DNA from: Lichina pygmaea
Lineage: Eukaryota; Ascomycota; Lichinomycetes; Lichinales; Lichinaceae
Length of the DNA: 64,000 bases
Reading direction: 5' to 3'
Assembly (NCBI GenBank): GCA_963422465.1
Contig: OY730171.1
Coordinates: 4,112,202-4,176,201, forward strand
Shown piece after piece: positions 1 to 64,000 of the stretch; within the stretch, counting starts at the first letter, position 1, and each line of letters starts with the position of its first letter. Made by a program: the position numbers and the translations under genes. The notes beneath the pieces are model-generated. The model searched no databases, was not told the origin of the DNA, and saw nothing but the letters and a program-made list of their open reading frames with translations.

Positions 1-1217
1 CAAGAGATCATCTACCCCAACCTACTCAATATACTCGTAGTCGTGATGGTCGAGACACGCATCTCTGCTAATCCTTGAGGAAGGGCTATATGTGTCATCG
101 CTAGGATGAACTGTCATCCTCGAGAAGCTAATTACCCCCGACCATGGACAAGTCATTGAATTAAGGTAGTGTTGGGAGTTCCATTGCAAGGATATGTGCT
201 CAGGAGTCAGTGCCAAGAGGTCAACGCCGAGGAGTCTCTCGGGTTGTTGTTGACATGGGTCAGGTCAAGTCAGATGAGATCAAGTCAAGCTCCCTTGACA
301 GGTCAACTTCTTCGATAAGGAGTGAGTACCGCGCCCATGATGATCGTGACTACAAGTAATCAAGTACGATGGAAGCAGAGTTGGTACAGTAAGTCCAGTA
401 ACGTACCAACTGAACTGTCAGTAGTTAGCAGCTTCATCTCTAGCAGCATTAGTCCTTGAACGTCAACAACATGCACAGAATTTCTCGATATGGAAGCTCA
501 AGTTACATGAGAATTGAACAGTACTTTATTGTACAGCGGCACACGTAGAAAGTCTTGACGACCTTTCTGATTCTACTTTTACCTCCTCCCCCCAAACATC
601 GAAAAAGCAGTGGACTGCTTGTAAACATGTGCAGAGGAAAAGGGAGAGGGAAAGGGCTGCGGAGTGCGGTCACGAATCGAGAGAAGTGGGCATGGTAGGA
701 TACAACTGTTGTGATGGGAGAACAGGGAAAAGGTCTTCGCAAGACTGGTGTGCATCAAGTGAGCGATCAGCCAGCGCAAGCCCTCCTGTGAAGAGTACAC
801 CAGCGTGGCCGCCCAGAAAGAACACACTCCCCTCCCAGCTAAGCCGCAAGTGTATGCTCCGCCAATTCGAGATGCAGAAGAGAAGAAGGAAAAGTGTGGA
901 AAGAAGTGAATGTACCCGGTTCTGTGACGGATGGCTTAGTGCAAGGGGTGATGTCGGGCTTGTGGAGGAAGGTGCAAGCTGGGAATCGGGGTGTCTGTAA
1001 TGGGATTGTTGTCATGTGCATCGAGAGTATGCGTGATGGCGATGGATGGCCGAGGGCGCATCCTGGGCTGTCTACTGCACACCCTTTCAGATCCATCGTC
1101 GCGGTGGAAAAATGTGCTGGTGGTGCCGACGAAGCGGTCCTGTGAGGTCGACGACGAACGTGGTAACGAGGTAGCGGGACAGGCGCTTGAGGACCGAGCC
1201 GCTGGGAGGGCTGGCGA
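1..1217. other. Intergenic stretch, no gene recognised
   Basis: Several overlapping short frames exist on both strands, but none has a recognisable domain, a convincing start or consistent codon use. The right part is the 3' flank and probable 3' UTR of the minus-strand KNR4-like gene. I see no RNA gene or repeat. Confidence 0.5.
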
Positions 1218-3073
1218 TCAGAGCTCCACCGTCCTGAGTTCGTTCTCGGCCTTCTTCTCGGCGGGACCACCGTCCACCCGACCCACTCGGTCCACCACAT
1301 CCATGCCGAGCCCCTTGACTGCTCCGTTCGAGGCCGGCGCACCCCGGGCTTCGTCGCCGCCGGACCGAGCCGTCGCTTCCCTCTTTCCTGTGTCGAGAGG
1401 CTCCACCGGCGTCGGCGCGTCGATGAGCTTGCTGGCTTTGCGGAGGCTGCTCACGGGCGTCGCCGACCTCGAGCCGAGGCCGATGTGGGTCGGCACCGCG
1501 GCCGGAATCTCCTCCGAGACCTTGGCCAGAGGGCTCGACCGGCCGGTCCGGGACATGGGGCTCGCGCCGACGCCGTGGCCGGCGAACCGTTGCCGCGGCC
1601 GACCGCGCTCGAACTCGGCCCCCAGCGGACTCGCCCTCGGCGACGGTCCGTCCGCGCCGGTGCCGCCCTTGGCGCCGGCGTCCGCGTTCGCGTTCGCGTT
1701 GGGGTTGCTGGTCACGATCGGGCGCGGTTTCGGCTTGGCCAGGCGGGGGCCGTACTTCTGATCGGCCCGGGATCTGAGCACGTCGAGGTAGGACGGATCG
1801 GCGGTCTTGGACCGGCCCTCGCGCAGCCTCAGCTCGTGGCCGTCCTCGTCGACGAACCACCTGTCGCCCTCGAGGTCGTCGGCGACGGAGGCGAGGAAGG
1901 CGGCCCAGGATCGGGCGACGACGTACTTGCAGTCGAAGTCGCGGCCGAAGACGATGACCTGCCCCCAGGTCCCCGCCGGTCCGGGCGCCAGGTCGACGGC
2001 GACGTTGTTGCCGCCCCAGTCTCGGGCGAGCGGAACCCAGCCCGGGTGGGCGTACGCCTTGCGCACGGCGCCGGGCGGCTGCGAGTCCTGCTTGGCCAAG
2101 AGCTGCTGGCGCCACAGCGAGCTCGACGGTGGCGGCTGCCGGTGCGAGGCCTGGGCGTTCGAGGACGCCGACGCCGACGACGGCGGCGGGGGGGCGGCGA
2201 CGTCGGGCTTGCGCAGCATGGGGGACCTGAGGCGGACGTGATCCGACAGGAACTCCTGGTTGACGGTGCGCCACTGCTGCCACTCCTGCACGATCTCCTC
2301 GCAGTCGAGCAGCATGCAGCCGAAGAGGATGCCCGTCGGGGTGCCACCACGCTCCTGGCCGTCGTGCAGCTGCCACGACTCGCGCACGTCGGCGGGCAGC
2401 GAGCAGTCCAGCATGTACTCGAGCTCGTTCAGGTCGTTGGGGGAGGCCGCTTCGGCCAGCTGGTCGAACAGCTCGGTGTAGTTGTCCTCGGCCCATCGGT
2501 CGATGCGTTTCCACGAATGCGCCACCGGCGGCGGTGGCGGAAGGCCGTCCTGGAAGCTCTGGAGCGGTATCTCGCCGCCGGCAACGGCTGCGGCGCCTCC
2601 GTAGGTCGACGTGCCATTGGCCGATCGCCCTCTGGCCGTGGCCGAGCTCGATCGCATGCCGGGCGCATACGGCGACGTGGGCGAGCCGCCACCAAAGGGC
2701 GAGCCCAGACCGCCGTTCTGGAAAGGCGTCGACGAGGGGGGCGCGCTATCCTCGACGTAGGTCAGGTCCGATCTCGACTCGAAGCCGGACGTGGCGACGG
2801 AGGCGAGGGGCGTGTTTCGACCGCCGTCGAGCAGCACGTGTCGACCGGTTCGATAGGGAGAATTCGGGGTGGCGTGTCGGTCGGAGGAGGTCATGGTATG
2901 CCAGAACGAGCGCCATCGGTCCCCTAAGCTGTACCAGCCAACAGCGAAGCCACGGTCAGCCACGATGGTGTCCGTCATGACCGATGAAACCCTGGCGCCC
3001 CAAGCGAGATGGACCGTCGGTAGGAAGGTTGGTGGTCTGGTCGGCGCAAGGGTGATACTGACGACAATGCCAT
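1218..3073 (-). CDS. KNR4: KNR4/SMI1-type cell-wall synthesis regulator
   Basis: Family role: in yeast, Knr4/Smi1 (Neurospora GS-1) is a cytoplasmic hub that tunes beta-1,3-glucan and chitin synthesis with the Slt2 cell-integrity MAP kinase. Seen: the N-terminal block WRSFWHTMTSSDRHATPNSP followed by PYRTG is typical of filamentous-fungal members. The globular SMI1/KNR4 domain runs from HSWKRIDRW to FLASVADDL, about residues 142-356, and is split by a Pro/Ser/Ala-rich loop. Low-complexity tails flank it. An uninterrupted frame reaches an ATG at 3104 (628 aa). I prefer a spliced start: an 11-nt first exon (ATG at 3073, exon 3063-3073), an intron to a CAG acceptor at 2929-2931, and exon 2 from 2928. 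That gives 573 aa starting MALSLGDRW. The domain call is firm and the start is an inference. Confidence 0.88.
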
Positions 3074-3858
3074 GTTTCGACTCGATGATCTCGTCACGGC
3101 GCAAAGGTCAAGCACGGACGACGGACCGGGGCGACGAGGACTGGACCAGCGTTGCCATGCAGGCGATCAAACGGACAACTTGCTCGAAGTCGCAACGGAC
3201 CGACGGTCGAGCGTCAGGATACCGTATCCGTCCACCGGCTGAAGAATGCAGATGTCAGGAGCGAGGACGACAGTGTGGAAGGCGAAGCGACAGAGCCAAT
3301 TCCGAGGCACAGAAATGCAGATCGGACGTGACTGCGACCTCGTACTGCTGACCGCTGAAGCTCGCACGAAGCAATCGTCAAAAAAGGGCTCGGCAGCGGC
3401 GTTTGCTTGGAATAGTGACGTACGAGTACGAGTAGAGAAAGGGGAAAGGTTGAGCGGAAAGGAGGAAGGGCCAGGCGAAGAAGGGCTCGGTCGACGCGAG
3501 ACAGCACGCGTCGTACCGCACGAGGGTGCTATACCCGCGGCAATTGGAATTGGAAACAGCAAAGAAGGACCAGGATGGAGGATTCAAGCAGGAGGAAACG
3601 AGACACGAGACCGACGAAGACATCCTTACCACCTAGTGCTAGACGGACCCGGAGATGAGAAGGGGGGCGACTCCCCAGAACAAGCCGACGCACGATGCAG
3701 CGGGCAGAGATAGAGGCCGAGAAGGTCGCGCGGTGACGGCAGTGACGGGTGAAGCTGACATTCAGAGCGGTGATGATTGAAGTCGAAGCGTAGGAGACAT
3801 TGGAGACGTTGACGTACGGGGGACTTGTCGAGCGGTTGTCGGTTGGGGAGGGTTTTTC

Positions 3859-3876
3859 GGGGGGGGGGGGGGGGGG
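3859..3876. repeat. Poly-G run of 18
   Basis: An uninterrupted run of 18 G lies about 70 bp left of a short AATC tetranucleotide array. It is prone to length errors in assembly and to quadruplex formation. Confidence 0.9.
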
Positions 3877-3945
3877 ATGATAGGATTGTGCAGGATTGAA
3901 TGTCCAACGTTGAGACTGGGGTTCAAAAATAAACTAGACGACGGT

Positions 3946-3965
3946 AATCAATCAATCAATCAATC
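3946..3965. repeat. AATC tetranucleotide microsatellite, about five units
   Basis: Direct tandem repetition of AATC is visible. No function is evident. Confidence 0.85.
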
Positions 3966-4162
3966 GAGATTCGGACAAGGCAAGGGCTTGAAACATTTTC
4001 GGGGATCTCCTCCTTGGCTGCTTCGTTGATAAGCCACGATAAGTCGGATACGTCCAGCGACGCTGACGATGCACCGCAGGTACGTATATACATCGACACT
4101 TTTGTGGTCAGGGGAAAGCCGTTTCGTTTGTTTTGTTTTTCCTGTTGGTCACCACAATACTT

Positions 4163-4208
4163 ACGTACGTACGTCGTACGTACCTGCGTACGGAAGTACT
4201 TCCGTACG
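4163..4208. repeat. GTAC/ACGT-rich tract ending in a 22-bp perfect palindrome
   Basis: Alternating ACGT units at 4163-4183 are followed by a perfect 22-bp palindrome at 4187-4208 centred on AGTACT. Similar GTAC-rich runs recur in the intergenic DNA (about 4240, 7080, 12345), so this is a genome-wide compositional habit and not an obvious operator. Confidence 0.7.
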
Positions 4209-4707
4209 GAGATACCTACATAAGTACGGAGTACTTGAGTGCCTAACAGTACAGTACACGGGTGCTAAAGTACCACCGACATTTGCAAGAAATTTTCCAT
4301 TCTTGCCAGCTTTGAGATCCAGCATCTACGTACTGTATGTAGAGAGATGACGATGCCGCCGAGAACCTTCCCACCAACCGGAAATTTCCGAGCATCTTTA
4401 ACAGTAATTTAATTTATTTTTTCTTTCGATCATCTGGCTGGCGTTGAACGAATGCGAGCCGGTGGCGAGACGAGCCGTTTTTTACGAGCAGGAGAGATTA
4501 CGTACCAGTCGGACGCTGTTGATGGAGACCTTACGTAAGTGTCAGCACGACTGCAGCCTCCGCCGGGTGGGCGCTAGTAGGATCGTTGTCGAATCTTCCT
4601 TCGCCTCTACTCGTAAGCGAAGGGGTCAGGAGGAGGAGGGAGGCGGGAGGTCGAATCAGCGCTCCGGATTGATCGCGAGCAGGGCGAGCAAGCGAAGACG
4701 GTGGAGA

Positions 4708-5114
4708 TGGCATCTCACGTGAAGGCCGTCGCCAAACTTTCGTCGAACGTCGGTGGAATCTCCAACACCAATGTTAGTAAGCAGCCACCTTCAGCTGCCG
4801 CGACGTCCGACGATAATGTGCCATGAGCGACCGCATCTCCGTTGGACATCTCGACATCTCAGCGCCTCCCTGCCCTCCGAGTTCCGATGTCCGACGTTGC
4901 TCCAGGCCGACGATCCTCTGGCCAGAGGTCGCGTTTTCATCGAACATCGCCTTCAGCTATTTTATCGCATCTATTGTGGGGGGGAGGGTGTTCGAGGTTC
5001 ACCTCTGGCCGTTACGGACTCTTGCTAGGAGAGCACGAGTTTCAGAAACAGGAAAGGTGGGGAACCTCGTCCAACCCAGACATCACACCCAACCAGACCG
5101 ACATTTATCGTTAA
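4708..5114 (+). other. Possible small unidentified gene (weak)
   Basis: An ATG at 4708 in good context opens 22 codons (MASHVKAVAKLSSNVGG...) that end at a possible donor GTTAGT. A CAG acceptor about 90 nt on leads into a frame that stays open to a TAA near 5114. I do not recognise the product. The second half is low-complexity and the splice model is only permissive. It could equally be 5' UTR, a non-coding transcript or chance. Confidence 0.15.
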
Positions 5115-5524
5115 TGAGCGTATGTTGTATTGAACAAGGCAATCCTCCTACAACGAAGCAAGGTACAACAAGCCCTGCAAGACGTAGCCAAGATAGGGTA
5201 TCTCTGCGCGAATGCGTGCACACACGAACACATACACCATATCTCCAGACCCGTCTCGGCCTCAACGAAATCCACAGAGACCTGGACAGAGAAGGTATAC
5301 CGCACGTCGTTCAAGAAAAAAGAGCCGAGAGAAAACCCGCATGAAAGTAGACTGCAAGCACACACCGAAAGGGTGTTGGGATTTCTTGAAAAGATGGCAA
5401 GAAACCCAATGAAACCAGCTAGTAGCCCATTGTCAGCTACTAGGGCCGCTGCTACGCTGAACGATAGTGAAAGGTTCGAAGGGCAGGATACACGTACCGT
5501 GACCGCAGTTCGAAACCCCGATAT

Positions 5525-5565
5525 GAGAGAGAGAGAGAGTGTGTGTGTGAAAGAGAGAAAGAGAA
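5525..5565. repeat. GA/GT dinucleotide microsatellite
   Basis: About eight GA units run into five GT units and then GA-rich sequence. It lies in the 3' flank of the minus-strand PNRC-like gene. Confidence 0.8.
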
Positions 5566-5679
5566 AACGTCACGGACAGCCTCTCCAAAGGGGTATGCGG
5601 CTCATGCCATCTCCATCATGCCACCGTTGGACGTGGTGGCTAGGTGGATCCCAGCAACGCACTGTAAATGGCAGATTTG

Positions 5680-6870
5680 TCATTGACGATGTGAGGGCCA
5701 AGATCGAAACCCACCGGGCGGTGGATTCGAAGGCGCTATGTTCAGAATCCGTCGTAGATCCGCCTCCATCGTACGTATAGGATCCACGTCGTGCCCTTGG
5801 ACTGGTCCCGGTGATGCGTGCGGACTGGCTCCGTCGCCGGGGCCCTGCACGTTCCTTGCTGCAACGGGGGCTCTTTCGGCACGATAGGCTTGTCCGCTTG
5901 AATTTCCTGTAGTCGTCATGTCATTCGGCTGCTGAACGATGACAGGAGCCGAGGCAGGCTTAATCTCCTGCCGCAAATATGATGGTCTGTGAGGCCCCTT
6001 GAACGCGCCTCGAGGGGAACTGGGATCGCGTCGGTGGCGGCTACCACCCGGTCGTGCATTTGTCGGGCTCGGCCGGCTTGGCGTCGGCGATGGGGACGAG
6101 CTGCCAGACGGCTGCGGTGCTGGCCCGATGGTGTACGGGCTGGCCTCTCGAGACCATTGTGGAGGTGGAGAGGGGGAGACTGGCCCGTCAGGTGCTTGGC
6201 CTGGAAGTGGAGGAGGCGAGGAGGCACTCGGCGGTCGCCCCGACGAAAACAGCAGGTCCTTGAGTGCCTGACTCTTCCGGCGCAGGTCCTCTCGATCAGC
6301 GACCGAGCTATTCGCCGCCGATGGTGCTGTGTTTGGCCGGACAGGCTCCGGCGGTCCATATCTGACTTCGTCGGAGCTGGATTGAACTCGATCCTCGTCG
6401 GCATTTCCGGCCTCCATTTCAAAATTGAATACGTCCGAGGCTCCACATCCGGTGCTCGGAGAAGATCTTCCACGATCGAGATGCGGTAGAGCAAAGCGCG
6501 AGGAGGAAACGGCTCTGGGTAGGACGTTCCGACCGTGCGGCGACTTCGACGGTGTAGATGCTGCCTCGGCGGCCTGTTGCGCCCGTGCTCTCTCTTCTCG
6601 TTGCGCTCGGAAGAAAACATCAAGAGGCGAATCTTCGCCCTCGCGGATAGGATCTCCCGTCGCAGGGGTGGATCCTAGCAGATGGAGCGGAGGGACCTGG
6701 GACTCCTCGTCTCGTATCCTAGCTTCGAGTCCACGTTTGGCCACGCTCTCCGGGACCGATTTGGAGAGCAACTTCGGGATGGGGAGCGACGAAGGCGCTG
6801 GCGAGGCGCTGAATGCGGGGCCTGCGAATGCCGTCCTCGGCGGAGTTGACGGTAGATGCGGTCCGTCCAT
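5680..6870 (-). CDS. PNRC-motif protein, Edc1/Edc2-like decapping-activator candidate
   Basis: An intronless 396-residue frame rich in Pro and Ser and predicted disordered. Residues 15-40 carry FAGPAFSASPAPSSLPIPKL, the proline-rich PNRC/Edc1-type motif (SPxPSxLPxPxx) that filamentous fungi keep near the N-terminus. In yeast Edc1/2 and human PNRC2 the motif binds Dcp1 and stimulates mRNA decapping in P-bodies. Other conserved-looking patches are SPLDVFFRAQREERARAQQ (about 81-99), LKDLLF and a short C-terminal helix DPIRTMEADLRRIL. It is divergent from RBX1 across a 414-bp shared promoter. The motif is seen; the decapping role is inference. Such proteins are often labelled only as proline-rich hypothetical. 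Confidence 0.75.
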   Translation of the reverse strand: MDGPHLPSTPPRTAFAGPAFSASPAPSSLPIPKLLSKSVPESVAKRGLEARIRDEESQVPPLHLLGSTPATGDPIREGEDSPLDVFFRAQREERARAQQAAEAASTPSKSPHGRNVLPRAVSSSRFALPHLDRGRSSPSTGCGASDVFNFEMEAGNADEDRVQSSSDEVRYGPPEPVRPNTAPSAANSSVADREDLRRKSQALKDLLFSSGRPPSASSPPPLPGQAPDGPVSPSPPPQWSREASPYTIGPAPQPSGSSSPSPTPSRPSPTNARPGGSRHRRDPSSPRGAFKGPHRPSYLRQEIKPASAPVIVQQPNDMTTTGNSSGQAYRAERAPVAARNVQGPGDGASPHASPGPVQGHDVDPIRTMEADLRRILNIAPSNPPPGGFRSWPSHRQ

Positions 6871-7284
6871 GGCGAGAAGGATGATGATGACGAGTTGTCG
6901 TTGGGGAATGTTGTGCGCAAAGTGCGAAGCGCCTGGTGAGATGGCAGTACCGTACGGGTATGGGAAGGCGGGGATAGAGTTATTTATAGATTAGGTGGCT
7001 GGTGACGCACATAGAGTTTCTGATGACAAATCAAGCAGAGCCCCATCGTTCCTGGCAGAGCCGCATTAACTTGGCGATTACGTACGAGTACCCCCGTACC
7101 TCGGAAGAGTCAGCGGGATCAATGACTAATCATAGTCGAAGTGAAACCACCAAGCGCTGCTAGAAGACGGTAGTCACGTGTACCCTTTGGCATAGGAGCA
7201 GGCAGCCAAGACAAGGGCGGTCATACGATATGGTTCATTCTCTAACGGCTTCCTCGGCGTGGTGAACGTTCAAACAGCCAAATC
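6871..7284. promoter_or_regulatory. Shared divergent promoter region
   Basis: The 414 bp between the start codons of the minus-strand PNRC-like gene and plus-strand RBX1 must hold both promoters. No clear TATA box is visible. There are GTAC-containing repeats near 7080-7100 and a CACGTG E-box at about 7176. Confidence 0.4.
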
Positions 7285-8289
<1,005 letters not shown>

Positions 8290-8747
8290 TCAGCTCACTC
8301 TCTCGCCGTCGACCTCGATGCCAGAGCCCATCAGACTGGCCTGCGAGGGCAGCCATTTCACCGGATTCTGCTTGAAGAACGGCCAGGGCGGGACGACGAC
8401 CAGGAAGGCAAGCGCCGTCCCGACGAGGCCGGTGAAGAGCGAGGTGTAGATGTCGTGCCAGTAGATGCCGAGGACAAACGCGACGACCTGAACGACGCCA
8501 TCAGTCAGTGACCCACACAGCAGATAGGGCGTTGCGTGCAGCATGTCGAGCACTGATACACGTACACCAGCGGCCGTGAGGAGTATAGTGGTCAACAGAT
8601 CAGCCAGTCGCTGGCCCTCAAAGTCCTGAAGTAACGACGCCCCTTTTTTCAGCCAGGCTTTTCAAGATGCCGAGGGGTTACCGTGACGGTTCTTACAATC
8701 TGCCCCTCGAGCGTCACGCGGACGGTGTCGAGTAGTTGATCAGTCAT
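8290..8747 (-). CDS. SPC1: Signal peptidase complex subunit 1 (SPC12/SPC1)
   Basis: A small ER membrane subunit of signal peptidase, thought to shield membrane-protein segments from cleavage. Three exons on the minus strand are 8697-8747, 8566-8625 and 8290-8487, giving 102 aa. The family signature LEGQI/DFEGQRLADLL spans the first junction. Two hydrophobic hairpin segments follow (about 26-47 and 51-71), then the conserved PPWPFF and PVKWLP, and an IEVDGERVS tail of the usual form. Length fits the family (about 90-110 aa). Introns have GTAAGA and GTACGT donors and CAG acceptors. It is divergent from the CorA gene across about 1.35 kb. Confidence 0.95.
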
Positions 8748-10095
8748 CTTTCAGCAAGCTGTTCTTTTTGACTCTGTGTTAGATCTCTTTGCATTGAAGG
8801 GGACGGAGAGTACGGTACTTACTGTAGAGCTACCGTACGCACTATATCCCGTCCTGTTTGGTTTTGGTGAAGCTCCAATATTTTTGTTTGACAGAGACTG
8901 TGGCCTGGTCTCATCATACGGGGTAAGAGAGTAGCATTCGATCTGCATTGCTTTGTGGCCCCTAACTTAGCCTTGTCCTATTTCTTTTCTTTTGTGGGGC
9001 TGGAAAAAAGAAAAAGATGAAACGTCACGTGCTTGGATCGGGAGTCAGACCATCATCGTCATCACGTTTCGTACCCACTGCAATCACCCACAAAAAATTT
9101 TCTCCTTCTTCATTCGGCAAGAATTGGAAAAGTGCGTCGACAGAGATCGCAGTCCGCCATCTCCTCTTATTTCGCGCAAAGATAATCAGAACAATCGTCT
9201 TCCACACACGCACATGTCCACGCAGTTCTAGACATACAGGGGTTCCTTAGTTACTTTGCCCCCCCCCCCTCCCCTTTTTCAGATTCCCTCGACGGAAACC
9301 CTCCAGCTCTCTCCTTCTCTTGCCTTGGCTTCAAGCGACGCGGTTACCCTTGTCGTCTGGAGGTCTCCCCTCCGACATCGGTATCGTCTCCTATCACGGC
9401 AGGTTCAGGGTCTCTTTATATCTTTGGCCATAGCACACTGTGCTTCCTAGCACGCATCACTTCGACGGAGCTGCCTCCACTGCTGGCTGAACTCCTCCTC
9501 GTGCTGCTTCTGTTGAGGGCAGGTACCAGCATTGTCACGTCAACAGTCTATCTCGCTCCCGCCGTTCCACTCTCGATTGCATTGACGCCACGGCGTGCTG
9601 CTCTCCCGAACACCATCAAGTTGGCGGGGCTCAATCGTGGCCAGTTCTCGTTCATCCGTCCCCTCCTAGGCCCAAGCCATTGGGTCTTCTGTGGAGGTGA
9701 CAAAAAACCTCCGTAATTGACCCAGCATCTCATCCACGTCACGAAGCTGAAAGCGCCTGGAAGTTCAAGGTGGACCCTCTTCGACGGACGACGTCGAAGA
9801 GGAATCTAGGGTCAAGATCGGTCTGGATTCGGCTGCTCAAGCTCGACCCGTGAGACGGCCTGCTTCCGGAGGTTGAATGTCCTGTGTTTACCGCCAGCCA
9901 GGTGCCAGCTTGCTGAGCGCGTTCAAGATCGGTTGATCGTTCATCCCAAGATTTGCTCCACCTGAAACCAGTTTATCTGCCGCTTCCACCGTCCGCCTCG
10001 GTGAAGAGCCCGACCAGCGGACGCCACGTTTACTGCGCACGGCTGGAGGTGCATCAGGTCGGATTCCGGCTCTTGCAGCGCGCAGAGAGGGCGTT
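8748..10095. promoter_or_regulatory. Divergent promoter and 5' UTR region (SPC1 / CorA)
   Basis: 1.35 kb between start codons. From about 9100 it is pyrimidine-rich, with a C-run near 9259-9267 followed by CT-rich sequence, typical of fungal promoters and long 5' UTRs. Short frames here show no known domain. Confidence 0.45.
9888..10095 (+). other. Probable 5' UTR of the CorA gene
   Basis: The long minus-strand frame over 9888-10718 is a shadow of the GC-rich CorA N-terminus. On the plus strand this stretch has no conserved coding sequence and immediately precedes the CorA start at 10096. Confidence 0.3.
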
Positions 10096-12186
10096 ATGGA
10101 CTCCCCACGGTCTGAGAAAATCGACACCAGACTCAGCACCCCCGCATCGAACTTGGACGACCACCGTTTCCAGCCTGCATCTCTGCCGAGAGCCGAAACC
10201 CTACCTCGACAATTCCCTGCCCCTAGAGCTCGGCGCGAAACCGGTCGTTCGCTCTTCGAGAACGACGACATGGATGCCGCGGGAAATGGGCCCGATGGCC
10301 GTAGCCCTAGACGTCTCGATGCCGACCGCTTGGGCGCCGAGGACATGAACGCGAGGGCGACGGTCGACGTCCACGACGCCACGAGCCTCAAGGGTACCGT
10401 CCGATTCCCAACCGCGGGCGGGCTCGTCGAGCTGCCGACGGGCGAATCGCCTCCGTCGATGCGCCGCACCACGGTGCACCACGCCCGGGCGTCGTCGCGC
10501 GCCTCGGTCGTCTCACGCTCGTCCTCGCCACCGAACTCGGTCGACGCCTTTGCTCCGAATCCCCGGCCGCGGGAGCGCACCAACACGATAGAGAGCAAGG
10601 CCGTTTCCGATCTGGGCTTGCGTCCCCAGCGCACCGTTTCCGGGGGCACCGGCGGCCGGCGCCCGACCTTCATCGAGGAGATGAGCCATGCAGAGCCCGC
10701 CGTCGTCATCGGCTCCAAGCGAGGCTCGATTGAGGCCGACGTGTGTTACCCTCCGCCCATGGAAGGCGGTGCCGACGAGCATGTCATCGACTTTGACGTC
10801 CTCGAGGAGTTTGTGGCCCTGAGCCGTAGCACGCCGACGGCCCCGAGCGCCGCCGAATCGCCCATGGGCAGCCATCAAGATCTGAGCATGCTGGAGCGAC
10901 GTCCGTCGACCATTCCGGGCGTCTCTCGTGCCATCCACCATCCGGTTCCGTTCGTCGACGACAGCCGTGCCGATGACACCGACGAGAAGGACGTCGACAT
11001 GTGCTCCCTCAAGAAGCTCCCGTCCGTGGCGGGCCATCAGGCGGTGGAGCCAAGCCGATTCAGCTTCTTTTCGTCCGAGCTCGATTCAACCGTTCATGCC
11101 GCAGAGCTGGGCGACCTGATCATGCCGACGGAGTCGTTCCGCGAACTCTTTGAGCTGAATCCGGGCGGCGGGGTCTGGTGGCTCGACGTTTTGAACCCGA
11201 AGCAGGACGAGCTCGGGGTGCTGGCCAGGGCGTTCGGCATCCACCCGCTGACGTCGGAAGATATTGCAACCCAAGAGAGCCGCGAGAAGGTCGAGCTCTT
11301 CAAGCAGTACTACTTTGTCTGCTTCCGCTCCTTCCACCAGCCAAGCAAGATGGGCGACGACGACCTGGAACCGCTGAACGTGTACATGGTGGTCTTCCGC
11401 AAGGGGATCTTGACCTTCACCTTCTCACCGAGCCCGCACTCGGCCAACGTGCGCCGTCGAATCGGCAAGCTCAGGTATCTGCTCTCGTTGAGCAGCGATT
11501 GGGTGTGCTATGCGTTGATGTGAGCGATCCGATGTATCCCCAACAGCCAACGCACCCTCTTTTTCTCCCTCCAACGACGTGACATCAGCTAACCATAGGT
11601 ATCCAGCGACGACATCGTCGACTCCTTCGGTCCGGCGATCCAGCACGTCGAGAACGAGACCGACACGATAGAGGATCAGGTGTTCGTTGCGCGTGCGGAC
11701 GATTCAAGCCCGCTGCTTCGGCAGATTGGCTTCTGCCGGCGCAAGGCGATGGCGCTGATGCGGCTGCTGGGTGGCAAGGCCGACGTGATCAAGGGCTTCG
11801 GCAAGCGCTGCAACGAGAAGTACTCGGTCGCGCCGCGGGCCGAGATCGCCATCTACCTGAGCGACGTGCAGGACCATGTGGTAACGATGATGTCCAACCT
11901 CGGCCATTTCGAGACGATCCTGAGCCGGTCGCACACGAACTACCTGGCCCAGATCTCGGTGGAGCAGATCAAACTGGGCAACGCCACTAACGACGTGCTC
12001 AGCAAGATCACACTCATCGCGACCATTCTCGTGCCGCTCAACGTCATCTGCGGTCTCTTTGGCATGAACGTGCCCGTGCCCGGCCGCGAGTCGACCAACC
12101 TCACCTGGTTCTTCGGCATCCTCGGCGTCATCTCCCTCGTCATCGCAGCTTCTCTGGCCTTTGCCAAGAAGAAGAAATACATCTGA
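10096..12186 (+). CDS. CorA-family Mg2+ transporter (ALR/MNR2 type)
   Basis: A fungal CorA-like magnesium transporter: Alr1 at the plasma membrane or Mnr2 at the vacuole in yeast. Two exons, 10096-11519 and 11607-12186, give 667 aa; the join GCG TTG AT/C GAC restores WVCYALIDDIVDSF. The first 330 residues are disordered and Ser/Pro-rich. The cytoplasmic CorA funnel follows (VWWLDVLNP, GIHPLTSEDI, YYFVCFRSF), then a long pore helix and two C-terminal transmembrane segments. The signature G627-M628-N629 ends TM1 and is followed by VPVPG; TM2 is LTWFFGILGVISLVIAASLA. A Lys-rich tail ends the protein. The family is certain; plasma membrane versus vacuole cannot be decided, so no symbol is given. 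Confidence 0.94.
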
Positions 12187-12682
12187 GCTTTCGATGGCAT
12201 GGTATGCACAGCATCCAACAGCATCTAAGGACAGCGCATGGGATGTAAGAAAAGCTTGTGTATAGCGAAAATATAGACACCTGAAAAGGACCTGGTCCTA
12301 GTCTCCTCCTCTTGGTCCCAACTCCCTAGTCCATACGTACGGGTACTTTGTTCTACTGTACGAGAGATTAGCTCGACTGGTGTCTCGGACAACGAATGAG
12401 ACTTCACCGACAAGTCAAATCAGCGCTGGAGAAGAGGTGATTTTAGATGGTACCTGTGCCGAGAAGGTACTGTTGTACATACCTCCCCTTCCCTTGCTAG
12501 CTTGGTCAGGACACCCTCACCTACAAGTACAAGTATAGGGAGTGGGTGGTATGTAGGTACCTCCTCAGCACAGGTACTTGATGGCTTGGATGGCTTGTCC
12601 AATAGGGGCAGGTGTGCAGTCTTCACCAGTTGAGCTGTCAAGGTGTGGGCAAATAACAAGAAGTAATAGAATTGCTTTGTAC
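12187..12682. other. CorA 3' flank and euchromatin edge
   Basis: Last host-like DNA before the transposon island. It holds GTAC-rich sequence and the foldback repeat listed separately. No gene recognised. Confidence 0.5.
12449..12578. repeat. Small foldback (MITE-like) repeat
   Basis: The left end reads GGTACCTGTGCCGAGAAGG and the right end, reverse-complemented, reads GTACCTGTGCTGAGGAGG. A second inner pair TACATACCTCCC / GGGTGGTATGTA lies inside. Arms of about 35 nt with a few mismatches thus enclose about 50 nt. No coding capacity. No clear target duplication is seen, so it may be a MITE or simply a hairpin in the 3' flank. Confidence 0.5.
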
Positions 12683-12865
12683 TTTTTTTTATTTTTATTT
12701 GATTCTTACACTGATAGTAGCTTTTCAGCCATGCAGATCTTCTAGCTAAGAGTGAGTTTCTTCAGAAAACCTTTAAAGGAATAAAAACTGAAGACTGGGA
12801 GTGACTAGGGAATGTAGCAAAAGGAAATCTTGTAGTGACTAGTAGAGAGAAAACTTCTAGATATT
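12683..12865 (-). mobile_element. LINE family 1 fragment, 3' tail half (outermost LINE)
   Basis: Reverse complement of the LINE family-1 3' UTR, ending in an A/T tail (T-rich at 12683 on this strand). Its right end, AACTTCTAGATATT at 12852-12865, is repeated at 23332-23345, where the rest of the same LINE resumes. The two pieces are one copy split by the family-2 LINE. Confidence 0.85.
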
Positions 12866-15800
12866 GGTAATTGGTAATTGGTGTTCCTACTCTATTCTAG
12901 TGCTAGTTATCTAGACTATGCTGGGTCAGCTATAGAAAATTAAGCAAGGAAAACCCTAGGCCTGCTAGAGTGAAAAACCTTCTTCTGCAGTGCCTGGCCA
13001 GCACTATCCTGTTGAGATACTGTAAAACATAGAGGGTGGCTGGCTAGCAGCCAGCTTCCAGCTGCTTCTGAGCCCAGGAGAACTGGGGGAGAATGCCTTG
13101 TCAGGGGATCCATGCTGTGAGGGTGGTGGTGGACTGTGGTCAGAATGTCAAAGCCTGGTAGTCAGTGGTGGCAGCTGCTAGATATAGACTTCACTGTGCT
13201 TGGAGAAGGTGTGGACAGTCTAGAACCACGTGTTTGGCTGTCTCCCACAGTGCTCCACAGCTGCACACCAGTGTGGGGAAGCCAGGCACCTGTCACTTGC
13301 AGAGAAATACTGCCAGTCCAATCTTGCCTGTGCAGACCTGTGTCAGAATACTGCTCTACACCTTTGACAGGCTGGTGTGCAGCCAGAGAGCTGACTAGTA
13401 CAGCATCTTGCTGGGCTTCCAGTTGTCTCCACCTCTGGAGTCCAGGTCCAGTGTCTGTGTTGTTGGTGGAGAGTCTCTGTGCAGTTGGTGCCAGTACTTC
13501 CAGCACTATTGCTCTGCCAGCTGGTATGTCTGCCAAACTGACCATGGAAGAGGGATGTTCAGTATAGTGACAGCAGAGAGTGGAGGTGGTCCATCAGACC
13601 ACAGAGAGATGCCAAGTCTCACTGTTGAGTTCTCTATAGTTCTTTGTGGCCACAGAATTGTTTTGGCCTACTGTTGGTGGTGCTAGCCTGGAGTGATGCC
13701 AGGGTGGTGGTGCCAGTGGCCTTGTCTTGGGGCAAGCTGACACTGGATTCTGACACAGACCTCCTGGATCTCAGCTTGTACCCCAGAGGCCTCTATCTGG
13801 GCACACACCTGTAGCTGTAAATGTGTGATGTGTGTGTGGAGAAGTGGGACTGCTGCTTCAGCTTCCAGCTGTTGCTGGCTGGTCACCTTGTAGCCACCAG
13901 TGACTGTCCAGAGGCAGCTCTGTTGTTGATATTCCAGTGTGTTGCCAATCCAGAAATAGTTTGCCAGCCAGAGAAGACTCTCTGTAGGTGCCCAGATCAT
14001 CACTCTGTAGATGATGGCTGGGTGCACTACTGCACTGTAAATTAGCTATACCTTGGTGAAGGTGGCTCCCCAGGTGGACTCTGCAGTTGTGGTGAGAGTG
14101 TGGCTCTGTTGCACTGCCTTCTCTGCAGTGCACTTGACATGGGGGCTCCAGTAGAGCTTTGAGTCCAGGAAAACCCTGAGAATCCAGACAGATTGCTGTG
14201 GCTTCTTGTTGATACTCTCCAGGTTGACTCCTGCCACTATGTTGAACTGCTTCAGAGATCAGGTCAGGTGCATGAGCTTGTATTTGTGTGGGGTGAAAGC
14301 AGTCCCATAGCAGTGTGCCTATGTTATACAGCTGTGGTGTACCCACTCCAGTGCTCTGCAATTGCTCTCTGTGTTCTTGCTGACCACCAGGATGTTGATG
14401 TTGTCCACAAACCCAATGCCTGATACCTTCCTGGTGCTGCATATGCAGAAGTTCACTAGATTCTTGTTAAAGAACAGGAACAGAATAGAGAAGACAGGGG
14501 ACTTCTGTGGGATGCCTGTGGATACCTGTTGGGTGTTGCTTTGCTACTAGCCTAGCACCAGTGATGTCTGTCAATCTGTGAGAAAGCTTGTTATCCACTG
14601 GAGGAGAGCTGACAGAATACTGTTGCAGTGAAGGTTGTGCAGCAGCTGATTGTGTGACATGTTGGGGAACACTGCAGCTATGTCAAGACTGAGAAGGGTG
14701 GCCACCTTATCACAGCCCTGCCCCCAGGTAGTGTAGACCTGCTCTGTCAGTAGCTCCAGTACTGTAGTGGTGTTGCACTGTTGATGGCACCTATACTGAG
14801 TGGCAGAGAGGAGTTTGTGCTTCTCAGTGATGTAGTGAAGCTGTTGTGCAACAATTGTCTCCAGGGCTTTGCTGAGAGTGTTGAGAAAAGCAATAGAGTG
14901 CCACACCTTCAGTTCCTGGTAGTCAGACTTCACCAGCTTGTGAAGGGCTACTGTTATTATGTTCTGGAAGCACTCTGGGTGGTGGCTGTGGTGCAGACAC
15001 ATATTGAAGAGTTTGTGCAGACACTTCTCTATTTTCTTGAAGAGAAGCTGGAGGATACAGTGTGGAATACTGTCAGAGCCTAGTACTTTGTCCTGTGCAG
15101 ATTTGAAGATCACCTTTTAGAGCTTGGTTAGTGTGATGTCAGAGTTTTCCTCCAGTAGCTCTGGGTAGCAGTAGTCCTGTATACCCACCAAGTCTGCAGG
15201 CAGAGGATCTGGGAAAAAGAGTCTCTGTAGTGTGGTGGTCTTACTCTCTGGCTTCAGTCTGGAGCTCTCCTGTCAGTGAGTCTTGGAAGGGGGGAAACTG
15301 GAGGGGTTCTGGAGGTTTTGATACCTGCCAGCCTCACTTGGCTAGTCACCAGAGGCCCACTGGTTTACCAGCAGTGTTGCAGACTGCCTTCTAGAACTCA
15401 GTGGTGGTGGCTCTTCTAATACAGTGTGTCTTGGCTTGTTCTTTCCATCAGTAGTCCACCCAGTCCCACTGTGTGTGTGGAGCACCAGTGTCCCTGCACC
15501 ACCTTGGCAGATCTCAGAGTCTCACAGTATTCTTGGGTCTATCTGGGGTGTGCCCACTGTGACAGTTGGACTCACAGAGTAGTGTCTTCCACCACCTGTT
15601 GCACTACTTTAGTCAGTAGCTCTGTTGCAGTGTCCAGGTCTGGGCCAGAGTGGAGCCAGGACCAGTCTGTTGTCAAGATAGTGTTGTGAAAGGTGGTGTG
15701 GAGTTTCTCCAGGTCTGTGCAGGCCCACACCTGGTGTTGTTGTGAGAGGTTGGTGACAGTTGCAAAGTCAAGATGTGTGAGAATTGGCTGGTGGTCTGAT

Positions 15801-16861
15801 GACTACTCTAGATGTTGCACCACCCTGCAAGCCATGATCTGGGGGGTGAGTGCTGCTGATACAAACATGAGGTTGATTGTGCTCTCCAGGTTCCTGGCCC
15901 ACCAAGTGATCATGCCTGGAGGGAGAGCAAGTTGCAGACTGGTGGTGGCAGCTGTGTCAAGTAGGCTGTCCACCACCACATGTTGTGTGAGGCACTGCTG
16001 GCCTCCCCAGCTCAGATAGTGTAGATTAAAGTCTCCAGCTATGACATGGTGGACACTGGGGACTGCCCAGAGTCTAGCTGTCAACTTGTTGATAACTGGT
16101 GTCTCCAGAGTGGTTTGGTGTCACAGTGAGAGACTATAGATGTTATGGATGTGGATCAGAGCCAGCTGACTTCCACACATAGTTTGGATTGCCAGTGTCA
16201 TGATGTCCAGATTGCCTGCTCTATTGATCTCCCAGCTGTCTGGGTGTACAGTCTTATTGATGTTTTTTATTTATTTATTTGATTCTTACACTGATAGTAT
16301 CTTTTCAGCCATGCAGATCTTCTAGCTAAGAGTGAGTCTCTTCAGAAAACTTTTAAAGAAATAAAAACTGAAGACTGGAAGTGACTAGGAAATGTAGTAA
16401 AAGAAAATCTTGTAGTGACTGGTAGAAAGAAAACTTCTAGATATTAGAGTGTGAATAGTGGAGTTTGAAAGCCAGATTAAACTGGTTTAGTTTTTTCAAA
16501 AACATAAACCAGTATAGAAACTTCTGTAGAAGCTCTGGGTTTGAAATAATAGAAGTGAAATCTTGAGAATTAAAAAAGACTTGCTGTCTTTGACTTGAGT
16601 AAAGAGAGTATGAAGAGGTGATATATTTCACTGTCTTTTCTGCTTGACCACAAATGCATAAAGGAGTAGGAAAATCTAGAACTCCAGCTCTGAATAGAAA
16701 ACTTGCCAGACCAATTCTCCCAGTTCTGGTTTGTAGTAGCAGGCTTACCTCAGCTTTCTGTAACTCTTTGTAGAGCTTCAGATTGTTGTGGTGAGGCTTT
16801 TGGCAAAACACCTGCCACCCAGAGTAGCTTCTTCTTTTCTTCTCCTTCTATTAGTCTTCCC

Positions 16862-17972
16862 GGCCTGCAACGACTCGAACCTCCACGTGGTGCAGGCTGG
16901 GAATCTTGGGGCAGTTGATGGTGGGCAGCTTCCCAGGCTGCTCGTAGTTGCTGCACTGAGAGCTAATCAAGTCACCAGTCGAGCTGCTGGTGTTGCGGAG
17001 TGACAGGCCACTGGAGGTGTCGCGCAGGCACCCTGGATGCCCCTGTGAAACAGCTACAGCAGAACAGAGGACTGCGACCAAGCTTGGGAGAGGAAAACCA
17101 CCTGACAGACGACTACCGTGTACACTACAGCCTGAAGCCAGCCCCACAGCTGGTGGATGTGAAGTCTAGGCGTCTGATAGGGCACCTCTGGAGTAGTCGA
17201 GAGGAGTTCTCATCACATCACCCTCCTAGCAGAGTCTCCAGCTAACGTGTGAGGATCTGCTAGGGGGGGAGTGGCCTTGGCACTGCAGTGTTGTTAATCA
17301 AACAGGGACCACCTGTTAAAGAAGGAGAGTGGTCGTACGAGGAGACGTCACCACTCCAGTGCCTAAGGGCTGTGTGATAGCCAAAGTGCTGGCTTGATGG
17401 TTTTGCCTAAGGCCTTGCCACGAAGTCTCTTCGTACAATCCACAATCTGGGGCCAGGGGACTGGGTTATCCAGTGGGCCAACAGGTGCAACCGGGGCCCC
17501 ACAGGCAACAGCAGACCAAGGAGAACTCCTCCCTACTTGGTTAGTGGGCTGGAAAGGCAGCCCTGCAGGTGCTGGCACAGCCTGCAGGATCTGTAAGGCC
17601 TGCGAGGCATGGTCGGCCTTTGTACGAGAGATCTGCGAAGGTAACGCGAAACAGTTAACAACTGCGAGGCGTGGTATATAATGGCAGTGATGGAGGTAGG
17701 GCCTGGGCCTACTACAAGACTGTCTATATGGCCTGAGAGGACAGATGCGCATGCCGGTTCGTACGGAGTGCAGGCTTAGACTGCAAACGACAAGCTCAGG
17801 GAGCAAACTACAGTTGGAGCGTGGGCTCTGGGCTGGTGACCCAGCGCTCCGAAGCAGGATCCCAGGGGTGACCATGTACGGTGGAGTGCAAGAGACCTCG
17901 GAACTGTGGGAAAGTGTGGTAGAGACCCTGTGGGGGGGTGCCAACTCTACACTATGTTCTGGCATAGTACGA
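16862..17972 (+). other. Non-LINE 5' moiety of the chimera, origin unknown
   Basis: About 1.1 kb of GC-richer sequence with CpGs, joined directly to LINE RT at about 17973. It contains related stretches GCGAGGCATGG (17607-17617) and GCGAGGCGTGG (17664-17674), a TATATAA (17676-17682) and small hairpins such as GAAGTCTCTTC near 17420. No tRNA, rRNA or conserved protein is recognised. It could be a cellular transcript captured by template switching. Confidence 0.5.
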
Positions 17973-19485
17973 CTGTGGCTTCTATTCCTATTCACTGTGG
18001 AGTCCCCCAAGATTCCCCTTTGTCTCCTATTCTTTTTCTATTCTATATTTCTGAACTTCATGAGACTGTATATTCTTCTACTACTGGTGTTTTTGCTCTG
18101 GGATTTGCAGATGATACAAATCTGCTTGCATTTGGACACTCTCTTAAAAGCAACCTTCTGAAGTTGAAGAATACACATCTTAAATGTCTATCTTGGGCTG
18201 CAAGACATGGAATAGTCTTCTCTCCTGAGAAATATAAAATACTTTATTTTTCCAGAAGAAGATCAGACAATCTGCAGCTCAAGCTTAGACTTGGGAATGT
18301 GATTCTAAAACCAAAAGAAGAAGTGTGAGTATTGGGAGTGTACCTGGATGCCAAACTCCACTGGCACAAACACCAGAGAATTATTCTTCAAAAAACACAA
18401 AAAGCACTATCTTCTCTTTCTAGAACCTCTTACTCCATCTGGGACTTTCCAGTTCTCACAGCACACCTTGTGTACACTGCAATACTCAGATCTGTACTGA
18501 GCTATGCAGTGGGAATTTGATTCAACCCACTCAGAAAATCCTCTAATATTTCCTCTCTTATCATATTCCAAAACAAATGTCTGAGACTTATTGGGGGTGC
18601 TTTCAAAGCCACTCCTTCTTTTCTATTAGAGAGTGAGCTTTTTTTTTTACCCCTAGATCTCTATTTTAAATTTCGCACAGCTTGTTTTCTATCTTCTATC
18701 CAAACCTTCTCTCTGAAAGACTTTCTTGACAGTACCTTTTCTACTATTTCTTCCTATACTTCTTCACTGAGGAAACTTTTAAAGAAATCTTCAACTATCT
18801 CTCCTAATTGGAAGTTCACTTGGTTAAGTCAAATAACTACTAACCAGGCTAGTTCAAAGAAAGAACTACAAATACTCTTTACTAAAGAGTGGGAAAACCA
18901 ATGGGAGGAGAAGAAAAGAAAAAGCTATGCTGGATAGCAGGTGTTTTGCCAAAAACCTCACTACAACAACCTAAAGCTCTACAAAAAGCTACAGAAAGCT
19001 GAGGCAAGTCTACTACTGCAAACCAGAACTGGGAGAATTGGTCTAGCAAGTTTTCTTTTCAGAGCTGGAGTCCCTGACTTTCCTACCCCCCTATGCATGT
19101 GTGGTCAAGCAGAAGAGACAGTAAAGTATATTACCTCTTCATGCTCTCTCTACTCAAGTCAAAGACAACATGCTTTCTTTAACCCCCAAGATTTCACTAC
19201 TATTATTTCAAACCCAGAGCTTCTACAGAAGTTTCTGTACTGGTTTATGTCTTTGAAAAGACTAAACCAATTTAATCTGGCTTTCAAACTTCACTATTCA
19301 CACTCCAACATCTAGAAGCTTTTCCTACCAGACACTACAAGATTTCCTTTTGCTACACTTTCTAGTCACCTCCCTGGCTTCAGTTTTTATTCCTTTAAAG
19401 GTTTTCTGAAGAAGTTCACTATTAGCTGGAAGATCTGCATGGCTGTAAAGCTACAAACAGTGTAAGAATCAAATCAAATCAAAAA
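16862..19485 (+). mobile_element. Chimeric retrosequence: non-LINE 5' part plus LINE family-1 3' part
   Basis: Bounded by the 12-bp duplication ATTAGTCTTCCC at 16850-16861 and 19486-19497 and ending in an A-rich tail (AAATCAAATCAAAAA), so it inserted as one unit. From about 17973 it is the LINE family-1 RT 3' portion: CGVPQDSPLSPILF, ALGFADDTNLLAFG at about 18094-18135, then the C-terminal finger at 18941-19315. Nonsense codons lie at 18326-18328 (CGA to TGA) and 18518-18520 (TGG to TGA). The first 1.1 kb (16862-17972) is unlike any LINE part in this window, is richer in CpG, and encodes nothing I recognise. The layout resembles the Magnaporthe MINE chimeras. Origin of the 5' part is unknown. 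Confidence 0.8.
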
Positions 19486-21717
19486 ATTAGTCTTCCCACT
19501 CTTTAACAAAAAGCTTCTGTAGTTCTTTCTTTGAACTAGCCTGGTTAGCAGTTATTTAGTTTAACTAAGTGAACTTCCAGTAGAAAGAGATAGTTGGAGA
19601 TTTCTTTAAAGGTTTCTTCAGGGAAGAGGTATATTGGGAGATATTAGAAAAAATATTGTCCAGAAGTGATTTCAGAGAGGAGGTTTGAATAGAAGAGAGG
19701 AAACAGGCTGTGTGAAATTTGAAATAGAGATCTAGAGGTAAAAGAAAAAGCTCACTCTCTAATAAGAAAGATGGAGTAGCTTTGAAGGCACCTCCAATAA
19801 GTCTCAGACATTTGTTCTGGAATATGATAAGAGAGGAAATATTAGAAGATTTTCTTAGAGGATTAAACCAGATCCCCACTGCATAGCTCAGTAAGGATCT
19901 GAGTATTGCAGTATACACAAGATGTGATGTGAGGACTGGGAAACCCCAAGTAGAATATGAAGTTCTGGAGAGAGAGAAGAGTACTTTCTGAGCTTTTTCA
20001 AGAATAATTCTCTGGTGCTTATGCCAGTGGAGTTTTGCATCCAGGTACACTCCTAATACTCGCACTTCTTCTTTTGGTCTTAGAATCACATTCCCCAGTC
20101 TGAGCTTAAGCTGAAGATTGTCTGATCTTCTTCTGGAAAAATGAAGTATTTTATATTTCTCAGGAGAGAAGACTATTCCATGTCTTGCAGCCCATGATAG
20201 ACATTTGAGGTGTGTGTTCTTCAACTTCAGAAGGTTGCTTTTTAGAGAGTGTCCAAATGCAAGCAGATTTGTATCATCTGCAAATCCCAGAGCAGAAACA
20301 CCAGTGGAAGGAGAGTGTACAGTTTCATGAAGTTCAGAAATGTAAAATAGAAATAGAATAGGAGATAAAGGGGAACCTTGGGGAACTCCACAGTGAATAG
20401 GAATAGCAGAAGACTCAGAGTCATCAAACACAAGAGTGGTAGAACAACTGGTGCAGAAAGAGAGAATCCGGGAAGATAGCCAGAGAGGAATTCTTTTTCT
20501 CTCTAGGATTTGTTGGAGGATCTTAGGTAGAACTCTATCATAGACTTCTGAGATATCCAGAGAGAGTAGAGATATAACTATACCTTCCTTCCAGACTTTT
20601 TCCACTTGGGAGGTCAGTAGAAAGAGTGCTGATTTAGTTGATCTTTTTTTTCTGAAGTCTATCTGGATTTCTGGCAAAGGTTTAGCTTCTTCTGCTACCT
20701 TGCTTAGCCTAGCTGCTGTAATAGCTTCTATCAGCTTGCCAGTTGTGTTGAGCAAAGCTATAGAGCACCAGGCTTTGGCTTGGTTATAGCTTCCTTTGCC
20801 AGGTTTTCTTAGACAGACTGTCTTTGCATTCTTGAACCTCTCAGGAAAGTATTCCAGTCTCCAGCATGTTGATGTGAGAATAGCTATAGCTTGGCAGAAC
20901 TTGAGACCAGAGCTTTCAGAAATCTATTTGGCAGCTTATCTTTTCCCCCTGCTGTAAAAAGTTTCTTCTTGTTTAGGATTTACTCCACTTCTTCAGCAGT
21001 AACCTCCTGGGAGAGCTGGATCTCTGGAGTACTCTGGGATCTCTCTGTACTTGGTTCTGGAGTGAGTGCTTTGGGAAAGAACTAGGCTGAGAATACTTTT
21101 ATCTTCTCCTCAAAGAGTTTAGCTAGTCCTTCTTAAGTTTCCAAGTCTGGGACCAGAGAAAGATCAGAAGTCCTGTTGGCTTTTGTCTTTCCCCACTTTG
21201 CAAGCTTCCAGAATTTTGAAGAACTGGCTAGCTCATGGACTTGTTGCCTAAAAGTGTTCTGCTTTCCCTCTCTGACTGCTTTTTTCTTGTTCTTGGTTGC
21301 TTGCTCTAGATCTTCTTGGGATGTCTGTTCTCTGAGAACTTGTCTTCTTACTTTTCTTTCCTCTCTAACCTTATTTTGGATCTCTTGGTTCCACCAGGGA
21401 ACTGAGTGACCAGATTGCTTCTGGAGCTGTGTGTATTTGCTTGCCACTTCTTGGAGAAAGTTGTCCAGATACTCCAAGTACTTATCTATCTTATTGATGT
21501 AGAAGCAGACATAGGTGCACTCTGTGAGAGTGAAAGCTAGATAAAAACAGCTCCCTGGCAGGTTATACAAGGTTTGCTGGTGAGAGTTCTGCCAGAGCTC
21601 TTGTACTGTGACAACATCCAGCTTCTTGCTGGCAAGTCCCCAGAGTAGTGGTGCTATTGTACTGTTCTTCCTGCAGACATTGTACTGCAAGATGTGGAGG
21701 TTCTGGTGTGGGTTCAT

Positions 21718-23294
21718 TGTTCAGCTGGACTACATGTAGCCTGCAGGTCTTCTGTAGTGTTCTCAAGAGTGTTGGTGGCTGGGCCTGCTGGCAGTGTGAG
21801 CTGGAGCTGGTCTGGTGAGTGGTGTGAGAATTTCTGTGGTCTTTCTGGGTGGCATCAGCCACCTAGCAGGGAGCTCTCTGCCAGAGTGCTGGCTGCCCAC
21901 TGGGTGGTCTCCACCAAAGTTGTGAGTTGAACTTCATCTCCACTACTGCTGCTACTTGTACTCTCACTGCTCTTTTGGTCATGGGTTCTCTCAAGGAGTG
22001 CTGTCAGCTTTGGCAGCACTACTGGGAGTGTGGGTACTCCTGAGGCTGGTGGTGGCTGTGATCTTGCTGAGGTTAGCTGTCTAGATAGTGGCAGCCTGCT
22101 GGTATAGTGGCAGTCTTTTTTCTTGCCTTCCCAGAACTACACCAGAGTGTTCAAACAGACTATCTTCAGTTGTTCCAGTTCCCAGTCCTGAATAGAGCAC
22201 ACCTTCATCCAGACTACATGTCGTACCTGGCAGCAGTTTGCACATTTCACTTTCAAAAAATCTTTAGCTTTCCTGCATTTGTGTGTAGTGTAGTCACCTG
22301 TGCAGAAGGTGCACTTTGCTGTGCTGTGGCAAGCTCTCACCACATAGCTGTAGGCCTGGCAGTGGAAGCACTGTGTAAGTCTGGCAGTGCAGTTGAAGAC
22401 CTCACAAGTATAGACTTTGAGGTCTTCCAGCAGACCTTTGTCAATAAGCTGATTTGTGGCTGCTGTGTTGTGTGTGTCAATGTGAAGAGATAACATGTGT
22501 TTCCTCTTGGCTGATTTTGGCCAAGTGAGCTTTTTGACAGTGAGCTCTGAGTGGAGACTGTGGTTTTGCTGGAGTAGAGCTGCAATAGTGCTGGCTTGCA
22601 CTATTGTGTTGATGTTGGCCACCTGGATGCTATAAGCTGCCACTGTGTATGTTTTCCACTTGATGTATACTGATAGAGTAATCTGCTCCAGCCATGTTGT
22701 GTCTTCTTCCAGACTTCTCCAGACTGCCTCTGTTTGTGTTCTGACAAGTAGATCCCCACTACTTATCTGGTGTATCTCCACAATCTCCACTGTTTGCAGA
22801 CTGCTCCCTGCCTGGATCTGTTCAAGTAGCTCTCTTCTTGCCACCTGGTGTAGGCCTGCAGTCTGTCCAGAGTTCTTGACATGTACTATAACTGTTTTGA
22901 ACTCTCACTGGGGGGGGTCTTGGGAGGTCTGCTGCCTATGAGAGTCTGGTGTTGTGTTGGCATCTCTCCAGACAGCCACTATGTATATCTCTTGACACAG
23001 GCTTGCTATCAAGTACTGTTCAATCTGGTGCACTGCATCAAGAATGTTCTTCAGAGTTGGGTCAGTCATAGGTATGTGGCAGTTGTGTGTCAGAGAGGAT
23101 GTGGTGGTTGATACATTCAGCTGGCACATGCTGTCAAGTCTCTGGGGTGTTGCTCTCAGATAGCTGGCCACTTTCTTCAGCAGTCCCCAGTTCACCTGGG
23201 TCTTATCAGTATTTGGGCTGGCTGTGTCTATAAGTTGCTGCAGCTTCTGGTGGAGTGCTTGTGTCTTCTCTACAAAGCTGGTGGGTGTCAACAT
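21718..23294 (-). pseudogene. Family-2 LINE ORF1 (gag-like, CCHC), broken
   Basis: The start at 23294 gives MLTPTSFVEKTQALHQKLQQ, a helical N-terminal segment; the frame continues at 22844-22137 with an RRM-like middle and a run of zinc knuckles (CFHCQAYSYVVRAC, CTFCTGDYTTHKC, CANCCQVRHVVWMKVC). The His of the first knuckle is replaced. Stops near 22905 and 22137 break it. Binds element RNA in the family. Homologous in layout to the ORF1 at 61888. Confidence 0.75.
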
Positions 23295-23345
23295 TTTTTT
23301 TAGTTAGTGGTTAGTTCTTCTAGCTATCCTGAACTTCTAGATATT

Positions 23346-23715
23346 AGAGTGTGAATAGTGGAGTTTGAAAGCCAGATTAAACTGGTTTAGTTTTTTCAAA
23401 AATATAAACCAGTATAGAAACTTCTGTAGAAGCTCTGAGTTTGAAATAATAGAAGTGAAATCTTGAGAATTGAAAAAGACTTGCTGTCTTTGACTTGAGT
23501 AAAGAGAGCATGAAGAGTTGATATGTTTCACTGTCTTTTCTGCTTGACCACAAATACATAAAGAAGTAGGAAAATCTAGAACTCTAGCTCTGAATAGGAA
23601 ACTTGCCAGACTAATTCTCCCAGTTCTGGTTTATAGTAGTAGGCTTACCTCAGCTTTCTGTAACTCTTTGTAGGGCTTCAGATTATTGTGGTGGGGCTTT
23701 TGGCAAAACACCTGC
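23346..23715 (-). mobile_element. LINE family 1 fragment, 5' half of the outermost LINE
   Basis: Continues the LINE whose tail is at 12683-12865; the join is marked by AACTTCTAGATATT. It encodes the C-terminal ORF2 finger region (on minus: HYSHSNI end, MFLKKLNQFNLAF, CSLYSSQRQQ). It is 5'-truncated at ACACCTGC (about 23715), where the TGTTGTGC LTR-like repeat begins. Only a few hundred bp of this copy exist. Confidence 0.8.
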
Positions 23716-24377
23716 TGTTGTGCAGTGCTGTACAGAGTAGGCTAAAGTGGAACTAAGTCAAAAAACTACTATGTCTGGGCTTAGTGCCTGACATCTCTGT
23801 ACTAGTGATAGATAAGTGTGGCTGCACCCACCTGCTTAGTCAGGTGACAAGGCTGACTAAGTGCCTGGTCAGGTGACTAGCTCCTGACATTACCCCCCTT
23901 CTGAGGCTAGTGTCTCTGCTAGCTGCAAGCCTTGCTAAGAAAGTGAATCTTGCTTACTGTGAGTAGTGTACATACTAGCTTGAAGCCTGCACCCAGCCAC
24001 AGCATAGCCACACAAGGTCAGCAGGTCACAAGTGGGTAAGTGGGCCCTGTTCACCTATCACAAGCCTCCAAGGTACTTCTGTACTTTCTGGGGATCAAAC
24101 CCAAAGATGTACAAAAATCTTGTCAGCACTATGCACCAGCCCAACTTGAACTTGTGACTGTGCACTCTAGACAGCCAGTCTATACTCAAGCAAGAGGTGG
24201 GGTACTGACTAAGCCCAGACATACTGTCACACAGTGCTGTACAGAGTAGACTAAAGTAGAACTGAGCCGAAAGACTACTATGTCTGGGCTTAGTGTCCAA
24301 CATCTCTGTACTAGTGATAGATAAGTGTGGCTGCACCCACCTGCTTACTCAGGTGACAAGGCTGACTAAGTGCCCAG
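23716..24377. mobile_element. Small LTR-like repeat pair (TRIM-like candidate)
   Basis: A 174-bp repeat (23716-23889) starts TGTTGTGCAGTGC and ends CTGACA. A second, shorter copy starts at 24225 (TGTCACACAGTGC) and is cut at 24377 by another LTR-like sequence. The 335 bp between them has no coding capacity. A third relative is at 61639-61788. TG...CA ends and the short interior suggest a non-autonomous LTR element (fossil). No target duplication could be confirmed. Confidence 0.45.
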
Positions 24378-24476
24378 TGTCACAGTTCTGGCCCAGTTGC
24401 ATATCTGGCACAAGTCACACACCTTGCTGGGAAGTTCCATCTGCACTGTTGCCTGTTTGCTCTGCTATTGCCTTGT
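24378..24476 (+). repeat. Shortened LTR related to that of gypsy element D
   Basis: Its opening (TGTCACAGTTCTGG) and end (TGCTATTGCCTTG) match the LTR at 51909-52175, but it is much shorter. It sits just left of the long LINE. It may be what remains of the 5' LTR of element D, or an unrelated insertion of the same family. Confidence 0.55.
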
Positions 24477-24966
24477 TGCATATCTGGCACAAGTCAAGGA
24501 CCATCATTTTTGACAAACACCACAATTTGTCATATATTCTGGAAAACAGCCGAGTTCCTCTCTGAAACCACTCAAACCTTAAGGTGAAAACCCATCACCT
24601 TTGAGAACCACGCCTGTTTGTCAAAAGTTGTGGTCTTGAATCCACGATCTTCTTCTTCAACAACCAGCAATCTACCCACAACCAGAGAAAGGGTCTCAGG
24701 ATAAGAGGAATAGTTAGAGTCTGACTGACTCTGGAGCTAGCAGAGTCTTTGGCTCAAGGAAAGTCTAGATAGGGGGTCTGGTCCCTAGTCTAGATTAATA
24801 CTTCTAGCTTTGCCCAGAGCTTAGTTGGAAAAAGCTGCCCAGGAAAGTCTAGTCTTGGGGATTGGTCCCAGGACTAGATTATTACTGCTGGGAAACCAGG
24901 TGACTCTTCTTTCTGGCAGTACTCTGCAGACAGAAAACACCAAACCAGTGCCAAACAATCTCTAAC

Positions 24967-26358
24967 ATGGCTCCCAAGAAGAAAAAACCCACCTCTTCAG
25001 AAAGTAACACCAGAGCTACACCAGCTATACTCTCCCAACCAGCTTCCAGTCTGCCTAGCACCCAGTCCAGCTCTCCTACCCTCCAACCAGCTCCCCAGAA
25101 TGACTACAAACTAGTAGACTCCTGGATCAAAACCCAACCAGTCCCAGAATCTATTCTGAAAAGCTGGGAAAATATCAAAAAGAACTCCTTCTCTACAGAA
25201 GCCCAGTCTAGCTCTACTGGCCTCACCAACAGAATCTTCCAGGAGCTGGAGAATATCAACAAGCGGCTGGACAAACAAGAAGCCAAGCCATCATATGCCC
25301 AGGCTGTCCAAAAATCTATTCCAGCGCAAATCCCTCTACCTGCAAGAATTCTCAAAGAAGTTCTTGTACATCCTGGTATCCAGCCAACTGACATGGCTAA
25401 TAGAACTCACATCCAGCTTTTCCAGACTCTTCAAGACAGACTACCCAGCCCCTACAACAAGCAGGTCAGAGCAGTAAGGAAACTTCCTTCAGGGGATATC
25501 CTTATTAACACAGAAAGCCAAGAGACTAAAGTCTTCCTAGAGAAAAACCCTGCCTGGGTATCAGCTATATTCACAAAGGAAGCAACCATCCAGCCCAAGA
25601 GATTCCCAGTTCTGATCCATGGAGTCAGAACAGAAGATATCCAACCTGAAGACCTGGAGAAAACCTGCCAGATAATCCAGAACAGCAACCCATCTCTGAG
25701 CAAACAAATCACCATCCTGAGAGCCTACTGGTCTAAGAAGGCTATAGCTCAAAAGAAGCCAGTTACCTCTCTCCACCTGGATCTGGCTACCCCTGAACAA
25801 GCCAATCTTTTGATTGAGAGTGGGCTAGTGCTGGGGCACAGGATGCATGAAGCAGAACCTTTTCTGGCAGACACAGTTATTGCACAATGTTTCAAGTGCT
25901 TTGGCTATGGGCACCAAGCACGCTTCTGCAAGAACAAAGCTGTGTGTGGTGCCTGTGGAGGCCAGCATGAAAGGAGAGCCTGCCAAGTTCCTGAACAGCT
26001 TCTCAAGCCAAAATGCTGCAACTGCAGAGGAGCTCACCCAGCCTGGGCCAGTGTCTGTCCAGTACGCCAGGAAGCAGCCAAGAAGGCAAGAGAAGCATGG
26101 AACACACGCCCAGGAAAATATAAGATCCCAACAGCTACCTCTGTTCCAGCTCTACAACCCCCCCCAGTTATGTCTTTCCCTCTCTCTCAGTCTCTACCAG
26201 GGGGGAAAAAACATAAAACAGCTGAGCCAAGCAGAAGCTCAGAGAGACTCAGAGGTGCACTCCCAGAAGTGCAAATTCTTTCTTCAAGATCAGCCAACTC
26301 TGGAGGAAAGCTACCAGCTAACTCCTTCAAGATCTTTGATGCTGAGATGTCTGCATGA
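24967..26358 (+). CDS. LINE family-1 ORF1 protein (gag-like, zinc knuckles), intact
   Basis: 463 aa, start MAPKKKKPTSSESN. The N-terminus is basic then Ser/Pro/Gln-rich; a short coiled-coil-like stretch follows (NRIFQELENINKRLDKQEA), then an RNA-binding middle (VRAVRKLPSGDILINTES, VLIHGVRTEDI). Around residues 307-365 come three Cys-rich knuckles: CFKCFGYGHQARFC, CGACGGQHERRAC and CCNCRGAHPAWASVC. The C-terminus ANSFKIFDAEMSA matches the family-3 ORF1 end (NSFEILVD), which supports this reading frame past the G6A6 run at 26201-26212. ORF1 binds LINE RNA and chaperones target-primed reverse transcription. The stop overlaps the ORF2 start as ATGA. Confidence 0.9.
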   Translation: MAPKKKKPTSSESNTRATPAILSQPASSLPSTQSSSPTLQPAPQNDYKLVDSWIKTQPVPESILKSWENIKKNSFSTEAQSSSTGLTNRIFQELENINKRLDKQEAKPSYAQAVQKSIPAQIPLPARILKEVLVHPGIQPTDMANRTHIQLFQTLQDRLPSPYNKQVRAVRKLPSGDILINTESQETKVFLEKNPAWVSAIFTKEATIQPKRFPVLIHGVRTEDIQPEDLEKTCQIIQNSNPSLSKQITILRAYWSKKAIAQKKPVTSLHLDLATPEQANLLIESGLVLGHRMHEAEPFLADTVIAQCFKCFGYGHQARFCKNKAVCGACGGQHERRACQVPEQLLKPKCCNCRGAHPAWASVCPVRQEAAKKAREAWNTRPGKYKIPTATSVPALQPPPVMSFPLSQSLPGGKKHKTAEPSRSSERLRGALPEVQILSSRSANSGGKLPANSFKIFDAEMSA

Positions 26359-28918
26359 AAGACACAAAGCTGACACTTCTCCAGTATAATGTGCAAAAAA
26401 GCCAATCAGTCCAAGAGCTACTGCTAGCAACCTCAGCTCTCCAAGAGGTGGATATTATTGCACTTCAAGAGCCCTGGAAAAACCCTCACCTAGAAACAAG
26501 CACTTCAACTGTTTTCTCTTCCTTTCTTCCTCTCTACTGTTCAGAGATTGGCAGAACACTTTTTCTTATTAATAAAAATCTGAAACTCTCTTCTCTTCAT
26601 CCTACCTTCTGGAATAAAGACTTTGTTTCTCTTGAAATCTACTTGGAAAACTCTCCTACTTCTCTTTGGGTACATAATCTCTACTTCACCCCATCAAGTC
26701 AAGAAAACTACACAGAGGCATCAGAAGCTCTTCTCTGTTTACTCCAAAATGCTTTACAAGAACAAGGACAACATATTCTTCTCACAGACTCAAATCTTCA
26801 CCACACAGACTGGTCAAAGAAAAGAAGACTGTACTCTGAGACTGCAAACAAGTTTCAAGACCTAATGAAAGATTTAAATCTGGATTTAGCTATTGCACCT
26901 TTCACCCCTACCAGAGCAAGATCTCTTTCTGAAAAACCATGTTCTTCTATTGATCTGTCTTTTATTTCTTCTTCTCTTTCTAACTCTCTGATTTTCTCTA
27001 AAGTGGCTCTTCAGTTCTTTCATGGGTCTGACCACAGACCTGTACTAACCTGCCTGGACCTGGATCCTCCAAGGAAAATCTGGAAACCAGAAAGAAACTG
27101 GAGAACACTGGACTCAAACCTTGCAAGAGTAGAGTGTGAGAAGCTACACCTGCCCTTCCACTTCCAAGACAAATATGAAGTGGATGAGTACTTGGAGTAT
27201 CTTGACAACTTTCTCCAAGAAATAGCAAGCAAATCCACACAGCTCCAGAAGCAATCTGGCCACTCAGTTCCCTGGTGGAATCAAGAGATCCAAAACAAGG
27301 TTAAAGAGGAAAGAAGAGTAAGAAGAAAAGTGCAAAAAAGGCAAGCAAGTCAAGAGGAACTTGAGCAAGCAACTAAGCTCAAGAAAAAGGCAGTCAGAGA
27401 TGGAAAACAGAACACTTTCAGACACCAAATCCATGAGCTGGCCAGCTCTTCAAAGTTCTGGAAGCTTGCAAAGTGGGGAAAGTCCAAAGCCAACAAGACT
27501 CCTGATCTTCCTCTGGTTCCTGACCTGGAAACACAAGAAGGAATAGCCAAAACCTTTGAGGAAAAGACTAAAGCCTTCTCACAACAGTTCTTTCCAAAAG
27601 CTCTAGTTCCAGAACCAGGCTCAGAAAGCTCCCAGACTATCTCTGAGATACAGCTCTCCCAGGAGGTAACATGTGAAGAAGTGGAGCAAATTCTGGCCAA
27701 GAAGAAACCTTTCACAGCAGGAGGGAGAGATAAGCTGCCAAATGGATTTCTGAGAGCTCTGGGGCCTAGGTTCTGCCAAGCTCTAGCTATTCTGACTTCA
27801 ACATACTGGAAACTGGAGTACTTCCCTGAAAGATTTAAGAGTGCAAAAACAGTCTGCTTGAGGAAACCTGGCAAGGGAACCTACAATCAAGCTAAAGTCT
27901 GGCGCCCTATAGCTCTGCTAAACACAACAGGCAAGCTGATGGAAGCTATTGCTGCAGCCAGACTAAGCAAGATAGCAGAAGAAGCTGGACTATTGCCAGA
28001 TATCCAGATGGGCTTTAGGAAAGGAAGATCCACAGAAGCAGCACTTTTCCTTCTAACCTCCCAAGTGGAAAAAGTCTGGAAGGAAGGCATAGTTGCATCC
28101 CTACTCTCACTGGATATCTCAGGAGCCTATGACAGAGTTCTCCCCAAGATACTACAGCAAATTCTGAAAAGAAAAGGAATACCTGCCTGGCTAGCTTCCT
28201 GGATCTACTCCTTCTGTGATAAGCACTCTACCACTCTTGTCTTTGATGATTCTGAGTCTTATTCTATTCCTATTCATTGTGGAGTTCCTCAAGGTTCTCT
28301 ATTATCCCCTATTCTTTTTCTATTCTACATTTCTGAATTGCATGAGACTGTGCATACTCCCTCTTCTGGTGTATCTGCCCTGGGGTTTGCAGATGATACA
28401 AATCTGCTTGCTTTTGGTCACTCCTTGAAAAGTAACCTTCTGAAGATAAAGAACACACACCACAAATGTCTATCCTGGGCTGCAAGATATAGAATAGTCT
28501 TCTCACCTGAGAAATATGAAATACTTCATTTTTCCAGAAGAAGATCAGACAATCTTCAGCTCAAGCTCAGACTGGGGAATGTGATTCTCAAACCAAAAGA
28601 AGAAGTGCGAGTACTTGGAGTGTACCTAGATGCAAAGCTCCACTGGCACAAACACCAGAGGATTATTCTTCAAAAAGCACGGAAAGCACTCTCTTCTCTT
28701 TCTAGAACTTCCTATTCTACTTGGGGCTTTCCAGTTCACACATCACGTCTGGTGTACACTGCTATACTGAGATCTCTACTGAGCTATGTGTTACGACCCA
28801 GGGATGGGAGCCACTCATTTATAGGCAATCAGGCCGCGGGCCAGGCAAGGACACCATGGAAGTCAAGTGACCAACCAACAAGGGGTCACGTGACTGTCGA
28901 GACACACACAGGAGTCTT

Positions 28919-29044
28919 GACGCATGATGCATGAAGTATTGAGACAATCTCACCAGTCTCGACGCATGATGCATGAAGCATCAAGACAATCTCACCAGTC
29001 TCGACGCATGATGCATGAAGCATCAAGACAATCTCACCAGTCTC
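28919..29044 (+). repeat. 42-bp minisatellite in the LTR U3, three units
   Basis: Three units of exactly 42 bp, each starting GACGCATGATGCATGAAG. The unit contains the palindrome ATGCAT. It lies between the antisense and sense TATA boxes, where an enhancer would be expected. Unit number varies between LTRs: one in the 5' LTR of copy C, three in most others. Confidence 0.9.
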
Positions 29045-29143
29045 GACGCAGGGTGCATAACATGGTGGGACTGTCAAGACAATCTCACCCATCTCGACGT
29101 CAAGACTGTCGAGACAATCTTGATTGTCTTGACAGGCCAGCAC

Positions 29144-29150
29144 TATATAG
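29144..29150 (+). promoter_or_regulatory. Sense TATA box of the gypsy LTR
   Basis: TATATAG lies 36 nt upstream of GTCTTCAA (29180-29187), the likely first bases of the element mRNA. The same arrangement is present in copies B and C. Confidence 0.65.
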
Positions 29151-29385
29151 TCCAGTGATAGTTCCCTTATGGAACAATTGTCTTCAACTCATGTTGTGAT
29201 CCAGACAACTAGATCTACTTCAATACAATCCTTTGTACGAAGCCATTGATCAGGTGTCACCACCACCACGTTCCACCAAACCCCTTCGCGCTCCTTGACA
29301 CTCCTCTCCTGCGAGAACCAACCCGCCTTCCACCTCTCACCCTAATCCTATACTTGGGTAGGACAGTACAGTACGGACCGCAATA

Positions 29386-29395
29386 CTTTGAAGAC
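29386..29395 (+). promoter_or_regulatory. Primer-binding site, probably self-primed
   Basis: Immediately after the LTR, TTGAAGAC (29388-29395) is the exact complement of GTCTTCAA at 29180-29187, the predicted mRNA 5' end. No complement to a tRNA 3' CCA end was noticed. This is the arrangement of the self-priming Tf1/sushi group. The pairing is seen; its use is inference. Confidence 0.6.
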
Positions 29396-29403
29396 CCTCA
29401 AGG

Positions 29404-30441
29404 ATGAGTACCTCAGGAGCAACCAACCCCAACTTCCCAGATGGAAAGATTAGTGTCGCCAAGCCAGACCTGTTCTACAGCGAAAGAAACAAGGTTGACA
29501 ACTGGCTCATGCAACTCCAAGTCTACTTTCAATTCCAACCAGAGATAAAGCTGTCTAAGGACAAGTGGCCCCTCTTTGCAACCACTTACATGAGAGGCAA
29601 TGCCTATCGATGGATCAAGCCCTACGTCAACAAACATCTCTCAGGAAATAGAGACCACGACAGCACAACAGAATGGATGACGAAATGGACGCGATTCAAG
29701 GACGAGATCAAAAGGATCCTTGGACTATCTAACAAAGACAAAGTGGCTATACAAATGATCCAGCACATCAAACAACAACGCTCAGCCGCAGAGTACACCA
29801 CGCAGTTCAAACAATACTCAGTACTGACTGACTGGGACAACAACACCCTGATGGTCATGTACTGACGTGGACTCAAGGAAAACATGAAGGATGAAATCAC
29901 CTTCGATGGACGAGTGGTCGACACACTGGACAAACTCATCGCACAAGCAATCAACATTGATGACAAACTATTCAAGCGAGCGATGGAGAAACGCCACGAC
30001 AGAGGATACAGCTGCCCCGCATGGCATGTGAGCAACCACTACGAGCTGCCTAACAAGGCACCGCCACATGACCCATATGGCTATGCACCCATGGAACTGG
30101 ATGCAGTCCACCACAAGGGAAGGTTCACGAAGGGAAGGAACAACAAAAAGGGGAAAGCACTGAAGTGCTATGCCTGTGGCAAGCTAGGCCACATGGTGAA
30201 AGACTGTTGTTCAAAGAACAAGGTGCACCGACAGCAACTTAATACACTCGACGGAGACTGGAATGTCATCAAGCCAGAGGACCCACCAGGAGAGGCTCAG
30301 CTATCCCTCAAACAATGGGACAACTACGATCAGATATTGGAAGCAGCCCACCAACTGGCAACATCAGGAGGCAAGGACCTACCAGAACTAACAGGTCAGG
30401 ACAAGGGACAGGAGCCCTTAACCACCTCTGATGGGGACTGA
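29404..30441 (+). pseudogene. gag of gypsy copy A (capsid and CCHC nucleocapsid), broken
   Basis: Begins MSTSGATNPNFPDGKI 18 bp after the LTR. A retrotransposon-gag capsid region is followed by one zinc knuckle, CYACGKLGHMVKDC. The span is 1038 bp in all three copies. Broken. Confidence 0.85.
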
Positions 30442-30905
30442 GACGAACCCGTGTCTATCAAAGAAGAAATACCACGAGGAAGCTATGCTTACAGCATGGA
30501 CCCACGAAATCTACAGCATAGTGAACTACAGTGGAGGTTTTGCACAAGGCACTACTGCACCTACCACGAACAACTACGAAGGTATGGAGGACATTCACCC
30601 TACCACGCCACCTGCCACAAGCATTGGGTCAATTGCGAGAAGGATGCGTGTGAGATCCATCTTTGGGACAAACACCAACACACCACATTCCCCGGGCACA
30701 CACATGATTAGCACGAACACCTCATGTTCCTACAGCAAGGCAACAACCACAACTGCTACGTCAACAATTGGTAGTACTGCCTCAAGCCTGGATGTGACAA
30801 GCATCAGCAAGACAAATTCATGAACGGATTCCTCAGGACTGATGGGAATGGCTGGACCTATTGCCCAGTCAGTGGAAAGACACTTCAATCAGGAAAAGAC
30901 TGAAC
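30442..30905 (+). pseudogene. Cys/His-rich segment between gag and protease, copy A
   Basis: Downstream of the CCHC knuckle a further Cys/His-rich stretch is kept in all copies (CTRHYCTYHEQL, HATCHKHWVNC, CEIHLWDK, CLKPGCDKHQ). The spacing suggests one or two extra zinc sites. Comparable Cys/His stretches may exist in other fungal chromovirus polyproteins, but I cannot name the domain. Confidence 0.5.
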
Positions 30906-30941
30906 TCCCTTGTCAAGGGGTGACATCGGGAGCTCAACAAC

Positions 30942-33900
30942 ATGACCCCTAGCAACGCAAAGCACCTGCGATTGCCTGTGTCACTACACGCCAACACGCC
31001 AGTACGGACATACGCACTTGTTGACTCTGGAGCCAGTGGAAACTACATTTCAAGACAACTTTACGACACCCTCGGCACTGGAAGGAGACGCAAGCAGCAG
31101 CCCTATCAGCTCGCGATGGCAAATGGACAGACAGAGCTAGTCTGCCATGAGACACAGCCAATGGAAATAGTTACCGGACACTATGCTGAAAGGATCCACC
31201 TTGATATTGTCGAGTTGGCCACTCAGGATATCTATTTGGGGATGCCTTGGCTAAAGAAGCACAACCCAGTTGTTAACTGGAAGACAGGAGTACTCATGTT
31301 TAGGAACTGCACTAACAACGCAGCTTGGACCTGTTACCAGCCGCAGAAGGCGTGGACAGATGAGGGAAGGAGTCCTCAGTGGAACCTCACTGACAGAAAG
31401 GATGACTCTCAAAAGAAGAGGTCCACCTTGACAGGCACACCCCAGAACCAGGTGGCCAAACAGTCAGAGATGAAGAGAGAGGAAGTTGTTAACCCTCTGG
31501 AGATCCCTGAAGAGTACTGACCTGGGTATGATAACCTCTTTCAGGAAGAGACAACAACAGCAGTGTTGCCTAAGCACCAACCTTGGGATCATGAGATCAA
31601 GTTGCAACCAGGGACGGAGCCAGAATTTGGACCAATTTACCAGTTATCAGAGAAAGAGCTCCAAGTACTTCGCGAGTACCTGGAGGAAAACCTGAAAAAG
31701 GGTTTCATTCAAGAATCTCAATCGCCAGCAGGATACCTGATACTATTTGCACCAAAGAAAGATGGAAGTCTTCGACTTTGTGTGGATTACAGGAAACTCA
31801 ACGACATTACCATCAAGAATCAATATCCACTGCCAAATGTGAACGAATTGCGAGACAGGATCAGCCAAGCTACAATCTTTACCAAGCTGGACTTGAAAGG
31901 AGCATACAACCTGATACGCATGAAAAAAGGAGAAGAATGGAAGACAGCCTTCAGAACCTGATACAGACACTACGAGTATCTGGTTATGCCATTCAGACTC
32001 ACAAACGCACCAGCAACATGTCAAGCATTGATCAACAATGTCATCAGAGCACACCTGGACCAAACAGCTATCGCCTACCTGGACAACATTCTTGTCTACT
32101 CGAACACGCAACAAGAACATACCAAACATGTGAAGGATGTTCTACGATGTCTACAAGAGGCAGGGCTCAAGCTCAACCCAAAGAAATGCGAGTTCAACAA
32201 ACCAGAAGTTGAATTCCTCAGATACATCATAGGGATCAAAGGGATCAAGATTGACCCTGAGAAAATCAAAGCGATTCAGCAATGGCCAACACCGACATCA
32301 GTTAAGGAAGTACAAGCCTTCCTAGGATTTGCCAACTTCAACCAACAGTTCATCAAGAACTACTCACAGATAGCAACACCACTGACAGAACTCACAAAGA
32401 AGGACGTAGAGTACCGGTGGACGGAGAGACAACAAAAAGTATTCCAACAGCTCAAGGACACTTGCGCCAAGGAACCAGTTCTCCTCAACTTCAAGACAGG
32501 CCAACCGACACGAATTGAGACAGACACTTCAGATCAGGCAGTGGGAGCATGTCTATGCCAACAGGCAGACGGCAAGTGGCACCCAGTTGCCTACTACTCA
32601 CGAAAGATGACATAAGCGGAACAAAACTATGATATCCACGATAAAGAGCTACTGGCAGTTGTCAACACACTCGAACACTGGAGAGTGTACGCGGAAAGCA
32701 GTTCCGAACTCACCATTCTCACAGACCACAAGAATCTGACAACGTTCACGACAACCAAGAAGCTGAACAGACGGCAAGTCAGATAGGCTGAACTCCTAGG
32801 GCAACACAAGTTCAAGATCTTGTACACCCCTGGACAAGACAATGGGAGAGCAGACACACTAAGCTGACAAAAAGACCACATAGAAGATGATGAACACCAA
32901 GGAACAATCTTACAGCAGGACCAGCAAGGAAACCTGGTGCCCCAGCCACAGATCAACGAGCTCACGGCAGAAGACACTGAAGAACTAATAAGGAACTACC
33001 ATGATAACCCAGCACACGGTCACCCAGGAATCTCCAAGACCACAGACCTTATCCAACAGGCAGGGAACAATGTCATTAACCTCTGACAACATGTCACAAA
33101 CTACATCAGCAAGTGTCTACTATGCCAGAAAAACAAACATGGAAGACATAAGCCATACGGAGAAGGACACCCGAACACGATACCGAAAGGCCTGTGGGAA
33201 GACATGTCAATGGACTTCATCACAAAGCTACCCAAGTCCAAAGACCCAGTCACAGGAATCACCTACGACTTGATTATGGTGATAGTGGACAGATTCACAA
33301 AATATCTAATAGTGGTACCATTCAAGGAAACCCACACAGCAGAACAGTTGGGACACCTTTTACTGGACAGATTGGTCAGAGACCACAGAGTTCTGATCAC
33401 AATCATTACAGACAGAGACAAACTCTTCACATCCAACTACTGGAAGACAATCAGTGCAGCCATGGGAACAAAACCCAAAATGTCTACAGCCTATCACCCA
33501 CAAACTGACAGCCAGACAGAGCGAGCGAACCAAGTCCTGGAGACTTACTTACAGCATTACATCAACAAGACCCACAGCAATTGGGTACAGTTATTACCGG
33601 TGGCACAGCTGGCAATCAACCAGCACAGATCAGACTCAACAAAGGAATCGCCATTTTTTGCCAATTTTGGACAACATGCGAACATCGGGATGCCAAGCAG
33701 AGCTTCACCAAACACGGAGAAAGCACTCCAACATGACAAGCTCCTACGACAAACGCACACGATGATGAGGCACTACCTTCAAGAGACCTCAGAAAGAATG
33801 CAACGTCAAATGGACAAGAAATCAAAAATGGCACCTCAGCTAAAGAAGGGGGATAAAGTCTACCTCCTCACAAGAAATTGGAAAATGAAGAAACCAAGAA

Positions 33901-34241
33901 CAAAGAAACTGGACCATGTCAAGGTCAGACTATTTTCAGTCGAAGAAAAAACTGGACCAGTCAACGTCAGACTGCGACTACTGAGAGACGCTCGGGTACA
34001 CCCAAACTTTCACATCTCAATGATCGAATTAGCTGACCAGAGCACACCCTTGCAGGAAACATTTCATTACCAACCAGAGGAAGAACAGGAATTCAAGGCT
34101 GAACAGATCCTGAAGAGAAAAGGTCAGCAATACCTTGTCAAGTGGAAAGACTACCCAGACTCGGAAAATACCTGGGAGCCACTCAGGAACCTCGCGAACT
34201 GCCAGCTCCTCCTGCAGCAGTTCCGGCAGGAGCAGGACTGA
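30942..34241 (+). pseudogene. pol of gypsy copy A: protease, RT, RNase H, integrase, chromodomain, broken
   Basis: Domain order read directly: aspartic protease (ALVDSGASGNYIS), RT ([22 protein letters not shown]), RNase H (SDQAVGACLCQQAD), integrase (HHCC-type finger, SMDFITKLPKSKDPVTG, TERANQVLE) and a C-terminal chromodomain ([18 protein letters not shown]). The chromodomain in related elements guides insertion to heterochromatin by reading H3K9 methylation. Span is 3300 bp in all three copies. Broken. Confidence 0.9.
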
Positions 34242-34683
34242 ACAGCTCAGCCTGCAGCACAGACGCATCAATGACTGTCGCCGACAAGTCTTCACCATCC
34301 GCCTCTATTTCAGTAACAAGGCACTGGAGCTTCTTCTTTGCTTGACCCTCAGCACCCTCAAGAACCTTTCACTTTCAGGACACACGAGCCTGCAGCTCGG
34401 CAAGCTGCTTGACAAGAGCATCCCACTTGGCCTTATTGACAGCCAAATCCTCGCAAAGGTTATCCCAAGTCATGTTCAGCGACTCCCAAGAAAGTGACAC
34501 ACAGGACTTTCCCTGACGAGTGCACTCAGCGCACTTCAACTTATCATTGTTGTCAGACATTCGGAAGCAGGGCTTGTGGTTCAAAACACAGAAGTCACAC
34601 GGAGCAAGCGACACGAAGTTATGATCACAGATCTGGGCTGCCAGTTGGTTTCGGTAAGCAGAGGCACGTGATTTTGCAGACAT
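34183..34683 (-). pseudogene. Antisense frame with Zn2Cys6-like cluster, gypsy copy A
   Basis: A 501-bp frame on the opposite strand, starting MSAKSRASAYRNQLAAQ 45 nt inside the 3' LTR and ending inside the chromodomain-coding strand. Residues about 29-61 have C-x2-C-x6-C, 11 residues, then C-x2-C-x6-C (CDFCVLNHKPC and CAECTRQGKSC), the spacing of fungal Zn(II)2Cys6 clusters. A Lys/Glu/Leu-rich probable coiled coil follows. It is the same length in copies B and C; interrupted here. Basic residues usual between the first Cys pair and third Cys of Gal4-type clusters are partly absent, so DNA binding is only a hypothesis. Confidence 0.7.
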
Positions 34684-34710
34684 ACTCAAGAATTCATCGG
34701 AATGATGAAT

Positions 34711-34724
34711 GAAGGAGAGGAGGG
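34711..34724 (+). promoter_or_regulatory. Polypurine tract, gypsy copy A
   Basis: GAAGGAGAGGAGGG just before the 3' LTR primes plus-strand DNA synthesis in this family. It is also kept in copies B and C. Confidence 0.8.
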
Positions 34725-34727
34725 TAG

Positions 34728-35326
34728 TGTTACAACCCAGAGATGGGAGCCACTCATTTATAGGCAATCAGGCCGCGGGCCAGGCAAGAGGACACTATGG
34801 AAGTCAAGTGACCAACCAACAAGGGGTCACGTGACTGTCGAGACACACACGGGAGTCTTGACGCATGATGCATGAAGCATTGAGACAATCTCACCAGTCT
34901 TGACACATGATGCATGAAGCATCAAGACAATCTCACCAGTCTTGACGCATGATGCATGAAGCATCAAGACAATCTCACCAGTCTTGACGCAGGGTGCATA
35001 ACATGGTGGGACTGTTGAGACAATCTCACCTGTCTTGACGTCAAGACTGTCGAGACAATCTTGATTGTCTTGACAGGCCAGCACTATATAGTCTGGCGAT
35101 AGTTCCCTTATGGAACAATCGTCTTCAACTCATGTTGTGATCCAGACAACTAGATCTACTTCAATACAATCCTTTGTACAAAGCCATTGATCAGGTGTCA
35201 CCACCACCACATTCCACCAAACCTCTTCGCACTCCTTGACACTCCTCTCCTGCGAGAACCAACCCACCTTCCGCCTCTCGCCCTAATCCTATACTCGGGT
35301 AGGACGGTACGGTACAGACCGCAACA
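34728..35326 (+). repeat. 3' LTR of gypsy copy A
   Basis: 599 bp, TGTTACAACCC...GACCGCAACA, with three 42-bp units as in the 5' LTR. Followed by the CTATG target duplication. Confidence 0.93.
34756..34762 (-). promoter_or_regulatory. Antisense TATA box in the 3' LTR
   Basis: On the minus strand TATAAAT lies 79 nt upstream of the antisense start codon at 34683. A start of transcription 30 nt downstream would fall at the LTR edge and give a 5' leader of about 45-50 nt. The same box is in the LTRs of copies B and C. Confidence 0.55.
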
Positions 35327-37344
35327 CTATGCAGTGGGGATCTGGTTTAACCCTCTAAGAAAATCCTCCAATATCTCTTCTCTTGTTTCATTTCAAAACA
35401 GATGCCTAAGACTTATTGGGGGTGCCTTCAAAGCCACTCCTTCTTTTCTATTAGAGAGTGAGCTTTTTCTTCTACCTCTAGACCTATACTTTAAATTTCG
35501 CACTGCCTGTTTTCTTTCTTCTATTCAAAACTCCCCTCTCAAATACTTTCTTGACAGTATCTTTTCCACTATTTCCAGCTATGCCTCTCTCTTGAAGAAA
35601 CCTTTAAAGGAATCCTCAACTATCTCTCCTAAGTGGAAATTCACTTGGTTAAGTCAAATAACTACTAACCAGGCTAGTTCAAAGAAAGAACTACAAAAGC
35701 TCTTTACTAAAGAGTGGGAAGACCAATGGGAAGAGAAGAAAAGAAGAAGCTATCCAGGCTGGCAGACTTTCTGTCAAAAGCCACACAAAAACAATCTGAA
35801 GCTCTACAAAGAGTTACAGAAAGCTGAGGCAAGTCTGCTACTGCAAATCAGGACTGGAAGAATTGGTCTGGCAAGTTTTCTTTTCAGAGCTGGAGTTCCT
35901 GACTTCCCTACCCCACTATGTGTGTGTGGCCAAGCAGAAGAAACTGCAAAACATATCACCTCTTCATGCTCTCTTTATTCAAGACAAAGACAACAAGTCT
36001 CTTTTAATCCCCAAGACTTCACCACTATTATTTCAAACCCAGAGCTACTACAGAAGTTCTTGTACTGGTTTATGTCTTTGAAAAGACTAAACCAGTTTAA
36101 TCTAGCTTTCAAACTCCACTATTCCCAATCCAATACCTAGATTCTCTTCTCTTACCAGAAACTTCAAGATTCCTTTTGTTACATTCCCTAGTCACACCCT
36201 GCCTTCAGTTTTTATCTCTTCAAAGGTTTTCTGAAGGAGTTCACTATTAGCTAGAAGATCTGCATGGCTGTAAAGCTACTACCAGTGTAAGAATCAAATA
36301 AAATAAAATAAAGCACATTCCAGAACTACATCAATGATATTTTGAGACCTGACATCCTTGACGTCTTTGGCACTGCCTATGTGGATGACATTCTTATCTA
36401 CAGTCAGACACTCAAGAAACACTGGAAGCATGTCAAGCTTGTTCTCAGTCAACTACAAGATACAAGCCTGCAAGTTGACATCTCCAAGTGTGACTTTGAA
36501 GTCCATCAAGTCAAGTACCTTGGCCTTATCATTCAGTCTGCCACTGAAGATAGCTGACCCAGATCTGTGAGCATGGACCCAGCCAAGACTGACACCATCA
36601 AGGAGTGGAAGCCTCCTGCCAGTCTCAAGGAAGTGCAGAGCTTTATTACCTTTGCAAACTTCTACCACTGGTTTATCAAAGACTTTGCCAAGCTTGCATC
36701 CCTGCTCACAGCTCTGACCAAGAAGAATATTGCCTTCAAGTGGGAAACCCCAGAGCAGCACTTGTTTGAAAGTATCAAGAAGGTGTTCAGCACTGCACCC
36801 ATCCTGCAGCACTTTGATCTGGAGAAGGAGTGTGTTGTTGAGACTGACACTTCTGACTACATCTCTGGTGCTGTCCTGTTACAGCCAGACCATGAAGAAG
36901 TTCTACACCCTGTTGCCTTCTTGTCACACCACCACCTGCCAGCAGAATACAACTACAAGATCTATGACAAGGAGTTGCTGGCAATTGTCTGTGCCTTTGA
37001 AGAATGGCGAGCAGAGCTTGAAGAATCTCCAGAACCTGTCAAGGTGATCTCTGATCACAAGAACTTGGAGTACTTTATGTTGTCAAAGTGTCTTTCCTGC
37101 TGTCAAGCCTGTTGGAGTGAGTTCTTGTCAAACTTCAATTTCAAGATCAGATACTGTCCAGGCAGTCAGTGCAAGACCAACACCCTCACTCAACATTCCC
37201 AAGACCTCCTGTCAGACAGTGATCCCTGTCAAGACTTCATGGAGTAAGTCGTCCTCAAGCCCAAGAATCTTGTACATTCAGAGGTTCAAGTCAAGCCTAT
37301 CCAGATCCTGAGACATTCAAAAGCTGCACTAGTTGACACTGAAC

Positions 37345-37944
37345 TGTTGCGGTCTGTACCGTACTGTCCTATCCGAGTATAGGATTAGGGCGAGAGGTGG
37401 AAGGCGGGTTGGTTCTCGCAGGAGAGGAGTGTCAAGGAGCGCGAAGGGGTTTGGTGGAATGTGGTGGTGGTGACACCTGATCAACGGCTTCGTACAAAGG
37501 ATTGTATTGAAGTAGATCTAGTTGTCTGGATCACAACATGAGTTGAAGATGATTGTTCTATAAGGGAACTATCGCCAGACTATATAGTGCTGGCCTGTCA
37601 AGACAATCAAGATTGTCTCGACAGTCTTGACGTCAAGACAGGTGAGATTGTCTTGACAGTCCCACCATGTTATGCACCCTGTGTCAAGACTGGTGAGATT
37701 GTCTTGATGCTTCATGCATCCTGCGTTGAGACTGGTGAGATTGTCTTGATGCTTCATGCACCCTGCATCAAGACTGGTGAGATTGTCTCAATGCTTCATG
37801 CATGCTGCGTCAAGACTCCTGTGTGTGTCTCAACAGTCACGTGACCCCTTGTTGGTTGGTCACTTGACTTCCATGGTGTCCTCTTGCCTGGCCTGCGGCC
37901 TGATTGCCTATAAATGAGTGGCTCCCATCCCCTGGGTCATAACA
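37345..37944 (-). repeat. 3' LTR of gypsy copy B
   Basis: 600 bp in minus orientation, bounded by TGTTGCGGTC and GTCATAACA on this strand. Contains the 42-bp unit array and both TATA boxes. Confidence 0.93.
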
Positions 37945-37988
37945 CTACTCTCCTCTCCTTCATTCATTGTCCTGATGAATTCTTGAGT

Positions 37989-38489
37989 ATGTCTGCAAAA
38001 TCATGTGCCTCTGCTTACCGAAACCAACTGGCAGCCCAGATCTGTGATCATAACTTTGTGTCACTTGCTCTGTGTGACTTCTGTGTTTTGAACCACAAGC
38101 CTTGCTTCTGAATGTCTGACGACAACGATAAGTTGAAGTGCACTGAATGCACTTGTCGTGGGAAGTCCTGTGTGTCACTTTCTTGGGAGTCGCTGAACAT
38201 GACTCAGGATAACCTTCGCGAGGATTTGGCTGTTGATGAGGCCAAGTGGGATGCTCTTGTTGAGCAGCTTGCCAAGCTGCAGGCTCGTGTGTCCCGAAAG
38301 TGAAAGGTTCTTGAGGGTGCTGAGGGTCAAGCAAAGAAGAAGCTCCAGTGCCTTGTTGCTGAAATGGAGGTGGATGGTGAAGACTTGTCGGCAACAGTCA
38401 TTGACGCGTCCGCACTGCAGGCTGAGCTGTTCAGTCCTGCTTCTGCCAGAACTGCTGCAGGAGGAGCTGGCAGTTCGCGAGGTTCCTGA
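37989..38489 (+). pseudogene. Antisense frame with Zn2Cys6-like cluster, gypsy copy B
   Basis: The copy-B counterpart of the antisense frame: 501 bp, same start (ATG at 37989, 45 nt from the 3' LTR) and same end. It lies on the plus strand because the element is minus. Cys spacing is the same. Interrupted. Confidence 0.65.
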
Positions 38490-41400
38490 GTGGCTCCCAG
38501 GTATTTTCTGAGTCTGGGTAGTTTTTCCACTTGACAAGGTATCGCTGACCTTTTCTCTTCAGGATCTGTTCGGCCTCGAACTCCTGTTCTTCCTCTGGTT
38601 GGTAATGAAATGTTTCCTGCAAGAGTGTGTTCTGGTCAGCTAATTTGATCATTGAGATGTGAAAGTTTGGGTGTACCCGAGCGTCTCTTGGTAGTCGCAG
38701 TCTGATGTTGACTGGTCCAGTTTTTTCTTTGACTGAAAATGGTCTGACCTTAACATAGTCCAGTTTCTTTGTTCTTGGTTTCTTTGTTCTCCAATTTCTT
38801 GTGAGGAGGTAGACTTTATCCCCCTTCTTTAGCTGAGGTGCCATTTTTGATTTCTTGTCCATTTGACATTGTATTCTTTCTGAGGTCTCTTGAAGGTAGT
38901 GCCTCATCATCGTGTGTGTTTGTCGTAGGAGCTTGTCATGTTGGAGTGCTTTCTCTGTGTTTGGTGAAGCTCTGCTTGGCATCCCAATGTTCACATGTTG
39001 TCCAAAATTGGCAAAAAATGGTGATTCCTTTGTTGAGTCTGATCTGTGCTGGTTGATTGCCAGCTGTGCCACTGGTAATAACTGTACCCAATTGCTGTGG
39101 GTCTTGTTGATGTAATGCCGTAAGTAAGTCTCCAGGACTTGGTTCACTCACTCTGTCTGGCTGTCAGTTCATGGGTGATAGACTGTAGACATTTTAGGTT
39201 TTGTTCCCATGGCTGCACTGATTGTCTTCCAGTAGTTGGATGTGAAGAGTTTATCTCTGTCTGTAATGACTGTGATCAGAACTCTGTGGTCTCTGACCAA
39301 TCTGTCCAGTAGGAGGTGTCCCAACTGTTCTGCTGTGTGAGTCTTCTTGAACAGTACTGCTATTAGATATTTTGTGAATCTGTCCACTATCACCATAATC
39401 AAGTCGTAGGTGATTCCTGTGACTGGGTCTTTGGACTTGGGTAGCTTTGTGATGAAGTCCATTGACACGTCTTCCCACAGGCCTCTTGGTATTGTGTTCA
39501 GGTGTCCTTCTCTGTATGGCTTATGTCTTCCATGTTTGTTTTTCTGGCATAGTAGACACTTGCTGATGTAGTTTGTGACATGTTGTCAGAGGTTAATGAC
39601 ATTGTTCCCTGCCTGTTGGATAAGGTCTGTGGTCTTGGAGATTCCTGGGTGACCGTGTGCTGGGTTATCATGGTAGTTCCTTATTAGTTCTTCAGTGTCT
39701 TCTGCCGTGAGCTTGTTGATCTGTGGCTGGGGCACCAGGTTTCCTTGCTGGTCCTGCTGTAAGATTGTTCCTTGGTGTTCATCATCTTCTATGTGGTCTT
39801 TTTGTCAGCTTAGTGTGTCTGCTCTCCTATTGTCTTGTCCAGGGGTGTACAAGATCTTGAACTTGTGTTGCCCTAGGAGTTCAGCCCATCTGACTTGCCG
39901 TCTGTTCAGCTTCTTGGTTGTCGTGAACGTTGTCAGATTCTTGTGGTCTGTGAGAATGGTGAGTTCAGAACTGCTTTCCGTGTACACTCTCCAGTGTTCG
40001 AGTGCGTTGACGACTGCCAGTAGCTCTTTATCGTGGATATCATAGTTTCGTTCCGCTTGTGTTATTTTTCGTGAGTAGTAGGCAACTGGGTGCCACTTGC
40101 CGTCTGCCTGTTGGCATAGACATGCTCCCACTGCCTGATCTGAAGTGTCCGTCTTGATTTGTGTCAGTTGGCCTGTCTTGAAGTTGAGGAGAACTGGTTC
40201 CTTGGCGCAAGTGTCCTTGAGCTGTTGGAATACTTTTTGTTGTCTCTCTGTCCACCAGTACTCCACGTCCTTCTTTGTGAGTTCTGTCAGTGGTGTTGCC
40301 ATCTGTGAGTAGTTCTTGATGAACTGTCAGTTGAAGTTGGTAAATCCTAGGAAGGCTTGTACTTCCTTAACTGATGTCGGTGTTGGCTATTGCTGAATCA
40401 CTTTGATTTTCTCAGGGTCAATCTTGATCCCTTTGATCCCTATGATGTATCTGAGGAATTCAACTTCCAGTTTGTTGAACTTACATTTCTTTGGGTTGAG
40501 CTTGAGCCCTGCCTCTTGTAGACATCGTAGAACATCCTTCACATGTTTGGTATGTTCCTGTTGCGTGTTCGAGTAGACAAGAATGTTGTCCAGGTAGGCA
40601 ATAGCTGTTTGGTCCAGGTGTGCTCTGATGACGTTGTTGATCAATGCTTGACATGTTGCTGGTGTGTTTGTGAGTCCGAATGGCATAACCAGATACTTGT
40701 AGTGTCTGTATCAGGTTCTGAAGGCTGTCTTCCATTCTTCTCCTTCTTTCATGCATATCAGGTTGTATGCTCCTTTCAAGTCCAGCTTGGTAAAGATTGT
40801 AGCTTGGCTGATCCTGTCTCACAATTTGTTTGCATTTGGCAACAGATATCAGTTCTTGATGGTAATGTTGTTGAGTTTCCTGTAATCCACACAAAGTTGA
40901 AGACTTCTGTCTTTCTTTGGTGTGAATAGTATCAGGTATCCTGCTGGCGATTGGGATTCTCGAATGAAACCCTTTTTCAGGTTTTCCTCCAGGTACTCGC
41001 GAAGTACTTGGAGCTCTTTCTCTGATAACTGGTAAATTGGTCCAAATCCTGGCTCTGTCCCTGGTTGCAACTTGATCTCATGATCCCAAGGTTGGTGCTT
41101 AGGCAACACTGCTGTTGTTGTCTCTTCCTGAAAGAGGTTATCATACCCAGGTCAGTACTCTTCAGGGATCTCCAGAGGGTTAACAACTTCCTCTCTCTTC
41201 ATCTCTGACTGTTTGGCCACCTGGTTCTGGGGTGTGCCTGTCAAGGCAGACCTCTTCTCTTGAGAGTTGTCCTTTCTGTTGGTGAGGTTCCACTGAGGAC
41301 TCCTTCCCTCATCTGTCCACGCCTTCTGCGGCTGGTAACAGGTCTGAGCTGTGTTGTTAGTGCAGTTCCTAAACGTGAGTACTCCTGTCTTCCAGTTAAC

Positions 41401-41730
41401 AACTGGGTTGTGCTTCTTTAGCCAAGGCATCCCCAAATAGATATCCTGAGTGGCCAACTTGACAATATCAAGGTGGATCCTTTCAGCATAGTGTCTGGTA
41501 ACTATTTCCATTGGCTGTGTCTCATGGCAGACTAGCTCTGTCTGTCCATTTGCCATCGTGAGCTGATAGGGCTGCTGCTTGTGTCTCCTTCCAGTGCTGA
41601 GGGTGTCGTAAAGTTGTCTTGAAATGTAGTTTCCACTGGCTCCAGAGTCAACAAGTGCGTATGTCTGTACTGGCATGTTGGCGTATAGTGACACAGGCAA
41701 TCACAGGTGCTTTGTGTTGCTAGGGGTCAT
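38431..41730 (-). pseudogene. pol of gypsy copy B, broken
   Basis: Protease (LVDSGASGNYIS near 41650), RT, RNase H (39805-40302), integrase (SMDFITKLPKSKDPVTG near 39460) and chromodomain ([18 protein letters not shown] near 38500). 3300 bp as in A and C. Broken. Confidence 0.88.
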
Positions 41731-42230
41731 GTTGTTGAGCTCCCGATGTCGCCCCTTGACAAGGGAGTTCAGTCTTTTCCTGATTGAAGTGTCTTTCCAC
41801 TGACTGGGCAATAGGTCCAGCCATTCCCATCAGTCCTGAGGAATCTGTTCATGAATTTGTCTTGCTGATGCTTGTCACATCCAGGCTTGAGGTAGTACTG
41901 CCAATTGTTGACATAGCAGTTGTGGTTGTTGCCTTGCTGTAGAAACATGAGGTGTTTGTGCTAATCATGTGTGTGCCCGGAGAATGCAGTGTGTTGGCGT
42001 TTGTCCCAAAGATGGATCTCACACACATCCTTCTCACAATTGACCCAATGCTTGTGGCAGGTGGCGTGGTAGGGTGAATGTCCTCCGTACCTTCGTAGTT
42101 GTTCGTGGTAGGTGTAGTAGTGCTTCGTGCAAAACCTCCACTGTAGTTCACTGTGCCGTAGATTTCATGGGTCCATGCTGTAAGCATAGCTTCCTTGTGG
42201 TATTTCTTCTTTGATAGACGTGGGTTCATC

Positions 42231-43268
42231 TCAGTCCCTATCAGAGGTGGTTAAGGGCTCCTGTCCCTTGTCCTGACCTGTCAGTTCTGGTAGGTCCTTG
42301 CCTCCTGATGTTGCCAGTTGGTGGGCTGCTTCCAATGTCTGATCGTAGTTGTCCTATTGTTCGAGGGATAGCTAAGCCTCTCCTGGTGGGTTCTCTGGCT
42401 TGATGACATTCCAGTCTCCGTCAAGCGTATTAAGTTGCTGTCAGTGCACCTTGTTCTTTGAACAACAGTCTTTTGCCATGTGGCCTAGCTTGCCACAGGC
42501 ATAGCACTTCAGTGCTTTCCCCTTTTTGTTGTTCCTTCCCTTCGTGAACCTTCCCTTGTGGTGGACTGCATCCAGTTCCATGGGTGCATAGCTATATGGA
42601 TCATGTGGTGGTGCCTTGTTAGGCAGCTTGTAGTGGTTGCTCACATACCATGCGGGGTGGCTGTATCCTCTGTCGTGGTGTTTCTCCATCACTCGCTCAA
42701 ATAGTTTGTCATCAATGTTGATTGCTTGTGCGATGAGTTTGTCCAGTGTGTCGACCACTCATCCATCGAAGGTGATTTCATCCTTCATGTTTTCCTTGAG
42801 TCCATGTCAGTACATGACCATCAGAGTGTTGTCGTCCCAGTCAGTCAGTACTGAGTATTGTTTGAACTGCGTGGTGTACTCTGCGGCTGAGTGTTGTTGT
42901 TTGATGTGCTGGATTATTCGTATAGCCACTTTGTCTTTGTTAGATGGTCCAAGGATCCTTTTGATCTTGTCCTTGAATCGTGTCCATTTCATCATCCATT
43001 CTGTTGTGCTGTCGTGGTCTCTGTTTCCTGAGAGATGTTTGTTGACGTAGGGCTTGATCCATCAATAAGCATTGTCTCTCATGTAAGTGGTTGCAAAAAG
43101 GGGCCACTTTTCCTTAGGCAGCTTTGTCTCTGGTTGGAATTGAAAGTAGACTTGGAGTTGCATAAGCCAGTCATCAACCTTGTTTCTTTCGCTGTAGAAC
43201 AGGTCTGGCTTGGCGATGCTAATCTTTCCATCTGGGAAGTTGGGGTTGGTTGCTCCTGAGGTACTCAT
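42231..43268 (-). pseudogene. gag of gypsy copy B, broken
   Basis: Starts MSTSGATNPNFPDGKI at 43268; CCHC knuckle CYACGKLGHMAKDC near 42500. 1038 bp as in the other copies. The Cys/His-rich stretch follows at about 41780-42229. Broken. Confidence 0.85.
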
Positions 43269-43286
43269 CCTTGAGGGTCTTCAAAG

Positions 43287-43886
43287 TGTTGCAGTCTGTA
43301 CCGTACTGTCCTATCTGAGTATAGGATTAGGGCAAGAGGTGGAAGGCAGGTTGGTTCTCGCAGGAGAGGAGTGTCAAGGAGTGCGAAGGGGTTTGGTGGA
43401 ACGTGGTGGTGGTGACACCTGATCAACAGCTTTGTACAAAGGATTGTATTGAAGTAGATCTAGTTGTCTGGATCACAACATGAGTTGAAGACGATCATTC
43501 CATAAGGGAACTATCGCCGGACTATATAGTGCTGGCCTGTCAAGATGATCAAGATTGTCTTGACAGTCTTGATGTCAAGATGGGTGAGATTGTCTCAACA
43601 GTCCCACCATGTTATGCACCCTGCGTCAAGACTGGTGAGATTGTCTTGATGCTTCATGCATCCTGCGTCAAGACTGGTAAGATTGTCTTGATGCTTCATG
43701 CACCCTGCATCAAGACTGGTGAGATTGTCTCGATGCTTCATGCATGCTGTGTCAAGACTCCCATGTGTGTCTCGACAGTCACGTGACCTCTTGTTGGTTG
43801 GTCACTTGACTTCCATGGTGTCCTCTTGCCTGGCCCGCAGCCTGATTGCCTATAAATGAGTGGCTCCTATCCCCTGGGTCGTAACA
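43287..43886 (-). repeat. 5' LTR of gypsy copy B
   Basis: 600 bp, followed on the minus strand by the primer-binding site (TTGAAGAC) and gag start. The matching LTR is at 37345-37944. Confidence 0.93.
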
Positions 43887-44735
43887 TGAACCTGATGCTA
43901 CACCTCTTTCAGACATTATCCAAGCTGCCTATAACAACCTTGCTGAAGGTGATCCAGTGGCAACAGTGTCACAGATGCTAAGGGATAGTGTCAGGCACAG
44001 TCAAGAAGTGTCTCTCTCAGACTGTAGCTTGGAAAATGACTGTCTCTTCTACAAGAACTGACTCTGGATCCCTGAGAACAATAAGCTACACCTACACCTG
44101 TTCCAAGAAGCCCATGACCAAGCAATGGCTGGCCACACTGGGATTGCCAAGACCCACAATCTTCTGTCTTGTTGGTACTATTAGCCAAAGATGGTGAACA
44201 TCATACAGCAGTACATCAGGAATTGTCATGTCTGCTCTTGAGCAAAGCCTGCCTGTGATCACCAAGAAGAGCTGCTGTCTCTTCCTGTACCTCAGCAATG
44301 TTGGCAGGATCTGGCTATGGATTTTATTACTAACTTGCCCAAGTCAAGAGATGCCTGCTTCCCTGGTGCTAAGCACATCTGGGTTATCACTGACTGTCTC
44401 ACTAAAGAACACCACTTTGTGCTATGTGCTGAGATGACAACCTCACATCTTGTCCAGATGTTCATCCAGTTTGTTGTCTGTACCCATGGCTTACCCAGGA
44501 GTATTGTCTCAGACAGAGGAGGTCAGTTTGTCAGCTTATTCTGGAAAGCACTCTGTGCCCATCTTGACATCATACTACAACTATCCTCAGGACACCACCC
44601 AGAGACAGATGGTCAGACAGAACAAGAGAATCAGAAGCTTGAACACTACCTGAGATCCTATGTGAACTATCTCCAAGATGACTGGGTCCAATGGCTTCCT
44701 CTGGCAGAGTTCACACAGAACAACTCCCAGTCTGA

Positions 44736-45250
44736 TGTTACGACCCAGGGATGGGAGCCACTCATTTATAGGCAATCAGGCCGCGGGCCAGGCAAGAGGA
44801 CACCATGGAAGTAAAGTGACCAACCAACAAGGGGTCACGTGACTGTCGAGACACACACGGGAGTCTCGACACATGATGCATGAAGCATCGAGACAATCTC
44901 ACCAGTCTCAACGCAGGGTGCATAACATGGTGGGACTGTCAAGACAATCTCACCTGTCTTGACGTCAAGACTGTCGAGACAATCTTGATTGTCTTGACAG
45001 GCCAGCACTATATAGTCCGGCAATAGTTCCCTTATGGAACAATCGTCTTCAACTCATGTTGTGATCCAGACAACTAGATCTACTTCAATACAATCCTTTG
45101 TACGAAGCCATTGATCAGGTGTCACCACCACCACGTTCCACCAAACCCCTTCGCGCTCCTTGACACTCCTCTCCTGCGAGAACCAACCTGCCTTCCACCT
45201 CTCGCCCTAATCCTATACTCGGGTAGGACAGTACGGTACAGACCGCAACA
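44736..45250 (+). repeat. 5' LTR of gypsy copy C, short form
   Basis: 515 bp with one 42-bp U3 unit instead of three. All other landmarks (antisense TATA, CACGTG, sense TATA, GTCTTCAA) are kept. Confidence 0.93.
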
Positions 45251-45268
45251 CTTTGAAGACCCTCAAGG

Positions 45269-46306
45269 ATGAGTACCTCAGGAGCAACCAACCCCAACTT
45301 CCCAGATGGAAAGATTAGCGTCGCCAAGCCAGACCTGTTCTACGGCGAAAGAAACAAGGTCAACGACTGGCTCATGCAACTCCAAGTCTACTTTCAATTC
45401 CAACCAGAGACAAAGCTGCCTAAGGACAAGTGGCCCCTCTTTGCAACCACTTACATGAGAGGCAATGCCTATCGATAGATCAAGCTCTACATCAACAAAC
45501 ATCTCTCAGGAAATGGAGACCACGACGGCACAACAGAATGGATGACAAAATAGACATGATTCAAGGACAAGATCAAAAGGATCCTTGGACTATCTAACAA
45601 AGACAAAGTGGCTATACGAATGATCCAGCACATCAAACAACAACACTCAGCTGCAGAGTACACCACGCAGTTCAAACAATACTCAGTACTGACTGACTGG
45701 GACGACGACACCCTGATGGTCATGTACTGACGTGGACTCAAGGAAAACATGAAGGATGAAATCACCTTCGATGGACAAGTGGTCGACACACTGGACGAAC
45801 TCATCGCACAAGCAATCAACATTGATGACAAACTATTCGAGCGAGTGATGGAGAAACACCACGACAGAGGATACAGCCGCCCCGCATGGCATGTGAGCAA
45901 CCACTACAAGCTGCCTAACAAGGCACCGCCACATGACCCATATGGCTATGTACCCATGGAACTGGATGCAGTCCACCACAAGGGAAGGTTCACGAAGAGA
46001 AGGAACAACAAAAAGGGGAAAGCACTGAAGTGCTATGCCTGTGGCAAGCTAGGCCACATGGTGAAAGACTGTCGTTCAAAGAACAAGGTGCACCGACAGC
46101 AACTTAATACGCTCGACGGAGACTGGAATGTCATCAAGCCAGAGGACCCACCAGGAGAGGCTCAGCTATCCCTCGAACAATGGGACGACTACAATCAGAT
46201 ATTGGAAGCAGCCCACCAACTGGCAACATCAGGAGGCAAGGACCTACCAGAACTAACAGGTCAGGACAAGGGACAGGAGCCCTTAACCACCTCTGATGGG
46301 GACTGA
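45269..46306 (+). pseudogene. gag of gypsy copy C, broken
   Basis: MSTSGATNPNFPDGKI start, capsid region, CCHC knuckle CYACGKLGHMVKDC. 1038 bp. Broken. Confidence 0.85.
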
Positions 46307-46360
46307 GACAAACCTGCGTCTATCAAAGAAGAAATACCACAAGGAAGCTATACTTACAGC

Positions 46361-46768
46361 ATGGACCCACGAAATCTACGGCATGGTGAACTACAGTGGA
46401 GGTTTTGCACAAGGCACTACTGCACCTACCACGAACAACTACAAAGGTACGGAGGACATTCACCCTACCACGCCACCTGCCACAAGCATTGGGTTAATTG
46501 CGAGAAGGATGCGTGTGAGATCCATCTTTGGGACAAATGCCAACACACCGCATTCCCCGGGCACACACATGATTGGCATGAACACCTCATGTTCCTACAG
46601 CAAGGCAACAACCACAACTGCTACGTCAACAATTGGCAGTACTGCCTCAAGCCTGGATGTGACAAGCATCAGCAAGACAAATTCATGAACAGATTCCTCA
46701 GGACTGATGGGAATGGCTGGACCTATTGCCCAGTCAGTGGAAAGACACTTCAATCAGGAAAAGACTGA
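46361..46768 (+). pseudogene. Cys/His-rich segment between gag and protease, copy C
   Basis: The longest open version of this segment, 135 codons, with CTRHYCTYHEQL, HATCHKHWVNCEKDACEIH and CLKPGCDKHQ. It shows that the Cys/His residues are real features of the family and not noise. The domain is unnamed by me. Confidence 0.5.
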
Positions 46769-46806
46769 ACTCCCTTGTCAAGGGGCAACATCGGGAGCTC
46801 AACAAC

Positions 46807-49800
46807 ATGACCCCTAGCAACGCAAAGCACCTGCGATTGCCTGTGTCACTACACGCCAACACGCCAGTACAGACATACACACTTGTTGACTCTGGAGCCA
46901 GTGGAAACTACATTTCAAGACAACTTTACGACACCCTCAGCACTGGAAGGAGACGCAAGCAGCAGCCCTATCAGCTCACGATGGCAAATGGACAGACAGA
47001 GCTAGTCTGCCATGAGACGCAGCCAATGGAAATGGTTACCGGACACCATGCTGAAAGGATCCACCTTGATATTGTCAAGTTGGCCACTCAGGATATCTAT
47101 TTGGGGATGCCTTGGCTAAAGAAGCACAACCCAGTTGTTAACTGGAAGACAGGAGTACTCACGTTTAGGAACTGCACTAACAACACAGCTTGGACCTGTT
47201 ACCAGCCGCAGAAGGCGTGGACAGATGAGGGAAGGAGTCCTCAGTGGAACCTCACTGACAGAAAGGACGACTCTCAAAAGAAGAGGTCCACCTCGACAGG
47301 CACACCCTGGAACCAGGTGGCCAAACAGTCAGAGATGAAGAGAGAGGAAGTTGTTAACCCTCTGGAGATCCCTGAAGAGTACTGACCTGGGTATAATAAC
47401 CTCTTTCAGGAAGAGACAACAACAGCAGTGTTGCCTAAGCACCAACCTTGGGATCATGAGATCAAGTTGCAACCAGGGACAGAGCCAGGATTTGGACCAA
47501 TTTACCAGTTATCAGAGAAAGAGCTCCAAGTACTTCGCGAGTACCTGGAGGAAAACCTGAAAAAGGGTTTCATTCGAGAATCTCAATCACCAGCAGGATA
47601 CCCGATACTATTTGCACCAAAGAAAGACGGAAGTCTTCGACTTTGTGTGGATTACAGGAAACTCAACAACATTACCATCAAGAATCGATATCCGCTGCCA
47701 AATGCGAACAAATTGCGAGACAGGATCAGCCAAGCTACAATCTTTACCAAGCTGGACTTGAAAGGAGCATACAACCTGATACACATGAAAAAAGGAGAAG
47801 AATGGAAGACAGCCTTCAGAACCTGATACGGACACTACGAGTATCTGGTTATGCTATTCAGACTCACAAACGCACCAGCAACATGTCAAGCATTGATCAA
47901 CAACATCATCAGAGCACACCTGGACCAAACAGCTATCGCCTACCTGGACGACATTCTTGTCTACTTGAACACGCAACAAGAACATACCAAACATGTGAAG
48001 GATGTTCTACGATACCTACAAGAGGTAGGGCTCAAGCTCAACCCGAAGAAATGCGAGTTCAACAAACCAGAAGTTGAATTCCTCAGATACATCATAGGGA
48101 TCGAAGAGATCAAGATTGACCCTGAGAAAATCAAAGTGATTCAGCAATAGCCAACACCGACATCAGTTAAGGAAGTACAAGCCTTCCTAGGATTTGCTAA
48201 CTTCAACTGACAGTTTATCAAGAACTACTCACAGATGGCAACACCACTGACAGAACTCACAAAGAAGGACGTGGAGTACTGGTGGACGGAGAGACAACAA
48301 AAAGCATTCCAACAGCTCAAGGACACTTGCGCCAAGGAACCAGTTCTCCTCAACTTCAAGACAGGCCAACCGACACGAATCAAGACGGACGCTTCAGATC
48401 AGGCAGTGGGAGCATATCTATGCCAACAGGCAGACGGCAAGTGGCACCCAGTTGCCTACTACTCACGAAAGATGACACAAGTGGAACGAAACTATGATAT
48501 CCACGATAAAGAGCTACTGGCAGTTGTCAACACACTCGAACACTGGAGAGTGTACGCGGAAAGCAGTTCTGAACTCACCATTCTCACAGACCACAAGAAT
48601 CTGACAACGTTCACGACAACCAAGAAGCTGAACAGACGGCAAGTCAGATGGGCTGAACTCCTAGGGTAACACAAGTTCAAGATCTTGTACACCCCTGGAC
48701 AAGACAATGGGAGAGCAGACACACTAAGCTGACGAAAAAACCACATGGAAGATGATGAACGCCAAGGAATGATCTTACAGCAGGACCAGCAAGGAAACCT
48801 GGTGCCCCAGCCACAGATCAACAAGCTCACGGCAGAAGACACTGAAGAACTAATAAGGAACTACCATGATAACCCAGCACACGGTCACCCAGGAATCTCC
48901 AAGACCACAGACCTTATCCAACAGGCAGGGAACAATGTCATTAACCTCTGACAACATGTCACAAACTACATCAGCAAGTGTCTACTATGCCAGAAAAACA
49001 AACATGGAAGACATAAGCCATACGGAGAAGGACACCCGAACATGATACTGAAAGGCCCATGGGAAGACGTGTCAATGGACTTCATCACAAAGCTACCCAA
49101 GTCCAAAGACCCAGTCACAGGAATCACCTACGACTTGATTATGGTGATAGTGGACAGATTCACAAAATATCTAATAGCGGTACCATTCAAGGAAACCCAC
49201 ACAGCAGAACAGTTGGGACACCTTTTACTGGACAGATTGGTCAGAGACCACGGAGTTCCAATCACGATCATTACAGACAGAGACAAACTCTTCACATCCA
49301 ACTACTGGAAGACAATCAGTGCAGCCATGGGAACAAAACCCAAAATGTCTACAGCCTATCACCCACGAACCGACAGCCAGACAGAGCGAGCGAACTAAGT
49401 CCTGGAGACTTACTTACAGCATTACATCAACAAGACCCACAGCAATTGGGTACAGTTATTACCGGTGGCACAGCTGGCAATCAACCAGCACAGATCAGAC
49501 TCAACAAAGGAATCGCCATTTTTTGCCAATTTTGGACAACATGCGAACATCGGGATGCCAAGCAGAGCTTCACCAAACACGGAGAAAGCACTCCAACATG
49601 ACAAGCTCCTACAACAAACACACACGATGATGAGGCACTACCTTCAAGAGACCTCAGAAAGAATGCAATGTCAAATGGACAAGAAATCGAAAATGGCACC
49701 TCAGCTAAAGAAGGGGGATAAAGTCTACCTCCTCACAAGAAATTGGAAAACAAAGAAACCAAGAACAAAGAAACTGGACCATGTCAAGGTCAGACCATTT

Positions 49801-50106
49801 TCAGTCAAAGAAAAAACCGGACCAGTCAACGTCAGACTGCGACTACCGAGAGACGCTCGGGTACACCCAAACTTTCACATCTCAATGATCGAATTAGCTG
49901 ACCAGAGCACACCCTTGCAGGAAACATTTCATTACCAACCAGAGGAAGAACAGGAATTCGAGGCTGAACAGATCCTGAAGAGAAAAGGTCAGTGATACCT
50001 TGTCAAGTGGAAAGACTACCCAGACTCGGAAAATACCTGGGAGCCACTCAGGAACCTCGCGAACTGCCAGCTCCTCCTGCAGCAGTTCCGGCAGGAGCAG
50101 GACTGA
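46807..50106 (+). pseudogene. pol of gypsy copy C, broken
   Basis: Protease (LVDSGASGNYIS), RT (AYLDDILVY), RNase H, integrase (SMDFITKLPKSKDPVTG near 49075) and chromodomain ([17 protein letters not shown] near 50000-50045). 3300 bp as in the other copies. Broken. Confidence 0.88.
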
Positions 50107-50548
50107 ACAGCTCAGCCTGCAGCGCGGACACATCAATGACTGTCGCCGACAAGTCTTCACCATCCGCCTCCATTTCAGCAACAAGGCACTGGAGCTTCTT
50201 CTTTGCTTGACCCTCAGCACCCTCAAGAACCTTTCGCTTTCGGGACACACAAGCCTGCAGCTCGGCAAGCTGCTTGACAAGAGCATCCCGCTTGGCCTCA
50301 TCAACAGCCAAATCCTCGCGAAGATTATCCCGAGTCATGTTCAGTGACTCCCAAGAAAGTGATACACAGGACTTTCCCTGACGAGTGCACTCAGCGCACT
50401 TCAACTTATCGTTGTCGTCAGACATTCAGAAGCAGGGCTTGTGGTTCAAAACACAGAAGTCACACGGAGCAAGTGACACAAAGTTATGATCACAGATCTG
50501 GGCTGCCAGTTGGTTTCGGTAAGCAGAGGCACATGATTTTGCAGACAT
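50048..50548 (-). pseudogene. Antisense frame with Zn2Cys6-like cluster, gypsy copy C
   Basis: 501 bp, start at 50548, 45 nt from the 3' LTR at 50593. The second half (50048-50425) shows CAECTRQGKSC, then a probable coiled coil with Leu at heptad-like intervals (LVKQLAELQ, KRKVLEGAEGQAKKKLQ), an acidic patch and a Gly/Ser-rich tail. Interrupted once or so. Confidence 0.68.
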
Positions 50549-50592
50549 ACTCAAGAATTCATCAGGATGATGAATGAAGGAGAGGAGGGTAG

Positions 50593-51191
50593 TGTTACAA
50601 CCCAGGGATGGGAGCCACTCATTTATAGGCAATCAGGCCGTGGGCCAGGCAAGAGGACACCATGGAAGTCAAGTGACCAACCAACAAGGGGTCACGTGAC
50701 TGTCGAGACACACACGGGAGTCTTGACGCATGATGCATGAAGCATTGAGACAATCTCACCAGTCTTGACGCATGATGCATGAAGCATCGAGACAATCTCA
50801 CCAGTCTTGACGCATGATGCATGAAGCATCAAGACAATCTCACCAGTCTCGACACAGGGTGCATAACATGGTGGGACTGTCAAGACAATCTCACCTGTCT
50901 TGATGTTGAGACTGTCGAGACAATCTCGATTGTCTCGACAGGCCAGCACTATATAGTCTGGCGATAGTTCCCTTATGGAACAATCGTCTTCAACTCATGT
51001 TGTGATCCAGACAACTAGATCTACTTCAATACAATCCTTTGTACGAAGCCATTGATCAGGTGTCACCACCACCACGTTCCACCAAACCCCTTCGCGCTCC
51101 TTGACACTCCTCTCCTGCAAGAACCAACCCGCCTTCCACCTCTCGCCCTAATCCTATACTCGGGTAGGACGGTACGGTACAGACCGCAACA
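50593..51191 (+). repeat. 3' LTR of gypsy copy C
   Basis: 599 bp with three 42-bp units, preceded by the polypurine tract and followed by TCTGA. Confidence 0.93.
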
Positions 51192-51908
51192 TCTGATTCC
51201 TCTGGCATGTCACTGTTCTTTGCCAACAAAGGGTTCCATCCACAGCTCAGCATCACACCCACAAGTGAAGCCTGCAACCAAGATGCTATGGAAATCTCTG
51301 GAGAAATAACGCAGATTCTGGAACAGTTGCAAGCTGAACTCCGACTATCCCAGGAAGCTCAAGCTCACACCACCAATTTGCATCAAGTCCTGTCACTGTC
51401 CTATCAAACTGGAGATCTTGTTTGGCTGAATACCAAGAACATCAGGACACACCACCCATGCAAAAAGCTTGACAACAAGTGGATTGGACTATTCAAGGTG
51501 TTGAAGGTAGTCAGAAGCTGTGCCTGCCATCTGGAGCTTCCACACACTCTCAAAATTCACCCTGTCTTTCATGTTTCCCTTCTATGTCTGACACCTGCTA
51601 ATCCTATCCCTGGCCAATCAAATGAACACTCTGGCCCTGTCATTAGTCAAGACACAGATGAAGAGTTCCAGGTTGAAGAAATCCTTGACTTCAAGCCAGC
51701 AATGTCTTGACAGAAGTTCAAGTACCTGGTCAAATAGTCTGGATGGCCAATTGAAGATGCCACTGAAGAGCCTATTAAGCATCTTGACAACACCAAAGAC
51801 ACCATCTACAACTTCCATGAGAAATACCCAAGGAAACCACAGCCACAGAACTACACCCACGAGCGGCCTGAGGCTCACAGGAGTTCGCCATGTGAAGGAG
51901 GGGGGTAA

Positions 51909-52175
51909 TGTCACAGTTCTGGTCCAGTTGCATATCTGGCACAAGTCACACACCTTGCCGGGAAGTTCCATCTGCACTGTTGCCTGTTTGCTCCACTGTA
52001 TCCCCTGCCTATAAGAACTTCTCCTGCTCCCCCAGCTTCTTCTCTTCTTCTTTTCTTTTTACCTTCCTTGTCTTTCATCTTGTACATCAATCCAAGTCTC
52101 AAGTCTCAAGCCAAGTCAGGTCAAGGTTACTGAATCAGTTAGACTCGAGTTCTGCTCTGCTATTGCCTTGTCACA
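51909..52175 (+). repeat. 3' LTR of gypsy element D
   Basis: 267 bp, TGTCACAGTTC...CCTTGTCACA, preceded by the purine tract GAAGGAGGGGGG. It contains CTATAAGAAC, a possible TATA box near 52010, then CT-rich sequence. It abuts family-3 LINE coding sequence at 52176. Confidence 0.8.
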
Positions 52176-54631
52176 ATTTTCTGGTGTTTTTTCCAGAGAA
52201 GCTTGGAATCATAGTGTAGTCCCAGAATACACCCTTCTTCCTTAGGCTGTAGTACCACTTCTCCAAGTCTTAGACTGAGCTGAAGATCATCTGTTCTTCT
52301 TCTAGAAAAATAGAGAAGTTTATACTTTTCAGGTGCAAACTTCATTCCATGTTTTCTTGCCCAGTCTAAACACTTGGAGTGAGTAGACTTTAGCTTCAGG
52401 AGATTGCTTTTAAGAGAAGGGGAAAATGCCAGAAGGTTTGTGTCATCTGCAAAGCCCAGAGCTGATACACTTTTCTCTAGTGTATGAACAATATTATGAA
52501 GATCTGAAATGTAGAAAAGAAATAAAATAGGAGAGAGAGATGAACCTTGAGGAACTCCACAGTGTACTGGAAACAAAGAAGACTCTGAATCGTCAAAAAC
52601 AAGAGAGGTTTTTCTTTGGGTAGTGAAAGAAAAGATCCAGTTAACAAACCAGCTGGGGATTTCTTTTCTCTCCAGGATTTTCTTGAGAATTTCTGGCAGA
52701 ACTCTATCATAAGCTCCTGAGATATCCAGAGAAAGAAGACTGGCTACCATTCCTTCCTTCCAGACTTTTTCAACTTGGGAAGTGAGTAGAAATAGTGCAG
52801 ACTCAGTTGATCTTCCTTTTCTGAAGCCCATCTGGATTTCTGGTAGCAGGTTTTCTTTCTCAGCCAGTTCACTTAGCTTTGTGGCTGCCAGAGCTTCCAT
52901 CAGCTTCCCAATTCTGTTGAGAAGTGCTATTGGCCTCCAAGCTTTGGCATAGCAATAGAATCCTTTGCTAGACTTTCTCAAGCATATTGTTCTGGCTGCT
53001 TTGTATCTGTCAGGGAAATATTCTAGCTTCCAGCAGGCTTCCAGAACTTTGGCTATCTTTTCATTGAAAGAGTCTCCTAATACTTTTAGAAATCCATTGG
53101 GTAGAGTGTCTTTCCCAGAAGCTGTAAAAAGTTTTTTCTTTTTCAGAATATTGTGAATATCTTCTTTGGAGATTTCCTGAGATAGCTGGTGTTGTTGGTA
53201 GTTGGCTGGCTGGTCCTGGGATTCTGGTACTGGCTGGAGAGGTAGAGGGAAGAACTGGGTTTTGAATACTTCTACCTTTTCTGTGAAAGTTCTGGCAGTT
53301 TCTCCATCTTGCTTTGTGAGCTCTGGAACAATTGGAAGTTCTGGTGGTTTGCCAGCTTTTTCTTTACCCCACTTGGCTATTTTCCAGTGCTTTTGTGTTT
53401 CAGCCAGGTTCTGGAGTTTTTCTCTGAATATCTTTCTTTTAGTATTCTTGATCAGGTGTTTCTTTTCCTTTATTACCTTTTCAAGTTTGTAGACTGGTTC
53501 TTGGTTTTGGAAGACTTTTCTTCTTAGTTTTCTTTCCTCTTTAATTTTCTCTTTAATCTCTTGGTTCCACCAGGGAACAGTGTACTTTGAGTCTCTCAGA
53601 GGTCTTGTTGTCTTGTCAGCCAGTTCTTGAAGAGCTTTGTCCAGGTTCTCCAGATAGTTGTCCACTTCCTCTCTGTTAAGTAGTGGTGGAATAGGGGGAA
53701 GATTCTTAGCTTCTTTCTTGACTTGGTCCAGATCTAGTGTTCTCCAGTTTCTTTGGTGGGTTCTGGCTTTCTTTGGTGTTTCCAGACTTAGGATTGTCTG
53801 AAATAGTCTGTGGTCTGAACCTGTGTGGAAGTCTAGGTTAATCTGGGAAGAAATAAAGGAATTAAGAAGTGATATAGAAATAAAAGATAAGTCAATAGCA
53901 GAGAAGGGAGGCTCTGCCAGTGTTCTTGCTCTTGTTGGTGTGAAAGGTGCTATTGCCAGCTCTAGTCCTTGATCATCTGTGAGTTCTTTGAACTTAGTAG
54001 CTAGTTCAGAGTAGAGTTGGGAGGATTTTGACCAGGATGGGTGGTGGAGGTTTGAGTCAGTCAGAAGAATATGTTCTTCTTCTTTCTCCAGTGCCTGGGC
54101 CAGTACATCCAGTAGAGCTTCTGCTGATACTCTGTAGTTTTCCTGGTTTGTAGGTGTGAAGTACAGGTTATGTACCCAGAACACTTTTGCTTGCACTCTT
54201 ATCTCCAGTGATGTTAAATCCTTGCTCCAGAACACAGGGGTTATAGCTGACCTCTGTATTCTTCTGTTGATTAGAACCAGAGTTCTCCCTAACACTTGGT
54301 CTTGAAGAGGGTAGAAGGCTGAGAAGACTGTTGAGGTACTTGTTTCCTGGTATAGATTTCTCCATGGTTCTTGAAGTGCAATCAGATCCACTTCCTGCAG
54401 TCTGGGGTTAGCTAGTAGAAGATCTTGACATGTCTGGCTTTTCTGCACATTTTTTATTTTATTTTATTTTTATTTGATTCTTACACTGATAGTAGCTTTT
54501 CAGCTATGCAGATCTTCTAGCTAAGAGTGATTTTCTTCAGAAAACCTTTAGAGGAATAAAAACTGAAGACTGGGGGTGACTAGAGGATGTAGCAAAAGGA
54601 AATCTTGTAGTGACTGGTAGAAAGAAAACTT

Positions 54632-57600
54632 CTAGATATTAGAGTGTGAATAGTGGAGTTTGAAAGCCAGATTAAACTGGTTCAGTCTTTTCAAAGACAT
54701 AAACCAGTATAGAAACTTCTGTAGAAGCTCTGGGTTTGAAATAATAGAAGTGAAATCTTGAGAATTAAAAGGAGCTTGCTGTCTTTGACTTGAATAAAGA
54801 GAGCATGAAGAGGTGATATGTTTCACTGTCTCTTCTGCTTGACCACAGACACATAAAGGGGTAGGAAAGTCTGGAACTCCAGCTCTGAATAGAAAACTTG
54901 CCAGGCTAATTCTCCCAGTTCTGGTTTGTAGTAGTAGACTTGCCTCAGCTTTCTGTAGCTTTTTGTAGAGCTTCAGGTTGTTGTGGTGAGGCTTTTGACA
55001 AAACACCTGCCACCCAGAGTAGCTTTTTCTTTTCTTCTCCTCCTATTGGTTTTCCCACTCTTTAACAAAGAGTTTCTGTAGTTCTTTCTTTGAACTCGCC
55101 TGGTTAGTAGTTAATTGGTTTAACCAAGTGAACTTCCAATAGGGGGAGATAGTTGAGGATTCCTTTAAAGGTTTCTTCACAGAAGAGGCATAGTGGGAGA
55201 TATTGGAAAAGACATTGTCCAGAAGTGTTTTCAGAGAGGAGGTTTGAATAGAAGAGAGAAAACAGGCTGTGCGAAATTTGAAATAGAGATCTAGAGGTAA
55301 AAGAAAAAGCTCACTCTCTAATAAGAAAGATGGAGTGACTTTGAAGGCACCTCCAATAAGTCTCAGGCATTTGTTCTGGAATGTGCTAAGAGAAAAGATA
55401 TTAGAAGATTTTCTTAGAGGATTGAACCAGATCCCCACAGCATAACTCAGTAAAGATCTGAGTATTGCAGTATACACAAGACATGATGTGAGGACTGGGA
55501 AACCCCAAGTAGAATATGAAGTTCTAGAAAGAGAGGAAAGTGCTTTCTGAGCTTTTTGAAGAATAATTCTCTGGTGCTTATGCCAGTGGAGTTTTGCATC
55601 CAGGTACATTCCTAATACTCGCACTTCTTCTTTTGGTCTTAGAATCACATTCCCCAGTCTGAGCTTAAGCTGAAGATTGTCTGATCTTCTTCTGGAAAAA
55701 TGAAGTATTTCATATTTCTCAGGAGAGAAGACTATTCCATGTCTTGCAGTCCATAATAGACATTTGAGGTGTGTGTTGTTTAACTTCAGAAGGTTGCTTT
55801 TTAGAGAGTGTCCAAATGCAAGCAGATTTGTATCATCTGCAAATCCCAGAGCAGAAACACCAGTGGAAGGAGAGTGTACAGTTTCATGAAGTTCAGAAAT
55901 GTAAAATAGAAATAGAATAGGAAATAAAGGGGAACCTTGGGGAACTCCACAGTGAATAGGAATAGCAGAAGACTCAGAGTCATCAAACACAAGAGTGGTA
56001 GAACGACTGGTGCAGAAAGAGAGAATCCAGGAAGATAGCCAGAGAGGAATTCCTTTTCTCTCTAGGATTTGTTGGAGGATCTTAGGTAGAACTCTGTCAT
56101 AGGCTCCTGAGATATCCAGAGAAAGTAGAGATGTAACCATGCCTTCCTTCCAGACTTTTTCCACTTGGGAAGTTAGTAGGAAGAGTGCTGATTCAGTTGA
56201 TCTTCCTTTCCTGAAGCCCATCTGGATTTCTGGCAAAAGTCTAGCTTCTTCTGCTACCTTGCTTAGCCTGGTTGCTGTAATAGCTTCCATCAGCTTGCCA
56301 GTTGTGTTTAGCAAAGCTATAGGGCGCCAGGCTTTAGCTTGGTTATAGTATTCTTTACCAGGTTTTCTTAGACAGACTGTCTTTGCATTCTTGAACCTCT
56401 CTGGAAAGTATTCCAGTCTCCAGCATGTTGATGTGAGAACAGCCATAGCTTGGCAGGACTTGGAACCCAGAGCTTTCAGAAATCCATTTGGCAGCTTATC
56501 TTTTCCCCCTGCTGTGAAAGGTTTCTTTTTGTTCAGGATTTGTTCCACTTCTTCAGCAGTAACTTCCTGAGAAAGCTGGATCTCTGGAGTACTCTGGGAA
56601 CTCTCTGTACTTGGTTCTGGAACAAGTGCTTTGGGGAAGAACTGGGCTGAGAATGCTTTTGTCTTCTCCTCAAAGGTTTTAGCTAGTCCTTCTTGAGTTT
56701 CCAAGTCTGGGACCAGGGGAAGATCAGGAGTCCTGTTGGCTTTTGTTTTTCCCCACTTTGCAAGCTTCCAGAATTTTGAAGAACTGGCTAGCTTGTGGAC
56801 TTGTTGTCTGAAGGTGGTCTGCTTTCCCTCTCTGACTGCTTTTTTCTTGTTCTTAGTTGCTTGCTCAAGGTCTTCTTGGGATGCCTGTCCTCTGAGAACT
56901 TGTCTTCTTACTCTTCTTTCCTCTCTAACCTTGTTTTGGATGTCTTGGTTCCACCAGGGAACTGAGTGACCAGATTACTTCTGGAGCTGTGTACATTTGC
57001 TTGCCACTTCTTGGAGAAAGTTGTCCAGGTACTCCAAGTACTTATCCACTTCATCTTTGTCTTGAAAGTGGGAAGGTAGCTGTAGCTTCTCACACTCTAC
57101 TCTTGCAAGGTTAGAGTCCAGTGTCTTCCAGTTCCTTTCTGGCTTCCAGGTTTTCCTTGGAGGATCCAGGTCCAGGCTAGTTAGTATAGGTCTGTGGTCA
57201 GACCCATGAAAGAACTGGAGAGCCACTTTAGAGAAAATCAGGGAGTTAGAAAGAGAAGAAGAAATAAAAGACAGATCAATTGCAGAACATGGTTTTTCTG
57301 AAAGAGATCTTGCTCTGGTGGGAGTAAAAGGTGCAATAGCTAAATCAAGATTTAAATCTTTCATTAGACCTTGGAACTTGTTTGCAGTGTCAGAGTACAG
57401 TCTTTTTTTCTTTGACTAGTCTGGGTGGTGGAGGTTTGAATCTGTGAGAAGAATATGTTGTCCTTGTACTTGTAAAGCATTTTGGAGTAAACAGAGAAGA
57501 GCTTTTGATGCCTCTGTATAGTTTTCTTGACTTGATGGGGTAAAGTAAAGATTATGCACCCAAAGAGAAGTAGAAGAGTTTTCCAAGTAGATTTCAAGAG

Positions 57601-57874
57601 AAATAAAGTCTTTACTCCAGAAAGTAGGATGAAGAGAAGAGAGTTTCAGGTTTTTATTAATAAGAAAAAGTGTTCTACCAATCTCTGAACAGTAAAGAGG
57701 AAGAAAAGAAGAGAAAACAGTAGAGGTGCTTATCTCCAGGTGAGGGTTTTTCCAGAGTTCTTGAAGTACAATAATATCCACCTCTTGAAGAGCTGAGGTT
57801 GCTAGAAGTAGCTCTTGGACTGATTGGCTTTTTTGCACATTATACTGGAGAAGTGTGAGCTTTGAGTCTTTCAT
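54632..57874 (-). pseudogene. LINE family-1 ORF2, copy B, three in-frame stops
   Basis: 3243 nt in a single frame, equal in length to copy A. Stops at 57416-57418 (TAG at a Trp codon), 56975-56977 (TAA at a Gln codon) and 55043-55045 (TAG at a Trp codon); all are single C-to-T or G-to-A transitions relative to copy A or the family. Domains: endonuclease, RT with GFADDTNLLAFG, C-terminal finger CVCGQAEETVKHITSSC. Confidence 0.9.
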
Positions 57875-59264
57875 GTAGACATCTCATCTTCAAAGATCTT
57901 GAAAGGGTTGGCTGATACTTTTCCCTTATTATTCGTTGATCTTGCCCCAAGAATTTGAACTTCTGGACAGCTTCCCCTGATTCTCTCTGAGCTTCTGGTT
58001 GGCTCAGCCATTTTACGTTTTTCCCCCCCAGGAGTGGCTGGGAGAAAGAGAAAGATGTAGCTGGAGATTGGGGTACTGGTGTCAGAGATGTAGAGATTGG
58101 GATCTCATACTTCCCTGGGCATGAAATCCAAGCTTCCCTGGCTTTCTTGGCTACTTCCTGGCGTACTGGGCATGTGCTAGCCCAGGCTGGGTGAGATCCC
58201 TGGCAATTGCAGCATTTTGGTTTCAGCAAGTTTTCAGGAATTGGGCATGCTCTCCTCTCATGTTGTCCACCACATGCTCCACAGGCAGTTCTGTTCCTGC
58301 AGGCATGAGCTTGGTGGCCACAGCCAAAGCACTTGAAGCATTGTGCAATAACTGTGTTTGCCAGGAAGGGTTCCACTTCATGTAGTCTGTGTCCCAGCAC
58401 TAGTCCATTCTCAATAAGAAGATTGGCCTGTTGGCGAGTAGAGAGATCCAGGTGGAGAGAGGTGACCTGTTTCTTTTGAGCTATGGATTTCTTGGACCAA
58501 TATGCTCTCAGAATAGTGATCTGTTTGCCAAGAGAAGGGTTGCTAGTCTGGATTTTTTTGCAGGTGTCCTCCAGATTCTCTGGCTGGATATCTGCTGTTC
58601 TGACTCCATGAACCAGAACTGGGAATCTCTTGGGCTGGACTATTGCCTTTGTGTTGAAGATAGTTGCAGTCCAGGAGGAATCCTTTTCCAGAAAAAGCTT
58701 AGTTTCCTGGCTCTCTGTGTGAATAAGAATATCCCCTGATGGGAGTTTTCTCACTGCCCTGATCTGTTTGTTATAAGAGCTTGGGAGTCTGTCTTGGAGG
58801 GCTTGGAAGAGCTGGACATGGGTTCTGTTGGCCATGTCTGGAGTCTGGTGCCCAGGGTGTACCAGAACCTCTTTGAGAATTCTGGAAGCTAGTGGAATTT
58901 GAGCAGAGGAAGTTTTTGCAGCTGCCTGTGCATAAGATGGGTTTGCCTCTTGTCTATCTAGATGTTTGTTGAGGTTTTCAAGTTCCTGGATAATCTTGTT
59001 GGTAATGCCAGAGGGTAGAGGCTGGACAGTGCTAGTCTGCAGCTCTGCAGAGAGTTTTTGCTTGAGGTTCTCCCAGCTTTTTCTGACTGGTTCTAGAACT
59101 GTTTGGGTTTTTAGCCAGAAGTTAAGAAGTTCCCAGTCTTTCTGTATAGTACTTTCAGTGGTGGGAGAACTAGCTTGAGTGTTAGAGAGACTGGAAGCTG
59201 GTGTGGCTAGTGGTGCTCTGGGATTGGTTTCTAAAGAAGTGGGTTTTTTCTTTTTTAGTGCCAT
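57840..59264 (-). pseudogene. LINE family-1 ORF1, copy B, frameshifted near its end
   Basis: Starts MALKKKKPTSLETN at 59264 (an in-frame upstream ATG exists at 59378 but lies in the 5' UTR of copy A). Zinc knuckles CFKCFGCGHQAHAC, CGACGGQHERRAC and CCNCQGSHPAWASTC. At the C8 run near 58023-58030 the frame shifts relative to copy A, so the last 50 or so codons differ from the conserved NSFKIFD end. Confidence 0.85.
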
Positions 59265-59823
59265 GGTGGAGCTTGCTTCGCACAGGTCAACTGTTTCCAG
59301 TCTGTGAAGTAGTGCCAGAGAGAGAGGAGTCACCTGGTTTCCCAGCAGTAATAATCTAGTCCTGGGACCAGACCCCAAGACTAGACTTTCCTGGGCAGCT
59401 TATTCCAACTAAGCTCTGGGTAAAGCTAGAAGTATTTGCCTAGACTAGGGACCAGACCCCCTATCTAGACTTTCCTTGAGTCAAGGACTCTGCTAGCTCC
59501 AGAGTCAGTCAGACTCTAACTATTCCTCTTATCCTGAGACTCTCTCTCTCTGGTTGTGGCTGGATTGCTGGTTGTTGAAGAAACAGATCGTGGATCCCAA
59601 GATCACAACTTTTGACAATCAGGTGTGATTCTCAAAGGTGATGGGTTTTCACCTTAAGGTTTGGGTGGGTCGGGACAGGATGTTGGCTGTTTTCCAGAAC
59701 ATATGACAAAATGCCGTCTTTGCCAAAAGTGATGGTCCTTGAACAGCGTGGTTCTGGGAAGAGTTGAGAATCTGCAAGTGTTCTGCACATTATACTGGAG
59801 AAGGTTGAGAGTTGGTGTACTCA

Positions 59824-61278
59824 TCAAACCTCTGGGTTAGAATCCACAAGTATCTCAAAAGAGTTTTGTTTTGGAAGATTAGTGGTAGTCTTCAGGTTTT
59901 GCAGAGAGGTTGCTTGAGAGCTAAGTCTTGCACTTGATCTAGTTCTCACCAGCTCTCCCTGTTTTCTTTTCTTCCCATCCTCTCTATCAGATAGATTAGG
60001 GCCACTTCCAGTATTGGTGGTCTGGCTTGGAGAGAAGATAAAAGTGGAAGAGATGTTTTCTGGAGTGGTGTATCTTCCAGGTCTGGTGAGCCAGGATTCT
60101 CTAGCTTTCTGTGTAGCTTCCTGCTTTTTAGGGCAGACTTTTTCCCAAGCAGAGTGCTTCCCTCCACAGTTAGCACATTTGGGAACTAGCTTTTCTTGAG
60201 GAATTGGGCAATCTCTTCTGGCATGTTTTCCTCCACATGCTAGGCACTGTGCTTGAGCTTGGCAGGTTCTTGCCTGGTGTCCAAACTTTGAGTATTTGTA
60301 GCATTGGACTACTGATGTATCCAGAAGTGCTAGCTCTACTTCATGGATCATGTGGCCAAGTACAACTCCTCTCTTGATTAGTAGATTAGCTTGCTCAGGT
60401 GTTGCAAGATCTATGTGCAGAGATGTCACAGATTTCTTAAGAAGTTTGGACTTTCTGGTCCAGTAGGTTCTCAGGATTTTGACCTGGTTTTCCATACCAG
60501 GGTTTTGTCTGAAGATAGTCTTAGTTGTCTCTTCCAGGTTATCTGGGTTAAAGTCCTTTGTTTGAACTCCATGAACCATGACTGGGAAGATTCTGGAAGA
60601 GATCTTAGCTTCTTCAGAGAACACTGCAGAGATCCAGTTTTTGTTCTGTTCTAGTTGTGTCTTGGCTGAGGGAGATTCTAGAGAGATGATAATATCACCA
60701 GAAGGGAGCTTTCTGACTGCTCTGATATCTTTCTGGCAAGATGTAGGGACTTTGTTCTTGATAGCCTGCACAAGCTGGGAAGGTGTTCTGTTTCCTGTCT
60801 GTGCTGTTTGGACTCCAGGTCTGATAGTGATCTCACTGAAGATTCTCTGGGGAACTGGAATTTCCTGAACTGTAGCTTTCTGGACTGCTTGAGCATAGGA
60901 AAGATTAGATGCTGGTGTTTGCATATTTTTCTCAATTCTGTCCAGTCTCTGGAGAACTTTCTGGATCTCTTGTCCAGTGGTGGAAGGTGTGGCTATATGG
61001 CTTGCTAGCTGGGTGGTGATTTTCTTCCATGCTGTCTGTACCTTTGGGGGAGCTTTAGACTGGTTTAGCCAGACTTCAACAATCTGGGATACTGGCAGTG
61101 TGTTTTCTCCAGCTTGTTGGTCTGGTGTTGCCAGAGAGGTATCTTGTTGGCTTGGCTCTGGGGGAGTAGATAAAGAAGAAGAGCTGGATAGGATGTTGGG
61201 GGATCTGGAAGCCAGTATAGAGATTGGTACTCTAGAGTTGTGTTGGAGATTACTGGGTTTTTTCTTTTTTGAGACCAT
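59824..61278 (-). CDS. LINE family-3 ORF1 protein (gag-like), open
   Basis: 484 aa, start MVSKKKKPSNLQHNSR. Ser/Pro/Gln-rich N-terminus, coiled-coil-like IQKVLQRLDRIEKNMQ, RNA-binding middle (IRAVRKLPSGDIIISLES, VMVHGVQTKDF), then knuckles CYKYSKFGHQARTC (second Cys replaced by Tyr), CLACGGKHARRDC and CANCGGKHSAWEKVC. Same architecture as family 1, about half identical by eye. Stop overlaps the ORF2 start as TGATG. Confidence 0.88.
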   Translation of the reverse strand: MVSKKKKPSNLQHNSRVPISILASRSPNILSSSSSLSTPPEPSQQDTSLATPDQQAGENTLPVSQIVEVWLNQSKAPPKVQTAWKKITTQLASHIATPSTTGQEIQKVLQRLDRIEKNMQTPASNLSYAQAVQKATVQEIPVPQRIFSEITIRPGVQTAQTGNRTPSQLVQAIKNKVPTSCQKDIRAVRKLPSGDIIISLESPSAKTQLEQNKNWISAVFSEEAKISSRIFPVMVHGVQTKDFNPDNLEETTKTIFRQNPGMENQVKILRTYWTRKSKLLKKSVTSLHIDLATPEQANLLIKRGVVLGHMIHEVELALLDTSVVQCYKYSKFGHQARTCQAQAQCLACGGKHARRDCPIPQEKLVPKCANCGGKHSAWEKVCPKKQEATQKARESWLTRPGRYTTPENISSTFIFSPSQTTNTGSGPNLSDREDGKKRKQGELVRTRSSARLSSQATSLQNLKTTTNLPKQNSFEILVDSNPEV

Positions 61279-61440
61279 AGCTCTGGGTTTCCAGTAGTGA
61301 TACCTTTAGAGAGTTGAGAGAGTTGAGGGAAAGAGAAGAGTACCCTGACTTCCCAGCAGTAGTGATCTAGCCCTGAGTCCAGACCTCAGAGCTAGACTTT
61401 CCTGGGCAGCTTCTTCCTTCTAAGCTCTGGGTGAAGAACT

Positions 61441-61887
61441 GCATTCTCCTTCTGTAGGGCTTTGGTGGCCTTGTGCTGGTCACTAGTATCCACATTCTTT
61501 GTACAAACTCTGTGGACTAGTACCCAGTACTGCTGTGTGCCTTCTTATTGACTGGATAGAATCTATAGAGTTTCTTAGCCAGCAACTATACCAAGGATCT
61601 AGAAGAGGTGTCATGCTAACAACACTAAAATGTGGTGTTGTATTGTGCTGCTGTACAGAGTAGGCTAGAGTGGAACTGAGCCAAGTGCCTGACATCTTTG
61701 TACTAGTGATAGATAAGTGTGGCTGCACCTGCCTGCCTAGTCAGGATCTAACTGACTAAGCACCCAGTCAGGCAACTAGCTTCTGACATGTTGTGTTAAC
61801 AACACCAGATGGGTGTTATGCTAAAAGAAGTGGGTGTTGTGATAACAATACCCTATAAAGAATTATGGCACAGCTGTAAAAAGAACC
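61441..61887. other. Spacer with a third LTR-like repeat and the leader of a LINE
   Basis: Holds 61639-61788, a relative of the repeats at 23716 and 24225 (GTGCTGCTGTACAGAGTAGGC...TTCTGACA), with no matching duplication beside it. The right part (about 61790-61887) has GTGTTGTTA/TAACAACAC hairpin-like repeats and is the probable 5' leader of the next LINE. Confidence 0.5.
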
Positions 61888-63360
61888 ATGTCAAGTGACA
61901 AAACTGACTTTTCATTAGGGAGACTATTCCAAGATGTAAAGGCACATATAGACACAGCAGACACCTTGGGACACCCCTATCCAGGAGACAGGTCAGTCTT
62001 TGAACTGTTGAAAAGAGTGGTGGAGTTTCTAGGATCACTCAACAAGATCTCTGATGTGGACATGAACATGAACACAAACACAAACCTGGAGATGACATGT
62101 GGGAGGTGTGACAACACAGCAGCACTGCAAGGCCTGCAACAGCAGTAGCAGAACCAGAAGATTGGCAAGAAAGTACTAACAATTCTAGAGAGAGTGGAGT
62201 CTTGGTTGGGGAAGCTGGAGAGAGGTCACCTGGGGGCAGGCAAGCTAGGACAGGCAACCTACACTGAGGTCACACAGTGGACACCACCAGCAGACACTGA
62301 GGCAAGGCATCACAAGGTGGTGCTAGTCAAGATCAAAGACCCAGTTGAGGCAGTGCACCTATGTCAGGTGTCCTGCAGTGAGCTGAAAGAACAAATCAAC
62401 CACTCTAAGGCCACAGTGCTGGGAGTATGGTGACTGCCCAGCAGTGACTACACAATCCACATCTTGACAGTTGCAGCAAAGGTGGAACTGGAGCAGTCAA
62501 CAGGATGGCTGGCCAGTATTGGGAAGTCTGTGGAGGTATCTTGACAAGTCTACCCTGTGCTGGTTCATGGAGTCAGGACCAAGGCCATCAACACGGGGGA
62601 TCAGCAACAGGCCATCAACACCCTTGCCCAGCAAAATCACACCCTACACCCAGGACTTGTGATTGTGAGAGTGGTGTGGCCTTGGGCAGCACAGGGGAAG
62701 GACTACTCATCACTAGTGGTGGATACATACAACCTGGCAGCAGCAAACCAACTACTAGACAAGGGCCTTGTCAAGAGAGCAGATGTCAAGATGTGTGAGA
62801 TCTACTATCACAACCTACAATTATGGCAATGCTACAAGTGCCAGAAGTACGGCCATGTTGCAACAGCCTACCACAACCAACAATGTTGTGCCTATTGTTC
62901 TGGCCAACACAACACCCAGCAGTGCAGAGTAGCAGAGGATCCAGCCCAGGCTTGCTGTGGTGCCTGCCATCAGCGAGGGCACAAGGTGTGGGACAAGAGC
63001 TGCAGTGTGCATGATAGGGAGTTGAACCACCTCACTGCTGCAAGGATGGCAGCACCTGGGTGATTCCTGGTACCACGTGTGGAGGCATCATCCACACCAT
63101 CACCGACACTGACACCAACACCAACACCAACACCAACACCAGCACCAGCACCAGCACCCGCAGCCACCCTGCAACGCTCACAGGACAACAATAATAGCGG
63201 CAGTGATGATGGCACCCCCCCACCTCCTCCAGCACCCACCGCACGGGCCCCGGGTGAGAAGTGTCCACACAGCAGTGACGGTGATGATGGCGAGAACAAC
63301 CCCTCCAGCAGCAACAACAACAGCAACAGCACCACCACCACCACTCTCTCAAAGAGCTGA
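61888..63360 (+). pseudogene. LINE family-4 ORF1 (gag-like, CCHC), four in-frame stops
   Basis: A single frame of 1473 nt (about 490 codons) interrupted at 62146-62148, 62431-62433, 62542-62544 and 63061-63063. Middle VLVHGVRTKAIN; knuckles CYKCQKYGHVATAY (last Cys position is Tyr), CAYCSGQHNTQQC and CGACHQRGHKVWDKSC. The C-terminus is a Thr-Pro/Ala-Pro repeat, then Ser/Asn/Thr runs. Related to family-2 ORF1. No ORF2 follows, so the element is cut after ORF1. Confidence 0.75.
63111..63160 (+). repeat. ACACCA/GCACCA hexanucleotide microsatellite
   Basis: Tandem hexamers encode (TP)n then (AP)n in the LINE ORF1 frame. Confidence 0.85.
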
Positions 63361-64000
63361 AAGTGACGGGGCCGAGTGAGGGCTCAATTGCCTGGCCAAC
63401 GTACAATCACCTTGTCACAACTACGCAGCCTGGCGATACCGGCAACCCCACCAACTCTGTCCCTCCCTGAGTAAGGGATCTCGAGGTTCTGCTGCTACAG
63501 ACCTCTTTCTTTGTTCTATCGTTACCCCAGCAGTTTACCGCCCTATAGGGTGTGTGGGACAATGAGGTTTTTCGCCCTTAGGGCCCTTTTGCTTCCATAA
63601 GTGTTAGAGCCCAGAGGTTTTCCTTGTTATACAGCTACACAGTGTTCCCGGCATAGTCTAGCCACTAGTTAGTTCTGAAGCGGAGAAGGAATTCAATACA
63701 ATATACAATGGCACAGCCGTAGACAAGAGTCTGTTGCTCGTGACACAGACACGCAGACAGTCACCTTTGCTCGATTAGGTAACTGAGCTTGATTATTATA
63801 TTACTGGGGTGGGAAAATTTCCCTGCACCCGTATCGTTTCGGCTTGACAGTCTTCTAGTACTCTTTCTAGTGATCACAATAAGTGCGCTATATGAGCTTG
63901 TGTCATGGAGCAGCTGGGCACAGACTTGCACAGACGAGATACCCGTAACTCATGGTGGCCTTTCAGGACGATCAAAGTAGAACCCAAGGGCAGGGGTAGA
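63361..64000. other. Right edge of the transposon island
   Basis: CpG returns to host-like levels after about 63060. Apart from the putative solo LTR listed next, no gene or repeat is recognised. Confidence 0.45.
63413..63761. repeat. Putative solo LTR of an unplaced element
   Basis: Starts TGTCACAACTACG; CACCT occurs just before it (63408-63412) and again at 63762-63766, as expected for a 5-bp duplication. It contains a CAATACAATATACAATG stretch like LTR R regions. The right edge is uncertain because it does not end in a clean CA. No internal region follows. Confidence 0.4.

Follow-up and report, generated by a model that had tools for sequence, protein, structure and literature searches.

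The window, by which we mean the whole stretch of 64,000 nucleotides of Lichina pygmaea DNA that was analyzed, contains three copies of one Ty3/gypsy chromovirus. Copies A and C are on the plus strand and copy B is on the minus strand, and each is flanked by a target duplication of 5 bp (CTATG for A, GTTCA for B, and TCTGA for C). The 5′ and 3′ LTRs are located at 28789–29385 (end approximate) and 34728–35326 in copy A, at 43287–43886 and 37345–37944 in copy B, and at 44736–45250 and 50593–51191 in copy C. In copy A, pol ends with a stretch (33204–34241, plus strand) that encodes part of the integrase, an SH3-like region, and a chromodomain (PF00385); the Pfam match to Chromo had an E value of 9.7e-16, and that to rve, at 9e-07, fell just under its cut-off. 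The element is a chromovirus of the Ty3/gypsy group, having an integrase with a C-terminal chromodomain, LTRs, and target duplications.

LINE-like non-LTR elements are present at 24967–28934 (plus strand), 52160–54448 (minus strand), and 55043–56704 (minus strand); their scanned frames encode a reverse transcriptase in all three cases and an endonuclease domain in two of the three. LINE-related repeats at 16265–21486, 35328–36312, and 54455–59742 surround or border the chromovirus copies. Ahead of the repeat block, positions 1–12000 have a GC content of up to 0.59–0.63 in parts and contain host genes for an SMI1/KNR4 protein (1221–3104, minus strand) and a CorA-like transporter (10096–11520, plus strand).

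The antisense frame

All three copies carry, opposite to gag-pol, a frame of 501 bp that runs from an ATG to the same terminal stop, as reported in the first-pass annotation. It occupies 34183–34683 in copy A (minus strand), 37989–38489 in copy B (plus strand, the element itself being on the minus strand), and 50048–50548 in copy C (minus strand), and consists of 167 codons including the stop. The 166-residue protein has cysteines at C29, C32, C39, C51, C54, and C61, and the spacing C-X2-C-X6-C-X11-C-X2-C-X6-C noted in that annotation is present in all three window frames. The annotation missed that these frames are interrupted by in-frame TGA codons, two in A, two in B, and one in C. The start, which had been placed 45 nt inside the 3′ LTR, also needed correction: in copy A the ATG ends at 34683 and the LTR begins at 34728, so that 44 nt of internal DNA separate the ATG from the LTR. 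This gap (34684–34727) contains the sense polypurine tract and forms the antisense leader. Across copies the ATG is 43–44 nt from the LTR edge, with the polypurine complement in between.

The frame had been proposed to reach into chromodomain-coding DNA; its overlap with pol is small. It amounts to 56 nt of pol coding DNA in copy A and to 89 nt where pol runs 11 codons longer, which rules out a long overlap with the chromodomain. At least 136 of the 167 codons are outside pol, in the stretch from pol to the 3′ LTR that is noncoding in the sense direction.

The genome (32.47 Mb in 8 contigs) was searched for further copies. With the first 102 residues as query there were 503 candidates, of which 150 were scored; all 150 matched, many of them without a stop. 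The genome searches each covered 150 out of 503 to 509 candidates and, since their queries were proteins, recovered too few of the copies whose frame is ruined. One hundred gene stretches from the genome and the three window copies gave 103 oriented rows, comprising the window type (G1), a second element type in the same genome (G2), and one copy of a third gene type (G3). For the G1 frame count 21 of the 103 rows were left out, namely 20 G2 or G3 rows and one partial stretch (L019). The ATG was kept in 81 and the final stop in all of the 82 ungapped G1 rows, and in-frame stops, where they occurred, were almost always TGA (106 of 109). Twenty-three of the 82 rows were open, a biased fraction, as 19 of these 23 were among the first 20 stretches, which were chosen mostly for long open frames; only 4 of the remaining 63 G1 rows were open. 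Each of the six cysteines was kept in 80–82 of the 82 ungapped G1 copies and in 18 of the 18 G2 copies read.

The pol stop of copy A (34239–34241) and its homologous site are TGA in 71 of 82 G1 rows and 4 of 19 G2 rows; otherwise pol continues for 11 codons into the antisense gene.

Codon constraint on the antisense frame

Constraint was examined in codons 1–136, which are outside pol even where pol is 11 codons longer, by comparing the 23 open frames among the 82 G1 copies with the 6 open frames among the 18 G2 frames of 501 bp. In the resulting 138 pairs the differences at codon positions 1, 2, and 3 were 31.4, 23.4, and 73.7. The dN/dS ratio had a mean of 0.10 (range 0 to 0.155), a value that is approximate, as the synonymous sites are almost saturated (mean pS 0.71), and it indicates purifying selection on the antisense strand. 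Stops were absent from the antisense frame in all 138 pairs; each of the other five frames had 1 to 18 per pair, counting both copies. In a null model that keeps the mutation spectrum and the CpG context, applied to three pairs with 400 shuffles per pair, the expected protein identity was 0.46–0.48, as against an observed identity of 0.71 for the antisense frame (z 8.1–9.1). Since the tested codons are outside pol, these substitutions cannot be explained by constraint on the sense chromodomain, the cause that the first-pass annotation had named as fatal to its proposal.

One other frame, sense +1, was also above the null, with an identity of 0.62–0.63 (z 5.4–6.5); the remaining four were not. 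Its dN/dS was low as well (mean 0.20, range 0.15–0.27), and it had no stop over 173 codons or more in four of the six G1 copies shown. We put this signal down to a shadow cast by aligned wobble positions. Because sense +1 had 5–10 stops in each of the 138 pairs and the antisense frame had none, and because pol ends earlier, selection on the antisense protein is the best account of the constraint.

Comparisons among G1 copies gave 20,237 differences in 800 pairs, of which 15,466 were CpG-type transitions; these are the usual decay of methylated repeats. The non-CpG differences were distributed 1152, 400, and 3219 over codon positions 1, 2, and 3, and 56% of them were synonymous, compared to 26% expected with an assumed 4:1 transition weight. 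We conclude that the antisense frame is more than a product of chance and is a genuine, selected protein-coding gene.

Predicted fold of the antisense protein

Zn(II)2Cys6 clusters follow the pattern CX2CX6CX5-12CX2CX6-8C, and the cysteine spacing of the antisense protein fits it. The AlphaFold model has two short helices, at residues 30–34 and 52–57, one in each CX2CX6C half (block pLDDT 61–79), and a helix of 63 residues from 66 to 128 (block pLDDT 92–98 from residue 71). In a structure comparison all 11 PDB entries listed were Zn2Cys6 factors, including HAP1, PUT3, PPR1, and GAL4, with low Z scores (2.1–3.0); this comparison re-ranked only 25 chains, so the absence of other folds from it is no evidence. 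The fit was 1.5 Å over 34 residues for PPR1 and 2.0 Å over 36 for GAL4.

Profile searches gave fainter signals in the same direction. Zn_clus (PF00172) weakly matched four of eight distant members of the family, the best at an E value of 0.0019 and 18.7 bits, below the cut-off of 21, and did not match P0001, P0002, or P0005. A search of the PDB with a sequence profile gave 11 weak matches at E values near 1, LAC9 and GAL4 included, and in the LAC9 alignment the cysteines coincided; a PDB sequence search with the window family gave no match. Pfam revealed no effector domain beyond the cluster and the coil. The earlier reading of a zinc cluster followed by a coiled coil is supported by the predicted fold and weakly by the Pfam and PDB profiles: the protein is predicted to have a Zn2Cys6-type cluster and then a long helix, probably a coiled coil.

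The residues between the second and third cysteines are VLNHKP in G1 and VLRGRP in G2. GAL4-type proteins contact DNA bases through the region between these two cysteines, and the difference fits an altered DNA target.

Relatives of the antisense protein

Related proteins, which the first-pass annotation had proposed looking for, were found, and among the copies and proteins compared none of the three outcomes that it had named as refuting its proposal was observed. One protein search gave 65 relatives, 21 of which were aligned and were 55–74% identical to the query, and a profile search gave 154, of which at least 120 were examined. Within the genome, the second element type keeps the frame; its antisense protein is 72% identical to that of G1. 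The relative P0002, which represents this G2 protein, is identical to the genomic copy L021, and such near-identical relatives doubtless come from the same or a very near genome. Others, among them P0005 (64%) and P0057–P0059 (59–61%, partial), keep the cluster and match no type found in this genome. P0059 is from the ascomycete Watsoniomyces obsoletus and is the sole relative with a source name among the matches listed. The N-terminal extension of P0005 resembles the complement of a polypurine tract with an LTR edge, and extensions of this kind in some relatives hint that the gene may be placed likewise elsewhere. No relatives were found in viral contigs.

The G3 copy (L023, G000:C7:1388562-1390362) is open. 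Its nearest full-length match in the genome is 81% identical, and a partial match at a second place (G000:C3:4397738-4398163) is 85% identical. We rejected G3 as a third cassette of the kind described below, as its LTR side seems to be truncated beside a foreign LTR and its U3 fits neither type.

Antisense TATA box and U3 array

A TATAAAT sequence on the antisense strand of the copy A 3′ LTR (34756–34762) stands some 79 nt upstream of the gene's start codon; its counterparts are at 37909–37915 in copy B and 50621–50627 in copy C. This box is present in 80 of 82 G1 copies as TATAAAT and in 18 of 19 G2 copies as TATATAA, between −77 and −80 in the rows shown, and is kept even though the G1 and G2 U3 regions are only about 50–67% alike in the pairs compared. 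Its position fits transcription starting near the 3′ LTR edge. The sense TATA box (TATATA, 35085–35090, plus strand, in the copy A 3′ LTR) marks approximately the point from which the G1 and G2 LTRs compared become near-identical. With the two boxes at opposite ends, U3 looks like a two-way promoter.

The leader of copy A has a short out-of-frame ATG at 34695–34697, some 14 nt ahead of the gene's own ATG. Of 101 copies, 100 have one ATG within the final 55 nt of the leader; it might serve as an upstream ORF.

Between the two TATA boxes is a tandem array, with a unit of 42 nt in G1 and 50 nt in G2. In the 3′ LTRs it is located at 34837–35074 (A), 37597–37816 (B), and 50702–50939 (C), and in the 5′ LTRs at 28896–29133 (A), 43555–43776 (B), and, in a shorter form, 44845–44998 (C). 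The array contains inverted half-sites, and its geometry, GAG-N5-CTC followed by CTC-N6-CTC, is common to both types. Inverted GAG-N5-CTC pairs were counted in 80 of the 82 G1 and all 19 G2 U3 regions. There were 127 in G1, compared to 3.4 in shuffles that keep dinucleotide composition, and 72 in G2, compared to 0.75.

The base following GAG on both arms was A in 127 of 127 G1 pairs and C in 72 of 72 G2 pairs. The half-site is thus YGAGA in G1 and YGAGC in G2, a dyad-symmetric change at constant spacing. Over all YGAG occurrences on both strands, whether in pairs or single, A followed in 796 of 855 cases for G1, and for G2 the following base was C in 305 of 353 cases (A in 25 and T in 23). Because copies are not independent, these statistics compare two arrays only. 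Twenty-one of the 80 G1 U3 regions had no intact pair, presumably due to decay. A symmetric base change at a fixed spacing is what a dimeric binder with changed specificity would look like.

Two G2 U3 regions (L025 and L022) have one G1-type GTGAGA outside the array, about 108 nt from the LTR start, and L025 has one more inside it; these are perhaps remnants of an older half-site type.

Divergence of the gene and U3 within a common element

Over 3 kb of gag-pol the mean identity was 95.9% within G1, 96.3% within G2, and 95.8% between them. This comparison used 21 of 23 rows; L124, with a match of only 1287 nt, and L117 were dropped. L117, the gag-pol beside the G2-type copy L026, had no match to the G1 reference, and the finding of a shared gag-pol does not extend to L026. 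From the sense TATA box through R-U5 and gag, one G1 copy was 96.5–96.9% identical to three G2 copies. The antisense gene, over most of its length, is 93–98% alike within types and 60–72% alike between them. In three G1–G2 pairs the synonymous difference in pol rose from 0–0.16 to 0.32–0.54 about 270 nt before the pol end. Near-identical flanks around a divergent middle define the chromodomain tail, the antisense gene, and U3 as one divergent block.

Gene and U3 types were concordant throughout the 103 rows: 82 were G1 for both, 19 were G2 for both, none was discordant, and 2 had no readable U3. On the gag-pol tree the G2 label requires four changes; a single origin was obtained in 0 of 200 bootstrap trees, and as few changes were seen in 9 of 500 shuffles. 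Among the branches with good support only one change is required, and a single G2 clade was not rejected (p-AU 0.231). By these comparisons, the gene and the U3 array appear to have been exchanged as one cassette between elements with a common gag-pol. In retroviruses, transfer of the first strand at R to a second packaged RNA, followed by a template switch in pol, produces borders of this kind.

Discussion

The antisense gene described here combines a predicted DNA-binding fold and purifying selection with candidates for both a promoter and a target array. We lean, by a little, toward the following account. The antisense gene would probably be read leftward from the TATA box in U3 of the 3′ LTR, as its conservation suggests, so that U3 would act as a two-way promoter. 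The Zn2Cys6-type protein would then probably bind as a dimer to the inverted half-sites between the antisense and sense TATA boxes of its own element, and when bound would control sense transcription, its own transcription, or both. Exchange of the cassette would provide the recipient with a new regulatory specificity.

A more specific version, to which we give appreciable but less than even credence, is that the factor reads a private operator array in a bidirectional U3, and that factor and operator are inherited, and exchanged by template switching, as a single identity cassette. The two cassettes would differ by YGAGA or YGAGC and by the residues of the first loop, and each type would control only its own kind.

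The main rival accepts the gene as real, but takes the U3 array to be an ordinary enhancer for a host factor and the block to have moved by adjacency, through transfer at R and one template switch in pol. The borders of the block, in the TATA/R region of the LTR and about 270 nt before the pol end, fit this, and the lack of discordance among the 101 rows with both parts is expected from close linkage alone. It leaves unexplained why the half-sites changed symmetrically at constant spacing, along with the difference between VLNHKP and VLRGRP, and we consider it rather unlikely, although it is a serious competitor.

The second rival is an anti-silencing role comparable to that of VANC for VANDAL, in which the protein, bound to the U3 array, would protect its element from methylation or from silencing by chromatin. 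Because the differences among G1 copies are mainly CpG-type transitions, silencing by methylation is likely to have acted on this family, and VANC, as described in passages of PMC5735166, binds short motifs in tandem repeats of its own element, with motif and protein changing together. Against this, the protein has no recognized effector domain beyond the cluster and coil, and an activator or an autorepressor would fit equally well; we judge the idea improbable.

The codon test comes close to refuting a role for antisense RNA, as double-stranded RNA or siRNA, with the frame being incidental: the protein is under strong purifying selection, its cysteines are conserved, and its family is kept in other sources, which leaves this reading with very little probability. 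That the open frame is a by-product of chance or sense-strand constraint, for which only the sense +1 signal speaks, is ruled out for practical purposes by the codon test, the shuffle null, and the end of pol before this region.

With its predicted fold, selection, candidate promoter, and candidate array, a protein that binds the U3 array of its own element could be tested by ordinary binding and reporter assays. If the account is true, LTR retrotransposons carry private pairs of transcription factor and operator and trade them as modules, and G1 and G2 provide two naturally matched specificities in which the evolution of Zn2Cys6 recognition can be studied.

According to the sources cited here, fungal brtn and plant Grande and Retand already provide examples of antisense genes placed between pol and the 3′ LTR. 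The brtn gene is an additional antisense gene of Boty-like Ty3/gypsy elements in Botrytis cinerea (Zhao et al. 2011, Virology, as described in passages of PMC8365987, PMC7264820, PMC4227169, and PMC5987419). It is placed between pol and the 3′ LTR (review PMC7264820), and the gag-pol of its host element ends in a chromodomain (PMC4227169). The likeness to the present family is thus one of position in a fungal Ty3/gypsy element with a chromodomain gag-pol. What sets them apart, going by the description in those passages, is the zinc cluster, the U3 array, and the cassette exchange, which are found here and are not mentioned there. The first-pass annotation had noted neither this published fungal case nor the U3 array and the cassette exchange. 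No match named BRTN was present among the 65 relatives and the best 120 of the 154, where only P0059 carries a source name.

The plant aORF-3R genes (Grande gene23, RIRE2, and Retand TRP28, as well as PvRetro13) are likewise antisense and between pol and the 3′ LTR; passages on them describe a nuclear or predicted DNA-binding product in some and an own promoter for gene23. Retand has TRP28 antisense genes predicted to bind DNA, together with tandem arrays (passages of PMC11963269). These genes differ from the window family, as far as those passages describe them, in having TRP28 or SMC domains, in the case of Retand a non-chromovirus host, and arrays that are internal rather than in U3; a matched exchange of gene and array, as present here, is not described in them. 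The TRP28 domain (PF04195) was absent from the Pfam matches at E values up to 1 in the 10 proteins scanned.

The first-pass annotation had likened the gene to HBZ of HTLV-1, and the likeness of position stands but goes no further. HBZ is a bZIP protein; the antisense proteins here have a predicted zinc cluster and no Pfam match to bZIP, and we claim no homology. Both are antisense genes of LTR elements. HBZ is named in passages of PMC11963269; its product is nuclear, and the HTLV antisense promoter is inside the 3′ LTR (passage of PMC7264820).

With VANC the likeness is one of arrangement, the VANC protein itself being unrelated. VANDAL elements are DNA transposons of plants (Arabidopsis). VANC is a sequence-specific binder encoded by its element, and its target motif is found in tandem repeats within that element's noncoding DNA; the protein of the present family would be a binder of this kind as well. 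Binding by VANC was demonstrated by ChIP and EMSA, and its motif and protein change together, including motif types that differ by one base (passages of PMC5735166).

The protein resembles the Zn2Cys6 factors GAL4, PPR1, HAP1, and PUT3 in cysteine spacing, predicted fold, linker and long helix, and its candidate dyad targets. It is unlike them in being encoded antisense in a retrotransposon, in its very small size, in having no recognized activation domain, in a half-site that is not CGG, and in a Pfam score below the cut-off. A zinc-cluster (Zn2Cys6) antisense gene of an LTR element was not found in the literature covered, which was mostly outside subscription journals and, for the broader searches, was judged by titles and the starts of abstracts. 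What is new in the present family is that G1 and G2 have gag-pol and R-U5 in common but carry different cassettes, each with a matching U3 array.
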